From Allacma fusca (lineage: Eukaryota > Arthropoda > Collembola > Symphypleona > Sminthuridae), in NCBI GenBank assembly GCA_947179485.1, contig OX359246.1, forward strand, positions 2,480,001 to 2,544,000: DNA of 64,000 bases, read 5' to 3'. The translations under genes were made by a program, and so were the position numbers. Shown piece after piece: positions 1 through 64,000 of the stretch. Every line of letters begins with the position of its first letter. Positions within the stretch are counted from its first letter, which is position 1. The notes beneath the pieces are model-generated. The model had not been told where the DNA came from and ran no database searches. It saw only the letters and a list, made by a program, of their open reading frames with translations.

Positions 1-1176
1 GTGGATGGTTTCCAAGATGCTAAAACCTGTGTGGAATTTCGATTACACACCCAAAGGTGGGAAAATTATCATTATAATAAAAAATGCATTGCAAGCTAGA
101 ACAAATAACATGAAAGCAACTGTTCCATCGAAAATTGCTCCATACGAAGCGTAGATTGCCAATGCCATTGCACAATATTGAAGAGTTGGTAGTACAACTG
201 GACTAACGAAAAGTCCAAATATTTTCTGAAGAACTTGGAGTTTCCTGTAAACCCTTGTAAATTCTAATGGAGAACCCAGCGGTTTTTTGAGCCAGCAATC
301 TTGAGCCAGTTCATTTAGAATTTCCGGTCCATAAAAAAACCACGGAATCAAAGGAAGTCCTACAGTCAGGATAGTCCCAACGCATGTCAACTGTATATGA
401 TATACAAAAATTGCTTGCATGATGTGAATACCCCATGACAGATTTCTTGGGTGTTGAACGAGCGATGTGAACAAAATCGGATGTCCAGGTACAAAGAATA
501 TCGCAATAGTCGTCAGTAAAGGTAAAATTAAGCCATCGTAGTACAATAGCTGTAGTAGAACATTGCATTTGTCAAGATATTGAGAAATTTGTTTCCTTCT
601 GTATGGTATTTTCTGAGAAAAGTTTCCTGTTAAAAATAAGGAATCATTTTATCAAAACTGGTAAATACGAGTATATATATGAATACCAATAGCATGCTTG
701 AAATTTTTAATTCGCTAAATTTTAAAAATTGACATTTTATTTTGGTGGGGTCTACTGTGATGGATCTGCAACTTTTTAAAATGTAACTAGCGCTTTGTAT
801 TTGAGAATGGAAGTGATACCTTGATAAGTTTTCGCGAATGCATGAATTGCTTGTAGCAATAGTGGAAATTCTTTGTATGAATACAGTAGAACAAAACGAA
901 ATGATAAAGCAAGTAGATATGCAGATATACACAATACCAAAAGAGACTGAGTGATGGCATAGTTTTCATCCTTTTCCAATAATGCAAGGCGTACACATAA
1001 AAATATTTCAAAAACAACGAATTCCAAAATATTCAAGTGCCAAAGTAATTTGCCAGTGGTTGATTTTATGCAAGAAAAAGATTGCTCTTTTGAATTCCAT
1101 TGGTAAGGACTGCAGTACAATAATTGCTCCAAGGAAATGCTTTGTACATGTATTTTGTCACATGTGCAGAATACAT
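1..1176 (-). pseudogene. Copy A of the tandem multi-pass membrane protein family (3' end outside window)
   Basis: Two-exon member of the family that fills this window. The ATG is at 1176. Exon 1 runs to 820, with a donor AAG|GTATCA; the intron is 819-627, ending TTTTTAACAG; exon 2 runs from 626 off the window. Exon 1 encodes a Cys/Trp motif (CSPYQWN) and two hydrophobic segments. Exon 2 encodes three or four more. Two lesions are visible against the other copies: one base is missing near 1115 in the codons just before CSPYQW, and two bases are missing near 45 after FPPLG, giving a TAA. The size (about 390 codons when whole) and membrane layout fit an arthropod chemoreceptor-like protein, but I see no diagnostic gustatory-receptor C-terminal motif, so the function is unassigned. 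Pseudogene status is well supported unless the indels are sequencing errors. Confidence 0.75.
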
Positions 1177-2311
1177 TTTCGTTTTGTGGTTAGAAGGTGT
1201 TTCAGTATCTGATTTACTTCCAAAATACCACTTCAGTGTGAAATACAAATTTTTATAAATTAAATTACAAATACAGGGGATGTAGAATGTTCTTAGCTCC
1301 GTTATGACACTATTCGGCTTCCATTCTATTTATAGAAGGTCATTTTCTAACTTTTGTAGGCGCACTGCTGAGCAAAGTGAAATGTTGGTGTGTCAAGTGT
1401 TGTAGTTAAATCCATTGCCTAAGCAGTTTTAACGTTTAATTTCTTGGATTTTCAGGGATGAGCAGATTACACGAAACAAATGTAGGATTATGGCTAACTC
1501 TGCTTGAAAAAAGTTGAGGAATTGAACCTTTGAATGGCATACTACAAATGTAATTTCTGGATTGTGATTCCGTTTTAAATATCTGAGGCGGACATCATGG
1601 ATTACAAATTACTTTCTTTAAATTGTTCACAGGGGATTATGAACTTTACAAATATTTTAGCAGCGGGATTTCCTACAGGGATTTACTTTGGAAATAATTA
1701 CAGCATGATTTTACGGCTGGATTTCACTACAAATTTCATAGAAACTTGTTGACGGTTTGTTATATTACAACATCTAGTAAATGAGAAATGCAATTGTTGG
1801 CATGTGTGTTTTAATGACGGTTGCTAAATATCATTGTGTGAATCTTGACTTCTTGAGAGGCGTTTCTATAAACTTTACTCGCAATCAATCATCCGAGCGG
1901 CATCACGAAATTGCATTCTATAACTGATTTTAAAAGCAAATAAGTCCTTGGTGTTATGTCTATCCTGCTTTGTGCTTTAATGTTGTAATTTTACTTGCTA
2001 GTAACATTTTGCGGAAGAAACTACGAAATGAGATGACATTTGGAGTTCAGTTTTAGTAAGCATGATTTAATGTAATCCCAATTAATCCCAGCCCTGGCCG
2101 TCAGCACTTCATTTCCATCATTAATGCTCTCATGCATAGTTTACAAACAATATCCAGTTTTCAAAATCAATAATCAATCCACATCCAAAGTATTAATATT
2201 TCGCGAGTAAAACTTCTGTGGTATACATGCTTTTGCACGAGGCAGAGCGGGAGCTTTTCAAACCGCACTAGTAAAATGCCCTGGGCTTCACAAGGACAAT
2301 TATTCGGAGAT

Positions 2312-2612
2312 AGTGCTCGGACCAATTCAGTTCTGAATCGGACATTTTCGGTTCGGTTCGATTCAGTTCAATTCGATTCACTACTTTTTAAATTCAATTC
2401 AAGATGAAATTGAACCGATTGATTCTGTTCAAAACATTGAATTGAACTGAATCGTTTTCCTTGAAACGATTCATTCTGCCCCATACATTTCGATAAAAAT
2501 CAAGCGCTAACAAGCTCTCCAGATGTTTCAAGTAACGATTTTTACACCTGTTGTGCGGTTGGAAAACACTGCTGCCATTGCTAGAGAGTAATATAGATTA
2601 ATTTCTAGAGTC
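2312..2612. repeat. Inserted block with GAATTC/GATTCAGTTC-type short repeats
   Basis: This block is absent from the equivalent flank of copy B (about 8225-8250), so it is an insertion. It is rich in alternating-orientation variants of TTCGGTTCGATTCAGTTC and CAATTCAATTC, the style seen inside the hAT-like elements elsewhere in the window. I could not find convincing terminal inverted repeats or a target duplication, so its class is open. Confidence 0.45.
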
Positions 2613-2929
2613 TAGAAATTTTAAGCTAAACGGCTTACGAATCAAACCATGTATATAGTGGAGACTTATTGTATTCCTAAATGTTGCGCGCCTATTATAA
2701 GAGTAGCACGCGGGGTTTTAGTTTAACGGACAGGTGTAGACAGGTAGATTAATATTAAGGATATGAGAGCCAGTATGAAGACCAACAGTTCCCATTTTAT
2801 CGTAAATATTAAAAGCTTTAAAGATTTCTAAAAAATTTCGACGATATTTTCTCGTACAATTTAGTTTATAGGTCAATCATTGATATCAAATGTCTCAATT
2901 TATACACAAATCACTGTTCATATACCGAA

Positions 2930-3125
2930 TAACATTACTCGTTGTCAGGCCAATAGTCGAGTCCGAAATGTATTTCTTTCTCCATAATTTCCATAGCAGC
3001 GCTCTCCAATAATTGAATTTTCATTGGATGGGAATGCGCCAAGGAAAATATTATTTTTCAAATAGCTCTTCGTAACCCCTGTGATAGCATTTTCGGATTG
3101 GAAGGTACATAATACAAATGGAAAT
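2930..3125. repeat. Dispersed 190-bp repeat, copy 1
   Basis: The block begins near GTCAGGCCAATAGTC and runs through a TTTTCATTGGATGGGAATG phrase to AATACAAATGGAAAT. Similar blocks lie at 8565-8745, 32735-32880, 32935-33095, 54710-54935, and 61320-61363 continuing at 62319-62500. It belongs to the unit flank; no open frame is shared between copies. Confidence 0.6.
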
Positions 3126-3540
3126 ACGGGAAATTAAACCATTAAATATTTAACCGCAGGTTGGTTAATTTAACACGTGTGCAAACTTTGCAACTATTGA
3201 TTTTGTGTTTTGCGCATACGTCGGTATTTCTATTATTTAGCTACGACGTAAAATGTGCATTCATGTAATATTTCAAAGGTTTCAAGTACATTAAAGATGA
3301 CACCTAAAATTATGCTCCTTTCGATTTTGTGGTATTCATATAACTATACCCTTTAATGTTTTCAACTCTTTGGAAATAATACTGTTTTAAAAGGAAACCT
3401 CCAAATTTCCTTCAATGCTTTTTACAAAAGCAACTCTACTTGTTTCGTGCTAATGAAAGTACATCACTAAGTAGCAATTTATGACTTAAAAGGATTTGCG
3501 GAGAAAGATATACTACCGGTGGAAGGTACTACCTGACAGT

Positions 3541-3931
3541 CACAAACGTGCAAAGTTCGTAAATAATTCAAAAATAACAAATCAAAAATGGGTGCCTACA
3601 AACAAAGCATACTTAAAAGTTGAAGTCAACGAGGCTAAATTTATTCTCTTGAGCAAAAATTAAATCTCACAAGATTTATTGATTGTAGTAAAAAAAATTG
3701 AATGCTAAAGTCATGGGTCGGATTTTTGAGGGAAGACGAAAAGAATCTTCCCAGGGAAAAATATTTCTGGCAGGGAAAATCGTCAAGGGAAGGGATTCCT
3801 TTTTATGAACATTTGTTGTACAAACAGGGATATTTAGCTTGGCTAACCTCTTTTTTCAGGGATTTGACGTCAAATTTGAAAACAATTTGGCAATAGAGAG
3901 TTTAATAATTGTTCACATGTAAACGTTGTTA
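3541..3931. other. Spacer related to two later spacers
   Basis: No gene seen. The part at about 3715-3880 (GGGAAAAATATTTCTGGCAGG and onward) resembles 55760-55945 and 63300-63490, so it is a decayed copy of the distal duplicated block. The 64-codon frame across it is not conserved in the other copies. Confidence 0.5.
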
Positions 3932-4414
3932 TGATCCCTTCACATTGCACTTCTGCAAGCTAAATTTTTTCGTCAGCAAGCTAGCTTGCTGAGCAAACAG
4001 TCTGCAAGTTATTAATTTACTTGCACGTATGGAAGTTCTGTTCACATTGCTTGTCAGCTGCAAGCGCAAGCAATTTGTCTCTTGGTAACGTACGGTTAGC
4101 GGCTTTTGCTATACGTCGTAAATTTAACACGGCGCAGAATAGTAATCGTCAGAAATTTAACATTGCGCGGCATAGGAGTTGGTGCAACACGTTACAAGGA
4201 GCTCAATAGGAAATGCAAGCATGACCTTCTGCTTGCAGAGGAAAGTAGAAGCGAGTTCTACTTCGCTTCTGCAAGTAAAATCGACCCTCTGCAAGTCGCC
4301 TCTGCAAGTAAAATGCTTGCAGAGGCGACCAATGTGAACAGAACTTCCAGCGCTGCAAGTAAATACTTGCAGAGGCGAATTTTTGCTTGCAGAAGTGGCA
4401 ATGTGAACGGGGCA
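3932..4414. mobile_element. Tourist/PIF-Harbinger-like MITE
   Basis: A 483-bp element flanked by a 3-bp TTA on both sides (3929-3931 and 4415-4417). Its ends form an imperfect inverted repeat: the left end reads TGATCCCTTCACATTGC and the right end, read inward on the other strand, TGCCCCGTTCACATTGCC, with a further shared CTTCTGCAAGC. The interior repeats CTTGCAGAGGCGA / CTGCAAGTAAA motifs in both orientations. A TTA duplication with terminal repeats of this type is characteristic of PIF/Harbinger (Tourist) MITEs. There is no transposase, so mobilisation would have been in trans. Confidence 0.65.
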
Positions 4415-4417
4415 TTA

Positions 4418-4944
4418 CACATTTTATCGTACTTGCCGTTAAAACTGAATCTAACCACTTGAAGTTACTAACCGCCGCAGATCTACGGTAAGGAGACGTT
4501 CTGTGCTTTTTGGGATATCCCTTCTAAGGTTAGTTTGTCTTTCGAAACAAAAATTAACTCGAGCTTTCAATTTTTCAAGCTTGAAACTTGCCCCAGAAAT
4601 TGCACAAGGAACAATTTTATCATACTCAATTGTCAAACTGTTGTGAAAAATGCCGTATCCGGGTAACAGGTCTGGGAACGGGATCATGTGTAAAGGCTAT
4701 TTCTGTTCACGATGTGGACGGAAGAAATCGAACATCCCTGTTCCTGTATCCTTGGGTCCTGTTCGTAAGTAAGCTATCCTTCGCAATATGATGTACGTAC
4801 AACTCTATTGACAAATTTACACGATTTACAGAAAGCCATCTCACAGTGAAATAAGTTGTAAATTTTAGGTATGAATTTTGTTTGTGAAGACAGAGAACAG
4901 GGTAAAGAAATTTGACGATTCTTCAGAACAGCCCTTTTAATTTT
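4418..4944. other. Spacer, nothing recognised
   Basis: Short frames occur on both strands, but none resembles a known family or is conserved elsewhere in the window. I see no RNA gene. Confidence 0.5.
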
Positions 4945-5090
4945 GAATTGCGGCTTTTTGAGCCAAATGTCTTGTCACAATTCATTTACAATTTATGACC
5001 ATAAAAATGTAATGGACAAACGTGTTATCAGGTAAGTCCCATTGCATGATAGTTATATTTGAAACACAAAATTGCTTGCATTTTTCAATA
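4945..5090 (-). pseudogene. Exon 2 remnant of the tandem family
   Basis: The plus-strand text GCGGCTTTTTGAGCCAA at 4951 and the following 130 bp align with the middle of exon 2 of the intact-looking copies (compare 6842-6985). The recognisable parts are the WLKKPLG region, the ILNEL region, and the phrase ending in GCTTGCAT. Many substitutions and small gaps have destroyed the reading frame. Only this piece of the copy remains, so it is an old, mostly deleted family member lying between copies A and B. Confidence 0.6.
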
Positions 5091-5499
5091 AATTTATTTA
5101 GCAATCCTATGAGACCTGTAAAATTGCAATAAATAAACCAATTATAACAACAACAACAACAGATTTGTTCAACGCAATATTCAAGCAAAGACAAATAGTG
5201 CAATATGTATTTAAATAATAAACGAGTAGTCGTACGTGCGTTCGCACATAGAAGAAGCTGGAAGTTTCAGTCTTCCAAGTAATTAATTACAACGATCGAA
5301 AGTCAGTAACCTAAATTTTATCCTAGTAATACTTTGACGTCCTTAGTGGATGTTGTGTACAATTCTCGCGCATAATTTGTGCATCGGGACTCAATACAAT
5401 TATAGTTATTTACAAGTTAAAAATCAAATGATTATACTGGTGTTTAGTGGAGCAACTTCATTAAATACATTTGAATTTTGAAAATCGCTAAAATTTTTA
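5091..5499. other. Spacer with a short AAC microsatellite
   Basis: No gene seen. A short (AAC)n tract occurs at about 5146-5160. The remainder is AT-rich with no structure I can support. Confidence 0.5.
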
Positions 5500-6410
5500 A
5501 CATAAAGGTTGTTTGAATTTTTTAAGGACGTCCTCGAAAGGATATACGATACAGCAGAGAATTATAGTAATGATCTTCAAAGGAGATTTACAAAGACATT
5601 GGCATATTACAAGCCGACAAAGGCAAATCAACAGTAATAAACTTTACTAATTCTAGAACTATTTACACGCGGTCATTACATAAACCTACATCAAGATCTA
5701 ACATCATAATTACTAAAAAAGTTAAAGCAAACATGAGCCAAATTCAAAATTGAATGAAAGGTTAGTGTTGAACTTGATAAAGCTTAGTTTCAGCTGCCCT
5801 CGAATATCCGAATTCTTTGGTTTTTCTGTGTACAAAAGTAAGTTTTACAACAGGCACTCCGGAATAAGGAGGACAGACGGGACATTGTTCCTCTCAAAAT
5901 AATTATAAAATAATTGATGCTGTCAAAACTGCAATTAATCTTCAATTATTTTTTACATGTACGAAATTACTATTAAATGTATTTAAAAAGCTTGAAGCAA
6001 TTAGTCTTTCAAACAAATATGTTTACACCGTGTTGCAAAGTTTTTCTCATCCTACAAACGCAATCCGGAGTAGGTCCAAGTTGAAATTTCACGTGTTAAT
6101 TTCCATAAAATAACAAAAAATCAGATTTCGGCGAAAAAAATGAGTTCTAAATATGAGTCAATTATTCCGTTTTGACACTTGAATTAAATCTTCGCGAATT
6201 GAACTGAAGGAGTGAAATATTCGCATGGGAAATTTGAGCGCGACATAAATTTTCAATTCTAAGAGTGAACTTGTCTCAACGCAAAAAGATCTACGTATGA
6301 ACTGAATGAAGTGAGTCAGAGTTGCATACATAATTGTTATTATTTGAAGTTCTTTGAAAATCGCAAAAGGTTTGCTGCTCGGCGTGTGCCTAAAATTACA
6401 ACGCCAGACT
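5500..6410. repeat. Distal duplicated block, copy 1 (3' side of copy B)
   Basis: The block starts around GTTTGAATTTTTTAAGGACG and includes CTGTCAAAACTGCAATTAA. It recurs at 56020-57030, downstream of copy F, and at 63555-63790. It is the repeated 3' flank of a gene unit. No coding frame is preserved. Confidence 0.65.
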
Positions 6411-6413
6411 TAC

Positions 6414-7274
6414 CTACAACATAAGTAAACGGACAATGTTATCAAAAATTACAGAAACAATAGTCAAAACCAATCCCTCATCCGCATAATACTGCGTCCC
6501 TACGTAGAATCGAATTGGAACAAATGACTTGAGCGTCTTTCGGAACCAGATGTTTCCCGTGATTGATTTCCAAGATGCTAAAGCCTGTGCGGAATTTCGA
6601 CTACACAAAGCCAAGGATGGGAAGACTATGAAAATCATTAGCAATGTCGTGCAAGCTGAAATGAATAACATAAGAGCAACTAATCCTTTGGATCTGATTG
6701 CTCCATACGAAGTGTAGATTGCAATTGCCATTGCACAATATTGAAGACTTGGTAATATAGCTGGACTAACGAAAAGACCAATTAATTTCTGAAGAACTTG
6801 GAATTTCCTGTAAACCTTTGTAAATTCGAATGGAGAACCCAGCGGCTTTTTGAGCCAACGGTCTTGAACCAGTTCACTTAGAATTTCAGTTGAATAAAAT
6901 AAACAGGTTACCAAAGGCATTCCAACGGTTAGGCCAGTCCCAATACATGAAAGATGAAAATGAAGTAAAACAATGGCTTGCATGATGTAAATACCCCATG
7001 ACAGATCTCTTGGTTGTTGAGCGAGCGATGTGAACAAAACCGGATATTCGGGAATTAAGAGAGCGACAACAGTGAACAGCACAGGTACAATTAGGCCATC
7101 ATAGTACAATAACGGCAGTATAACACTACATTTGTCGACAATAAATTTTCCAGTTGTTGATTTTATGCAGGAAAAAGTTTGGTCTTTTGAATTCCATTGG
7201 TAAGGACTGCAGTGTAAATAGTTGCTCCAAGAAAATGCTTTGTACGTGAATTTTGTCACATGTGCAGAATACAT
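6414..7274 (-). CDS. Copy B: 286-aa family protein with an internal deletion fusing exons 1 and 2
   Basis: This is the only copy with an uninterrupted frame from the conserved ATG (7274, context CGAAAATGTATTCTGC) to the family stop TAG at 6414. The first 40 residues match exon 1 (HVTKFTYKAFSWSNY, CSPYQWN, CIKSTTGKF). The frame then jumps straight to the exon 2 sequence DKCSVILPLLYYDG. The missing stretch, relative to copies C and F, is the rest of exon 1 with two membrane segments, the intron, and the first residues of exon 2. Four or five hydrophobic segments remain, and the C-terminus keeps the family ending (NIVRLLML). The deletion is in frame, so a shortened membrane protein could be made, but a receptor-type protein missing its first two segments is unlikely to work normally. 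I call it a coding frame of doubtful function. Confidence 0.55.
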   Translation of the reverse strand: MYSAHVTKFTYKAFSWSNYLHCSPYQWNSKDQTFSCIKSTTGKFIVDKCSVILPLLYYDGLIVPVLFTVVALLIPEYPVLFTSLAQQPRDLSWGIYIMQAIVLLHFHLSCIGTGLTVGMPLVTCLFYSTEILSELVQDRWLKKPLGSPFEFTKVYRKFQVLQKLIGLFVSPAILPSLQYCAMAIAIYTSYGAIRSKGLVALMLFISACTTLLMIFIVFPSLALCSRNSAQALASWKSITGNIWFRKTLKSFVPIRFYVGTQYYADEGLVLTIVSVIFDNIVRLLML

Positions 7275-9244
7275 TTTCGTTTGGTGGTTAGCAGGTATTT
7301 CAGTAAGGACAGATTTACTTACAAAATACCACTGAAGTCTGAAAGGCAATTTTGTACAAATTAAATTAAAAATCCTGAGGGTATAGAATGTTCTGAGCTC
7401 TGTTATGGCAATATTCTGTTTCCGTTCTGTTGAATAAATGTCATTCAGTATCGTTTGTAGGCACGATACTGAGCGAAGTGATATTTTAGTCTGTCAAGTT
7501 TTGTAGTTAAATCAATGGCCTAAAGCGTTTCAACGTTTAATGTCTTGTATTTCCAGTGTTGGGCAGATAACATGAAACAATAATGTTGGACTATGGGTTA
7601 ATTTTCTTGAAAAACATTTGAGGAATATAGCGTTGGAATGACATACTACAAATGTAATTTTTGGAATGTGATTGCGTTATTGCAATTTTAAATATTTGAG
7701 ACGGTTATTATGGTTTACAAATTACTTTCTTTAAATTCCTCACAGTGGATTGCGGTTTAAATGACGATTGCTAAATATCGTTGTGGTATTCATGACTTCT
7801 TGAATGGTGTTTCCATAATCTTTACGCAATCATTCGGGTGGCATCACAAAATTGCATTCTATTACTTATATTAAAAGCAAATAAACCCTGCGTTGTACTT
7901 TAATGTTGTAATTTTACTTGCCTGTAAAATGTTTCCGAAAAATGAGATATTCTCGGAGTCCATTTTCAGTAACCCCGATTTAATATAATCCGAATTAGCC
8001 CCAACCCTGGACGTCAGCATTTCATTTCAACCACGTGGAGACCTCATGAATAGTTTACGAAGAATATCCAGTTTTAAAAATCAGCAATCAATAAATACCA
8101 AATGTAATAATATTTCACGGGTAACAATTCTGGGGTATACATGGTCTTACATAAGGCTGAGATCGAGCTTTGGCATAACAATTTTAAACTACACTTGTGA
8201 AAGTCCAGCGCTTCACAGGAATCATTACTTGGAGAGGGGGCAGTGTGAGTGTAGAAATTAAAGGCTAAACGACTTACGAATCACTGTCGTGGAGACTTAT
8301 TGTATGCCTAAATCTTGCTCACTTACTTGAAGTGTAGCGCGTGGATCTTCAAATCAACGGAAAGCTAGAGCTCATTAATAATAATGATATGATATGAGAG
8401 CCAATATGAAAACCTACAGTTCCTTTTAGATCGTAAATATTAAAAAACTTTAATCACTTTAAATAAATTTCAACGATGTTCTCTCCTAAAATTTAGTTCA
8501 CAGGTCAACCATTGATATTAAATCTCTCAATCTGTACACAAATACATATCTGTTCATTCACGGAATACCATTGCTGGGTGTCGGGCCAATGGTCTAGTCC
8601 AAAATTCATTTCCTGCTCCATAATTTTTATAGCGGCGCTCTCCAAGAATACAATTTTCGTGGGATGGGAATGCTTAAAGGAAAATAATAGCATTTTTGGG
8701 TTCTATTGTAATGCAAATGGAAATGACGATGTTCTGGGAAATTAAACCATTAAATATTTAAGGTTTGTTCATTTGGCACGTTTTCAAACTTTGCAAGGAT
8801 ATGGGCCCTAACAATTGCCAAATAGGCGAGAAGGAAGGCCACTCCAAAATTAAATGCACAGATAGGATGTAGGTCAGGTAAAATCATTTAATCACTTTTG
8901 CCTGGAATACCATATTTGGGTTGGAATATAATACAAATGAAAATGCCAACGTTCTGGGAACTTGAACCATTAAATATGTAACCGCAGGTTTGTTCACTTA
9001 GCACATTTGCAAACTTTTCAACTATTGATTTTGTACACGCATACTTCGGTGTCTCTATTATTTAGTAACGACGTAAAAGTGATATTCATAAAATATTTCT
9101 TAGACTTCAAACACATTACAGATGACGCTTAAAATTTATATTCCTGACGGTTTTTTGGCCTTCATATCTAACTAAACCCTTTAATGTTTTCAACTTTCTG
9201 CAAAGAATAGTTTTAAAAAGAAACCTCATAATTCCCTTCAATGC
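7275..9244. repeat. 5' flank of the tandem unit (copy B), left of the BEL element
   Basis: Similar over most of its length to 1177-3420, including the dispersed repeat at about 8565-8745. The flank is interrupted at 9244 by the BEL element and resumes at 15860. No gene seen. Confidence 0.7.
9240..9244. other. 5-bp target duplication of the BEL element (left)
   Basis: AATGC immediately before the 5' LTR matches AATGC at 15860-15864, just after the 3' LTR. Removing the element and one copy gives a junction matching 3414-3425 in the flank of copy A. Confidence 0.8.
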
Positions 9245-9655
9245 TGTGCACGCCGAGTCCCATGCAACCTGATCCTGAGAAAACCAAACAAATAAATATT
9301 ATTTATTTAACACTTTCATGTTGCAATTGTTAGTTATCATGAAATGATTTACACTTATAGAATATATTATTATTATGCGAGAAAAGACACAACAGATTTA
9401 GAGCTCTACTGAGACAGACGTAGAATTGAACTGTAACTTTGACACAGATTCACTGCCACTTTTCACACTGCATTTTATTTTGATTTGTTAATAAATTACT
9501 TAAAATTACAACTCATCTGAATTTATTGCTGAAATTTCCTGGCCTCAGTCACGCATAGAATAAAGTGAGGAATTTAAACTGTTCCGCCGTTGCCATTGCC
9601 ATAGTTAGGTGTTGAGCATCGAAGGGGGATTTCGTTGATCCCTTACGCCGCAACA
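9245..9655 (+). repeat. BEL 5' LTR
   Basis: About 411 bp, starting TGTGCACGCC and ending CGCAACA. It repeats almost perfectly at 15447-15859; the visible differences are a missing G near 9265 and one base near 9276. Confidence 0.92.
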
Positions 9656-9657
9656 AC

Positions 9658-9675
9658 TGGTCCTTCGAACCGGAT
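9658..9675 (+). promoter_or_regulatory. BEL primer-binding site
   Basis: TGGTCCTTCGAACCGGAT lies two bases after the LTR. It is the complement of a tRNA 3' end: CCA, acceptor stem, and a T-arm containing GGTTCGA. This supports minus-strand priming by a host tRNA. I cannot name the tRNA from memory with certainty. Confidence 0.8.
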
Positions 9676-9724
9676 CTGAGGATTGGTAATAATCATCTTT
9701 GGATCCTATTTAAAACCATTTGCC

Positions 9725-11748
9725 ATGAATGCCGAAGCCCTTCCATTCACGCCGATACAGGAAACGTCAATTCGCCGCTCTTCTCGATGCAATGCAGGTC
9801 AGCCGCCGTGTCGCCATGGAGATTATGTCACCTTCATCAAACCTCGAGATCGGAAGAAAACAACTCCTGTTGGCATGACTTTGGAACAAACTTCTGAACC
9901 TTCTAATCTGTTTGGTTCAACAAATGAACAATCCGAGTTGGTTTTCCAAAAGAAAAGTTCGGTAAAAAGTAGAACATCAACCGATAGTAAGTCTACAAAT
10001 AAAAGCAATTCTATGACTGTAAGCAGATCTTTTGCTGGTATGTCTTCACATAAAAGTAATGCTAGCACTGTACGCCGACGTCAACTCCAAGCTGAACTTC
10101 ACATTGAAGCTGAACTTGACCGAATTGCTGAAGAGGAAACTGCTCTGAAACTTGAATTAGCTCGTCTGGAAATGCAAAACAAATTGGACGCACTTCAACG
10201 GAAAAAACATCTAGCCCAGAAGAACCTAGAAATCCAGAGACAACAAATTAAATCGGAAGATTGTGACGATGACTCTCAAAATCTTTCTTCTAAAGACGAT
10301 GAATGGGACAGCGATTTTGAAGATGCAGAAAGTATTAGCCAAGTTGAAGACAAACTGAATTCGGCTTACAATCAACCTTCAACATACCAACCATTCTACA
10401 ATCAACCCAATTCAAGTCAACATCAGCATGACATGTCCCAATTTCAACTGTTCTCACAATGCATTGCCGCTGCAATCGTCAATGCTGGGAAGATTAGAAG
10501 TGCAGAGAAACCATACAATGAAATGTAAAACTTAGTGGCGAGACAGTGTGGAGCGAAAGAACTTCCAAACGTTTCCGGAGATTCTAAAGACTGGCCCGCC
10601 TTCATTGCTGCATACAAACGATCCTCCTCAAGCTGCCATTTCACCAACGATGAAAATCTCATCCGTCTGCAGAAATGCTTGAGCGGTCCTGCCAAGAATG
10701 CAGTTCATGGTCTGATGATTTCGCCTGAAAACGTTCCACAAATCCTACGAAGTCTAGAGAAAAGAATTGGTCAATCAAATCTAATTATTGAACAAATGAT
10801 TCAAACAGTTAGTACAATCTCACCCGTTCCAGAAAATAGGCCAGAGAAATTATTAGAACTTTCCAATGCTGTAGAAAATTTGGTTGCAGTCATCGAAAGT
10901 CTAAAGAAACCACTTCATTTGTACAATCCAGTACTACTTCAGAATATTGTTTCCAAGCTGCCGTTTCATCTGAACCTACGCTGGGGGAGAAAATGGCTGA
11001 AATGGAAGACGGGCGAGACTTGACTATTAAAGATTTCACAATCTGGCTGAGTAAGATGGCTGAAGCATTGATCCTTTCTGGAATTAAAATCACTTCTGGT
11101 TGCGCAGAAATTGCAGACAAAAATCCAAATCGTCAAATTAAAAGGAAGGAAACAGTCTTAGCTACCTCCATTCCCCAAAAGCCCAAACCTGGTTGCATTT
11201 TCTGTGATCAAGCAAATCACTTCATACAGACCTGCCCGAAATTTATATCAGAAGATGCTGAAGCAAAATGGAAATTTGTGAAGGATAAAAAAGCCTGCAT
11301 TTCGTGCCTTCGGACCGGCCACTCAATTAAAATCTGCAAAAAGAGAAAAGACTGCGGAATCAATTCCTGTAAACGTCCACATCATAAACTTCTACATGAA
11401 GAGAATACTAAAGTTGAAACATTGATGATCTCACAGATTGACCAGAATCCAATTCTACGTGAAGAGAATACTTCCAACGATGAAACCGTGATGATCTGGA
11501 GAATTGAAGATAATCCAAGAATTCTGTTGAACGTTTTACCAGTTATATTGACAGGTCCCAAAGGTTCTATAGAATCCTTTGCTCTTCTAGACGATGGGGC
11601 AACACCCACACTCATTGACTCCAGAATCGCTTTGAAACTCGGAAGGTCACAGAGAAGGGGTAAGGATAAATACTGCCAACCACATGAACCACTTGGATCC
11701 AGAATCAAGATGTGTAACGGTGAAAATACCCGGGAAGAATTTAGATGA
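9725..11748 (+). pseudogene. gag: BEL gag and protease region (disrupted)
   Basis: The start is ATG at 9725, after a GTG-initiated extension I reject. The first part (to 10528) is a charged coiled-coil-like region with an ELD/EEE-rich helix. An in-frame TAA at 10526 interrupts it, and the same frame resumes at 10535 with the DUF1759-like gag core (SGDSKDWPAFIAAYK). A frameshift near 10985 moves to the frame ending 11748. That frame has two CX2CX4HX4C knuckles (CIFCDQANHFIQTC and CISCLRTGHSIKIC) and the protease active-site motif LLDDGAT at about 11587. A further frame change near 11700 enters the RT frame. In the family this polyprotein forms the particle and matures it. The disruptions are as seen; no intact product is predicted. 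Confidence 0.85.
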
Positions 11749-14700
11749 AGAATTTACTCTGGAAAACGTAAGGACAATTAAGAATTTAAAATTGACTACT
11801 CAAACTGTCAACGCAAAGCTACTCAAAAATAAATGGAAGCATTTAGCGAACGTTGAATTGCATTCCTTCAACAAAGCCATCCCTGTAATCCTCATTGGTG
11901 AAGACAACGCCCAACTTACGCTAGTACGAGAAATTGTGGAGAGTTCCGGTCAGGGGCCTATCGCCAGTTACACCAAACTTGGATGGGTAGTGCATGGAAA
12001 CAATGCTATGATTCGCGGAAGAATTGATTCTGAATATGTATTGTGTACATATACTTCCCAAGCCGATGATCAGCTCCACACATTTATTAAGCAACAATAC
12101 AGCCTCGAATCTTTTGGAGTAAAGCATTGTGCCGAAAATGTCAAGTCCAGAGAGATCGAGCGTGCAGAACACATCCTCAAGTCGACCACAAGAAGAATCG
12201 GGGAAAGATTCGAGACTGGATTACTCTGGAAATTTGATGATGTAGAGTTACCTGAAAGTAGATCAAATGCGTTTAGAAAATTACGTCATGTTGAACGAAA
12301 AATGGATTCGAACCCTGAATTTGCAAAGCAATACACTGAGAAAATTGAAGATTATGTTACAAAAGGGTTTGCCAAGAAACTTTCATCCATTGAAGTTCCT
12401 CAGTCTCTTCCCAGAATTAATTATCTGTCACATTTCGAAGTAATCAATCGAAACAAACCCGGGAAGCTTAGAATTGTGATGAATGCCGCCGCCAAGAACC
12501 ACGGTAAAAGTCTTAATGATTTCTTACTAACGGGACCCGATTTTTATAACTCTCTTCCAGGCATTCTCTTCAAATTTCGCCAGAGGAAACTCGCCATAGG
12601 TGCTGACATTAAAGAGATGTTTCCTCAGATAAAAATTCGTACCGATGATTCCATGTCCCAACGGTTCTTATGGAGAGGAGCAGATCGTAATCGCGAACCC
12701 GATGTGTTCCAGATGACCTCCATGGTCTTCGGTTTGGTGTCTTCACCAGCTTCAGCTCAATATGTGAAAAATCTCAATGCAAACGAATTTTCAAAAGAAT
12801 ATCCCGAAGCATGCGAAGCCATTATTAAACGACACTACATGGATGATCATTTTGACAGCCACGAGTCTGTCGAGCTAGCGGCAAAAATTGCTTCAGAAAT
12901 TATCCTTATTCACAAAAGAGGTGGTTTCAACATTTGCAACTGGGTTAGTAACTCAAAAGAATTTCTCACACATATTCCAGAAGAATTAAGATGTGCAAGT
13001 ACAGATGCAACCTATTTAGAAGAACTTCCGGATGAAAGAGTTCTAGGAATGAAGTGGCGGCCAACCAAAGACGTTTTCTTCTTTGTACTTCATTTCCACC
13101 GAGTTCCCAAAGAAGTTGTGGAAAAGCGCCGTAGTCCTACGAAGAGAGAAATTGCTAGCCTAATTCCTTCAAACTTCGATGTATTTGGTTTCTTAGCCCA
13201 TTACACAATACAAGCCAAGATTCTCCAACAAGAGGTTTGGAGAATGGGGGAGATTGGGATGAGCCAATAGCAGAATCAATACGTCCAGCCTGGGATACGT
13301 GGATTGATGACCTGCCAAAAATAAAACAAATTACAATACCAAGACGTTACTTTCCTGACATTAGAGACAAAACAACAACCATCGAGCTCCATGTATTCAG
13401 CGATGCCAGCCAACAAGCCAAGTCAGTAGTTATTTACGCCAGATTTATTCAAGAGGACATTATAGCCGTAAAATTTGTGATGGGAAGATCTTGGGTCACT
13501 CCACTCAAACCAGTAAGCATTCCTCGACTGGAACTACAAGCTGCGTTATTGGGTACACACCTTGCCACATTTGTAAAAAAATCACACCATCAAATTCACA
13601 CGTGTACTGTTTTGGACAGATTCTTCCACAGTGCTTTGTTGGCGTCGATCGAATTCCCGTAAATTTCCTACTTTCGTGGCGAACAGAATTGGTGAGATAG
13701 AAGAAAGCACAAATGCTGGTCAGTGGAGGTAGGTGCCTACCAAAGAAAATCCTGCTGATGATGCCACCAGAAACAATACTCCGGCTGATCTTTCTTCGTC
13801 TTGTCGGTGGCTAAATGGCCCAAATTTCTTAAAGCTAGCTGAAAATGAATGGCCCAAGGATCTACAATTAAAGAAAAATCCCCCTAGCAACGAAGATTTG
13901 GAGTTGAAGTCAGAATTAATTTTGGTGACAACCACTGAAAATCAAATGTGTTTTCCTGACATGGCACGATTTTCAAACTGGAACAGATTGATTCGAAGTA
14001 CTGCATACCTCCTTCGGTATTTCCAGAAATGTCGCAAATTGATTGATGTTAGAGGAGAACTTCATCCAGACGAGATTCGCAATGCTGAGATAACCTGGCT
14101 GAAAATTTCCCAACAGTCATCCTTCCAAATCGAAATCCTCTGTATTCAACGCAAGAAAGAATTGCCCAAATCAAGTAAGCTCATAGCCCGCACTCCTTTC
14201 ATAGATGCCAGCGGAATATTAAGAGTAAACAGTAGAATTAAAAATGCCAACTTGCCAACTTATTCAAAATTTCCTGCTATTCTGGATCCTCAACATGAAT
14301 ACACTAAGCTTCTGATCCTTTGGCATCATCAAAAAATAGGACATCATGGTCAAGAATTTCTAGTAAACGAATTGAGGCAACAATACTACATCTTCATCAT
14401 CCGTACTGCTGTAAAGAGTAGCTGGAACCGTTGTCAATTTGTAAAAACTATCGAGCTCAGCCGCATCCCCCATTGATGTCGGATCTCCCTGAAATTAGAG
14501 TAACCAAATTCACCCGAGCATTCACTCACGTTGGGATGGACGGATTCGGGCCAATCGAAATTAAAAGAGGTCGATGTATTGAGAAACGATATGGTTTAGT
14601 ACTAACCTGTCTAAGTACACGAGCCATACACATCGAACTGCTAGAAAGCCTAAGTACAGACTCTGCCATTCTTGCTATCCGCTGATTCATGAGTCGACGT

Positions 14701-15476
14701 GGATGCCCGTCATGTATTTATTCGGACAACGGTACAAATTTCCGAGGAGCTGACAGGGAATTACGACAAGCGATGGATGAACTGGATCGAAATAGAATAA
14801 AAACTGAACTTACATCCCACAAGACAGATTGGAAATTCATCCCGCCAAGATCTCCTCACATGGGGGTGCTTGGGAGCGCCTAGTACAGTCCATAAAAGTA
14901 GCACTGAAGTCAACCTTAAAGGAACTCCATCCTAAAGAAGAGACTCTGCGGACACTACTCTTTGAAGCAGAAAACATTAATTCCAGGCTCATAACTCATG
15001 TTTCTGTTGATCCAAATGATATGGAAGCGTTAACTCCAAATCACTTCCTAATCCACACTTCCAGTTCAACTCCCACGCCAGGGGAATTTTCCGACGCCGA
15101 TTTATTCCTCAGAAAACAATGGAAAATATCACAACGATTATCAGATATATTTTGGCAACGATGGGTCAAAGAATATTTGCCCACTCTTCATAAGCGTCAA
15201 AAATGGAACATCGACTCACCTCCAGTAAATGTCGGAGATGTCATAATAATTGCTGATGACCAATTCCCTCGGAATACTTGGCCCAAAGGAATCGTAGTCA
15301 AAGTATACCCCGGACGAGATGGTCGCATCCGGGTAGTAGATGTACAAACCAATACTGGGACTTATCGCCGGCCATGTACCAAAATCATTGTACTCGACGT
15401 TCTTCCAAAAGAAAGTGAAGAAAAACCGAATCTTCACGAGGGGAGCATGTGCACGCCGAGTCCCATGGCAACCTGA
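11700..15476 (+). pseudogene. pol: BEL pol: reverse transcriptase, RNase H, integrase (disrupted)
   Basis: Reverse transcriptase occupies about 12400-13000 with GKLRIVMNAA, GADIKEMFPQI and the catalytic YMDD at about 12837. RNase H starts near 13385 (VFSDAS). A VPTKENPADD motif at 13733 marks its end, directly after an in-frame TAG. Integrase follows: the H-H zinc region around 14320, the first Asp in GMDGFG at 14536, the second in YSDNGTNF at 14719, and the Glu in GGAWERL after a one-base shift near 14870. A TGA interrupts the integrase at 14683. Other frame changes lie near 13250, 13600-13700 and 14440. All catalytic residues can be seen, but spread over several frames, so the gene is dead as sequenced. 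Confidence 0.87.
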
Positions 15477-15859
15477 TCCAGAGAAAACCAAACAAATAAA
15501 TATTATTTATTTAACACTTTCATGTTGCAATTGTTAGTTATCATGAAATGATTTACACTTATAGAATATATTATTATTATGCGAGAAAAGACACAACAGA
15601 TTTAGAGCTCTACTGAGACAGACGTAGAATTGAACTGTAACTTTGACACAGATTCACTGCCACTTTTCACACTGCATTTTATTTTGATTTGTTAATAAAT
15701 TACTTAAAATTACAACTCATCTGAATTTATTGCTGAAATTTCCTGGCCTCAGTCACGCATAGAATAAAGTGAGGAATTTAAACTGTTCCGCCGTTGCCAT
15801 TGCCATAGTTAGGTGTTGAGCATCGAAGGGGGATTTCGTTGATCCCTTACGCCGCAACA
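15447..15859 (+). repeat. BEL 3' LTR
   Basis: About 413 bp and near-identical to 9245-9655. A purine-rich tract (CGAGGGGAGCA) immediately precedes it and is the likely plus-strand primer. AATGC follows directly as the right target duplication. Confidence 0.92.
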
Positions 15860-15954
15860 AATGCTTTTTAGACAAGCAGTTCTAATTGTTTCATGCTAAT
15901 GACAGTACAACTTTAAGTAGCTATTTGTTACCTGAAAAGATTTACGGAGAACGG

Positions 15955-16130
15955 CGTACCTACAACATAAGTAAATAGACATAAAATTTTTAAAAATTTA
16001 GCTAACGCTTAGTATTTACAGATGCAATATATACCTTATTCTTATGCTTTTGTGAATACTTTAATGGTTTGCGGCAGTAGTGGAAATTCTTTGCATGAAC
16101 GCATTAAAACAAAATGCAATGGTAAAATAA
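15955..16130 (-). pseudogene. Remnant of a family copy: 3' tip joined to an exon 1 fragment
   Basis: The text CTACAACATAAGTAAA at 15963 matches the last codons and stop of the family. It is followed almost at once by sequence matching the intron edge and last third of exon 1 (compare 23255-23365: TAGTGGAAATTCTTTGC is shared). Nearly the whole of exon 2 and the start of exon 1 are gone. The copy has its own decayed 5' flank (16250-17330), which shows it was once a full unit. Confidence 0.6.
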
Positions 16131-18660
16131 ATGGGCAGCCATTCCATGGGTATTCCATGGACATGGGATCCATGTTTGCAAATTTGGCATCTTTATACCC
16201 TTCTATGGTCTCCATGGCAATGGAATTTTTCCACGGATTTTAGCAACACCCCCGGATTACGCATTGCCCTGGATTGTCCTCAATTTATTTTCACCATTAG
16301 TGCTCTCATGCATAGTTTGTAATAAATATCCACTTTTCAAAATCAATAATGAATAAATATTAAGTAGTTAGTAAGTTAATTACACTCAAATTTGGTATGA
16401 CTGGAAACTTATTGACCAATGGATTATTTGTAATGGATTTTGCCAGTAAAATTTCGGGAAAGAATACAAGAACAGTTTTTGAAATCAGCAATCAATAAAT
16501 ATTAAGTGTGATATTTTTTTACTAGCTAGTAAAACTTTTTTGGCATACATGCTATCGCACGAGGCTGAGTGGGAATTTTGAACTAGCAACTTTAACCTAC
16601 ATATTAGGGCCAATGGGAAGATCTACATAGTTTCAATTCGATTTTCAAAGGTACAAAATCGGACAGTTAATACAGAAACCAAAGGTATTCTCTCCAGTCA
16701 CTTATAGTTCATGGGTCAACATATGATATTAAATGTGTGAATTTATATAAAGTTACCTGATAATATATATACCATAATTTTTGCAGCGGTATTCTCCAAT
16801 TCGAGAATTCTCGTTGGACGGGAATGCTTCAAGGAAAATCATTTTATTTACGCTCCATTTTGTAACCCCTTTGATCGAATTTTTCGGTTCGAATTCTGTG
16901 GAGTGAATTTAATAAATCTGTTAACGTGAATGTCTTCACAAGACACGTGTGTACCCAATTTAAGCAACCATTTATTATGTATGTATGCTTACATACATGT
17001 CGTCTTTTTCATGCACGTAATATGCAAAAGGGGTGTTCATGTAATATTTATTGAGCTTCAACCACATCAAAGGTAACGCCTAAAATTTAATGTTTCTTTT
17101 GACTGTTGTGGTCTTCATAACTGTATCTATCCATTATGTTTTCAACTCTCTGCAAATAAGCTTTTTAAAAGTAAACCTCAAAATTCTCTAGAATTATTTG
17201 TAGATAGGTAACTCTATTTGTTTTAAGCCAGTGATAGCACATCATTAATACCTATTCATAACTTCAAAGGACTCACGGAAGAAGATATCCTAGCTGATTG
17301 CTTGATGAACTCTATATGAAAGTCGGCCTACCTTTAAAAATATCAATAACCTATCATATTTCCTTCCTGTATGCAACTATAATTTAGCCCATACAGTCCT
17401 ATTTTTTATAGCCCGTGCATTAACCTGGTTTTGAATGTAAAGCAAATAATTAAATTTTTTATTTGCAGCCAACTTTAGGACAAGTGACATCTTTAGATCC
17501 TTCGTTTAGATACTCGAGGAGTTTGGATTACTTCTCGTTTTTTAAAGCTTATTGTTATTCAACAATTGGAGCAAGTGCTAGATGCGCTTTCGATTAAAAT
17601 CAAAATGTTGTACGCAGAAAAAAACACATTCCGGTAGTTTATGGAGCCAGTTGATTTTGTATTTAGTAAAATTGCATGCAGACCGCATGTTGAGTCAAAT
17701 TGACATCTTGGCCATATTACCTTTTCACCGATGCTTCAAAAAGTTTTATTTACTTTAGTTTTTTTGTTTTCCATTTTACAATAAAATTGTAAAATTTCGT
17801 ATTTGATGTTGTACACTCGATGTTTATACAAGCGTCGGACGTTCGAAAATACCGAGGATAAGGAAAATAAATAAAATTGTGGCAACCGAATGAAAATATT
17901 AATATCCATAAAGAACTCGTTTGCTAGCATCTGGGACAATAAGCAACGTTGTGCAAATGTTCGACGTATGAATTTTATAGTATTACATATGTAAATTAAG
18001 AGCCAGAAGTTTTTGACATTAGCTCAGATTTAAAACCATTGGTTGGGCTTCAAATCATCTTTATATCAGTATTGTTTGAATATTAACCTTTAGTAAGCAA
18101 TACAAAATCTGTCCAATTGAGTTGTGCTCATTTGAATGTGCTCAGCTATGTTTTTATATTTTGTTCACAATCGTGCACCTGTAACTTTGTGCATATTTGT
18201 GCACACATTTTTCGTTCGTGATTAGTCTGAACACAATTGTGCTGCTAATTTCCATTAACAGATATCCTAGGATGGGAATAAATTTTGAGAATTATCGGGT
18301 ACAATATGAGTACAGGTACATGGTTTCAGATTAGATTACGGTTACAGGTATGAAGCATTTGTACCCGAAACTCGAGTTTGGGTGCAAGTCTAGGTACCAG
18401 ATATTGCAATACCCGCAATTCGAGAACAGATACGGGTAATTACCGATTTTGCATAAACGTGCCGAGAAATGGTATGAACAGAGCTGATTGAGTGTGCAAT
18501 GCTTAGCCAATTGAAGTAATTAAAGTATCAGTGAGCGCTGCGCGGATGGAATTAAAATGAATGGAACTTAGTCATTATTGAACTTTCCCTCAACCCTACT
18601 AACATGACTGTTATTATTTAAAGTTCCTTAAAATTCCCATTTTGTTTGCTGCTCAGTGTG
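16131..18660. repeat. 5' flank of the 15955 remnant and spacer
   Basis: From 16250 to about 17330 it resembles the other unit flanks (CATTAGTGCTCTCATGCATA at 16295, and the paralogue of the 3414 site near 17185). The stretch 17560-17740 shares text with the interior of the hAT-like element at 33480-34459. At 18265-18480 there is a block of TACGGGTA/GGGTACA repeats that looks like another element's subterminal repeats, with no ends resolved. No gene supported. Confidence 0.5.
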
Positions 18661-18819
18661 TATATAATGTGCCAGACGTATCTACAACATTAGCAAATTA
18701 ACAATGTTTTGAATAATCGAAGACACCATAGTTAACACCAAGCCTTCATCCACGTAGTACTGCTGCCACACGTAGATGCGAACTGGGGCAAATGATTTAG
18801 TAGTTTCTCGTAACATAAC

Positions 18820-20012
18820 CAGACTTGGAAAACCGAAAAATATGGTTTTCGTTTGCTAATCAAACGTTTTTATGAATTTGTTTTCGGTTTTTGTTTTTGT
18901 TTTCGGTTTTTCGGAATACAGTTTTTGGTTAAAACGGTTTTTGCTCAAAATAAATTCCGTTAAACGGTTAATAACGGTATTCACAGCTCATTTAACTTAT
19001 TGTACTCATATTTAGCTGTAATAAGCTTTTTCTATAATTGTGTAACACCTAATACGTACTAAGAAAAATCATATAAAACCATTTTTCGCTTTATATTCAA
19101 AATCCATTGGTTCGGAGGAACAAAACTTCGTTCAGGACATCGTCCTTCGTTCTGCTTCGTCTTTCAGAGAGTACAAATGACAGGACTGAGAACTGACGTT
19201 TAACACTAAAATGAGTAATTATATGGAAAGCAAATAATTACTCTAGCTACATCTTTCTACGAAGCTGGACCATTGCTAGTCCACCAATCAAATGAATCAA
19301 ATTTAAAACCAATTTGATTTTTTCCCGCATAATATTTTCTTAGCTTGAAAAAGCTTTCAACAGTACACGGGATTTTGAACAATATCTGTATTTTTATAAA
19401 ATGTTGGTTTTACCCGAACTACTGAATCACGAAATTCCAATAAATATGTATGTTTTGTCCTTACTCCTAAATTCAAAATGTTGAAAAACTGTACTGATCT
19501 TTTGTCTGCTCATCTTTGTAAATAACATCTTGAACGACTATGTGCACTTTTAGTGTTGCTCTTATCAGAATAAATGCTTTGATGGGGCTAACAATAAGCA
19601 TAAATGAAAATGTTTAAATGCTGATAATAATAAGGTACGACAAGGTTTTGGAAACTAAAAATTGAAGTAGGACATTGTGTAGAAGGACAAAAACAATGAG
19701 GTTTACTCCAATGTACGGATATATGATAAAATACAGCTATGCATTCATATAATGTGCCGTCACGCTGGTGCCAGTTGGCAACCAGGAGATCGCATACTGT
19801 TAAACTTTACAGTTGCTTGAAAACGGAAAATAACTGCATTTTTTCCGTTTCTGTTATCGTTCCCGTTTTTAATTAAACCAGTTTATCGTTTTTTTTCGTT
19901 TAACTGAATTTTTATGTATCGGTTTCCGTTTTCGTTATCAAAAACCGTTAAGTGAAATTTTCGGTTAATAACGTTTTTCAATAACGTTATCCGATAACGT
20001 TTTCCATGTCTG
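18820..20012. mobile_element. Non-autonomous hAT-like element (ACGGTTTTT-type) in exon 2 of copy C
   Basis: 1193 bp flanked by the 8-bp duplication AACATAAC (18812-18819, 20013-20020). The inverted ends read CAGACTTGGAAAACCG and CAGACATGGAAAACG. An 8-bp duplication with CAG-starting ends is the hAT signature. The subterminal 100-200 bp on each side are packed with short variants of AACGGTTTTCGGTTTTT, as expected for transposase-binding arrays. The interior (19010-19800) has no transposase-like frame. Confidence 0.85.
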
Positions 20013-20742
20013 AACATAACATCACTCGTGTTTGATTTCCAAGATAATAAAACCTGTGTGGAATTGCGAATAAACCCAGCCAAGAGAGGGAAGGTTATCA
20101 ATATCAATAGCAATGCGGTGCAAGCTACAACAAATAAAAAGATAGAAACTACTCCTTTGAATCTAATTGCTCCATACGAAGCGTAGATTGTCACCGCCAC
20201 TGTACAATATTGAAGACTTGGTAGTAAAACTGGACTAACGAAAAGTCCGAATACTTTCTGAAGAACTTAGAATTTCCTGTAAACCTTTGTAAATGCTGAT
20301 GGAGAACCCAGTGGCTTTTTGAGTCAGTGGACTTGAGACATGTTATTTAAAATTTCAGGCCCATAAAAAAACCATGGAATCAACGGAAGGCCAATGATCA
20401 GGGCAGTCCCGGCGCATGTCAGATGAGTATGAACTACAAAAATTACTTGCGTGATGTAAATACCGCGTGACGAAACTCTTGGTTTTTGATTGAGTGATGT
20501 GAACAAAATCGGATGTTGGGGAATAAGTAATGCCACAACAGTGGCGAGCACAGACATAATTATGACATCATAATAGAATAAAGGTAGAAGAACGCTACAT
20601 TTATCAACACGATGAGAAATATTTTTTCCACTGGTTGTTGTTTTCTGAGAAAAATTTCCTGTGAAATATAATGAAATCGCTTATTAAACTTGGCACAACT
20701 ACCACTAACATATTTGGAATATTTAGTTGGCTATACTTAAAA

Positions 20743-23170
20743 ATGCTAAAACGTTCTAAATAAGCTAAAGTATGTACGCAAAAATAACTACAACAAAGTT
20801 CAGCTATGGGAGTACCATGAAGCCAGAAAATGTCACTCGGACATTATCAAAAATAAAAGGAGAGGATGATTAGAAAATGTCTCCGCAACCCCAACTCAAC
20901 TAGTATTTTTTGGAAAACGTTTAATTTATTCAAGTCCCGTAAGAGCAATGAGAACCCCATCAATGTAGAGTCATGGCATAACTTCTACTTTGAAGTTATG
21001 CCTGCTAAATGTTTTCGAAATTATTCTCGAAAATAGTTTCTCAAACGTTGATAAACAGTTGGATGCGGTAATCACTTTTTCTGAATTAGAGTGTGTCATT
21101 AAGTCGCTGCAGACTAATAAAGCCCCGGGTACAGTTGGTATAAGCAACGAATTCTGGAAGCATGCAACCTCAGATCTTTGCACCCGCTTACTCTCTCTCT
21201 TTAATAGTGTTTTTACCTCTGGGCTGACACCCAAAATCTGGTCAGAAATTGAAATGTGCATGCTACACAAAAAGGGTGATAAGTCCCTCCCATCAAACTA
21301 TAGGGGTATTGCATTAATTAATACAATAACCGAAATGTTTACTAATGTCCTTTTTAACAGGCTATACCCATGGTGTGAAACTAGAAACGTACTCCCTGAA
21401 TCGCAAGCTGGCTTTCGGAATCACCGAGGCTGTAGAGATCAAATTTTCACTCTTTTGGCAATTATCCAGACAAAGTTAAGCAGACCGGTGGGAAACTTTT
21501 TGCACTATTTGTCGACTTAGCTAGGGCCTTTGATTCCCTAAACCACGATCTCATGTGGAGAAAGCTAGACGCTTTTGGCGTGAGCGGAAAAATGATCAGA
21601 GTTCTCAAGTCCCTGTATGATAATGCTATTGTAAAAATTAGGGTTGGAAAGGATTACACGAACCATATTGACGTATCTCAAGGAGTTTTACAAGGCGACG
21701 TACTTAGCCCTCTGTTGTTTGCTATCTATATATCTGATCTTGATGATTTTATGGAAAACAATGGAGCGACCCCGATTTCAATGGGTTTCCAAAGCTCCAT
21801 AAACCAGTGACTCTTAGCAGACGATAACGTCACCCTAGCCGAATCAAAGCAAACTCGGCAGGCCAAAATCAATATTTTGGAGGAATATTGTAAGAATAAT
21901 TACTTGTGCATCAACCTATCGAAAACTAAAATAATAATCTTTCGCAACGGTGGCAGAATTTTAAAAAATTGGGTCTGGTTTCTAAAAGGATCTGTAGTGG
22001 AAATTGTTTCGGAATATACATATCTGGGTGTCACTTTCTCATCATTTGGATCTTTCAGACGCGCATGTAAAGAAATGTCACGAAAATCTATTGCTACTAT
22101 TGGGCCCACTCTAAAAATACTAGGAACGTCTAAATGCGACTCTTGGGCCTCCAAAATGAAGCTATTAGACTCCGTAGTTATCCCCACAATGACATACAGA
22201 GCCGAAATATGGGCTTTCGCATTACATGATGAGATTGAAATTGTTCAAAATCAATTTCTGAAAAAGTTACTTTGGCTCCCAAATGATACTCCCTCGTATG
22301 CTCTTCGGGTTGAAACCGGCAGAGTTAGGATATTCTATAGGGTAATTGGATGGGCACTAAAATATTGGTTCTCGATTCTATTAATGTCAAACAAAAGGTT
22401 GGTAAGGTTATGTTATGAAAGGCTAAAATTTGTTGGACGAAACTTACCATTGTACAAACGCAAACCTCTATGGACCAATTTTATTCGAGACATTTTATAC
22501 AAGTATGGGTTTGCTTCGGTTTGGGAATTTCAGTCCGCCGAATATTTGTCGGGATTTTTCAAAGTAATAATGGCCGCTGTTTTTGACTCTTTCATAGAGT
22601 ACGACTTACAGCGAATTCAGAAATCCTCATTCATTCATCAGTACAAACTTATTAAATGCCATTTTTCTACGTCAAATTACCTAACGTATATGATTCCTTT
22701 TCAATACATTCGGTTGATGGCCAACATCAGATTATGCTCATCCACGTTATATACAATACGTTCAAAATATAAACTGTCGAATAACGAAATATGCCATGAT
22801 TGTAACCTACAAGAACCACACAACATATTTCATATGTTTGCAAAATGTCTCATGTACTCTCTTCCTAGAAAACTACTTATAGATAAATATCAGATCAACA
22901 ACTACTTCCAAGACGAATGTACTCTGCTTCGGATATTTGTATCCCCTTCAAGTGATCTTATATGTGATATATTTAAATATGTTCATAACTGCTCAACGAG
23001 AAAAAATCTATTTGCTACTCTTTCTGATGTATTTTAATTTAATTTAGTCTTAGTTTTAAGTTAATTTTACTCAATGTAAGTACATTCTGCCGTTGTTTAT
23101 GGATGATATGGGCGCCGCCCGGGGAGAATCCTTAATAAACTTGTATCGTATCGTATCGTATCGTACCGTA
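20743..23170 (+). mobile_element. 5'-truncated LINE (non-LTR retrotransposon) in the intron of copy C
   Basis: Reverse transcriptase from about 20995 with NKAPGTVGISNEFW, NYRGIALINT, QAGFRNHRGCRDQ, then LARAFDSLNH, QGDVLSPLLF and the ADD box (LLADDN at 21811). A C-terminal CX2C...HX4C region follows (CHDC...HMFAKC at about 22795-22850). It is broken by a frameshift near 21515 and a TGA at 21808 just before the ADD box; the segment before 20995 has further stops. No endonuclease or ORF1 is present, so the element is truncated. The 3' end is a (CGTAT)n tail. A likely target duplication of about 11 bp (TTAAAATGCTA) lies at 20730-20742 and 23172-23182. The clade is uncertain; the C-terminal Cys-His region suggests the Jockey/I/R1 side of the tree. 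Confidence 0.85.
23140..23168 (+). repeat. (CGTAT)n LINE tail
   Basis: Tandem TCGTA units end the element in place of poly-A. Such short-repeat tails occur in several LINE clades and arise during target-primed synthesis. Confidence 0.8.
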
Positions 23171-23641
23171 CTTTAAAATGCTAGATCTGAATTTCGCTAC
23201 CTGTTTTTTAAACAGGGTCTACTCTAAACGTGGAATAATTTAATGATTAGCTAACGGTTTGTATTGAAAAATGTAAGTCCAACCTTTATAAGTTTTTGCG
23301 AATACTTGAATGGCTTGTAGTAATAGTGGAAATTCTTTGCGTGAGCACAGTAGAATAAAACGAAATGATAACACAAGGAAATATGTAGATTTATGCACAA
23401 TCAAAATAGCCTGGTTGATGCTATAGTTGTCATCAACTTCCGGAAATACAAGGCGTACACATAAAAATATTTCAAAAAGAACCAATTCGAAAATATTCAA
23501 GTTCCACAGAAATCTGCCAGTAGTCGACTTTGTGCATGAAACAAAATGCCCTTTCGGATTCCATTGGTAAGGACTACAGTACAAGTAATTGCTCCAAGAA
23601 AATGCTTTATACATGTATTTTGTCACGTGTGCAGAATACAT

Positions 23642-26290
23642 TTTCGTTTTGTGGTTAGCAGGTCTCTCAGTAACTTATGTTCTTACAAAATAACACAAAA
23701 GTTTGAAATTTCACTTTTTATAAATTTGATTAAAAGTGTTGCGGGATTTAGAATTTTAGAGATATTTAGAGTTTTCTCAGCCATACTATACTAATATTCG
23801 ATTTTCTTCCTATTTAAAAAAGATCAATAAGTACCTTTAGTGGGCACATCACTGAGAGGAATGACGTTTCAGCCCTTGAAATGTTGGAATGAAATCAATC
23901 AGTTTTATACTTTGAATTTCTTGTTATACTCAGAGCTGGGCAGACTACATTACAGAATTTCGCAACCGAGGGCTTGAATGGCATCAGGCAGCGGAGTTGC
24001 CTGTAAGTTAAATGATTACCAAGTTGATTACGCTTCTGGACTACATTGCGAAATTTTTCGTTGACGGTTCAATATATTGCAATATCTATTATACGAATTA
24101 TATTATTGTTGGCATGTATCTTTAAATGAGTGTTGCTAAACATCATAGTAGGATTCATGATTTCTTGAGATTTGTGTAACGTAGCTTTTACGCAATCGTC
24201 AGGCTGCATCTCAAAGTAAAATCCAAATACTTCGTAATTTTATAAGCACTTGGTGGATTGCTTAGACAAAGTTGTCCAGTTAACTAAATTCTATTCGTTA
24301 TTAAATAGCAAGAAGGAAATTAAACCACTAGATAGCTTTCTGTCACATGTGCACAGGGATATCAACGATTAATAATCACAATTATTGATTTACGATAACA
24401 ATTACTAATTAATAATTATTCATCGTTCAATTAGTAAACTCGGATTTGTGAAATAATCAATTAAACGTTTTCAAAAATCAATCATCATTTTTAGTCGTCA
24501 TTTATTAAATTATTAGTTAGTAATCGGTAATTGTGATTGAAATTCAAAATCTAGCAAGAAGTAATAAATTGGTAATTGAAATCGTAACTGAGAATTTAGG
24601 AAGAATAAATTTGTAATTGTAATCGTAAGTTAAAATTTATCCAGAAGTTATTTATAATTGTAATCATAACCGATATTTTAGCTGAAAGTATTTTGTAGTC
24701 GTAATTATCAATCACGCTTTCCCAAAGTAATCATTAATCTCAATCACTCCGGAACGTTTGAAACAGTGGGGGACAATATTTTTTAATTAGTTTTGGGTTC
24801 ATTGCTAGTGACCATATACAAAGTACATATAAGGCTTCTCATAATTTTTGGTAGCTAATCATATAAACATGCAAATTATGGATCTTCTAAATTTTGAAAA
24901 GAAATTTAGTTTTAAAACAGCAAGCTTTTACAAAAGTTACAAATCTTATATAGTAGAAACGTTTTATTACAAACACTAGACACCAGCAAATTTTATGGAT
25001 TTCAATTACGAGTATCATAGAATCATCGCACTGGTTGCTAACCAGCTACGGAAACGGCTCGATTTGTTCTTTGATTTTTGGTATGGTCAGGTTCATGCGA
25101 GATCTGTACCACAATATTGTCCTAAGAAACATTCTCCGGTAGATTTACTGGTTTAAACGGTCTGGTCCATCCGTTGGCGTCTGACCAGACCAAATGAACC
25201 AAAGTTTGAGGAAGTGAATTCTTTGAGGTAAATGTTTACTACTTAATTTTGGTAGTTACCTACATGAACCGATCTCCACAAGTAAGAATATGCCGGGATG
25301 AAAGAGATATTTATCAACACGGTGTAAACACTTTTGTTTAGAAGAAATTTATTCTTTCATGGCTTTTAAATACAATTAATTGCAATTTTACAGGATTTAA
25401 AAACAGATTGAAGCATTACTGCAGTCTTAGCAGCAAAATGTCAGGAAAATGCTTAATTAATTCTTGAAAGTGGCATCATTGACATTAACTACTTAAAAGT
25501 ATTCGTTTATTGTTATTACTAATTAGTAGTTAAAAGCCAATTTATCCTTAGTTGTCATTTATAAATTCATTTTGTTTTTTAAAGTAATCGTTAATTTTAT
25601 TGTAATTTGTAATCACAAAATTGGAAATTGACCTATGTACCTAAAGTGCACAGGGTAGAATATAAAAAAATTACCGTCAGATTATTTTGACTAATTTAAG
25701 GGGTTGCATGGATCACAGTTGAATACATTTTATACGGGATTAGGGATTAATTTGAATAATTATCAAGTTTGGCCAAATTGTTATTTCAATTATTATTCAA
25801 ATTTTACCAAAGGGATGACGGACTGAGATTACACATTCAACCTATTTTCAGGAATCCGATTTAGTGTAACCCGGATTACGCCATGCCCTGGTTGTTCCCG
25901 ATTCATTTTCACCGTTAGTGCTCTCATGCATAATTTATAAAGAACATCCACTTTCCAAAATTATTTTATTGTGGGATTCCGGGAAACCTACTGGCCGTTG
26001 GATTACTGCAATTAATTTCGCCAGTGAAGTGTTGTGAAAGAATACAAGAACAGTTTTCGAAATCAGTAATCAATAAATATTGAGTGTGATAATTTTTTAG
26101 TAGCTAGTAAAACTTCTGTGGCGTGCATGCTTTTGCATCTTAATTCGTAGTTTCGATTTGATCTGGGTTTTCCACCGCTAGAGGTCCACTTGTTATAAAC
26201 ATTCAGTATAAATCTCAAGGAAAACATACTGGACAAATGTTTACAAGTTTCAGGAACTTATGTGTATTGTGTCGAACAATAAGTAGAACA
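23642..26290. repeat. 5' flank of the tandem unit (copy C), with an AT-rich insertion
   Basis: The outer parts, 23642-24350 and 25790-26160, match the other unit flanks. The middle (about 24355-25640) is absent from those. It consists of TAATT/CAATTA-rich ends around a unique core. Near-duplicate text (GTGCACAGGG) brackets it at 24350 and 25648, hinting at a target duplication, but I could not fix its ends. No gene seen. Confidence 0.5.
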
Positions 26291-26461
26291 AACGGAAAAT
26301 AATAACACAATTTATAGTTTTGGACTGCCTACAACATTAGTAAATAGACGATGTTCTCAATAATTGTAGACACTATAGTTAAAACCAAGCCATGATCTGC
26401 ATAGTACTGCGTCCCAACATAGATTCGAACTGGGACAAAGGATTCAAGAGTCTCTCTCAAC

Positions 26462-28483
26462 CAGAGCTGCGCTCAAGTTCAAGTAGTACTTGACAAGTAT
26501 CAAGTCAAGTCAAGTTCGGGGCAAGTTAGGGATCATGAGCGTTTCTACTTGGTTGAATCGGGTCAAGTTCAAGTATTTGCTGGATCCGAACTTGGAACTT
26601 CAAGTCGGTTCTGGTCCAAGTGCAAGCCCACATAATTGACTTGAACTAAAGATCAAGTTCAAGTTTGGGTCTGGGCTTGGATTTTACTTGAACCTGAACT
26701 TGCACTTTCAAGTACCGATTCAAGTAACCTAGTTCCAACGTGTGCTTCATTTGTGCGTTCTTCTCGCTCGGTTGTTCGCACTTCCGCATTCTAGAAACTA
26801 GTGATGCCAATGGTCTGGTCTGATCCAGATTTTATGAAACTCGTCTGATCCAGTCGTTTGGACCAGACCAGACCAAAGACCATGGTCCAGAGAACCATTG
26901 AGAACAGTAATTAAATAATCACATTTTATTCCGTAAAATTCTTCTTTTATGCCCAAATATGTATGTCTGTTTTAATTTGTTCCATGGGATTTCGTTAACT
27001 CATTAATTTGTATTTTGCGTACGCTGAAGCCCATGGTCCTGTGGTCTGATCTGGTCCTGAATCTGGACCAATTGTATCTGGTGTGGTCCAAGTGTTGAAT
27101 CAGACCGGACCAGACTGGACCAGACCAATACAGGACCATTATAAATGATCCGGACCAGGCCATTGGCATCTCTACTAGAAACCATGCCTGCAGAGATATG
27201 CACAGAAGCTGGAGCTCCCTTTCATTTGGAGTGACTGTTGTGTATTCTGTAAATCGGCGTGCTTAAAACTATTCTCATCATTTTTCATTACTTTTAAAAA
27301 ACTGTAAAAGTAAATTGTCCGGTGAGACTAACACAAGAAAAAAAACCATGAGTGAACCCTAATCAGAATTTAATAAAGACGACGGAAATTGAAAATCTTA
27401 GCTCCACCCGTTGGAGTGTTTTTGCGACTTTATACTACAAAGTTGTAAGGTTCAAGTACTTGACATCCAAGTTCGGGTTCAAGTCAATTCCAAGTTCGGT
27501 TCGAAAGAATTATGGACCCGACACTCAAGTATCAGATCAAGTTCGGGTTTAGGAAAGATTACTTGCAAGATATGACTTGGTATGGAGTTTGTTTTTCTCA
27601 AAGCGGACAGTGCAAGGTTGAATTTTTTTTCCTTCGAATGTACATGTAAAGTACATACATGTATTTTAAATACCGAGGGTCAACCTTCATACCAATTTTT
27701 ATTGGTGTAGGACCAGCCATATAAACAGTATAACAAAAAATAAATGGGACTATATGTCGTGAGGGAAGAACGAACGGGGTGCTGCGCCATGCGGTTGTTT
27801 GTGTACATGTAAGGGCTCCATACTCGTTACGCTGCGTGATAGCGCGCCTCTCACCTCCACTGTACAATCCTGAGTGTGTACGTAGAAGCACACTTGCATG
27901 GACCCTTATCTATGTATGTATATAAATTACCCGTTTCGGTTTTTCTCGATTTTGAAGGTGAGCCCAATGTAATGTGCAACATTTTTTAATTTAAAATTAG
28001 AGTACAATTGCAGCCTTGTCATTTTAGCTTTTAAAATTGTGCACATTAGAGTGGGCTCGTAGTGAAAAAAAATCTTGAAGGTACACAAATTTACATGAAT
28101 TACAAAAAATTCATGATGTGGCCTTTCGTTACGATAACAAATTTGAGATACACACTTGGCCTTTCAGTAGCGCAGTATGGCTGTAAAAAATATTTTAATT
28201 TTCGGGCTTTTTCAGTTTTCTGACCTTCGAAATCGGTTTTATGAAAAAATGTTTTCTGCAAATTTTTTTTGACAATACTCTGCATCTACGTACTTATATT
28301 AAAATTCCGTGCGAAAAAATGACTTTCTTGGCTATCCGCTTTGAGAAAAACACACCATATGACAAGTAATTCCAGGGACCCGAAACGCCAAGTTCGGGTA
28401 CTGACAAATATCTACTTGATAGTTCAAGTGCAGGTCAAGTTCAAGTTCGGATCCACAAAATACTTGACCCGAACGCAGGTCTG
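26462..28483. mobile_element. Non-autonomous hAT-like element (CAAGTTCAAGTTCGGG-type) in exon 2 of copy D
   Basis: Flanked by the 8-bp duplication CTCTCAAC (26454-26461, 28484-28491). Inverted ends are CAGAGCTGCG and CAGACCTGCG. Both subterminal regions are arrays of CAAGTTCAAGTT/CGGGTTCAAGT variants. A second hAT-like element is nested at 26799-27174. A relative with the same ends and repeats is at 34720-35356. No transposase frame is seen in 27190-28380. Confidence 0.87.
26799..27174. mobile_element. Nested hAT-like MITE (GGTCTGGTCC-type)
   Basis: 376 bp, flanked by the 8-bp duplication CTAGAAAC (26791-26798, 27175-27182). Inverted ends are TAGTGATGCCAATGG and TAGAGATGCCAATGG. The interior is dominated by GGTCTGGTCC / GGACCAGACC motifs. 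It sits inside the 26462 element and is therefore younger than it. Confidence 0.88.
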
Positions 28484-29507
28484 CTCTCAACCCAATGTCT
28501 CTCGTGTTTGATTTCCAAGATAATAAAACCTGTGTGGAATTGCGACTAAACCCAGCCAAGACAAGGAAGGTTATTAATACCCATAGCAATGCTGTGCAAG
28601 TTGCAACAAATAACATGAGAGAAACTATTCCTTCGAATCTAATTGCTCCATACGAGGCGTAGATTGCTATTGCTACTAAACAATATTGAAGACTTGGTAG
28701 TAAAACTGGACTAACAAAAAGTCCGAATACTTTCTGAAGAACTTGGAATTTCCTGTAAACCCTTGTAAATGCTAATGGAGAACCCAGCGGTCTTGTGAGC
28801 CATTGGTCTTGAGTCAGGTCATTCAAAATTTCAGGTCCATAAAAAAACCAAGGAATCAACGGAAGGCCGATGACCAGGGAAGTCCCCGTGCAGGTCAGAT
28901 GCAAGTGTTGGAGCAAAATTACTTGCATGATGTAAATGCCCCATGTCAATTCTCTTGGTTGTTGAGTGAGTGATGTGAACAAAATCGGATGTTGTGGAAT
29001 GAGTAATACCATAAAAGTGGCTAGTACAGATACAATTATAGCATCATAATACAAGAACGGTAGAAGAACACTACATTTATCAACATGTTGAGAAATATTT
29101 TTTCCACTGGTTGTTGTTTTCCGAGAAAACTTTCCTGTCGAAAATAAATAACTTTCTTATCCAACGTGGCACAAATATACACCACTAGTATATTTGGAAT
29201 ATTTAATTCGCTACATTTTATACAAATATCTTCTGCATTGAATTATCTATGAATTTTAGAAGGGTCTACTGTAAAAGTGTTTTTTTAAATTTACGATTAT
29301 AAACGCTTTGTATTTAAAAATGAAATTGCTACCTTGATACATTTTCGCGAATTCATAAATGGCTTGCAGCATTAGTGGAAATTCTTTGCGTGATCTCAGT
29401 AGAACAAAACGAAATGATAAAACCAGGAGATATGCAGCTATATGCAAGATTAAAAGAGCCTGATTGATTATAAAGTTGTCATCCTTTTCCAAAAATGCAA
29501 GGCGTGT

Positions 29508-32500
29508 GCATTTAGAGTTTTCTCAGCTGTGATGTAATAATATTAAATTTCCGTCCTATTGAAAGAAGGTCAGTAAGTATCTTGTGTCGGCACAGCACTG
29601 AGAGTAGTGAAGTTTTAGTCTGTCGGATGTTGGAATGAAATCCATTAGTTTTATACTTTGAATTTCTGGCTATCCTCAGCGCTGGGCAGACTACATAGAA
29701 CAAATATAGGATTACGGATCACTGTTGCTTGAAAGGAATTTGTGCAGCAGAAGTGTTGAATGTTCTTTCTATCGTCAGCCCTGGGCAGATCACATAAAAC
29801 AAATGTGGGATTAGGAGTTACTTGTGCTTAAAAAAAAATTAGCGCACTTGAAGGATCAACTGACATCAACTAACGTGATTAGTTATAGGGAATTGCAGTT
29901 GAAATAATTAGGAAGAGGATTACGCCTCTGGCTTACACAATGAAATTCATGGAAGCTCGTTGACGGCTCATTAAATTGCAATACCTATTACACAAAATGT
30001 GTTATTGCTGGTGTGTTTTTAAGTGAGGATTGCTAAATATCATAGTGGGATTCAGTTCTCATTCATGACTTCTTGAGAGGTGTGTCCATAGTTTTATTAC
30101 AATCGTCTGACTGCTTCCGAAAATAAAATCCTATTTCCTAAAATCCTACATATTGATAAACACTTGGTGGTATGCCAAGTCAGTGTTGTAAATTCTATTC
30201 GTCATTAAAAACCAAGTGGGTAATGAAACCAATAGATAGATTATCGACCTTGGGATTATTCTAAAGGATTGCACCAGTAAAACTTTGCCAAAGGGATTAC
30301 GGACTGAGATTACTCTTTCAGCCCATTTTCAGTAATCACGATTTTGTCTAACCTGGATTACTCCCTGGATTGATGAGGGCTAGGCCCTGGCTGCCATTAA
30401 TTCATTTTCACCATTAGTGCTCTCATGCATAATTTACAAATAATATCCACTTTTCAAAATCAATAATGAATAAATATTTAGTAGTAAGTAAATTACACTC
30501 AGTTGTGGGAATGCGGGAAACCTACTGACCGTTGGATTGCTGCAAAGGATTACGCCAGTAAAATTTAGGGAATTAATTCATGAACAGTTTACGAAATCAA
30601 TAATCAATAAATACCAATGTTAATATTTTGCTAGTAAAACTTCTGTGGCATGCATGCTTTTGCACGTGGATGAGCGGGAACTTTGAACTAACAACTTACA
30701 CATATATATGACCGCCAATGTGAACATTCAGAGTTTTAATTTGATTGTAAAAAATAGAACATCCTACGATTAATAAAGAAACCAAAGATATTCTCTCCAA
30801 TCACTTACAAGGTAACATTTTGGGATGGTACACGTGGATTCAAACAAAACATAGCACATGTGATAGTACTCCCCTAGTATGTTTCGAAACTCATGTAACT
30901 CGAGAGCATTTTGCCCTATTCTCTTAGGACATTTCAGCAAAGTTTCCAAATTTAAAACGATACCAAAGGTAGAGGGACCTGTCTTTCTAGAAAATCTCAA
31001 TGTTAAATCCCGTAAGGATATCCAATTTTTGAAAGTCAATAAAATTTTTATTTTTACTATTTAAAGAAAATTTAGTTCAAATTGATATACCCTCCAACAA
31101 AATTCCCTAAAAAGTAATCCCAGAGCATTTTGGCATAACCAAACCAATACAGTTTTAAAAAATTTGATTTAGTTAATACATTTAAAACCCTAACGACGTT
31201 ACAATCATTCAACCGCTTATATCATAAAAGGCTGGGGTTTTGAAAGAGCAATTAGCGGGGTGTCTGTGTAAGTACCGAGTTTTGATGATGAATGTAGTTA
31301 AATATTTCTACCAAAAACTAAATTTCGCTATATGAATTTCATATTTTGGCATTTAAATACAAAAGTTGCAGCAGTTAAAAAAATGTCAAAACCTGGAGCT
31401 TGTTTAACAAATTTTGGGATTTGAAAATTGAATTTTATCAGCCCAAGTGAACCAAAGTAAATCTTGGATTAACGAATGTGACAATTTAAAAATTGCATTT
31501 TGATGATGACCAGTTTTGAAGCTCATAAACTATAGTGTTCCTGGCAGTTATTTAATCTTTTTGTGCTACATTTTTGCAGGAATATGATCGTAGTCTAAAT
31601 GATAAGGCGTTTTGTTCTTACACCAAAATAAATAAAAAATAATTATTATATTTTCCGTAAAGTTGTCTTTTTCAACTTTCAACATGCTGATTTGCGATTT
31701 AGCATGCAAAATAAATAGGTCCATAGCTAGAACTACATATTGAAAACATTGGAGCGAATGTCAAAAATACCTGCCTAAGGCTGAAAATGCCCAAAATGAC
31801 CGAAAATGCCAAGGCGTTTTCAATCGCGAAACCCTGTGTACAGCATCCATAATTAGCCCCCATACAAATACAATAATCAAATGTTCTACAAAGATAATCT
31901 CCCTTACATCTCCCGTAAAGATAAGTTTGTACAACCCCCATAATTTGCCTCCCTCAATCAAATTTTATTAGTCTTTCTCCAAATGTCAACCCAGAAAGGA
32001 TTCATTGGGGAGCAAAACAATAATGTTTATGTTGGAGTAATTAATTTTCGAAAAAAAATTACGATATTTGTGTGGGTGCTAATTATGTAGGATGTACATA
32101 TGCACATATGTATGTACATCAGAGAGATAAATTTGCTATGCTGGAGGGATTCATTGGGGAGGAAAACTTTAACATACATGTTGGAGGGATTACGTTTGCC
32201 GAAAATTTGATGATATTTATTTTGGGGGCTAAGTGCTAATTATTAATGTTGTATCTCAAAGGGCAAATCCCAGTCCATAGTTCATACGTGTGTCGGAGTG
32301 ATTTAATATGGAGTGAATATATCATATTGAATAACTAATAAGAAGTTAGTAAGTTAACTCCACTCAGTTGTGAGATTATAGAAAACTTACTGACCGTTGG
32401 ACCACTGCAATTGCTTACGCCAGTAAAATTTTGTGAAATACTATTAGAACAATTTTCAATATCAATAATCAATAAACATCAAATGTGTTAATTTTTTGCT

Positions 32501-33389
32501 AGTAAAACTGGCAAAAAAGTGGCGCGCATTTTTTTACATGAGCTGAGCGGGAACTTTGAACTAACAATTTGAAGGATATTTTAGAGACAATATGAAGATC
32601 TACTCAGCTCCAATTTAATTGCAAAAATTACAAAATCCGATGAATTAAAAAACTTTTCAACGATATTCTAATAATGAAAATTCATATTTCAACATTTGAT
32701 ATTACATATATGTATGTGTCAATAAGTACCTGATCATATAAGACATATTATTGTTGGATGCCAGGTCAATGGCACCAATGGTCGAGTCCAAAATGCCCTC
32801 TTCATAATTTTCGCAAGAACAATCTTCATTTCGAGAATTCTCATTGTATGGATAGGTTTCAAGGAAATGTTTGGTTATTAGGGTGGTGTCAGCTCTCTAG
32901 TAAAGTAGCCTTGTTCGTACGTCCGTGTGTCCATCCGCATGAAATAACATTGCTGGGTGTCAGGCCAATAATTGTGTCCGAAATTTGTTTCTTCTGCATA
33001 ATTTTCACAGTGGCACTCTCCAATAATAGAATTTTCATAAGAAGGCTTCAAGGAAAATCATTTTTTTCCAAATCACTCTTGGTAATCCCTACAACCAAGG
33101 TGCTAGCCTATCCTACATGTAGGTCTAAATTTTTGTCTATTTATAGGATGCGACCTGAAAATTGACCTGAAAATTTAATTTGAAGTACAACTTCAAGTTC
33201 ACTTAGCGTCATAAATTGAGTTGCGAGGAGCCCTAGATCCTGCTTCAAATTGTTTAAAAAATTATTTAAAGTCATCTATGGTTTATCCTTAATAAATACT
33301 GAAGAAATTCAAATATATATTTCGATATTAAATATAAAGTGGAAAAATTACATCCCTGACTTAAATAACCAATGAAAGGTTTTTTGGGT
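29508..33389. repeat. 5' flank of the tandem unit (copy D) and long spacer
   Basis: About 29508-30720 resembles the other flanks, with some motifs twice (the CTCTCATGCATAATTTAC phrase near 30420). From 30900 to 32300 the sequence is AT-rich with no supported gene. A short stretch at 31775-31835 (AAAATGCCCAAAATGACC) resembles the ends of the element starting at 36060. Two tandem copies of the dispersed 190-bp repeat lie at 32735-32880 and 32935-33095. Confidence 0.5.
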
Positions 33390-33479
33390 GCTCAGCGAGC
33401 GATCTGAACCAAATCGGATGTTAGGGATTAACAAATAGCATAACAACTAAGAGTACAGATACGATTATGATATCATAGT

Positions 33480-34459
33480 TAGTGTTTCTTGTCAATTGCA
33501 AGTTAACCGCAATTACTAATTGAACTTGCAAGTTCGGTTCAATTCCGGTTATTTTACACCAGGGAATTGCAATTGTCGGTGCAAGTGCAATTTGTGTGTA
33601 CTTAAATTGCAATTACAAAAGCATTAAGTACTTGCAATTACCGGTTAAGCACAACTGAAATTGCAAGAGATTCAATTGCAATTGCAAGTGTTTGAACTGC
33701 AAAAAGTTGCAATTTTAAAAATATTTATCAATTTAATTGCAACTTGAAATCCTTTCGAATTTGAGCGCAAAATTCCATAAAATGCCTCAATAAGTCATTT
33801 AGCTCTAGTAACTAATTATAATAATCTTGAGTATTGTCTCAACGAGTGCAGTTACTGTACTTCCTGTTCAATTTCGTCGGTGAGGACGCAAAATGATCTA
33901 AATGCATTTTCGATTAAAATTAAAATGTTCCCATGTGCACAAAATTATATAAAAATAGGCCAAATATTTTAAGGATACGAAAGATATGCTGAACGATGCA
34001 ATTTTACAATATTTCAGCCTTGGAGGCCTTGAAGGAAGGCAATTTCATTTTTGCATCTCTGTTTCATTATGCATTGCATCTAGATTATTTTATTTAATAC
34101 ACTTTGTTCAATTTCGTGAAACAGCATGTATACCATGTTGCTACCAATCAAAAATGCACGGATCATTTTGTCTCTTCACCGACGATTTATACTCTATATA
34201 TCAGTTAACTTGCAATTGCAAATTGCAATTGCACTTGCAATTGTACTTATCGGTTCAATTACTTCCAAATGTTTTTGCAATTGCCTTACCAATTGCAAGT
34301 AACTTATGAGCTAATTGCAAGTTCAACTTCGGTTATTTGCATGATTAAATTGCCACATTTTAGCAAGTACCAGTTACGGCATTACTAGTACTTGCATTAT
34401 CAATTTAATTGTAATTGCAAGTTCGGTTATTCCCAAAACTTGCACCGACAGAAACACTA
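33480..34459. mobile_element. Non-autonomous hAT-like element (TTGCAATTGCAAG-type) in exon 2 of copy E
   Basis: 980 bp, flanked by the 8-bp duplication ATCATAGT (33472-33479, 34460-34467). Inverted ends are TAGTGTTTCTTGTC and TAGTGTTTCTGTCGG. Both subterminal regions are arrays of CAATTGCAAGT / ACTTGCAATTG. The central 33780-34190 is unique and non-coding. Confidence 0.87.
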
Positions 34460-34719
34460 ATCATAGTACAATATTGGTAGAAGAATTTTTTTTTATTTTT
34501 TTTCCTTCGGTTGGCTGTATATCAGAAAACTTTCCTGTAAAAATCAGGAATTCGCTTACTAAACCTGGTGCAACTACCACTAGCATGTTTCTAATATTTA
34601 ATTCACTAAATTTTAAAATGCATCATCCAATTTCTCTATAAATGGAATTTTCGGAAGTTTAGCTAACGCATTTAAAAATGTAAGTGATACCTTTTTGCGA
34701 ATACATGAATGGGTTGTAG

Positions 34720-35356
34720 CAGAGTTGCGTTCAAGTTCAAGTGCGTATCAAGTTCAAGTCAAGTGGGGACAATTTTATAATTTGATACTTGAACATCAAG
34801 TTCAAGTGAAATTATAATTTTAACTTGAATTTTCAAGTTCAAGTTCGATCAAGCCCAAGTTAATAATTTATTACTTGATAGCAAAATCAAGTCAAGTTCA
34901 GGTACACTGAATGGTAGTACTTGAATAAAACTATAGTATAACTTGGGTTTTTGTCACTGAAAAGCAATGTAAGCATTGCGGAATTAGTGGCATCTTTGCA
35001 TCCCACTAAAAATAATATTGAATGCGAATCATCATATTAATAACATCTTTGTGTTTGTTTTTATTCCATCGACATTAAAGTCGCCTCCACGAAGCCCAGT
35101 GGTCGAGATCGAGAATTCAAGTTCGGGTTCAAGTTCGGGTTCAAGTTCGGGTTACACAATTTTAGAATCGAATTGCAGGTAATATTTCAAGTTAAGGTAC
35201 CTCAAAATATACTTCGTTAAAATTACTTGAATGATCAAGTACTCGAGAAGTTTCAAAATACCAAGTTCGTGTCCATGCAAATTTATACTTGCTAGTTCAA
35301 GTGCAGGTCAAGTTCAAGTTCGGATCCTGAACTTACTTGACCAGAACGCAGCTCTG
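34720..35356. mobile_element. hAT-like element (CAAGTTCAAGTTCGGG-type) in exon 1 of copy E, with target loss
   Basis: Same family as 26462-28483: ends CAGAGTTGCGTTC and CAGAGCTGCGTTC, and the same CAAGTTCAAG arrays. There is no 8-bp duplication (GGTTGTAG on the left, ATACAAAA on the right). About 70-80 bp of exon 1 present in copies A, C and D are missing at the site. Confidence 0.8.
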
Positions 35357-35605
35357 ATACAAAATCAAAAGTGACTGATTGATGTTATAGTTTTCATCCT
35401 CTTCCAATAACGCAAGGCGTACACATAAAAATAATTCAAAAAGAGCCAATTCCAAAATAGTCATGTGGCCCAGAAATTTGCCAGTGGTTGATTTTATGCA
35501 GGAAAAAGATTGCTCTTTTGAATTCCATTGTTAAGGACTGCAGTACAAATAATTGCTCCAAAAATATGCTTTGTACATATATTTTCTCACGTGTGCAGAA
35601 TACAT

Positions 35606-36059
35606 TTTCGTCTTGTTGTTAGCAGGTATTTCAGTAACTTATATACTCCATGCCAAGTATTATAGGATTATCTATAATCCTGCGTTATCAATAATAATTG
35701 TTCCTCAATCGGATTGTTTAGAAAAACTCTACTCCTGTTTCTCTCCACGCCGTACACCATTTTAATAACGACCTCACCGAATCACGCCATTCGATTCCAA
35801 CTTTCACAGAAGTATGGACCATTCCCACGTCTCCAATCTTTTTAGGAATTTTAGAGTTCAAAATTTATGACTAAAAATAATTCTTGGCACGTGCATCACA
35901 AGGAATAAAAGAAAAAAGAAATTAAATGTAATTAATCATTACTGTGAACTCAATAATTCGTACATACTGTGTACTCTGTTGATAATAATAACACCAGTTA
36001 AGACAAGGGAAATAATTGAAATTTGTTAAAGCAATGAACGTCGACAGTTTACTTTGAAC
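35606..36059. other. Spacer, 5' flank of copy E
   Basis: Decayed unit flank just upstream of the copy E start (compare 7275-7330), then AT-rich sequence. No gene seen. Confidence 0.5.
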
Positions 36060-36845
36060 TAGGGTATGTCGATTTGAAAATACCCGGCATTTTGGGCAAC
36101 TTGCCCGCCCAAAATGCCAGGGCATTTTCATTTCAAGGCAAGGGCGGCATAATATAGCATATTGGGCAAGGGAATTTTTATCGACGACAATTGGGCATTT
36201 TGGGCAGAATCACGGAATATAATATCGCAATCTATTCAATTTGACATTGGATTTGAAAATTTCTTTGTAATTTTAAAGAAATTACCTTGACATACGTTTG
36301 GATACCATAGGTTATATTGAACATTTCAAGTTGTTAAACAACTAAACTGCAAACGATGTAGAATGAACTTCCACATTCGTGGGAATATTCACATACCCCT
36401 ATATATGAATTTATATTACTGCGATCAGATATCTTTTCGGTTAAAATTTGAACCCATACGGTAATTGTTTATAAACCATAAAACTACAAACAAAAATATT
36501 TGGGGGACCTTTAAAGGGGCTGTATATTGGTTTTTGGCTGATCGTTGCAAACTGCAGACAACAGTGATTAGAATAAACTGAGTATAAAATTCTGCTTCAT
36601 CACCCATTAAAATTTTGACTGATCCCTTAGCATCAAATTTTTACTTTAGGAGTTCGTACTTCAAAAGAAAATAGTATTTCTGCCCGCCCGTCATTTTTTT
36701 CATTTCATCATTCAAATAAATTTATTTCATATTATTGTTTACATGAAATTAATTTTCATAGGAGTGATAAATGATATCAGCTCATGTCAATGAAAGTAAA
36801 TTGATTTGGCTGTTTTTGCCATTATAATATATTAACGAACAAGCG

Positions 36846-37177
36846 TGTCAGGTGACAGTTCTGTAGTTGCCCACTAACTTATAACATTAGTATACGGGCT
36901 AGCCTGCCCATATGTATTTATACATAATCTTATGTCTATCTTAATGTATGGATGACGTGGCATTGGGATGATTGGGAATGAGTGGAGTCCCAACTCGGTG
37001 TGTCTCGTGGGACTCATTAGTAGACGTTGGGACAGCTAGCAAGTAAGACATTATAACTTTAGGAGTCTAAGGAGTAAGACCTTAGCTAGTAAGTAGGTAA
37101 TTAGGAGGCTAGCAAGTCAGTAATAAATAAGTGTGCTCTAAAAGTATCTACGAACCTTCATCCATTTATTAGCACGC
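36846..37177 (+). repeat. Gypsy 5' LTR
   Basis: 332 bp, starting TGTCAGGTGACAG and shared with 51462-51793 up to ATTAGCACGC. If the LTR must end in CA, it ends four bases earlier at 37173. AATAAATAAG near 37126 may be the polyadenylation signal. Confidence 0.9.
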
Positions 37178-38001
37178 ATAAGTTACAATATTGTCCCTGC
37201 TGCTCAACCCTTTTTAAGGAGTGGCCCTGATCGTTTTTAATGCTGCCTGGAACTTCCCTGTGTTGAACAAAATCATCCACATCGGATCCGGAAAGATTCT
37301 CTACATCATTTCATACATTATTAATGACTGTTCCGTGATTGCTAAGTGTGTTCCTGCGAGTCCTTTAAATATATCCTGTCCTCTGTAATTGTGTTAATAA
37401 GATTTCGATTTAATTGGGTTCATGTGTAATATTTCCCCGATTACTACGTTACTCTCCGCTGTGACCGGATTTATTTTTGAGGTTATTTTTACCATAATAT
37501 TTCTGCATTTCCCCCTTTTCCCTGCTCATTCACTCAAATTTTGAGTCCCGCCTGTGTAGTCGTCATATCATTGTGAACTATATAAAATAATTATATGGTG
37601 AAATTAATTTTCTATATTGTGTGAGCCTTTGGTGAGTCTAAAAATTTAGCCGATACAATTCCTGTTTGGTTCGCCCATCTTGTCCGACCCGTTATCATCA
37701 AACCACGCCGTTGTCCATTTGATCCTGGAGTAAGTACATACCCACGGAGGATCAGATAAATTTCACCTTGACCACCTGTGAACTCATCATATCCAGATAC
37801 GCTGGCTATTGTTCCTTCAAGGTCTTGTTGATAAGATTTCGCTGACCCGTGTAATCTCCGATCAGGATTAATTTTTTGGGTTCTTTTTAAGCATCCAAAT
37901 TATCAACGTGGCCGTAAATCAGGGCCGAATAATTATCTTACCCGTGATTTGTTTAACTTGTGCCTGTTTGTCTGCTTTTATAGTATCTCGATAATTCAGA
38001 T
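37178..38001 (+). other. Gypsy leader (untranslated)
   Basis: About 820 bp between LTR and gag with no long frame. I do not recognise a tRNA-complementary primer site beginning TGG directly after the LTR, which is unusual for Gypsy; the priming mode is unresolved. Confidence 0.6.
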
Positions 38002-39484
38002 ATGGATCTACCTCCTGCTCACAATGATGGTGGCTGGGCTCCATCGGACCCATCGGCTTGGGATTTATTCGGTGCTTCTCCAGATTCACCACTTCCACCT
38101 CTACAACCTACTCAACAATCGTCTATTATGGCGTCCGTTAATGTGCCCGCACCTGATCTCCCCAGTGACTTTACTCTTCCCATGACTCCGAAATTTTCTG
38201 ATGAGAAGTACCGTAGGCTGGACCGTTTCCGTGCTGAAGTTGAACAAAACTACAGCGATGAGGATCCTCGGGCCTTCGTCCGTCATGTCAACCACTACTC
38301 CAAGGACATGTTTGTAAGTCCCGAATCTGTGGTACTTAATTTACGTAAATTTTTTCAGAAGTCTCCGGACAAGGCGGTAAAAAGAGTGGTTCCGTTCAGA
38401 ATTTCCGCGGATACGGCTCTTTGAGGAACTTGGTGGGCCCGCTCGTGACATTTGGGATTTTGTAGCCACTAGTCTCATTGACCGATTTGATCACGCCATT
38501 CTTCAACCTGAGAAGCAGGCTGCTTTGGATGGCTTTCGGTATTCTCCTGGCATGACAGCGGAGTCCTTTGTTGCCAAATTAAAGCACCTTTGCCTAGATT
38601 TCAATCCGCGTATGCCGGATGCGGACATTATTGAGCGGGCCCGTGGTAAATTGCCTTCCCGTATGGAGTCACTTGCAATAACTCGCTCCCGAACTCTCCA
38701 GGAATTCGTGAAAAATACCCGCGGTCTACTCCGGGATCCCGAGATGAATCCAAGTGCTCGGACACGTGCTACGATTTCCTCCGTATCCCAAGCCCCACAG
38801 GTGGCCGACAACTCAGTGAGAGCGAATACCACCCAGGTGTGTGACTATTGCAACCGCAATAATCACCATTGGAAGCAATGCCATGACCTCCAGAGGGACT
38901 TGGATGCTGGAAACACTACCCGGCTCATTTCAATGATGGAAACACGTAATGGTAGAGTCAACCGAAATAATAATAATAATGTAAATAATTTTGTGCCAGG
39001 TGCTAACGGGTTTTTCGCAGGCCAGCAACAGCTTCGTCCTCCCTCCCAGTTTCAGCACCAGCAACAACCTTCACGTCGGAATTCAAATTGGAACGTGCCT
39101 AATAATAATGTTCAACAATATTTTCCAAACTCACAGGATCTGATGCAGTTTGACGACGGTCCTCCTCCGTCCCAGCAATGGAACAATCCACCTCAGGGCG
39201 GAAACTCAAAAAATCTACCCAATTACCAAGCCCCTCGTAACTATCCACGTCAGGATAATTACCAGGGACAACAGTCTCATTACCAGAATCAACAACAATC
39301 GTATTATCCTCAGGGCCTGAGAGCTCATTACTCCTCGGCTCCTCAACAGCAGAATACAGGACGACGTCCTCCTTGGAATGACCGTGGGTATCGTAATGCT
39401 CAGCAACAGCAGTTCGCTGGTCCAATCCCTGCGTCACAGCCACAAGGACATCCTGGCGTTCCCGTCAACCCGGGAAACTGTTAG
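38002..39484 (+). pseudogene. gag: Gypsy gag (one frameshift)
   Basis: ATG at 38002. The first frame runs to a TGA at about 38422 and the protein continues in another frame (reading on through GPARDIWDFV) to the TAG at 39484, so a single-base change near 38415 separates two halves of one gag. After a capsid-like helical region (about residues 55-280), a nucleocapsid knuckle CDYCNRNNHHWKQC (CX2CX4HX4C) sits at about 38840. It is followed by an Asn/Gln-rich tail of some 180 residues (QQQ, NNNN and PPSQ runs). In this family gag packages the RNA; the Q/N-rich tail is unusual in length. Confidence 0.82.
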
Positions 39485-39546
39485 GTCTGGCGTTCGGGGA
39501 CGACCAGACCAACCTGCCTCATTCCACGTTCTCCACAACAACGAGT

Positions 39547-42500
39547 ATGCCGGCAACCTATTCCAAATCGAAACTGGAGGCCCGCAAATCTTGTTCAACT
39601 ACGTCGGTCCCAATTGTCCGACACTTCTCAGCTTTCTCTGATTCCAATAAAATTTACAATCCTAACCTATTTGTGCCATCTGATTGCCCATCTATTTGCA
39701 GGGATGTGATTATTGACATGCCGGATGAACCTACCGACCCGCCAGTAATTCCGCCTCCTGCTCGGGCTAAAAAGAAGGCTCGATTCAAGGATGAGATTCC
39801 CCGATCTCTTCCACAGGTTGATTGTAATGAGGGTTCAAAAACTCCCAACTTAATTAGTAAATACTACCTGAAGTCCCGTAAACGTATGGTATTGCGGGCA
39901 ATTCCTAACTGCGGATTTCCTTTACATGAGGACGATACCAGTCCCACCACTAATGATGGGGACGAATCTGTCTCATCGGAGTCTGTAATGATACAAGAGG
40001 TCCTCCGTCTATGTAAACTCACATATACCCGTAAGGACATTGTTTACCCGTTACGTCTCGCAGGTCATCGTCTCACATTGAGAGCCACTGTAGACACGGG
40101 ATCTATGATCTCCACGATGGCAGCTGCTACTGCCTCTTACTTAACTAAATATTGCCCTCAATCAATTAAAATTATTAATCTTGATCCCCAAACTTTTACT
40201 ACAATTTGTAAAACTCAAACAGGTTCGTTTTGTAGGTCTGCAATACTGTATTTCCACACTAATCGTGCCGAACATCTGGGTCATAACTACCGTTTTGCCA
40301 TTATCGAAGAAATGGACACTTTAGTTTTATTAGGTCTTAATTTTCACCGCAGGTTTGGTCTTCGCTTGGATATCCACGCTGATTTGATCGAGTACTACGG
40401 TCTCAATGGAACCGCCTGCGAAGACAAAGTTGGCCACTCTGACTCAGAAAACATGTGGATCGACACCAACAGTGATTGGAGTATTCGGAATTTAGATGCT
40501 CCATTCTCGGATTCTCTCGAATCATCCCGAGATCCGGAAGAGCATCCGGACGATCATGCTCGCCGTCGCAAGAAGCTTTACGCCTCTCTTGCTCGTAAGT
40601 TATCCAGGGAGGAGTCTAAGATACTTCGTCCCACAATCGACAATCTCGAACCTGACGACTCCGTTAATGAGTCTCTAGAGGTACACAGTCAACCCTCAAT
40701 CATGTCTGATCAATCATGTCAGAATACATTTAGTGATATTCAGTCACCGGCAATTAGATTTAGTGATTATCAGGAATATTCAATTGATTCTCAATTTGCT
40801 CCGAATACGGAAATCAATAATAATTTTTGTCCTACAGCCCAAGTCTTACAGGTAAATAAACCGAGACAGCGCTTTACAAAGGACGAAATCAAATTGGGTC
40901 CGAATATAACGGAACCGCAAATGAAAGGAATTATAAATATAACAAATAAGTACGCTAATAATTTTGCAAGAAATGATGAAGAACTAGGAGTAGTTAGATT
41001 ACCCTCCTGTAGTAATTAATACAGGCGATCATAAACCTTTCCATAAGTGTTCTTACAGGTTAGCACCGCTCGAAAAGCAGGTCCTGGAAGAACACGTGGA
41101 ACGCAATCTGAGACTGTGCGTGATTGAGCCTTGCGTCTCTCCTTATAACTCCCCTGTTATAGTCGTCCCCAAAAAGATGGATGACCAGGGAAACCTCCAG
41201 CACCGGGTCTGTGTCGATCTACGACAACTCAACGACCAGGTGGAGCAAAATACTTACCTCTTCGCGTGGATGACTGCCTGAATCACCTGGCCGGCGCAAA
41301 ATGGTTTATCACCCTCGACGCCCTCCAGGGATTCCTCCAGATGCGCCTATCCGAGGACAGTAAGTTGAAAACTGCCTTTGCTACTCCGCGAGGTAAACTT
41401 TGTTATAACCGCTTACCTTTCGGTTACAAAAATTCACCCGCAGAATATCAGACTATGATGGACACAATCTTGGGAAATTTAAAGTATACCGTTGCTTTAG
41501 TATATATAGATGATCTGCTAATGTTTGCTGAAGATTTCGACACTCTGTTGGTCCGGTTGGACATGGTTCTAGCTCGGGCCCAATCCTTTAATTTAACCTT
41601 TAAAGTCTCTAAATGTTACTTTGGCTTTAATCAATTACACTTTTTAGGACATGTAGTCAGCTCTCAAGGAACAGGCCCTGACCCTGCCAAAATCGAAACT
41701 GTACGAACATTTCCGAGCCCTAAATGTTTAAAAGAAGTAAAATCATTTTTAGGGTTTTGCAATTATTATAGGACCTTCATCAAGGACTTTGCTGGGAAGG
41801 CTCGCCCGTTGCATCATTTATCAAAAAAGGATGTGCCTTTTGTGTGGGGCGAGGTTGAAGAGGAAACATTCCAAAAACTGAAATAGGCCATGATAACGGC
41901 TCCGGTCTTGGATTTTTTTGACCCCTCGGCTTCTATCCGTTTGGTCACTGACGCTAGTGGCTATCGTATTGGTGGTGCCTGCGAGCAGTCTCACGATGGT
42001 AAAGTTTGGCGTCCTATAGCATTTGCGTCTTGCTTACTTAAAGGATCGGAGTTGAATTATTTGAACCCCGAAAAAGAGTGCCTCGCTATTGTTTATGCCT
42101 TTGAAGTTTTTAGGCCGTACATTATCCAGGTCAGGACCGACAAAGCAGCTCTGACTTCATTGTGTACAATGAAAGACCCTCACTCCCGAATTGCACGTTG
42201 GCAACTAAAGCTGGCCCAACAGGAGAAGGAGGTAGTCCATGTACCGGGTAAGCAAATCCCACATGTAGACATCCTGTCCCGGTATCCACTTCGTTCTCCT
42301 CAAATACCGGTACCTCAGTTACCCATTCAGATACTCGTCGAGGACGAACCTATTATTCAGGTTGTATTGGGTGTTCATGTTGAGGAATATTCTAAGCATC
42401 AACGAAAAGATTCTTCAATTCTAAGCATTATTAATGATTTAATTTTAAATGGTACTCCGGATAATGTTTATGGAAACAGATTTTCTAATAAGTATGCTCT

Positions 42501-43932
42501 TATTCAAGGATTAATGTTCCATATAGATAAACGATCCTCCGAGCCCTATAAGCTTGTGGTCCCGCCTACACTGAGAGGATCAATTCTCAAATTATCTCAT
42601 AATGATGGTCTGAATGGTGGACATGCTGGAATATACAAGACATATTCTAAGCTCTACCGCCACTATTATTGGAAGCAAATGAGATCCGACATTTTAAAAT
42701 ATATTCAGGGGTGCCCTACATGTCAGGCTGGAAATCCTTCAACTACGAAGCCTCCTGGACACATGCTTATGGTCCCAACTCCTGATGAAGTATTCACTAG
42801 AATTGCCGTAGACTATGTCGGACCTATTGATCCCATTTCCAAGTCTGGTAATAGGTACATCTTTGTGGCCATTGACCATACTAGCCGTTTCGCATGGGCA
42901 GCAGCGTCCCCCATGAATACTGCTCATGACTCTTGTAGATTGTTACAAAAGTTAATTTTTGAACAAATTGGAGTTGTCCCCTTCATTGTCACAGACAATG
43001 GGCCCCATTTTACAGGTTCCGAATTTGTCTGATTTTTGGAACGCCACGGTGTCAAACACATACGGATTATGCACAATCATCCCGCCTCGAACGTTAATGT
43101 GGAACGCAATAATGCGGAAATTAAGCGTTACATTCGCAGATATGTGTCGGCTAGCCGTGACAACTGGGATGAGTTGCTCGGGAAGGCCTGTAAAAATCAT
43201 AATATGCATGTACATGCCATGCCTAAGTTTACACCCTTTAGTTTAGTGTATGCAGTTCCGCCCAAGACAAAATTTGATCTGTTGACTTCAGTTATCTCGA
43301 CGGAACCACATAAAAATCCTACCGATCAACAGGAGGAACGTCGTGCTCGTGTTGTACAAGCTAATTTGAATACTACGAAAGCACAGGAACTTCGAGCTCA
43401 GAAGTTTAACAAAAACCGACATCCTAATACTTTTAAAGTCGGAGATTTGGTTTGGCTCTCTGACAAGGTTCGCCGTGGTCTCCAGCTTTACTGGATAGGC
43501 CCGTATCAAATAGTCGAAGCGCGTGGTAGTACCTCCTTCATTGTGGAATACCGCGGGACTAAACGTGCTAAACACCGTATTCTCCGAGTCCATTCTCATA
43601 ACATGAAATTATATAGGCCCCCTGTAGCATGGCAGAATGAATATGAGGATGTTTTTGTTCATAAAATCTTAAATGACTATGCTAATCATAATTCTCTACA
43701 GGAAATGCGCCCGGAGCATCGTTACCGTGACAGCCCTCCTCCTCTTCATCCTCGCCGACCTATTATTGTACCATTTGGATCTTCCACCGATTCCGGGGAT
43801 GACCAGCACTCTCCGTGGGTCACTAGACTTCGTTCATATGTCCCGAGTGTCCGAGCCAGAAGTCAAATATTGGACGTTTCTCAAGCTCCTCAGCTGGATG
43901 GGTTAAATAATACTAAAAAACCCACCACGTGA
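39547..43932 (+). pseudogene. pol: Gypsy pol: protease, RT, RNase H, integrase (disrupted)
   Basis: Protease active site VDTGS at about 40090. RT spans about 41060-41560, with PYNSPVIVVPKK, VDLRQLND and the catalytic YIDD at 41513. RNase H starts at LVTDASG (41943) with YNPEKE-like NPEKECLAIVYA. Integrase has H...H plus CPTC zinc ligands (42600-42730), VDYVG (first Asp), VTDNGPHF (second Asp, about 42990) and NVNVERNNAEIK (Glu, about 43090), then WIGPYQIVEA, a GPY/F module. Lesions: frame changes near 41005 and 41268, TAG at 41884, TGA at 43030. All catalytic residues are present, so the copy was functional until recently. Confidence 0.87.
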
Positions 43933-43987
43933 TTATGGCTCTGAATCTTTCCATTAGCTCTATTACCCACCTAATACTACGAAATTT

Positions 43988-46969
43988 ATGTCACCGAGAT
44001 CTCCTATTATCACTAGATCTCGATCTCGTGCGGCAGCGGCGGCTTCAAGTGCCATTCCGCCCACTCACAATCAGCCCCCAGAGCCTGATTTTTCCGATTT
44101 AATTCCATTTCTTAATTCTCAAGAATTTTCTGCTTCGTTTAAACAACATAATGTTGTTGTTCCTTCACAACCTGTGATTTCCAATCCTGATCAAGGCTCT
44201 GCACCCAAAGTTGCGGGCACTCGCTCTCGCAAAACGTCTATTAACGTACCCAATGACGAGTACTTACCTCCCAAAACTACGGCAAGAGAGGTGGTTCGAT
44301 CTCCCGTAGTGACCCGGTCCAGAGCCCGCTCTGACACAGCCGTACAGACAAATAGGTAGTGAGTCGGTTTTAGAACTTAATCGCATCCCTATTTATCCGC
44401 ATCCTCATTTGGACGGACCTGACTGTGTCGTTAACTCCCAATCAGCTCCTAATTGTGTCTCAATATCCAGTACGATAGGAGGTGACACAATTGTTTCCCC
44501 TCTTAGTCCTAATACATTACCATCTTTATTTGATGAATCTACCTATACTTCTGTTTGCTCAGATTCTGAGCTTCAGGATCCTCCGATTTTGTCTCCTCCG
44601 AAGTTACCACTTATATCTACTTCGGGTAGCGTTGACAATTCTACCGATCAACTAATTACCTTGCCGGGACAAAAATTTTCGGTTCCGCCTTTTTCAATAA
44701 ATACAACAGAGACCTTAACTACCTTCATGTCCCCGACTGACCACCACATAGTGAGCCCGTTTCAAATAGCTCACCCTTCCACTTTATCGCTATCAAATAC
44801 ACAGAAACAGTCCTCTGTAGGGCCCCCAATATTAGTCACGCCCCCAACTCCGGCGGCTCCGGCTCAGTCTGAGTCACGTTGTTCGTTAATTCCAACTACA
44901 TTTCCTTTTGACTCCGGGGGTTCATTTCCCATACCGTGTGCTTGCAAACCTAAACTGACCCTTAATGTCACTAAAGGTGAAGTCCCAATCATTAATGTAT
45001 GTCCTCCCAGCCCTCAGGTAATGGGCACTACAGATTTAAGTACTTCATTAGTTAATTCATTTTTGCCACTGTCGAAACAGGAGGATAAATTTACTGAAAC
45101 TGTCCTACCTAAACCCAATTCAAAATCTGAATCTCCGACTCAGCCTTCGGAATAACATCCCCGCCGAATTCTCGAACGGAGATATTTTCTCAACCCGATA
45201 GTCCCGAATTTACGAACCAGATATGTACAAATTTGCTTGATACATTTAATTCTATTTCTACAGAGGATTATCCACATACAGTTAGACTTGACTCCAAGAT
45301 AGTTACGACTGGCCCAGTAACCGCTGACGCTACTTTAGCCCAAAATACTGAAGTTTTGCCTTATATAGAGGAACTGTTACAAACGGTTGGTTCATCGGAA
45401 TCTAGTCTCAGCGGCACAACTGTTGACTCTCCCGTCCGTTCTCCTGATCGAGCCCAGAACTCTACGGTTGATTTATTTACCTCGGCTCAGGGTTCTGAAA
45501 CCATGTCTTAATCCTTTGATCATCCTGATTCCGATGAATTTGTTGACCCACTGTTTCACTCATCTGCTCATGACTTACATAACATGACAAAAGGGTGCCC
45601 ACCAGTAACCTCAACACATTCACCTACATCTCCAATCCTTACTGACACGGCTAAGAGTCCTGTGGATAGACATAGTCCACCAGATTCTATTTCCGTTCCT
45701 AAAATTTTTGCCTCTACTCAGCCACATGTGTCCCCGTCTTGCCAAATGGACTGGACCCCATACCGCCGTACTTACGAGCCGTGTGATACTGGGCCTTCCT
45801 CATTGCCATCTCCTGATACTCAAACACCCAATCGGTTATCGAGCTGTACGGACTCAGTCCAGTTGTCTAAACTTGCCTCTGTTACCAGTAAACGTTTCCG
45901 GGTATCTCCGACAATGCCAGAGGGTACTTCCTCTCAAACTATGCATAAGCGTTTGAATCAGGGTGGATGTACCATTTACAATACAAGGTCGGTAATAACG
46001 CGATACTTGCCCGTAAATGTCCGTCCGATAGTTCTCTCCGAATTCCGGGTGTCTCCTACGCAGATGTGGTTACTAAATCAACTAAACACATTGTATCCCG
46101 CCCCAATAGTCAATCACACCCATTAAATATTTGTGCCCCTGCATTTTTTGCCTGCGGGAGCTATGGCTCCGCCTTCTCCTCCGGAGGTCACCAAACAGAC
46201 CACTGGTTCGTCTCCCACACAGTCCATTCCTGTTAGTGATAACACTAAACTGGAAACTGTCAGGAACTCCTCCGTGGACCTTCGTAGTCCTCCATTGCCC
46301 CCATTGAGGGTACTCTGCAGGGAGCAACTTCACTATTGAAGTCCCCACCTGCGGTTTCACATATCGTTAAACATACACCTAACGAACTCTCTAGGAACTA
46401 ATACTCTTTTTATTTCTTCCAGGTCCGTGCCGACGGATGGTCCTATTGATCCCTCTATTGTTGCGGGGCAACAATACCCCAACCCCGGGGGAAGGACGGG
46501 TATACCCGTTACCACTTCAAAATCTACCTCAAACTCATCACATATATTGAGAGGAGCTCCTAAGTTCGGCTCCGCATTTGTTAAAAATGCTCCTCAAACT
46601 ATCGCAGAAACTCCGCCCCCAGAGGTCAAACCCGTCACCTCTGCTAGTCCGGTTTCGAAGCGGGCAGTTGTCAAAGGGTCTCATGAGGACTTTCCGAAAG
46701 CTTTGTACAACCCCCTAACTTCTAAAATGGTTCCGAAAAGTTCCGGTTCCAGCAAATCATCTACGGGCTTCCGTAAGAGCAATAAAAGTTCCATTCCAGA
46801 GCTGGAATTAAATCATATTTTAGCTCGCCCAGCGGCCAAGGCCGTGGCTCATCAAAACTATGAAGGAAGTCCTCAGGCTGCGGACGTACGATCCCACGAA
46901 TTCCGGCGCAGTGGACGCCAAAGGACAAAAACAGATCTATTTCAGTCCCTAGATATTCGTAAAAAATGA
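43988..46969 (+). pseudogene. Gypsy ORF3: Ser/Thr/Pro-rich protein of unknown function (interrupted)
   Basis: ATG 55 bp after pol. Most of the 3 kb is open in one frame: pieces 43988-44359, 45233-45511, 45584-46126 and 46427-46969. The piece 44409-45155 is in another frame, and stops fall between pieces. The predicted product is of low complexity with many SP, TP and PP pairs, a basic RSRSR/RTRSR start (ITRSRSRAAAAA) and a basic end (RRSGRQRTKTD). A splice-acceptor-like tract (TTTTTATTTCTTCCAG) ends at 46422 just before the last piece. I recognise no domain, and there is no signal peptide or membrane segment, so it is not a typical env. Composition suggests a disordered nucleic-acid-binding protein. 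Confidence 0.55.
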
Positions 46970-48109
46970 GTTGGGACTGCTCTATGGTTTGGTGTCTTTT
47001 TGTCATTTTATATGCTAATTTTTGAAAACGTTTTCATTCATATTAATATGACAGGATTATTGGTCCTAGTTAAAATAATAATGAATGCACGGGCACGCTT
47101 CATTAAAAATGAGAGCCCGCTTAAATATTATTTTGAATATTTTCTTTGGGACATTGCTCCGGTGTGTCATTTGAACACAGTGTGGGGAGTTTCAGGGAAA
47201 ATTTCATTTAAATTTTGAGAATTTCAAGGGTATGGGTTATTTTGAGCTTCATGCAAAGTAGGAATATTTCCAGATTTATTCCTTACTTGTCCTAAATTGA
47301 TCCTATAAATATTCCTAATTTTTGACACAAAGTGGATTTGGAAATGTTAAATAATTTACATAATTATACTAAATGTAATTTATTATATGGGCACAGGCCC
47401 ACCACATGTATGGATTTTCCATGAAAATCCTACTTACATTTACACAAACATAATACATAATCCTGAATAATAGGTATTATTTTTATTTAAAGTAACAGAT
47501 TACTTAACCATAATTCCCATTCTGTTTTGAATCTGCCTGTTTGGTAAGACCGAACGTGCACTTTACCCCTAAAAAGATACCTACACATACACATACACAA
47601 ACATTTACACTTCTACGAAGTCTATAGATTATACTATAGACACACGTATAGGATGTACATATATGACCTCAGAAAAGTGTCTTTTAGACCAGGGTCATCC
47701 TTCCTTCCATTTATGGTAATTTCTCTTGGGTAAGGAATTCTTCTTTCTTCATAATTTACTTCCATTTATCAGTCCCGAACTGCGTGAGGCGGACCTGTTA
47801 AAACTGTTGGGAGATATGAAAGTGGGTCAGTACCATAATTACATTACCTACTCCTAAGACTCCTAGAATTTATTAATAACCTTCCAAGATAATCAAATAT
47901 TACATTTGCCTAACAATTCCTACCTCAGTTACCTAAAGCAGTAAAAATAGTTTGCCTGTCACAGACCTAATAATTTACATTTTGCATTCCGCACAATTTA
48001 CCTTAAACAATCTACTCTGGTCTCTCAACTGGAATTCCTGACCAGTTAATCCTGCCTAAAATTTACTGGATAAAATAAAACCTTACCTTTGAGTAATCCT
48101 AGTCACTTT
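46970..48109 (+). other. Gypsy internal non-coding stretch
   Basis: Over 1.1 kb of AT-rich sequence inside the element with no long frame. It contains a short ACACATACAC microsatellite near 47580. It probably serves as intron or leader for the downstream ORFs. Confidence 0.5.
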
Positions 48110-48111
48110 TT

Positions 48112-48259
48112 CTTCATTCCAATTCTGATCCTCGATCGCGTGGCTGACTCCATTTTCGCTCTCCATTGAAGTTGAGACTGCTTCTCGTGGTTCCCTTCGG
48201 ACTGCTCTTCTGGATCCTTTAGTCGAAGCTTTTTTACACGATAAATTAGACACGGAGAC
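48112..48259 (+). other. Possible shared leader exon of the Gypsy accessory ORFs
   Basis: An open stretch after a TGA near 48109 reads through ETASRGSLRTALLDP and ends at GGAGAC|GTAAGT, a strong donor at 48260. The donor leaves two bases of a codon. The acceptors at 48420 and 50004 both supply one base and then continue in the frames of the two downstream ORFs. An upstream acceptor could be the AG near 48170 after a pyrimidine-rich run. This is inference from splice motifs and phase only. Confidence 0.4.
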
Positions 48260-48420
48260 GTAAGTTTAACACTATATTGGTTCTCTGTAAATTCTGTAGA
48301 ACATAAGAATATTTTTAGTGTATATTGAAAATCAGGCCTGAAATACGGGACTAGGTCTTTATGTCCGCGGATAGTATAATTAAAATATTATGAACCTTAC
48401 CCGCTTTTTCGGTAACGCAG
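48260..48420 (+). other. Candidate 161-bp intron in the Gypsy accessory region
   Basis: Begins GTAAGTTTAAC and ends TTTTTCGGTAACGCAG. Removing it joins the preceding open stretch in frame with the ORF whose ATG is at 48428. Confidence 0.4.
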
Positions 48421-48427
48421 TTTTTCC

Positions 48428-49612
48428 ATGGCTCAACAGCTTCTACATAAGGGGGCCCGTGTGTTACCTGCCCGTTTGGCCAACAAGCACATCCATACCA
48501 ATCTTGCGGATCGGTTTGAGAGGATGGAAGATCATCTTACTGTTCGAGAACCTACAAAAGAAACCGAATCCAACGAGTGGTATCTGGCATACTTCAATGA
48601 GGTTCAGGAGCAACGAATTAAACTCCTCCCCTCCGAATTTGTCCTGGAAAGTTATAGGGCTGAGTGGTTCCAATATTTTGTCGCACTCACCAACACTGAT
48701 TCCCACCACTCCCTTAACGTGTCCGTCTTTGATACACGTACCAACGCCCCCATTTCTGAGGACTATGAAGATTTCCAATCAGTTTTGGATCTGGATGATC
48801 TTCGTTATTACTCCCCTCCTTCAGGATGGGAACGTTTCAAGAAGGTTCATCAAGTGCTGACTATGAGAATTGTCGCCTTGCCTAAGATGTTTTGTTTTAC
48901 ATGTGCCAGTCAAGAACACACTTCTACAGCATGTGCCCAACCTAGCCAACCCGATACAGTGGTTTGGATCGACTTGGAAGACCGACTGGAGCAATTACAA
49001 CAATTAATTGCTCAAGCTGAGGGCGTGTTGCTTTCAACTAAACTTTCAGCCGAACAACCTCTTCATCAGCAACTAACAATTCTCTCCCTCCCCTCTTCTC
49101 AAGATCAATCTATTGACTCCTCCGGGTCCGACTACAGAATCATTAGTCTTATGAGCCCCTGGACACAACTCACTAATTTCCGATATTTCTTTGCCCCAAT
49201 TCCCCCGGAACTTACTATTTGCTTTAATGATAACTATTCCCGAAAGTTTCACTCCACTGTTCTTGCATCACTATCTGTGCATATGCGTCGGCTCATTGGT
49301 CAGGACCGAATCTTTAATTTTGAGGAGCGTCTAGAGTTTAAGTGGGAGTCATGTAGCTCCGATATTTTGAATTTGGTGTGGGAGTTATTTTATGATGGTA
49401 AAGTTAACGTCCATCAAACTCTGCTCTCACAATTTAAGAAGGGACTCCATCTTCTACGAGTCCCTTTCTACACCCAGACCCGTTCTTCCAACTTTCCTCC
49501 CACTCCCTCCCTCAGTATCAACAGTGTCAATAATGAGGCTCGGTGTGAGCTCTGTTCCATGCCCACTCCGACATTGGATTTTTTGGTGACTCATATGAGG
49601 TACCATGAATAA
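48428..49612 (+). CDS. Gypsy accessory ORF4: CCHC knuckle, BTB/POZ-like region and C2H2 finger
   Basis: 394 residues, uninterrupted, ATG in TCCATGG context, in the position where env usually lies. Three things are visible. Residues 156-169 are a CX2CX4HX4C knuckle (CFTCASQEHTSTAC). Residues about 259-349 follow the BTB pattern: a hydrophobic strand (ELTICFND), F-H-S-T-V-L-A-S-L-S (compare the F.aHk.vLaa.S of BTB domains), a strand-helix, then LVWELFYDGKVNV and LLSQFKKGLHLLRVPF, like the .iYtG.v.v and .ll.aA..L.v parts. Residues 373-393 are a perfect C2H2 spacing (CX2CX12HX3H). There is no signal peptide or membrane helix. The order BTB then C2H2 is that of host BTB-ZF transcription factors. 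Knuckle and finger are certain as patterns; BTB is a pattern-level call. It is intact although pol is broken. Confidence 0.6.
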   Translation: MAQQLLHKGARVLPARLANKHIHTNLADRFERMEDHLTVREPTKETESNEWYLAYFNEVQEQRIKLLPSEFVLESYRAEWFQYFVALTNTDSHHSLNVSVFDTRTNAPISEDYEDFQSVLDLDDLRYYSPPSGWERFKKVHQVLTMRIVALPKMFCFTCASQEHTSTACAQPSQPDTVVWIDLEDRLEQLQQLIAQAEGVLLSTKLSAEQPLHQQLTILSLPSSQDQSIDSSGSDYRIISLMSPWTQLTNFRYFFAPIPPELTICFNDNYSRKFHSTVLASLSVHMRRLIGQDRIFNFEERLEFKWESCSSDILNLVWELFYDGKVNVHQTLLSQFKKGLHLLRVPFYTQTRSSNFPPTPSLSINSVNNEARCELCSMPTPTLDFLVTHMRYHE

Positions 49613-50004
49613 TATCTTGCTGCCGTCCTCAATTAATTATTTAATTTACATTACTCCACATCCTTCCCATATAAACTTTGGGAATTATTACATTACCTTA
49701 CCTTAACTTACCTTATAAATATTGGTTATTTCGGCTTTGCTGAGCAGCTCTATATACTGTACCATAGACATTCTAAACACTGCCCCGTTATTACGGCAGG
49801 ACGGTTTAGTTTTCTCCATTAAGTACTTACCTCACACTCTTCACACTTGTTTATTCAGGCACCAGTTCTCCAAACGTGTGTGGCTCATATCTTATTATGT
49901 GCGTGCCATTGTTTATTTAAGGATCATTATAATCTTGATTTTTGTGTCTCCAGTGGGATTATTATATAAATATAATCCTGATTCTGATCTTTTTCTTTTT
50001 TCAG

Positions 50005-51108
50005 AATAGCATTCTCTAAGAATCAGGCCGGTAGGGTGATTGAGGAGATTCGGACGATGGCCATTCTGGCCCGCCACTTAGTGACTTCTGCTGAGGCTGA
50101 ACTGGAGGACTCTGTTACTGTTACTTCACGCACCTTGGGGGAAATGATTGATGCCTTTTTGATAGAGAGACCTGGCCTCATGATCGTGACGACTTTTGAG
50201 GAGGGTGATGATATTTCTTGGAGTACTCAAATACGTACTTTAGTGGATCAACTTCCCTCGGCTGATGGGATCGGCCGTGAACGGGAGCTATGTATTCTGA
50301 TCCGAAGTTATTTACTGACGATTCGGGATCACTGCTCGGATTCTTCGAGTGGATCCGTTAATTATACCTCCGCTGCTCGAGAAGTCTCTCCTGCTCCGGG
50401 CGTTCAAGAACCTTCTTGGACTGCTGGCACCACTGCGTTGGTTTCCACTGCTCCGACCTCCTATATTAAAGGAGCTCCCAAGGACGTATCGACAGTCCAT
50501 CCTGATCAACGGCGTAAATGGGGATGCTTCCCCGCAAATCAAGCACCAGCTTTCCCAACTTGGATTTCGGCTACGCCTTCCAATGAGGTTTACACTTCCT
50601 TTTTTCCCCTCATTATATCTTAGATGACTTTTTTGCTCTCCCAGAGGGTCGAGAACATGCGGCCACTCTGATGGGGAATCGCTATGAGTGCGTCATTATT
50701 TTGGATCCGAAACAATTCGGCACGACTTGTCGTCAGATCCGAATTACGGGTACTGTTCCAGCCATTCGACACCTACAACACGAATTTACGGCTGAAATCC
50801 GCCGAAAGGGATTTACCATCAAGAGTCCCGAACGCATTACGACGCCACTTGACGCTCGTCACGCTCTTTTGGGCTGGGTTCCACGTAGTCCAGCTGACGT
50901 CATGGAATTTACACTGCCAGTTTGTGGATTTGTGACCTCTGACGATCGAGCTTGTTTGGGACCGCATTATCTTCGGGACCATGCCGGCTGCTTCAAGTGT
51001 CGTGAGAACGTCGTCCGCCATACTAGTGCACGATGCCCATTTTATCCTCGGGGCCATAATGAAGTTCACTTCTTTCGACTTCCGGGTGCCTTTCCCGATG
51101 CTAATTAA
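50005..51108 (+). pseudogene. Gypsy accessory ORF5 with a Cys/His cluster (one frameshift)
   Basis: A strong acceptor (TTTTTCTTTTTTCAG) ends at 50004. From 50005 the frame is open through residues such as IEEIRTMAILARHL to a TAG near 50623. After a one-base change in the T6C4 run near 50600, the protein continues (DDFFALPEG) to the TAA at 51108. The first half is helical then Ser/Pro-rich. The second half ends with CFKCRENVVRHTSARC (CX2CX7HX4C), preceded by another Cys/His pair, so probably a zinc site. No known family recognised. It lacks an ATG near the acceptor, consistent with a spliced leader. Confidence 0.5.
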
Positions 51109-51461
51109 TTTATATGCTATGTGCTCATATTTTTACTAGTATTGTGCCGTAGTGATTTGATGCTGTAATTATTTGATGCCTTGATGACTGGTGTGCGATT
51201 TTTGTGAAATTGATTCATGTAGTGTCGGTCGTGCTTAGATGTAGTCATGTATGTTTATGCATTAGATGTGTAGGCCTGTTAGCATTAGCCTATGATTTTG
51301 TTCTTTATATTACTTGTATGGCCCGTTGGCCCACCACTTATATTTTGTAATCACAATAGCCTTATATTTCTTTATTACCGTGTGGTCTATGTGCGCACTC
51401 CAATTTCTCCTCCCAGCTTTCCATTGTGCGGGGACGCACAATACTCCCCACCCGGGGAAGA
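51109..51461 (+). other. Gypsy 3' untranslated region with polypurine tract
   Basis: No frame. It ends in CCCGGGGAAGA immediately before the 3' LTR, a likely plus-strand primer. Confidence 0.65.
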
Positions 51462-51793
51462 TGTCAGGTGACAGTTCTGTAGTTGCCCACTAACTTATAA
51501 CATTAGTATACGGGCTAGCCTGCCCATATGTATTTATACATAATCTTATGTCTATCTTAATGTATGGATGACGTGGCATTGGGATGATTGGGAATGAGTG
51601 GAGTCCCAACTCGGTGTGTCTCGTGGGACTCATTAGTAGACGTTGGGACAGCTAGCAAGTAAGACATTATAACTTTAGGAGTCTAAGGAGTAAGACCTTA
51701 GCTAGTAAGTAGGTAATTAGGAGGCTAGCAAGTCAGTAATAAATAAGTGTGCTCTAAAAGTATCTACGAAACTTCATCCATTTATTAGCACGC
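51462..51793 (+). repeat. Gypsy 3' LTR
   Basis: 332 bp, apparently one substitution from the 5' LTR (CGAAAC here, CGAACC there). Confidence 0.9.
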
Positions 51794-52081
51794 TACTTAC
51801 ATTACGGGCCTGCATACTTGAGCCATAAATATTATTTAAGAATTATTAGTATTAATTAGTTATAAATGTTAAGCTTCGTAATTCTAGGTCTGATTTCACT
51901 GGTGTGATCTCACAAGCGAATAACCAGACCTTCACATTTCTAACTTTTCCTTAGCTGCGCTTCCATGCATTTGGATGGATATTCTGAATATATGCTAGTA
52001 ATAAAATTTTGGTGCCATGAAAATGCCCAACTTGCCCTACCCAAAATGACCAAAATCAGGGCATTTTCAAAAGCATCCCAC

Positions 52082-52784
52082 TAGAGCATTTCGGGCTGTT
52101 AAATTTTGCGGGTAAGCCCGTTGAATGTCCGGCCCGCCCGGGCTTCGGGCGGGTTTGGGTAAAATTTATTACACTTGACGGGTTACGGGCGGGTACGGTC
52201 TTTTCAATGCGGTTAAAAAAGACCGTGAAACCCCGTAAAAGCCCGTGACAAAATCCATGTGTGGTGCACGCTGGATCAGTGGTTGTAAAAGTACATGACT
52301 TGAATACATGCAACAATTTTCAAGTTTGCAATTTTACCTTTAAAACAATGCCTAGACATTCAATGTCAACGGATTAAATTACAGGAAATAGACGGAAGAT
52401 TGTAAGTTTGAAAAACACTCAAACAGATACTAGTTGAACATAGGTGTCTATAAATTATGCGAAGTGCAATGAGTGCAGGGATATTTTAGCAGGCAATCGC
52501 ACCAAGGAGGGATATCAACTCTGGCTAAACATAAATGTAAGAATTCTGCAGTTCCCCAGCCCTAACCAATTTCGTTCAAACAAAGGCGAAAAACAAAATT
52601 GTTCTGGGTCTATAGCTATGAATTTACAAGCTGGACTAGTATTAGCGGGCGGGCTACGGGCTTTTTTAAATTTTAAGGGCCGGGCTTTATTGTTGAACTT
52701 TAATTTCGGGCTGGGCGGGCACGGGTAAACATTTACGGGCCGCGGGCCGGTACGGGCCTAAGTATCCCACGGGGTGATGCTCTA
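52082..52784. mobile_element. GC-rich nested hAT-like element (GGGCGGGC-type)
   Basis: 703 bp with short inverted ends TAGAGCAT on both sides and flanking 8-mers CATCCCAC and CTTCCCAC (7 of 8 match). The subterminal regions are GGGCGGG/ACGGGC-rich (52130-52260 and 52645-52765), in sharp contrast to the AT-rich surroundings. The core is AT-rich and non-coding. Confidence 0.72.
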
Positions 52785-52890
52785 CTTCCCACTTGCCCAA
52801 AATTGGGCATGTGGGCAGGCATTTTTTGCATTTTCAGCTGGTCGGGCAAATACTGAAGGGCATTTTTAATCGACATACCCTACTTTTAAC

Positions 52891-54600
52891 ATTACGATAT
52901 GTACATCCACCTGGTGAATTTGCTTACGCCCAAAATTTGTACGGACATCTTTACTCCTTACCAATCTCATCGCAAGTTTCTGTTTTGTATGAATAATACA
53001 AATACAGATAAAAACTGATTTTATTTTGTCTATTGCAGAGTACGAGGGACGGTATTTAACCACAGATTTATTGGCTCAACCGGAAGCAAATTAAGTTGAC
53101 CTTTTAGTTCAACCACATAGGTGGAGAGTTGGGCAGGCCCATTGGTTTTACGAACGGTAAACAGTTGTGAAGACCCGTTGCGTTTACCACGGGTGGAGAG
53201 TGGTTGGGACCAATTGGCTCAGCCGAAGAAGGACAGTTAGGTTGACCTATTCGTTGGTATTTTCTTCAGTTTCGTATAAGTCTGTTCTGTAACGACGACT
53301 AATATAATTCAGGGACAAACTTTTCATCTCTTGTGAACATACTTACCGTCGGCTGTTTTTACACTTGACCAATTATATGTGCATTTTCAAGAGCAATATC
53401 AGGAAGAAAATTTTAACTAAATGGTTTTTAACCAAAATTTTAAAACAATTTTTGTCAGCAAAGAAATATCCGACACTTGCCCTCCCCTCTCTCATAAAAA
53501 TTTTTTTCGATGAAGTTGTTGAATACAATTAAATAAATCAAATTCATGTTCAGTGGTCTTCAAAATTCGAAGAAGCACGTTCTGGAACAGATTATGCAAT
53601 TCTGAAATCTTCAACAAATTCCCACTTGGATTTCGCATCGTCAACAATATTCCATTGAAATGTTGTTTAATTGCTTTAAACCCTAATATAAAATGAAAAT
53701 TAAATTGACAAGGGGTTTTTAATTCAAAAATTGGTTAGTTATTTCAATAATTACCGAAAATTTCCCAATTTGTTTGGTTAAGAAAAAATCATTTAAGCGT
53801 TGGTCCACCTCTGAGCATTAATTTGAATTTTCCAACTAAATTGTTAAACATCAATTTGTTCAAATTTTTGCAAAAAACATTTCGAGACTATCATGAAATG
53901 AGAGAGAGAGTGCAATGAGTTTTGGCGAGGATGTCGTATCTACGAATCTGTAGGAGTGTCAACGCAACTAACAATAAGATGACACCTTTGAGTTCACACA
54001 AGGACGGACTCCTTTTAAGTCTAATCTAAATTAACCAGGACGTCTAATGCGATGCATCAGAAATAACTTACAGTAGATTTGAAGCCTGGTTGTATGTTCT
54101 TAGTGAAAATTTAAATTAAAACAAAGTCTCTGCGAATATTCCTACATTCTGAACGTTGGTCTTTGCGCCAGAAGACAAACCACGAAAGGGTTTCCTTTTA
54201 TATAATGAGTTTCCGTAATTTCCGATAGGGTTTATAAGGGACATGTCATATCCACAATGGTTAAGGTAGGGACAACCCGTTGTCAAAGCCTGTTTTTGAA
54301 TTTCAGCAAATAAGTTCAAAGTTTGGAATTTTCTTAAATATTGCGATTTTGCACCATTATGCACAGTTGCTTTACTTCTGTAATGTAACAAATTGGAAAA
54401 ATGATCAATTGAATTTCCAGCATTGACTCTCGAGTTGTCTAAATTGGACGCAAATTGTGTCTTGGCACAGGATATTCCTTTGTCTTATCGTTACTGTAAT
54501 GACGGTCTAATCCTTATGTTGTTATTTTTGAAAGAAATGACTACTAAATAGCCTTAAACCTGCCACTTGTGAAATTCCCGAATAAAACTTGTTGCAAATA
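52891..54600. other. Unique spacer, no gene supported
   Basis: AT-rich sequence with a short GAGAGAGAG tract near 53900. The 91-codon minus frame at 54116-54391 has no recognisable features and no paralogue in the window. Confidence 0.5.
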
Positions 54601-54604
54601 CTGC

Positions 54605-57030
54605 AAACCTTTTATTTTGCGCTTCGGGTTCTGACAGTTGTATTCATTGCTCAAGTAATGACTTCGAACAAGTCAATTTGCCAGCAAGTGTAACTGATCA
54701 CATACAAAAAAAAATCTGGGTGTCAAGTCAAAGGACCAATGGCCTAGTCCAAACGTTCTCCGCCTAGCCATAATTTTTCCACAGGGTCTCGCCAATTTCA
54801 GAAATTTCATTGGATGGAATGGTTTCAAGGCAAATGATTTTATTTCCAAGGGGCTCTTGGTAATCCTTGCGAACGTTTTTTTGGGTTGGAATGTAATACA
54901 AATGGAAATTTCGAGCAAGTTTTGGGAAATTAAATCATTAAATTTTTTACCGAGCATTTATTCAGCAAGCTCGTTTGCAAACGGCTATGGATTTTTCAAA
55001 CAAAAACGTCGTTTCTCTCTATTATTTAGCTCCGACAGAGCTTACTAACAAACCTATCTAATTCAAACCATAACTACATAATAGCTTGAATTTCAAACCA
55101 AATACTAAACAAACCGAATATATACCGTATTTTAAAATTAAAATAAAATTCAAATGCGAATACAAATTTTTGTTCGATTCGTATTCGAATCGGTTTTAAA
55201 TTTGGTTTTTCGAACTACCTGTATATTTGCGTAATAGTAACAGCTTAAATAATTATTAATGCTACGAAAATGAGCTTCTGTAACCTTATCTTACAAAAAT
55301 GGTGCGGGAGGTTTTAGTGACGCCCGCAACGGGTGCTCCGGTTCAAACGTTATTCTCAAATGGAATCGCTTTATTAACCTCAAAGAGACTGGCAATGCTT
55401 GTAGTCACAATCAAAATATACATGTGCTTAAAAGGAATACGCATTTAACATTTCGTAGGCTTCAAATGCTTTAAATATATCTAGATATAACCCTTGAAAT
55501 ATAAATTGCTTCTCGCTGCATTTGTCCTTATCATAATGAGCGGGTGCCAAGAAGCTACTACCCTCTCTTGCCAGCATAAGTATCAGCATTAAGACGTTTT
55601 CAAAGGTTTTAACAAACCATTTTCCGGGTCACAAGAAACAGAAAAACAATTAATTTGTAAAATCAATTTGATCACGTTGTCTTAAAATACCATTTCCAGA
55701 AACCGTAATATTGTACTTATAATCATTACATTGAGTTAAAAAAGATTTTAAGAAAAAAACATTCGGGGAAAAAATATTTGTGGCAGGAAAAGTTACAAAG
55801 TGAAGGGATTTATTTTACGAACAGGGTTTCATGAATTCGTTGACCTTTTTTGGGCAAGGGTGTTCAGATTTGTGGACGGGTTTCAATAAAATTTGGCTTG
55901 AAAACAGGGATTATTAGATTTTTTGACTTTATTTGGCAGGGATTTAACTTCTGCTAAGGAAAAGTTTTTTGTCAACAGAAATTTTCAAAATCGCTGAACT
56001 TTACACCACTGAACTTACTAACACCAAGGCTGTTTGAATTTTTTAAGGACCTCCTTGCAGGGATATACAATTCAGCAGAGATTTTTAGTAGTGATCCTCC
56101 AAGGATATTTACGAAAATCCGACCTCTGACATTGGCATATTACAAGCTGACAATAGCAATACAACAGCAAAACACTTTACGAATTATAGAACTACTAACA
56201 AACGGTCCTTGTTCTTACATAAACCTAAAACAAGATCCAACATCAAAATTACTGAAATAGTTGAAGCAAACATGAGCGAAATTCAAAAGTGGAGGAAAGA
56301 ATTGTGTTGAACTCTGTAAAGCTTTAGTTCCCGCTGCCCTCGAATATCAGAATTCTTTGGCTTTTCCGTGTGCAACATTACATTTTAAAACAGTCACTTC
56401 GGAATAAGGGGGACATGTGGGACACTGTTCCCCTCAAAATAATTACAACATAATTTATGCAGTCAAAACTGCAATTAAGCTTCAATTATTTTTTTAGATG
56501 TACAAAATTACCATTAACTGTAATTAAAAAACTCGAAGCAATTAGTATTTTAAGCAATTATGTTTACATTGTCTTGTACAATATTTTTTAGAGTTCTAAA
56601 TATGAGTCAATTAGGCAGGTTTGGCAGACATCTACATTCTAATCTCCCTAAAATAATTGCTGGCTATATAGGGAATAATTGCCCACAAGTGTACTTCAAG
56701 CAAGATGTATACAAACATAATATAGATCGCTGAGAAACTCACAGGATGAAAAAGGGAGATACGTTCAATAAGTTATAAATTTGATTGGGTATTGCATTTT
56801 AACGAACTTGAACAATTAAATGTACACGAAAAGAACTGAATGATTAAAATGTTGACAGGAAATAAATTGTAAATTCTAACGTTTGATTTAAGTGAACTTG
56901 ACTCAGCGCAAAAGGGTGATCCGAAGTGAGTGAGTCAAAGTTGCATACACGGTTATTATTATTTGAAGTTTTTTGAAAATCGCAACATGTTTGTTGCTCG
57001 GTGTATACCTGAAATTACAATGCCGGACTA
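54605..57030. repeat. Distal duplicated block, copy 2
   Basis: The first 2 kb (54605-56520) match 61185-61363 plus 62319-63790 closely. Both contain the dispersed 190-bp repeat (54710-54935), the GCGGGAG/CCCGCAACGGGTGC phrase (55303, 62851) and the GGCAGGGATTTAAC stretch. The 56020-57030 part also matches 5500-6410. No coding frame is conserved between copies. Confidence 0.7.
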
Positions 57031-57297
57031 ATACCTACAACATAAGTAAACGGACAATGTTCTCAAAAATTACAGCGACCATAGTTAAAACCAAGCCCTC
57101 ATCCGCATAGTATTGCTGTCCCACGTAGATACGAACAGGAAAAAATGACTTCAGCGTCTTTCTGAACCAGATGTCTCCCGTGATTGATTTCCAAGATGCT
57201 AAAGCCTGTACGGAATTTCGACTACACAAAGCCAAGGACGGGAAGACTATGAAAATCACTAGAAATGTCGTGCAAGCTGCAATACATGACATGAGAG

Positions 57298-58223
57298 CAG
57301 AGCTATGCAAAATACTTGGTCTTCGATGAAAAAATACAAAATAAAATACCTGAAATAAAATATGGAAAATACAAAATACAAAGTAAAATACCTCAGGTTA
57401 CATTGATAAAATACAAATAAAAATACAATACACGGTAGGTAATTTAAAATACTCAAATACAAAATACTGTATTTTAAATAGAATACTTTCCTTAAAATAC
57501 CCACATTTTGCTCACTCTTTTCGGTTTCTAGAACACAAACCTTTTAAAACAGTCACGTCAAAGGCTGCATATAAGGCATGTGTAGTAACAAAATGTTCAA
57601 CGGTTGCCGAATAGGTCAGTCCATTATAATTATATTTTAAGTCGGTTTAACTGTTAAAGAAGTAATGTGGATTAACATAAAATTTTTATTTATAAGTAAT
57701 TAAATGTATTTTCGGAATAATTATTATAAAAGGAGTTAGTATCTGAAAATTAAATCGAGTCGGTCTTCGGCGTATCTTAAATATCGTCGTTGAAAAGGCA
57801 AAATGGTCTGTGCTGTACAAAAGCATGCGCGCGTAGACCATTTCTCCTCTTCAACGACGTTATGTAGTATCGAGAACCTGAACAGGTTAGATGCAGCAAA
57901 GGGATTCATTCCAACGTATGTTATTTCATTGCTAAAATGAATTTTTCACAGATATTGCACTTCATACAAGCTGCATACAATGTCAAAATCAGAAATAATA
58001 CTAGTGAAAAGTATTTGGAGCCAAATACTTTATTTGAAATACGTTTCACATGTCATTGAGAGTAAGTAAATACCAAATACTTTTGTACTTACTGGCTCTC
58101 AAAATACTAAGTACAAAATACTTGCTCACTGCTTACCAGCTTTGAAATACAAAATATAAAATACTTTGTGGTCTCAAAATACGTATTTTAAAATACTGTA
58201 TTTGAAAATACTGCATAGCTCTG
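57298..58223. mobile_element. Non-autonomous hAT-like element (AAAATACAAAATA-type) in exon 2 of copy F
   Basis: 926 bp, flanked by the 8-bp duplication CATGAGAG (57290-57297, 58224-58231). Inverted ends are CAGAGCTATGCA on each side. The subterminal arrays are AAAATACAAAATAAAATACC variants, and a small foldback element is nested at 57782-57862. A fragment of the same family lies at 60876-61139. Confidence 0.88.
57782..57862. mobile_element. Short foldback element (TATCGTCG ends)
   Basis: The inverted ends read TATCGTCGTTGAAAAGG and, opposite, TAACGTCGTTGAAGAGG; inside them AAATGGTCT pairs with AGACCATTT. It is a short relative of 61728-62067. The very short loop makes it a near-perfect hairpin. 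Confidence 0.7.
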
Positions 58224-59187
58224 CATGAGAGCAACTATTCCTTTGAATCTAATTGCTCCATATGAAGTGTAGATTACAATTGCCATTGCACAATATTGAA
58301 GACTGGGTAATATAACTGGACTAACGAAACGACCAACTAATTTCTGAAGAACTTGCAATTTCCAGTAAACCTTTGTAAATTCTAATGGAGAACCCATCGG
58401 TTTTTTGCGCCAACGGTCTTGAACTAGTTGACTTAGAATTTCAGATGAATAAAATAAACAGGGTATGAAAGGCATTCCAACGGTCAGGTCAGTCCCAATA
58501 CATGAAAAATCTAAATGAAGAAAAAAAATGACTTGCATGATGTAAATACCCCATGACAGATCTCTTGGGTGTTGAGCGAGCGATGTGAACAAAACCGGAT
58601 ATTCGGGAAATAAGAATGCGACAACAGTGAAGAGCACAGGTACAATTATGGCATCATAGTACAATAACGGCAATATAACACTACATTTGTCGGTATTTTG
58701 AGAGAATTTTGTTCCCCTTTCCTGCTCAAATTTGTCTGTTAAAAATAAAGGATAATTTTGTCAAAGTAATTACAGTGCGTATCCAACTGACATGTCTACA
58801 ATATTTGTATTTACAAACGGAAGTGATACCTTGGTAAGCTTTCACGGTGGCATGCATGGGCTGTAACAATTGTAGAAATTCTTTGCATGAAAGCAATAGC
58901 TGGAAACGATATGTTGATACAAAAAGATATACGGCTATATGCGCAATCAAAAGAGTCTGATTGATGATAAAGTATTCATCCTCTTCCAAAAATGCAAGGC
59001 GAACACATAAAAATATTACAAAAAGAGTCAATTCCAAAACATTCAGGTGCCACAGAAATTTGCCAGTTTTTGATTTTATGCAGGAAAAGGATTGATCTTT
59101 TGGATTCCATTGGTAAGGACTGCAGTGCAAATAGTTGCTCCAAGAAAATGCTTTGTATGTGTATTTTGTCACGTGTTCAGATTACAT

Positions 59188-60495
59188 TTTTGTATTGTGG
59201 TTAGCAGATCTTTCAGTAAGGTATGTTCTTAAAAAATACCACTCAGGTTTGAAATAAAATGTTTTAAAAATTTGATTAATACTGTGGGTCACAGCTCTTC
59301 TATGATTATATTCGGTTTCCGTCCTATCGATAGAAGGTGAGTCAGTTTCGTATGTAGACTCAAAACTGAGCGAAATGGCCGTCAAATATTGTAACTACTG
59401 CGATGACCTAAATATTTTCATAAATATTTAGCTCATCCATTCACTCCTCTCATCGAATCATTTCCATTGGGTAGTACTCTCCTGCATATTTTACAATGGC
59501 TGCCCAGGTTTAAAAATCAATAATCAATAAATATTAATTAACTAGTATTTTGCTAATAACACTTGCATATAAGTTCTTTTACGCGATGTTGAGTGGGAAA
59601 CATGAACTGGCCGCTTTAAGTTGTACTAGTAAAAAGCTCTGAGCTCTACAGGTGCAGTTACTTCGAGGGTAGGGGAGTGTTTGAGTTTACACACTTAGCT
59701 AAATTGCTTGCTTATCAAGCATTGTTAATTCCTGTCTAGAAAGTTCTTTCGTGAAGTACTTATAATTTTACCGTGTTCGTAACAGTATTCAATTCGAAGT
59801 TACTTTGGAACCGAAATTTCTATATAGGTGTATAGTATAGTGTATATTAATGACCTTACTAGTAGTAGACTTGGAATTTCCTTCTATCATCAGCTGGGCA
59901 GAGTATATAAAACAATTGTTGGATTACGAATCACTGTTGCTTAAATAGAATCCAATTACAATTACAATAAAGGGGATTACGGTTCTGGATTACACTACGA
60001 AATTCAAAGAAGCTCGTTGAAGGCTCATTAAATTAAAGTATATGAAATATGTTATTGTTGCTTTGCATGCTAAAATGAGGGTTGCTAAATAGCATAGTAG
60101 GATTCGTGACTTCTTGAGAGGTGTGTTAAGAGTCATGTGTTTTAATATGTAACTGAAATGAGTAAATGGTTTTACACGTGACTGACACACGCCTGACTGA
60201 CGTACTACACAACTGAGCGCTAACTCTGAGGCGAAACTTTGACAGGAAATTGGTTGCCACTTCCCCGTTTGATGCCTTTTCCGACGGCAAGTTTTTATGA
60301 AAACGAACACGTGAAGTAATTGCACATGTAAAGCAGGACCACAGAGCAAATACCATCAGTACTGGTACAAGGTGGGAACGAAACGATTTATCGATTTTAC
60401 AAAATTTGCAGTGAAAAAAAACGCTTTTGAGAATACCAATGTTAACAATCCTACATTAAAAATAGGAACACATGGAATTATTCTATACTAAGCAT
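59188..60495. repeat. 5' flank of the tandem unit (copy F)
   Basis: About 59190-60115 resembles other flanks (the AATCAATAATCAATAAATATTAA phrase, partly, at 59510; the GGCAGAGTATATAAAACAA phrase at 59897). 60120-60490 is unique. No gene supported. Confidence 0.55.
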
Positions 60496-60875
60496 TTACA
60501 TACCTAACTTATTTACAACATTTAATTTTGAAATGGAACAAATTTTGAGTATAGATGAATCAGGCGGTTTTGGCACTATTGTCTTCATATGTACTTGGAA
60601 ATAGATATAGTGCCTCCATAAGAGTCTACAAATGTGTCTGTGGCTTGTAGCAATGCTGGATAGAACTTGTATGAAAAAGGATAAAACTGAATGGACGAAG
60701 CAATGGCACAACCGGAAAATGTCATGAGCAAAAGTGCATAATCCCTAAAAACATTTCCATTCTCTCGGCGAAATGCAAGCTGCAGACATAAAAATACTCT
60801 CCATTTTAATTTTTTATTAAATTTTAATTTAGGAAAAATGTTGCCTTTTAAAGCTGTTTGAGTCCTGAACTGAAA
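60496..60875 (-). pseudogene. Divergent exon 1 remnant of the family (G)
   Basis: The minus frame 60875-60585 reads WRVFLCLQLAFRRENGN, then YALLLMTFSGCAIASSIQF and YPALLQATDTFVDSYGG. This parallels exon 1 of the other copies position for position (VIFLCVRLAFLEEDE, the second membrane segment, the FPLLLQAIHAFAKTYQG end), but with only about 30-40 percent identity by eye. It is cut at the 5' side by the element fragment at 60876, and no exon 2 follows. It shows that a second, older lineage of the family existed here. Confidence 0.6.
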
Positions 60876-61139
60876 ACAGTGAGCATTATTTGGGTATTTT
60901 AAGAAACGTATTGTATTTAAAATACAATATTTTGTATTTGAGTAATTTAAATAACCGACCATTTATTGTATTTTTATTTGTATTTTAGAAATCTAACCTC
61001 AGGTATTTTACTTTGTATTTTGTATTTTAGAAATCTAACCTCAGGTATTTTACTTTGTATTTTGTATTTTATATATTTTTCTTCAGGTATTTTATTTTGT
61101 ATTTTGTCACCTCAGAAAGAAGTGTTTTGCATAGCTCTG
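60876..61139. mobile_element. Terminal fragment of an AAAATAC-type hAT-like element
   Basis: The right end, GCATAGCTCTG at 61139, and inward AAAATAC-type arrays match the left 220 bp of 57298-58223 in the opposite orientation, as far as the GCTCACT phrase (57511; complement near 60880). The other end is missing, so this is a truncated copy. Confidence 0.7.
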
Positions 61140-61363
61140 CTTAAACCTGCCAATTGTGAAGTTCGATAGCGAGTTTGTTACACAACAGAATAAAACTTGT
61201 TCCAAATATTGCATACCTTTTATTTTGCTCTTCGGGTTCTGAAAGTTGTATTCATCGCTCAAGTTATGACTTTCAACAAGTTCATTTGAAAGCAATTATA
61301 ACTGATCATATACAAAAAATATTGCTGGGTGTCAATTCAATGGACCAATGACGTAGTTCAAAC

Positions 61364-62310
61364 AATGCATGCAACTTTGGGGAAAAGTTCAGTTCAAGTT
61401 CAATTCATTTTATTTTCTTTCGCGCAGCGTTCGCTCACACTCAGTTCATTATTATTGGTTATACCATTCACACTCATTTCAATTCATAAGTATTTGTCTT
61501 TTTGCGTTCAGTCACGTTCACTCAAATTGAACGTTAAAATAAAAAGTTCAGTTCACGTTCATATTATCCCTCCCGTGAATCCATTCAGTTCAATCAAGAA
61601 AATTTAATTTAAGGTTCCTATTTCAATCCTAAATCTTATTTTTAGTTGAAAATTAGTAATTTACGGGAATATCTGCCGAAAATATTTAGTTGTTTGCTGG
61701 TTTAAATCAGTTTAAGAATTAGGAACATATCGTCGCTGAAGAGGCAAAATGGACTAAGTGCAATTTCGACTAGAAGCAAAATGGTCTACATGCCTTTTTC
61801 CTTAAAGGCAAAACGGAATAGTTGCAAGCTTTCCTGAAAGCAAAATGAACTACATGCAGTTTTCACTAAAAGCAAAATGGTCTACATGCGTGTATACTTT
61901 CATAATGTATGTAGACCATTTTGCTTTTAGACGAAATTGCACTTATTCCATTTTGCTTTTAAAACTTCATGCATCTATTCCATTTTGCATTTAGTAAAAC
62001 TGCATGTAGACCATTTTGATTTTAATCCAAAATGCATGTATTCCATTTTGCCTCTTCAGCGACGATATACATACGTTAAATCAGAGTTCCGTAATACATA
62101 TTCTCACAATCAGTTCAATTCAGATCTCTTATTCGTACCTAGACATTCACGTTCATGCACGTTTGTTGCATTTGCCAAACAGTTCGATTCAAACTCATTC
62201 GTTACATAAACTGATAAGTTTTGACTTCACTCAAGCTCACTCAAATCTTGAAATATTTCAGAAAAGTTCAATTAACGAACTATTTCATTGCATGCATTGT
62301 TGCATGCGTG
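61364..62310. mobile_element. Non-autonomous hAT-like element (AGTTCAGTTCA-type) in the duplicated block
   Basis: 947 bp, flanked by the 8-bp duplication GTTCAAAC (61356-61363, 62311-62318). The uninterrupted equivalent is at about 54745-54760. Ends are AATGCATGCAAC and CACGCATGCAAC. Arrays of GTTCAGTTCA / TTCAATTCA occur near both ends. A larger foldback element (61728-62067) is nested within. Confidence 0.78.
61728..62067. mobile_element. 340-bp foldback element with GCAAAATGG repeats
   Basis: The ends TATCGTCGCTGAAGAGG are exact inverted repeats. The left arm is a series of AAAGCAAAATGG(T/A)CTACATGC units, the right arm the same units inverted, meeting near 61900. Possible TA flanks fit a Tc1/mariner- or foldback-type MITE. 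It can form one long imperfect hairpin. Confidence 0.78.
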
Positions 62311-63790
62311 GTTCAAACGTTCTCCGCCTAGCTATAATTTTTCCACAGGGTCTCAGCAATTGGAGAAATTTCATTGGCTGGAATGGTTTCAAGGTAAATG
62401 ATTTTATTTCCAAGGGGCTCTTGGTAATCCCTGCGAACCTTTTTTTTGGGTTGGAATATAATACAAGTGGAAATTTCGGGCTAGTTTTGGGAAATTAAAT
62501 CTTTAAATGTTTTACCCCGCATTTATTCAACCTGCACGTTGATTAATTCGCTATTGATTTTTTAAACAAAAACGTAGCTTCTCTCTATTACTTATAGCTC
62601 CGACAGAGCTTATTATCAAACCGAATTCAAACCGTTACATAAAAGCTTGACTTTTAAACCGAATATATACTGTATTTTGAAATTAAAATAAAAATCAAAT
62701 GCGAATAGAAATATTTGTTCGATTCGTATTAGAATCGGTTCCAAATTTAGTGTTTCGAACTATCAATGTATTTGTGTAATAGTAACTGCTTAAATAATTA
62801 TTAATGCTATGAAAATGAGCATCTGTATCCTCATCTTGCAAAAATGGTGCGGGAGTTTTTAGTGATGCCCGCAACGGGTGCTCCGGTTTAAAGATTATTC
62901 TCAAATGGAACCGCTTTATTAATCTCAAAGAAACTGGCAATGCTTGCAGTTACAATCAAAATATGCATGTGCTTAAAAAGGATATTCATTTATTATTTCG
63001 TAGGCTTCAAATGCATTAAATAGATATAACCTTAAATTATAACTTGCTTCTTCATGCATTTGTGGTCATCATCGTGAGCAGTTGCCGAGAAGCTACTTCC
63101 CTCTCTTGCCAAAATAAGTATCAACATTAAACCGTATTCAGATCCACCATACGTTAACAAACAATTTTCCAGATCACACGATAGAGAAAAACAATTAATT
63201 TGTAAAATAAATTCGTTCACGTTGTCTTAAAGTACCATTTCCAGAAACCGTAATACTGTACTTGGAATCACTACATTGAGTTAAAAAAGATTTTAAGAAA
63301 AAAAATATTCGTGGAAAAAATATTTGTGGCAGAAAAAGTTACAAAGTGAAGGGATTTTTTTACGAACAGGGTTTCATGAATTCGTTGACCTTATTTGGGC
63401 AAGGGTGTTCAGATTTGTGGACGTGATTCAGTAAAATTTGGCTTGAAAACAGGGATTATTAGACTTTTCGACTTTATTTGGCAGGGATTTAACTTTGCTA
63501 AGGAAAAGTTTTTTGTCAACAGAAATTATCAAAATCGTTGAACTTTTTAACATCAAGGATGCTTGAATTTTTTAAGGACCTCCTGGCAAGGTTATACAAT
63601 TCAGCAGTGAATTTTAGTAATGATCCTCCAAGGAGATTTACAAAAATCCTACCTCTGACATTGGCATATTGCAAACAGACAATATGACATGGGGGACAAT
63701 GTTCCCCTCAAAATAATTATAAAATAATTTATGCAGTCAAAACTGCAATTAAGCTTCAATTATTTTTTACTTGTACAAATTTACTATTAA

Positions 63791-64000
63791 CTAATTATTT
63801 AAACATTAAACTGAATATGTGATAAAATTATAGAAACAACTGTTTCCAAAAAAGGTTGAAACCTGGAGATCACAATCAGTGATCACAACCAGAACCTTGA
63901 TAGCTGCAGACACCGGTGTTTCGTCTTAGTTGGGACTCGTCAGTGCAGCGCAAACAGCTAACAGAACTATTAACTGTTTTTAAAAAGCTTGGTGTAGTCT
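63791..64000. other. Window end, nothing recognised
   Basis: A short inverted motif (GATCACAATCAGTGATCACAA) occurs near 63870. No gene seen. Confidence 0.4.

What the first reader, a model, noticed from the sequence alone, without database searches (positions are those of the whole stretch)
48428..49612. Gypsy retrotransposon carrying a BTB-like, zinc-finger protein in the env position
Seen: one intact 394-codon frame with a CX2CX4HX4C knuckle (residues 156-169), a perfect CX2CX12HX3H finger at the C-terminus (373-393), and between them a stretch (about 259-349) whose strand/helix pattern and key positions (F.H..VLA..S, FYDGKVNV, L..GLHLLRV) match BTB/POZ domains. Known: BTB-C2H2 proteins are host chromatin factors such as the tramtrack group; Gypsy elements normally have env or nothing here. 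Inference: the element captured a host-like regulator, perhaps for integration-site choice, silencing evasion or dimerisation of its particle. The frame is clean while pol is broken, which would fit selection on it or a recent source copy.
Basis: partly seen in the sequence, partly recalled or inferred. Interest (0 to 1): 0.8.

Follow-up and report, generated by a model that had tools for sequence, protein, structure and literature searches.

The report
Springtail Gypsy retrotransposons with BTB protein
A lineage of jumping genes in what is probably a globular springtail genome carries, where a retrovirus would keep its envelope gene, a conserved gene for a protein with a BTB domain (a protein-docking module of animal gene regulators) and a zinc knuckle, which suggests that the elements bring their own regulator-like adaptor.

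Summary
The finding holds and reaches beyond this copy. The 394-codon frame (ORF X) lies inside an LTR retrotransposon at 36846-51914 flanked by a 4-bp duplication, AGCG. BTB is weak for this copy alone (Pfam E 0.017) but firm for its family: in the same genome (392.7 Mb, the size of Allacma fusca) a search listed 54 near-full-length matches, this copy included, 40 without an internal stop; 36 aligned members all hit BTB (best E 4e-11), and their profile retrieves solved BTB proteins. Ten other copies were read with flanks: gag sequence lies upstream in 10 of 10, pol sequence in 9; seven show LTR pairs 98.7-100% identical. X is under purifying selection (median dN/dS 0.21-0.31 in five subfamilies) and shows no transmembrane-like segment in 8 proteins tested, so it is not an envelope. 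Constant parts: N-terminal domain, CCHC motif, BTB; the C-terminal C2H2 finger is in the window's subfamily only. N-terminal and BTB halves were exchanged between elements. A second accessory ORF (Y) follows in some copies. Host origin was not tested. Function is inferred: a spliced, BTB-dimerising, nucleic-acid-binding adaptor to host machinery. My literature searches listed no LTR-retrotransposon-encoded BTB protein.

The parts
36842..36845 (.). target site duplication AGCG, 5' copy
   Evidence: AGCG directly before TGTCAGG and directly after the 3' LTR
36846..37177 (+). 5' LTR, truncated: its 3' end is missing compared with the LTRs of copies L005 and L002; the motif that follows the LTR in those copies (TGGTGGAGGTGCGG) is absent from the window
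   Evidence: 331 of 332 positions identical to the 3' LTR; alignment to the L005 and L002 LTRs; pattern search, only a chance-level match with 3 mismatches elsewhere
38002..39484 (+). gag in two frames, with CCHC motif CDYCNRNNHHWKQC
   Evidence: gag-related matches upstream of X in 10 of 10 flanked copies
39547..43932 (+). pol: protease-like part (weak, Pfam E 0.24), RT, RNase H, integrase; interrupted by in-frame stops at 41017, 41884, 43030 and a frame loss at 41017-41182
   Evidence: Pfam RVT_1 9e-24, RT_RNaseH 1e-25, Integrase_H2C2 1e-19, rve 2e-8; stop map
43958..46969 (+). Ser/Thr/Pro-rich region, read as the C-terminal tail of the pol polyprotein (frame-broken here; in frame with pol in copies L028, L009 and L013)
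48419..48420 (+). AG of a putative 3' splice site just upstream of the ORF X start
   Evidence: AG within 12 bases before the start in 37 of 38 start-bearing copies, against 43% of window ATGs; with a pyrimidine-rich stretch 29 of 38 against 12%; copies are not independent
48428..49612 (+). ORF X: N-terminal domain, CCHC motif, BTB, C2H2 finger; 394 aa
48893..48934 (+). CCHC zinc knuckle motif, residues 156-169
   Evidence: C159, H164 and C169 in 36 of 36 and C156 in 35 of 36 aligned members; Pfam zf-CCHC itself hits only 1 of 36
49205..49474 (+). BTB/POZ domain, residues 260-349
49544..49606 (+). C2H2 finger, residues 373-393, only in the window's subfamily among aligned members; last His is Arg in P0002 and L006
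50003..50004 (+). AG of a putative 3' splice site before ORF Y
   Evidence: preceded by tttttcttttttc; also AAACAG right before the Y start in L058
50006..51108 (+). ORF Y in two frames (50006-50620, 50587-51105); ATA where P0005 and P0006 have ATG; C-terminal Cys/His cluster
51453..51461 (+). putative polypurine tract before the 3' LTR
   Evidence: sequence
51462..51914 (+). 3' LTR, full length, TG...CA
   Evidence: alignment to the LTRs of L005 (88.5%) and L002 (93.0%)
51915..51918 (.). target site duplication AGCG, 3' copy

Best explanation
SHOWN: ORF X is a conserved accessory gene of a group of Ty3/Gypsy LTR retrotransposons in this genome. It lies between pol and the 3' LTR, encodes an N-terminal domain, a CCHC motif and a BTB/POZ domain (plus one C2H2 finger in the window's subfamily), and is under purifying selection. 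INFERRED: X is made from a spliced subgenomic mRNA, as env is, but is an intracellular protein. The BTB domain dimerises and docks on a host partner, while the knuckle (and finger) grips the element's RNA or DNA, so that X links the element's nucleoprotein complex or its integrated copies to host chromatin or BTB-binding regulators, favouring expression or integration. The gene part is about 0.9 likely; the BTB-dimer plus nucleic-acid adaptor role about 0.5; chromatin or transcription as its target about 0.35.
For: 36 of 36 aligned members hit Pfam BTB at E<=0.1, best 4.3e-11. The 36-member profile against the PDB gives as best matches a ZBTB17-BCL6 BTB chain (E 2.4e-7) and KBTBD4 (5e-7). Profile-profile against six PDB BTB domains: probability 97, E 1e-10. 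Upstream of X, gag sequence in 10 of 10 flanked copies and pol sequence in 9 of 10. LTR pairs of 98.7-100% identity in 7 of 10; exact 4-bp target duplications readable for L012, L015, L028, L035 and L002. Median dN/dS in five subfamilies 0.21-0.31; 14 pairs without shared members pooled pN/pS 0.27, Fisher p 2e-80. CCHC residues in 35-36 of 36, acidic residue at 261 in 36 of 36. X and pol distances correlate (Mantel r 0.71-0.90; 0-1 of 5000 permutations reach them). No hydrophobic 19-residue window above 1.38 in the 8 X proteins tested. X and Y relatives come from contigs of the same lengths, 46961 and 3640, in the protein database.
Against: The window copy alone is below Pfam's BTB cut-off, P0002 and P0003 too (P0003 by 0.1 bit), and P0004, frame-broken, has no BTB hit. 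With three sequences two shuffles of 9000 outscored P0001 on a six-sequence BTB profile, although P0002 and P0003 outscored all. Both AlphaFold2 models (3 sequences each) had mean pLDDT 32 and 45 and cannot be used. No expression or splicing data. Pfam's zf-CCHC model hits 1 of 36 members at E<=0.1, so the knuckle rests on the motif. At position 276 the Lys/Arg of other members (a BTB pocket residue, recalled) is Ser in four and Phe in one, all in the window's subfamily. One pair (L028/L029) has pN/pS 0.87.
Confidence: 0.75

Rival explanations
1. X is a viral-accessory-like adaptor for a Cullin-3 ubiquitin ligase: BTB binds host Cul3, and the N-terminal domain and knuckle capture a host restriction or silencing factor for degradation.
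For: BTB is the Cul3-binding fold in many proteins (recalled); KBTBD4, a Kelch-BTB protein, is among the best PDB matches. X distances are 2 to 4 times those of RT, RNase H and integrase (medians), as expected of host-interacting proteins. Planarian Burro Gypsy-like elements carry ubiquitination-related domains (PMC6431247, passages).
Against: No BACK or Kelch family was among the Pfam matches listed; the fast divergence is partly due to exchange of halves; Cul3-contact residues were not tested.
Confidence: 0.25
2. X is a structural component: a second nucleocapsid-like protein that multimerises through BTB and packages RNA.
For: CCHC motif of the Gag type; a nucleocapsid chain is the only PDB hit of the single sequence, at a non-significant E of 2.4.
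Against: Profile-profile against 8 Gag proteins of these elements aligns only the 22-residue knuckle, probability 0.2. The elements have an ordinary Gag with its own knuckle.
Confidence: 0.15
3. X is a passenger: a host or repeat fragment captured by chance, without use to the element.
For: Random captures by retroelements are known (recalled). The pair L028/L029 has pN/pS 0.87.
Against: Same position in 10 of 10 flanked copies of several diverged subfamilies; median dN/dS 0.21-0.31; 40 of 54 near-full-length matches without a stop.
Confidence: 0.03
4. X is a degenerate envelope protein.
For: Position after pol and an upstream AG like that of a spliced env.
Against: No transmembrane-like segment in 8 X proteins; BTB, knuckle and finger are domains of intracellular proteins.
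Confidence: 0.02

Closest known systems
Ty3/Gypsy LTR retrotransposons (Metaviridae)
   Same: LTRs TG...CA, 4-bp target duplication, gag, RT-RNase H-integrase order
   Different: ORFs X (CCHC plus BTB) and Y where env may stand; a long Ser/Thr/Pro-rich pol tail
LTR retrotransposons of bdelloid rotifers with non-envelope ORF3 (GDSL esterase, DEDDy exonuclease; PMC5408684, abstract and Discussion read)
   Same: accessory, non-envelope ORF after pol
   Different: those are enzymes; X is a BTB/CCHC protein; their authors report no significant departure from neutrality within the genome, whereas X is conserved
Giant Gypsy-like Burro elements of planarians (PMC6431247, passages read)
   Same: element-encoded regulatory domains (RING, MATH, BIR, ankyrin) that may meddle with host systems
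   Different: most of those sit in a giant polyprotein; BTB occurs 0 times in the main text
Orchid Gypsy elements with a 2-ODD m6A demethylase ORF (PMC9289625, passages read)
   Same: acquired extra ORF with a host-like domain
   Different: an enzyme, in plants
BTB-C2H2 proteins of the tramtrack group and vertebrate ZBTB proteins (recalled)
   Same: BTB plus zinc finger
   Different: here a CCHC motif precedes BTB, one finger follows in one subfamily only, and the gene lies in a transposon

Membership tests
Ty3/Gypsy (Metaviridae) retrotransposon | RT, RNase H, integrase in this order | tested here: met
   Pfam hits in order along 41266-43932; same order in 8 of 10 flanked copies, L002 has RNase H and integrase but no protease or RT match, L012 has no pol match
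Ty3/Gypsy (Metaviridae) retrotransposon | LTRs TG...CA with a 4-6 bp target duplication | tested here: met
   window: AGCG on both sides of 36846-51914; AAGT, TCTG, GTAC, CTGC and CAGT in L012, L015, L028, L035, L002; L005 CTTG/GTTG differ at one base; not readable for L038; no LTR pair found for L009, L013, L016
BTB/POZ domain (PF00651) | sequence profile match | tested here: met
   36 of 36 aligned members at E<=0.1, best 4.3e-11; the window copy alone 15.7 bits, under the 20.5 cut-off
BTB/POZ domain (PF00651) | BTB fold | tested here: inconclusive
   models of low confidence, mean pLDDT 32 and 45
BTB-C2H2 transcription factors | BTB followed by an array of C2H2 fingers | tested here: not met
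   one finger in the five aligned members of the window's subfamily, none in the other 31
CCHC zinc knuckle protein | CX2CX4HX4C | tested here: met
   35-36 of 36 at each of the four positions; zinc binding not testable here; Pfam zf-CCHC hits 1 of 36
retroviral-type envelope | transmembrane segment | tested here: not met
   maximum Kyte-Doolittle 19-mean 0.74-1.38 in 8 X proteins
retroviral-type envelope | signal peptide | not tested
   no dedicated predictor was run

The most novel reading that the evidence does not exclude
A group of springtail Gypsy elements has built its own BTB-class regulator: a spliced, fast-diversifying protein whose nucleic-acid-binding half and host-docking BTB half are exchanged between elements, acting as a trans factor that steers integration, insulation or silencing (a transposon-made counterpart of the host BTB factors that act on the Drosophila gypsy insulator, recalled).
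Probability: 0.3. Interest if true: 0.85.

Novelty: new variant of a known kind. Interest (0 to 1): 0.62.

Why it matters
LTR retrotransposons that gain genes after pol are known, but the extras described in the papers I saw are envelopes, enzymes and a few regulatory domains. A conserved BTB protein would be an element-encoded hub for host regulators and gives a concrete handle on how a retrotransposon might manage chromatin, silencing or protein degradation. Several near-identical LTR pairs point to recent insertions, which makes it testable.

Tried and rejected
AlphaFold2 on the full protein and on the BTB piece, with 3 sequences each, gave mean pLDDT 32 and 45; Foldseek (6 matches, none at E<=0.001) and VIA-align (5 rows shown) on the second model listed no BTB protein. 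With so poor a model this says nothing. With three sequences the profile-profile test was weak (probability 29 for the BTB piece, 12.5 for the whole); on a six-sequence BTB profile P0003 (13.6 bits) and P0002 (13.4) outscored all 9000 shuffles, but P0001 (8.2) was outscored by 2 of them. The 36-member family settled the matter. NCBIfam gave nothing for three proteins.

Search of viral contigs: 38 pattern matches, none confirmed. One tblastn of a piece of Y against phage records: no match. Protein database: three A. fusca proteins for X and two for Y. The diverged X subfamilies that this genome holds were not returned either, so the search does not show absence from other species. P0004 is frame-broken and was left out of A2. 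Idea that X is a spliced fusion with the 46163-46362 sequence (A. fusca gene model P0002): not adopted, since that stretch lies in the region read as pol tail and the model may be a gene-prediction artefact; it does show the same arrangement in another copy. Idea that 43958-46969 is an env-like ORF: rejected, since it continues the pol frame in L028 (one codon at the boundary of the two stretches was not read). Idea that X is a Gag duplicate: rejected. My first LTR reading (no target duplication) was wrong because the 5' LTR is truncated; corrected. One query (IN1) was translated out of frame; redone in frame. L046-L048 (sharing only the N-terminal part or only the finger) could not be placed in elements. 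Weak KH-domain hits in L047 and L048 (E 0.024, 0.13) are below cut-off. Rfam and tRNA scans gave nothing. Bacterial-type promoter and terminator scan: not relevant here and near its shuffle background. No host BTB comparison: the PF00651 search of this genome did not complete. Literature: searches listed no paper that, by title or start of abstract, reports a BTB protein encoded by an LTR retrotransposon; only open-licence PMC is covered, lists were capped, and most hits were seen as listings. The Troyka paper (PMC12440569, abstract and outline) was looked at because of the LTR ends and set aside: these LTRs are TG...CA.

Full report
WHERE IT LIES. The frame 48428-49612 is open for 394 codons. 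An open stretch of that length at a given place has a chance of 2e-9 with the element's stop frequency and 3e-7 with that of the ORF's own sequence. It lies inside one LTR retrotransposon. The two LTRs agree at 331 of 332 positions over the part that both have. Comparison with another copy shows that the 3' LTR runs from 51462 to 51914 and that the 5' LTR (36846-37177) lacks its 3' end; the motif that follows the LTR in intact copies is absent from the window. With these bounds a 4-bp target duplication, AGCG, flanks the element. Pol is of the Gypsy type: RT, RNase H, H2C2 and integrase core in this order. In this copy gag changes frame and pol holds in-frame stops.

SPECIES. The first protein search found relatives only in the globular springtail Allacma fusca. 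The genome that holds the window has 392.7 Mb, the size reported for A. fusca (392.8 Mb; PMC10427803, seen as a listing). The assignment is an inference.

IS IT BTB? For this copy alone the Pfam match is weak (E 0.017). For P0002 and P0003 it is 0.041 and 0.0006; P0004, frame-broken, has none. Structure prediction with three sequences failed. The genome search then listed 105 matches, a lower bound. By my count of that table, 54 of the 105 (this copy included) run from query residue 60 or earlier to 327 or later, and 40 of these 54 hold no stop in the matched stretch. I fetched 40 further regions and aligned 36 of the 48 loci then held. Left out were L004, L007, L008, L024, L026, L027 and L043-L048: stop or frame break, partial, altered end, late start, or sharing only one end of X. 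L006 and L017 were taken from the preceding stop, L025 from an internal Met. All 36 match PF00651 at E 0.1 or better, best 4.3e-11. Their profile against the PDB gives BTB chains as best matches (E 2.4e-7), and against six BTB domains taken from the PDB probability 97 and E 1e-10. Conserved positions include an acidic residue at 261 (36 of 36), V278, L279, S283, W306, W318 and Y322 (36 of 36 each) and G324 (35).

ARCHITECTURE OF THE FAMILY. The constant parts are an N-terminal domain without a Pfam match above cut-off, the CCHC motif (35-36 of 36 at each position; Pfam's own model hits 1 of 36), a middle stretch, and BTB. The C-terminal C2H2 finger occurs in the five aligned members of the window's subfamily only; one has Arg for the last His. 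Other relatives lack BTB: L046 has the N-terminal part and a finger in 303 residues from its first Met, and L047 and L048 share only the finger. So BTB may have been inserted into, or lost from, an older protein; which of the two is not settled.

CONTEXT. For ten copies I fetched 14 kb upstream and 6 kb downstream in two separate stretches each. Upstream on the same strand, gag-related sequence lies in 10 of 10 and pol-related sequence in 9 of 10. L012 has no pol match and L002 no protease or RT match, yet both have an open X and LTRs that are 100% and 99.8% identical: either they moved without a full pol of their own, or they lost it after a recent insertion. Seven of ten show LTR pairs of 98.7-100% identity; for L009, L013 and L016 none was found in the stretches held. 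The Ser/Thr/Pro-rich region after integrase is in frame with pol in L028, L009 and L013 (the codon at the boundary of the two stretches was not read), so I read it as a pol tail. An AG lies within 12 bases before the X start in 37 of 38 start-bearing copies and follows a pyrimidine-rich stretch in 29 of 38; for all 1142 window ATGs the figures are 43% and 12%. The 38 include L007 and L008, which are one place, and copies of a subfamily are not independent, so this is a lead for splicing and no proof. ORF Y, judged by its C-terminal half, follows X in the window and in 5 of 10 copies (L015, L035, L038, L002, L005). L028 has a shorter ORF there that resembles the start of Y in L035 by eye; the short ORFs in L009, L012 and L013 were not compared with Y. 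Y ends in a conserved Cys/His cluster and has no Pfam match above cut-off.

SELECTION AND EVOLUTION. Median dN/dS of X within five subfamilies is 0.21-0.31, with single pairs from 0 to 0.87. Over 14 pairs without shared members, pooled pN/pS is 0.27 (389 nonsynonymous differences over 11682 sites, 441 synonymous over 3600; Fisher p 2e-80); one pair gave 0.87, one had no differences, and some pairs may share branches. X and pol distances agree (Mantel r 0.85 RNase H, 0.90 and 0.89 two integrase parts, 10 elements each; 0.71 RT, 9 elements), so X has mostly travelled with pol. Median X distances are 2 to 4 times those of pol, and part of this is exchange: subfamilies B and C share 91-95% of the BTB part but 48-49% of the N-terminal half. 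For L009 and L013 synonymous sites are saturated in the first 180 codons of X, 0.88 in the next segment, 0.52 and 0.09 in the BTB segments, and 0.18, 0.09, 0.42 and 0.34 in RT, RNase H and two integrase parts. The halves of X behave as modules that are exchanged between elements.

HOW IT MOST LIKELY WORKS. Shown: domain content, position, conservation, absence of a transmembrane-like segment in 8 proteins, no relation to the elements' Gag beyond the knuckle. Inferred: expression by splicing, BTB dimerisation, nucleic-acid binding by the knuckle, docking to host regulators. I favour a nuclear adaptor that helps the element's expression or integration; a Cul3 adaptor is the main rival. Neither was tested.

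COMPARISON. Non-envelope ORFs after pol are known in rotifers (PMC5408684, abstract and Discussion); extra domains are known in planarian (PMC6431247, passages) and orchid elements (PMC9289625, passages). In the Crypton paper (PMC3212892, passages) the BTB domain belongs to a host gene, KCTD1, one isoform of which also holds a Crypton-derived part. In my searches no listed title or abstract start named an element-encoded BTB protein. I therefore call this a new variant of a known kind.

Noticed in passing
window 50006-51105: Second accessory ORF (Y) with a conserved cluster CGF...C.G.H.L..H.GC..C....H....C..YP; single open frames in L058:5629-6795 and L062:2807-4198; the start codon ATG of P0005 and P0006 is ATA in the window copy.
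   Followed up: partly
L012 and L002 (flanks L051-L052, L065-L066): Elements with LTRs 100% and 99.8% identical that lack pol matches, or protease and RT matches, but keep an open X: possibly non-autonomous derivatives.
   Followed up: partly
L047, L048: ORFs sharing the finger of X, followed by a stretch with weak KH-domain matches (E 0.024, 0.13); context not seen.
   Followed up: no
L046: Relative with the N-terminal part of X and a C2H2 finger but no BTB match; several further genome matches cover the same N-terminal part only.
   Followed up: partly
window 9683-15476: BEL/Pao-type element in several frames (Peptidase_A17, RVT_1, DUF5641 hits).
   Followed up: partly
window 20990-23037: Fragment of a reverse transcriptase, perhaps of a non-LTR element (weak RVT_1 hit, E 0.0024).
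   Followed up: no
window 43-546, 6414-7349, 28332-29054, 58188-59172 (- strand): Related membrane-protein-like ORFs, perhaps chemoreceptor genes (my reading by eye; no Pfam hit for the two scanned).
   Followed up: no
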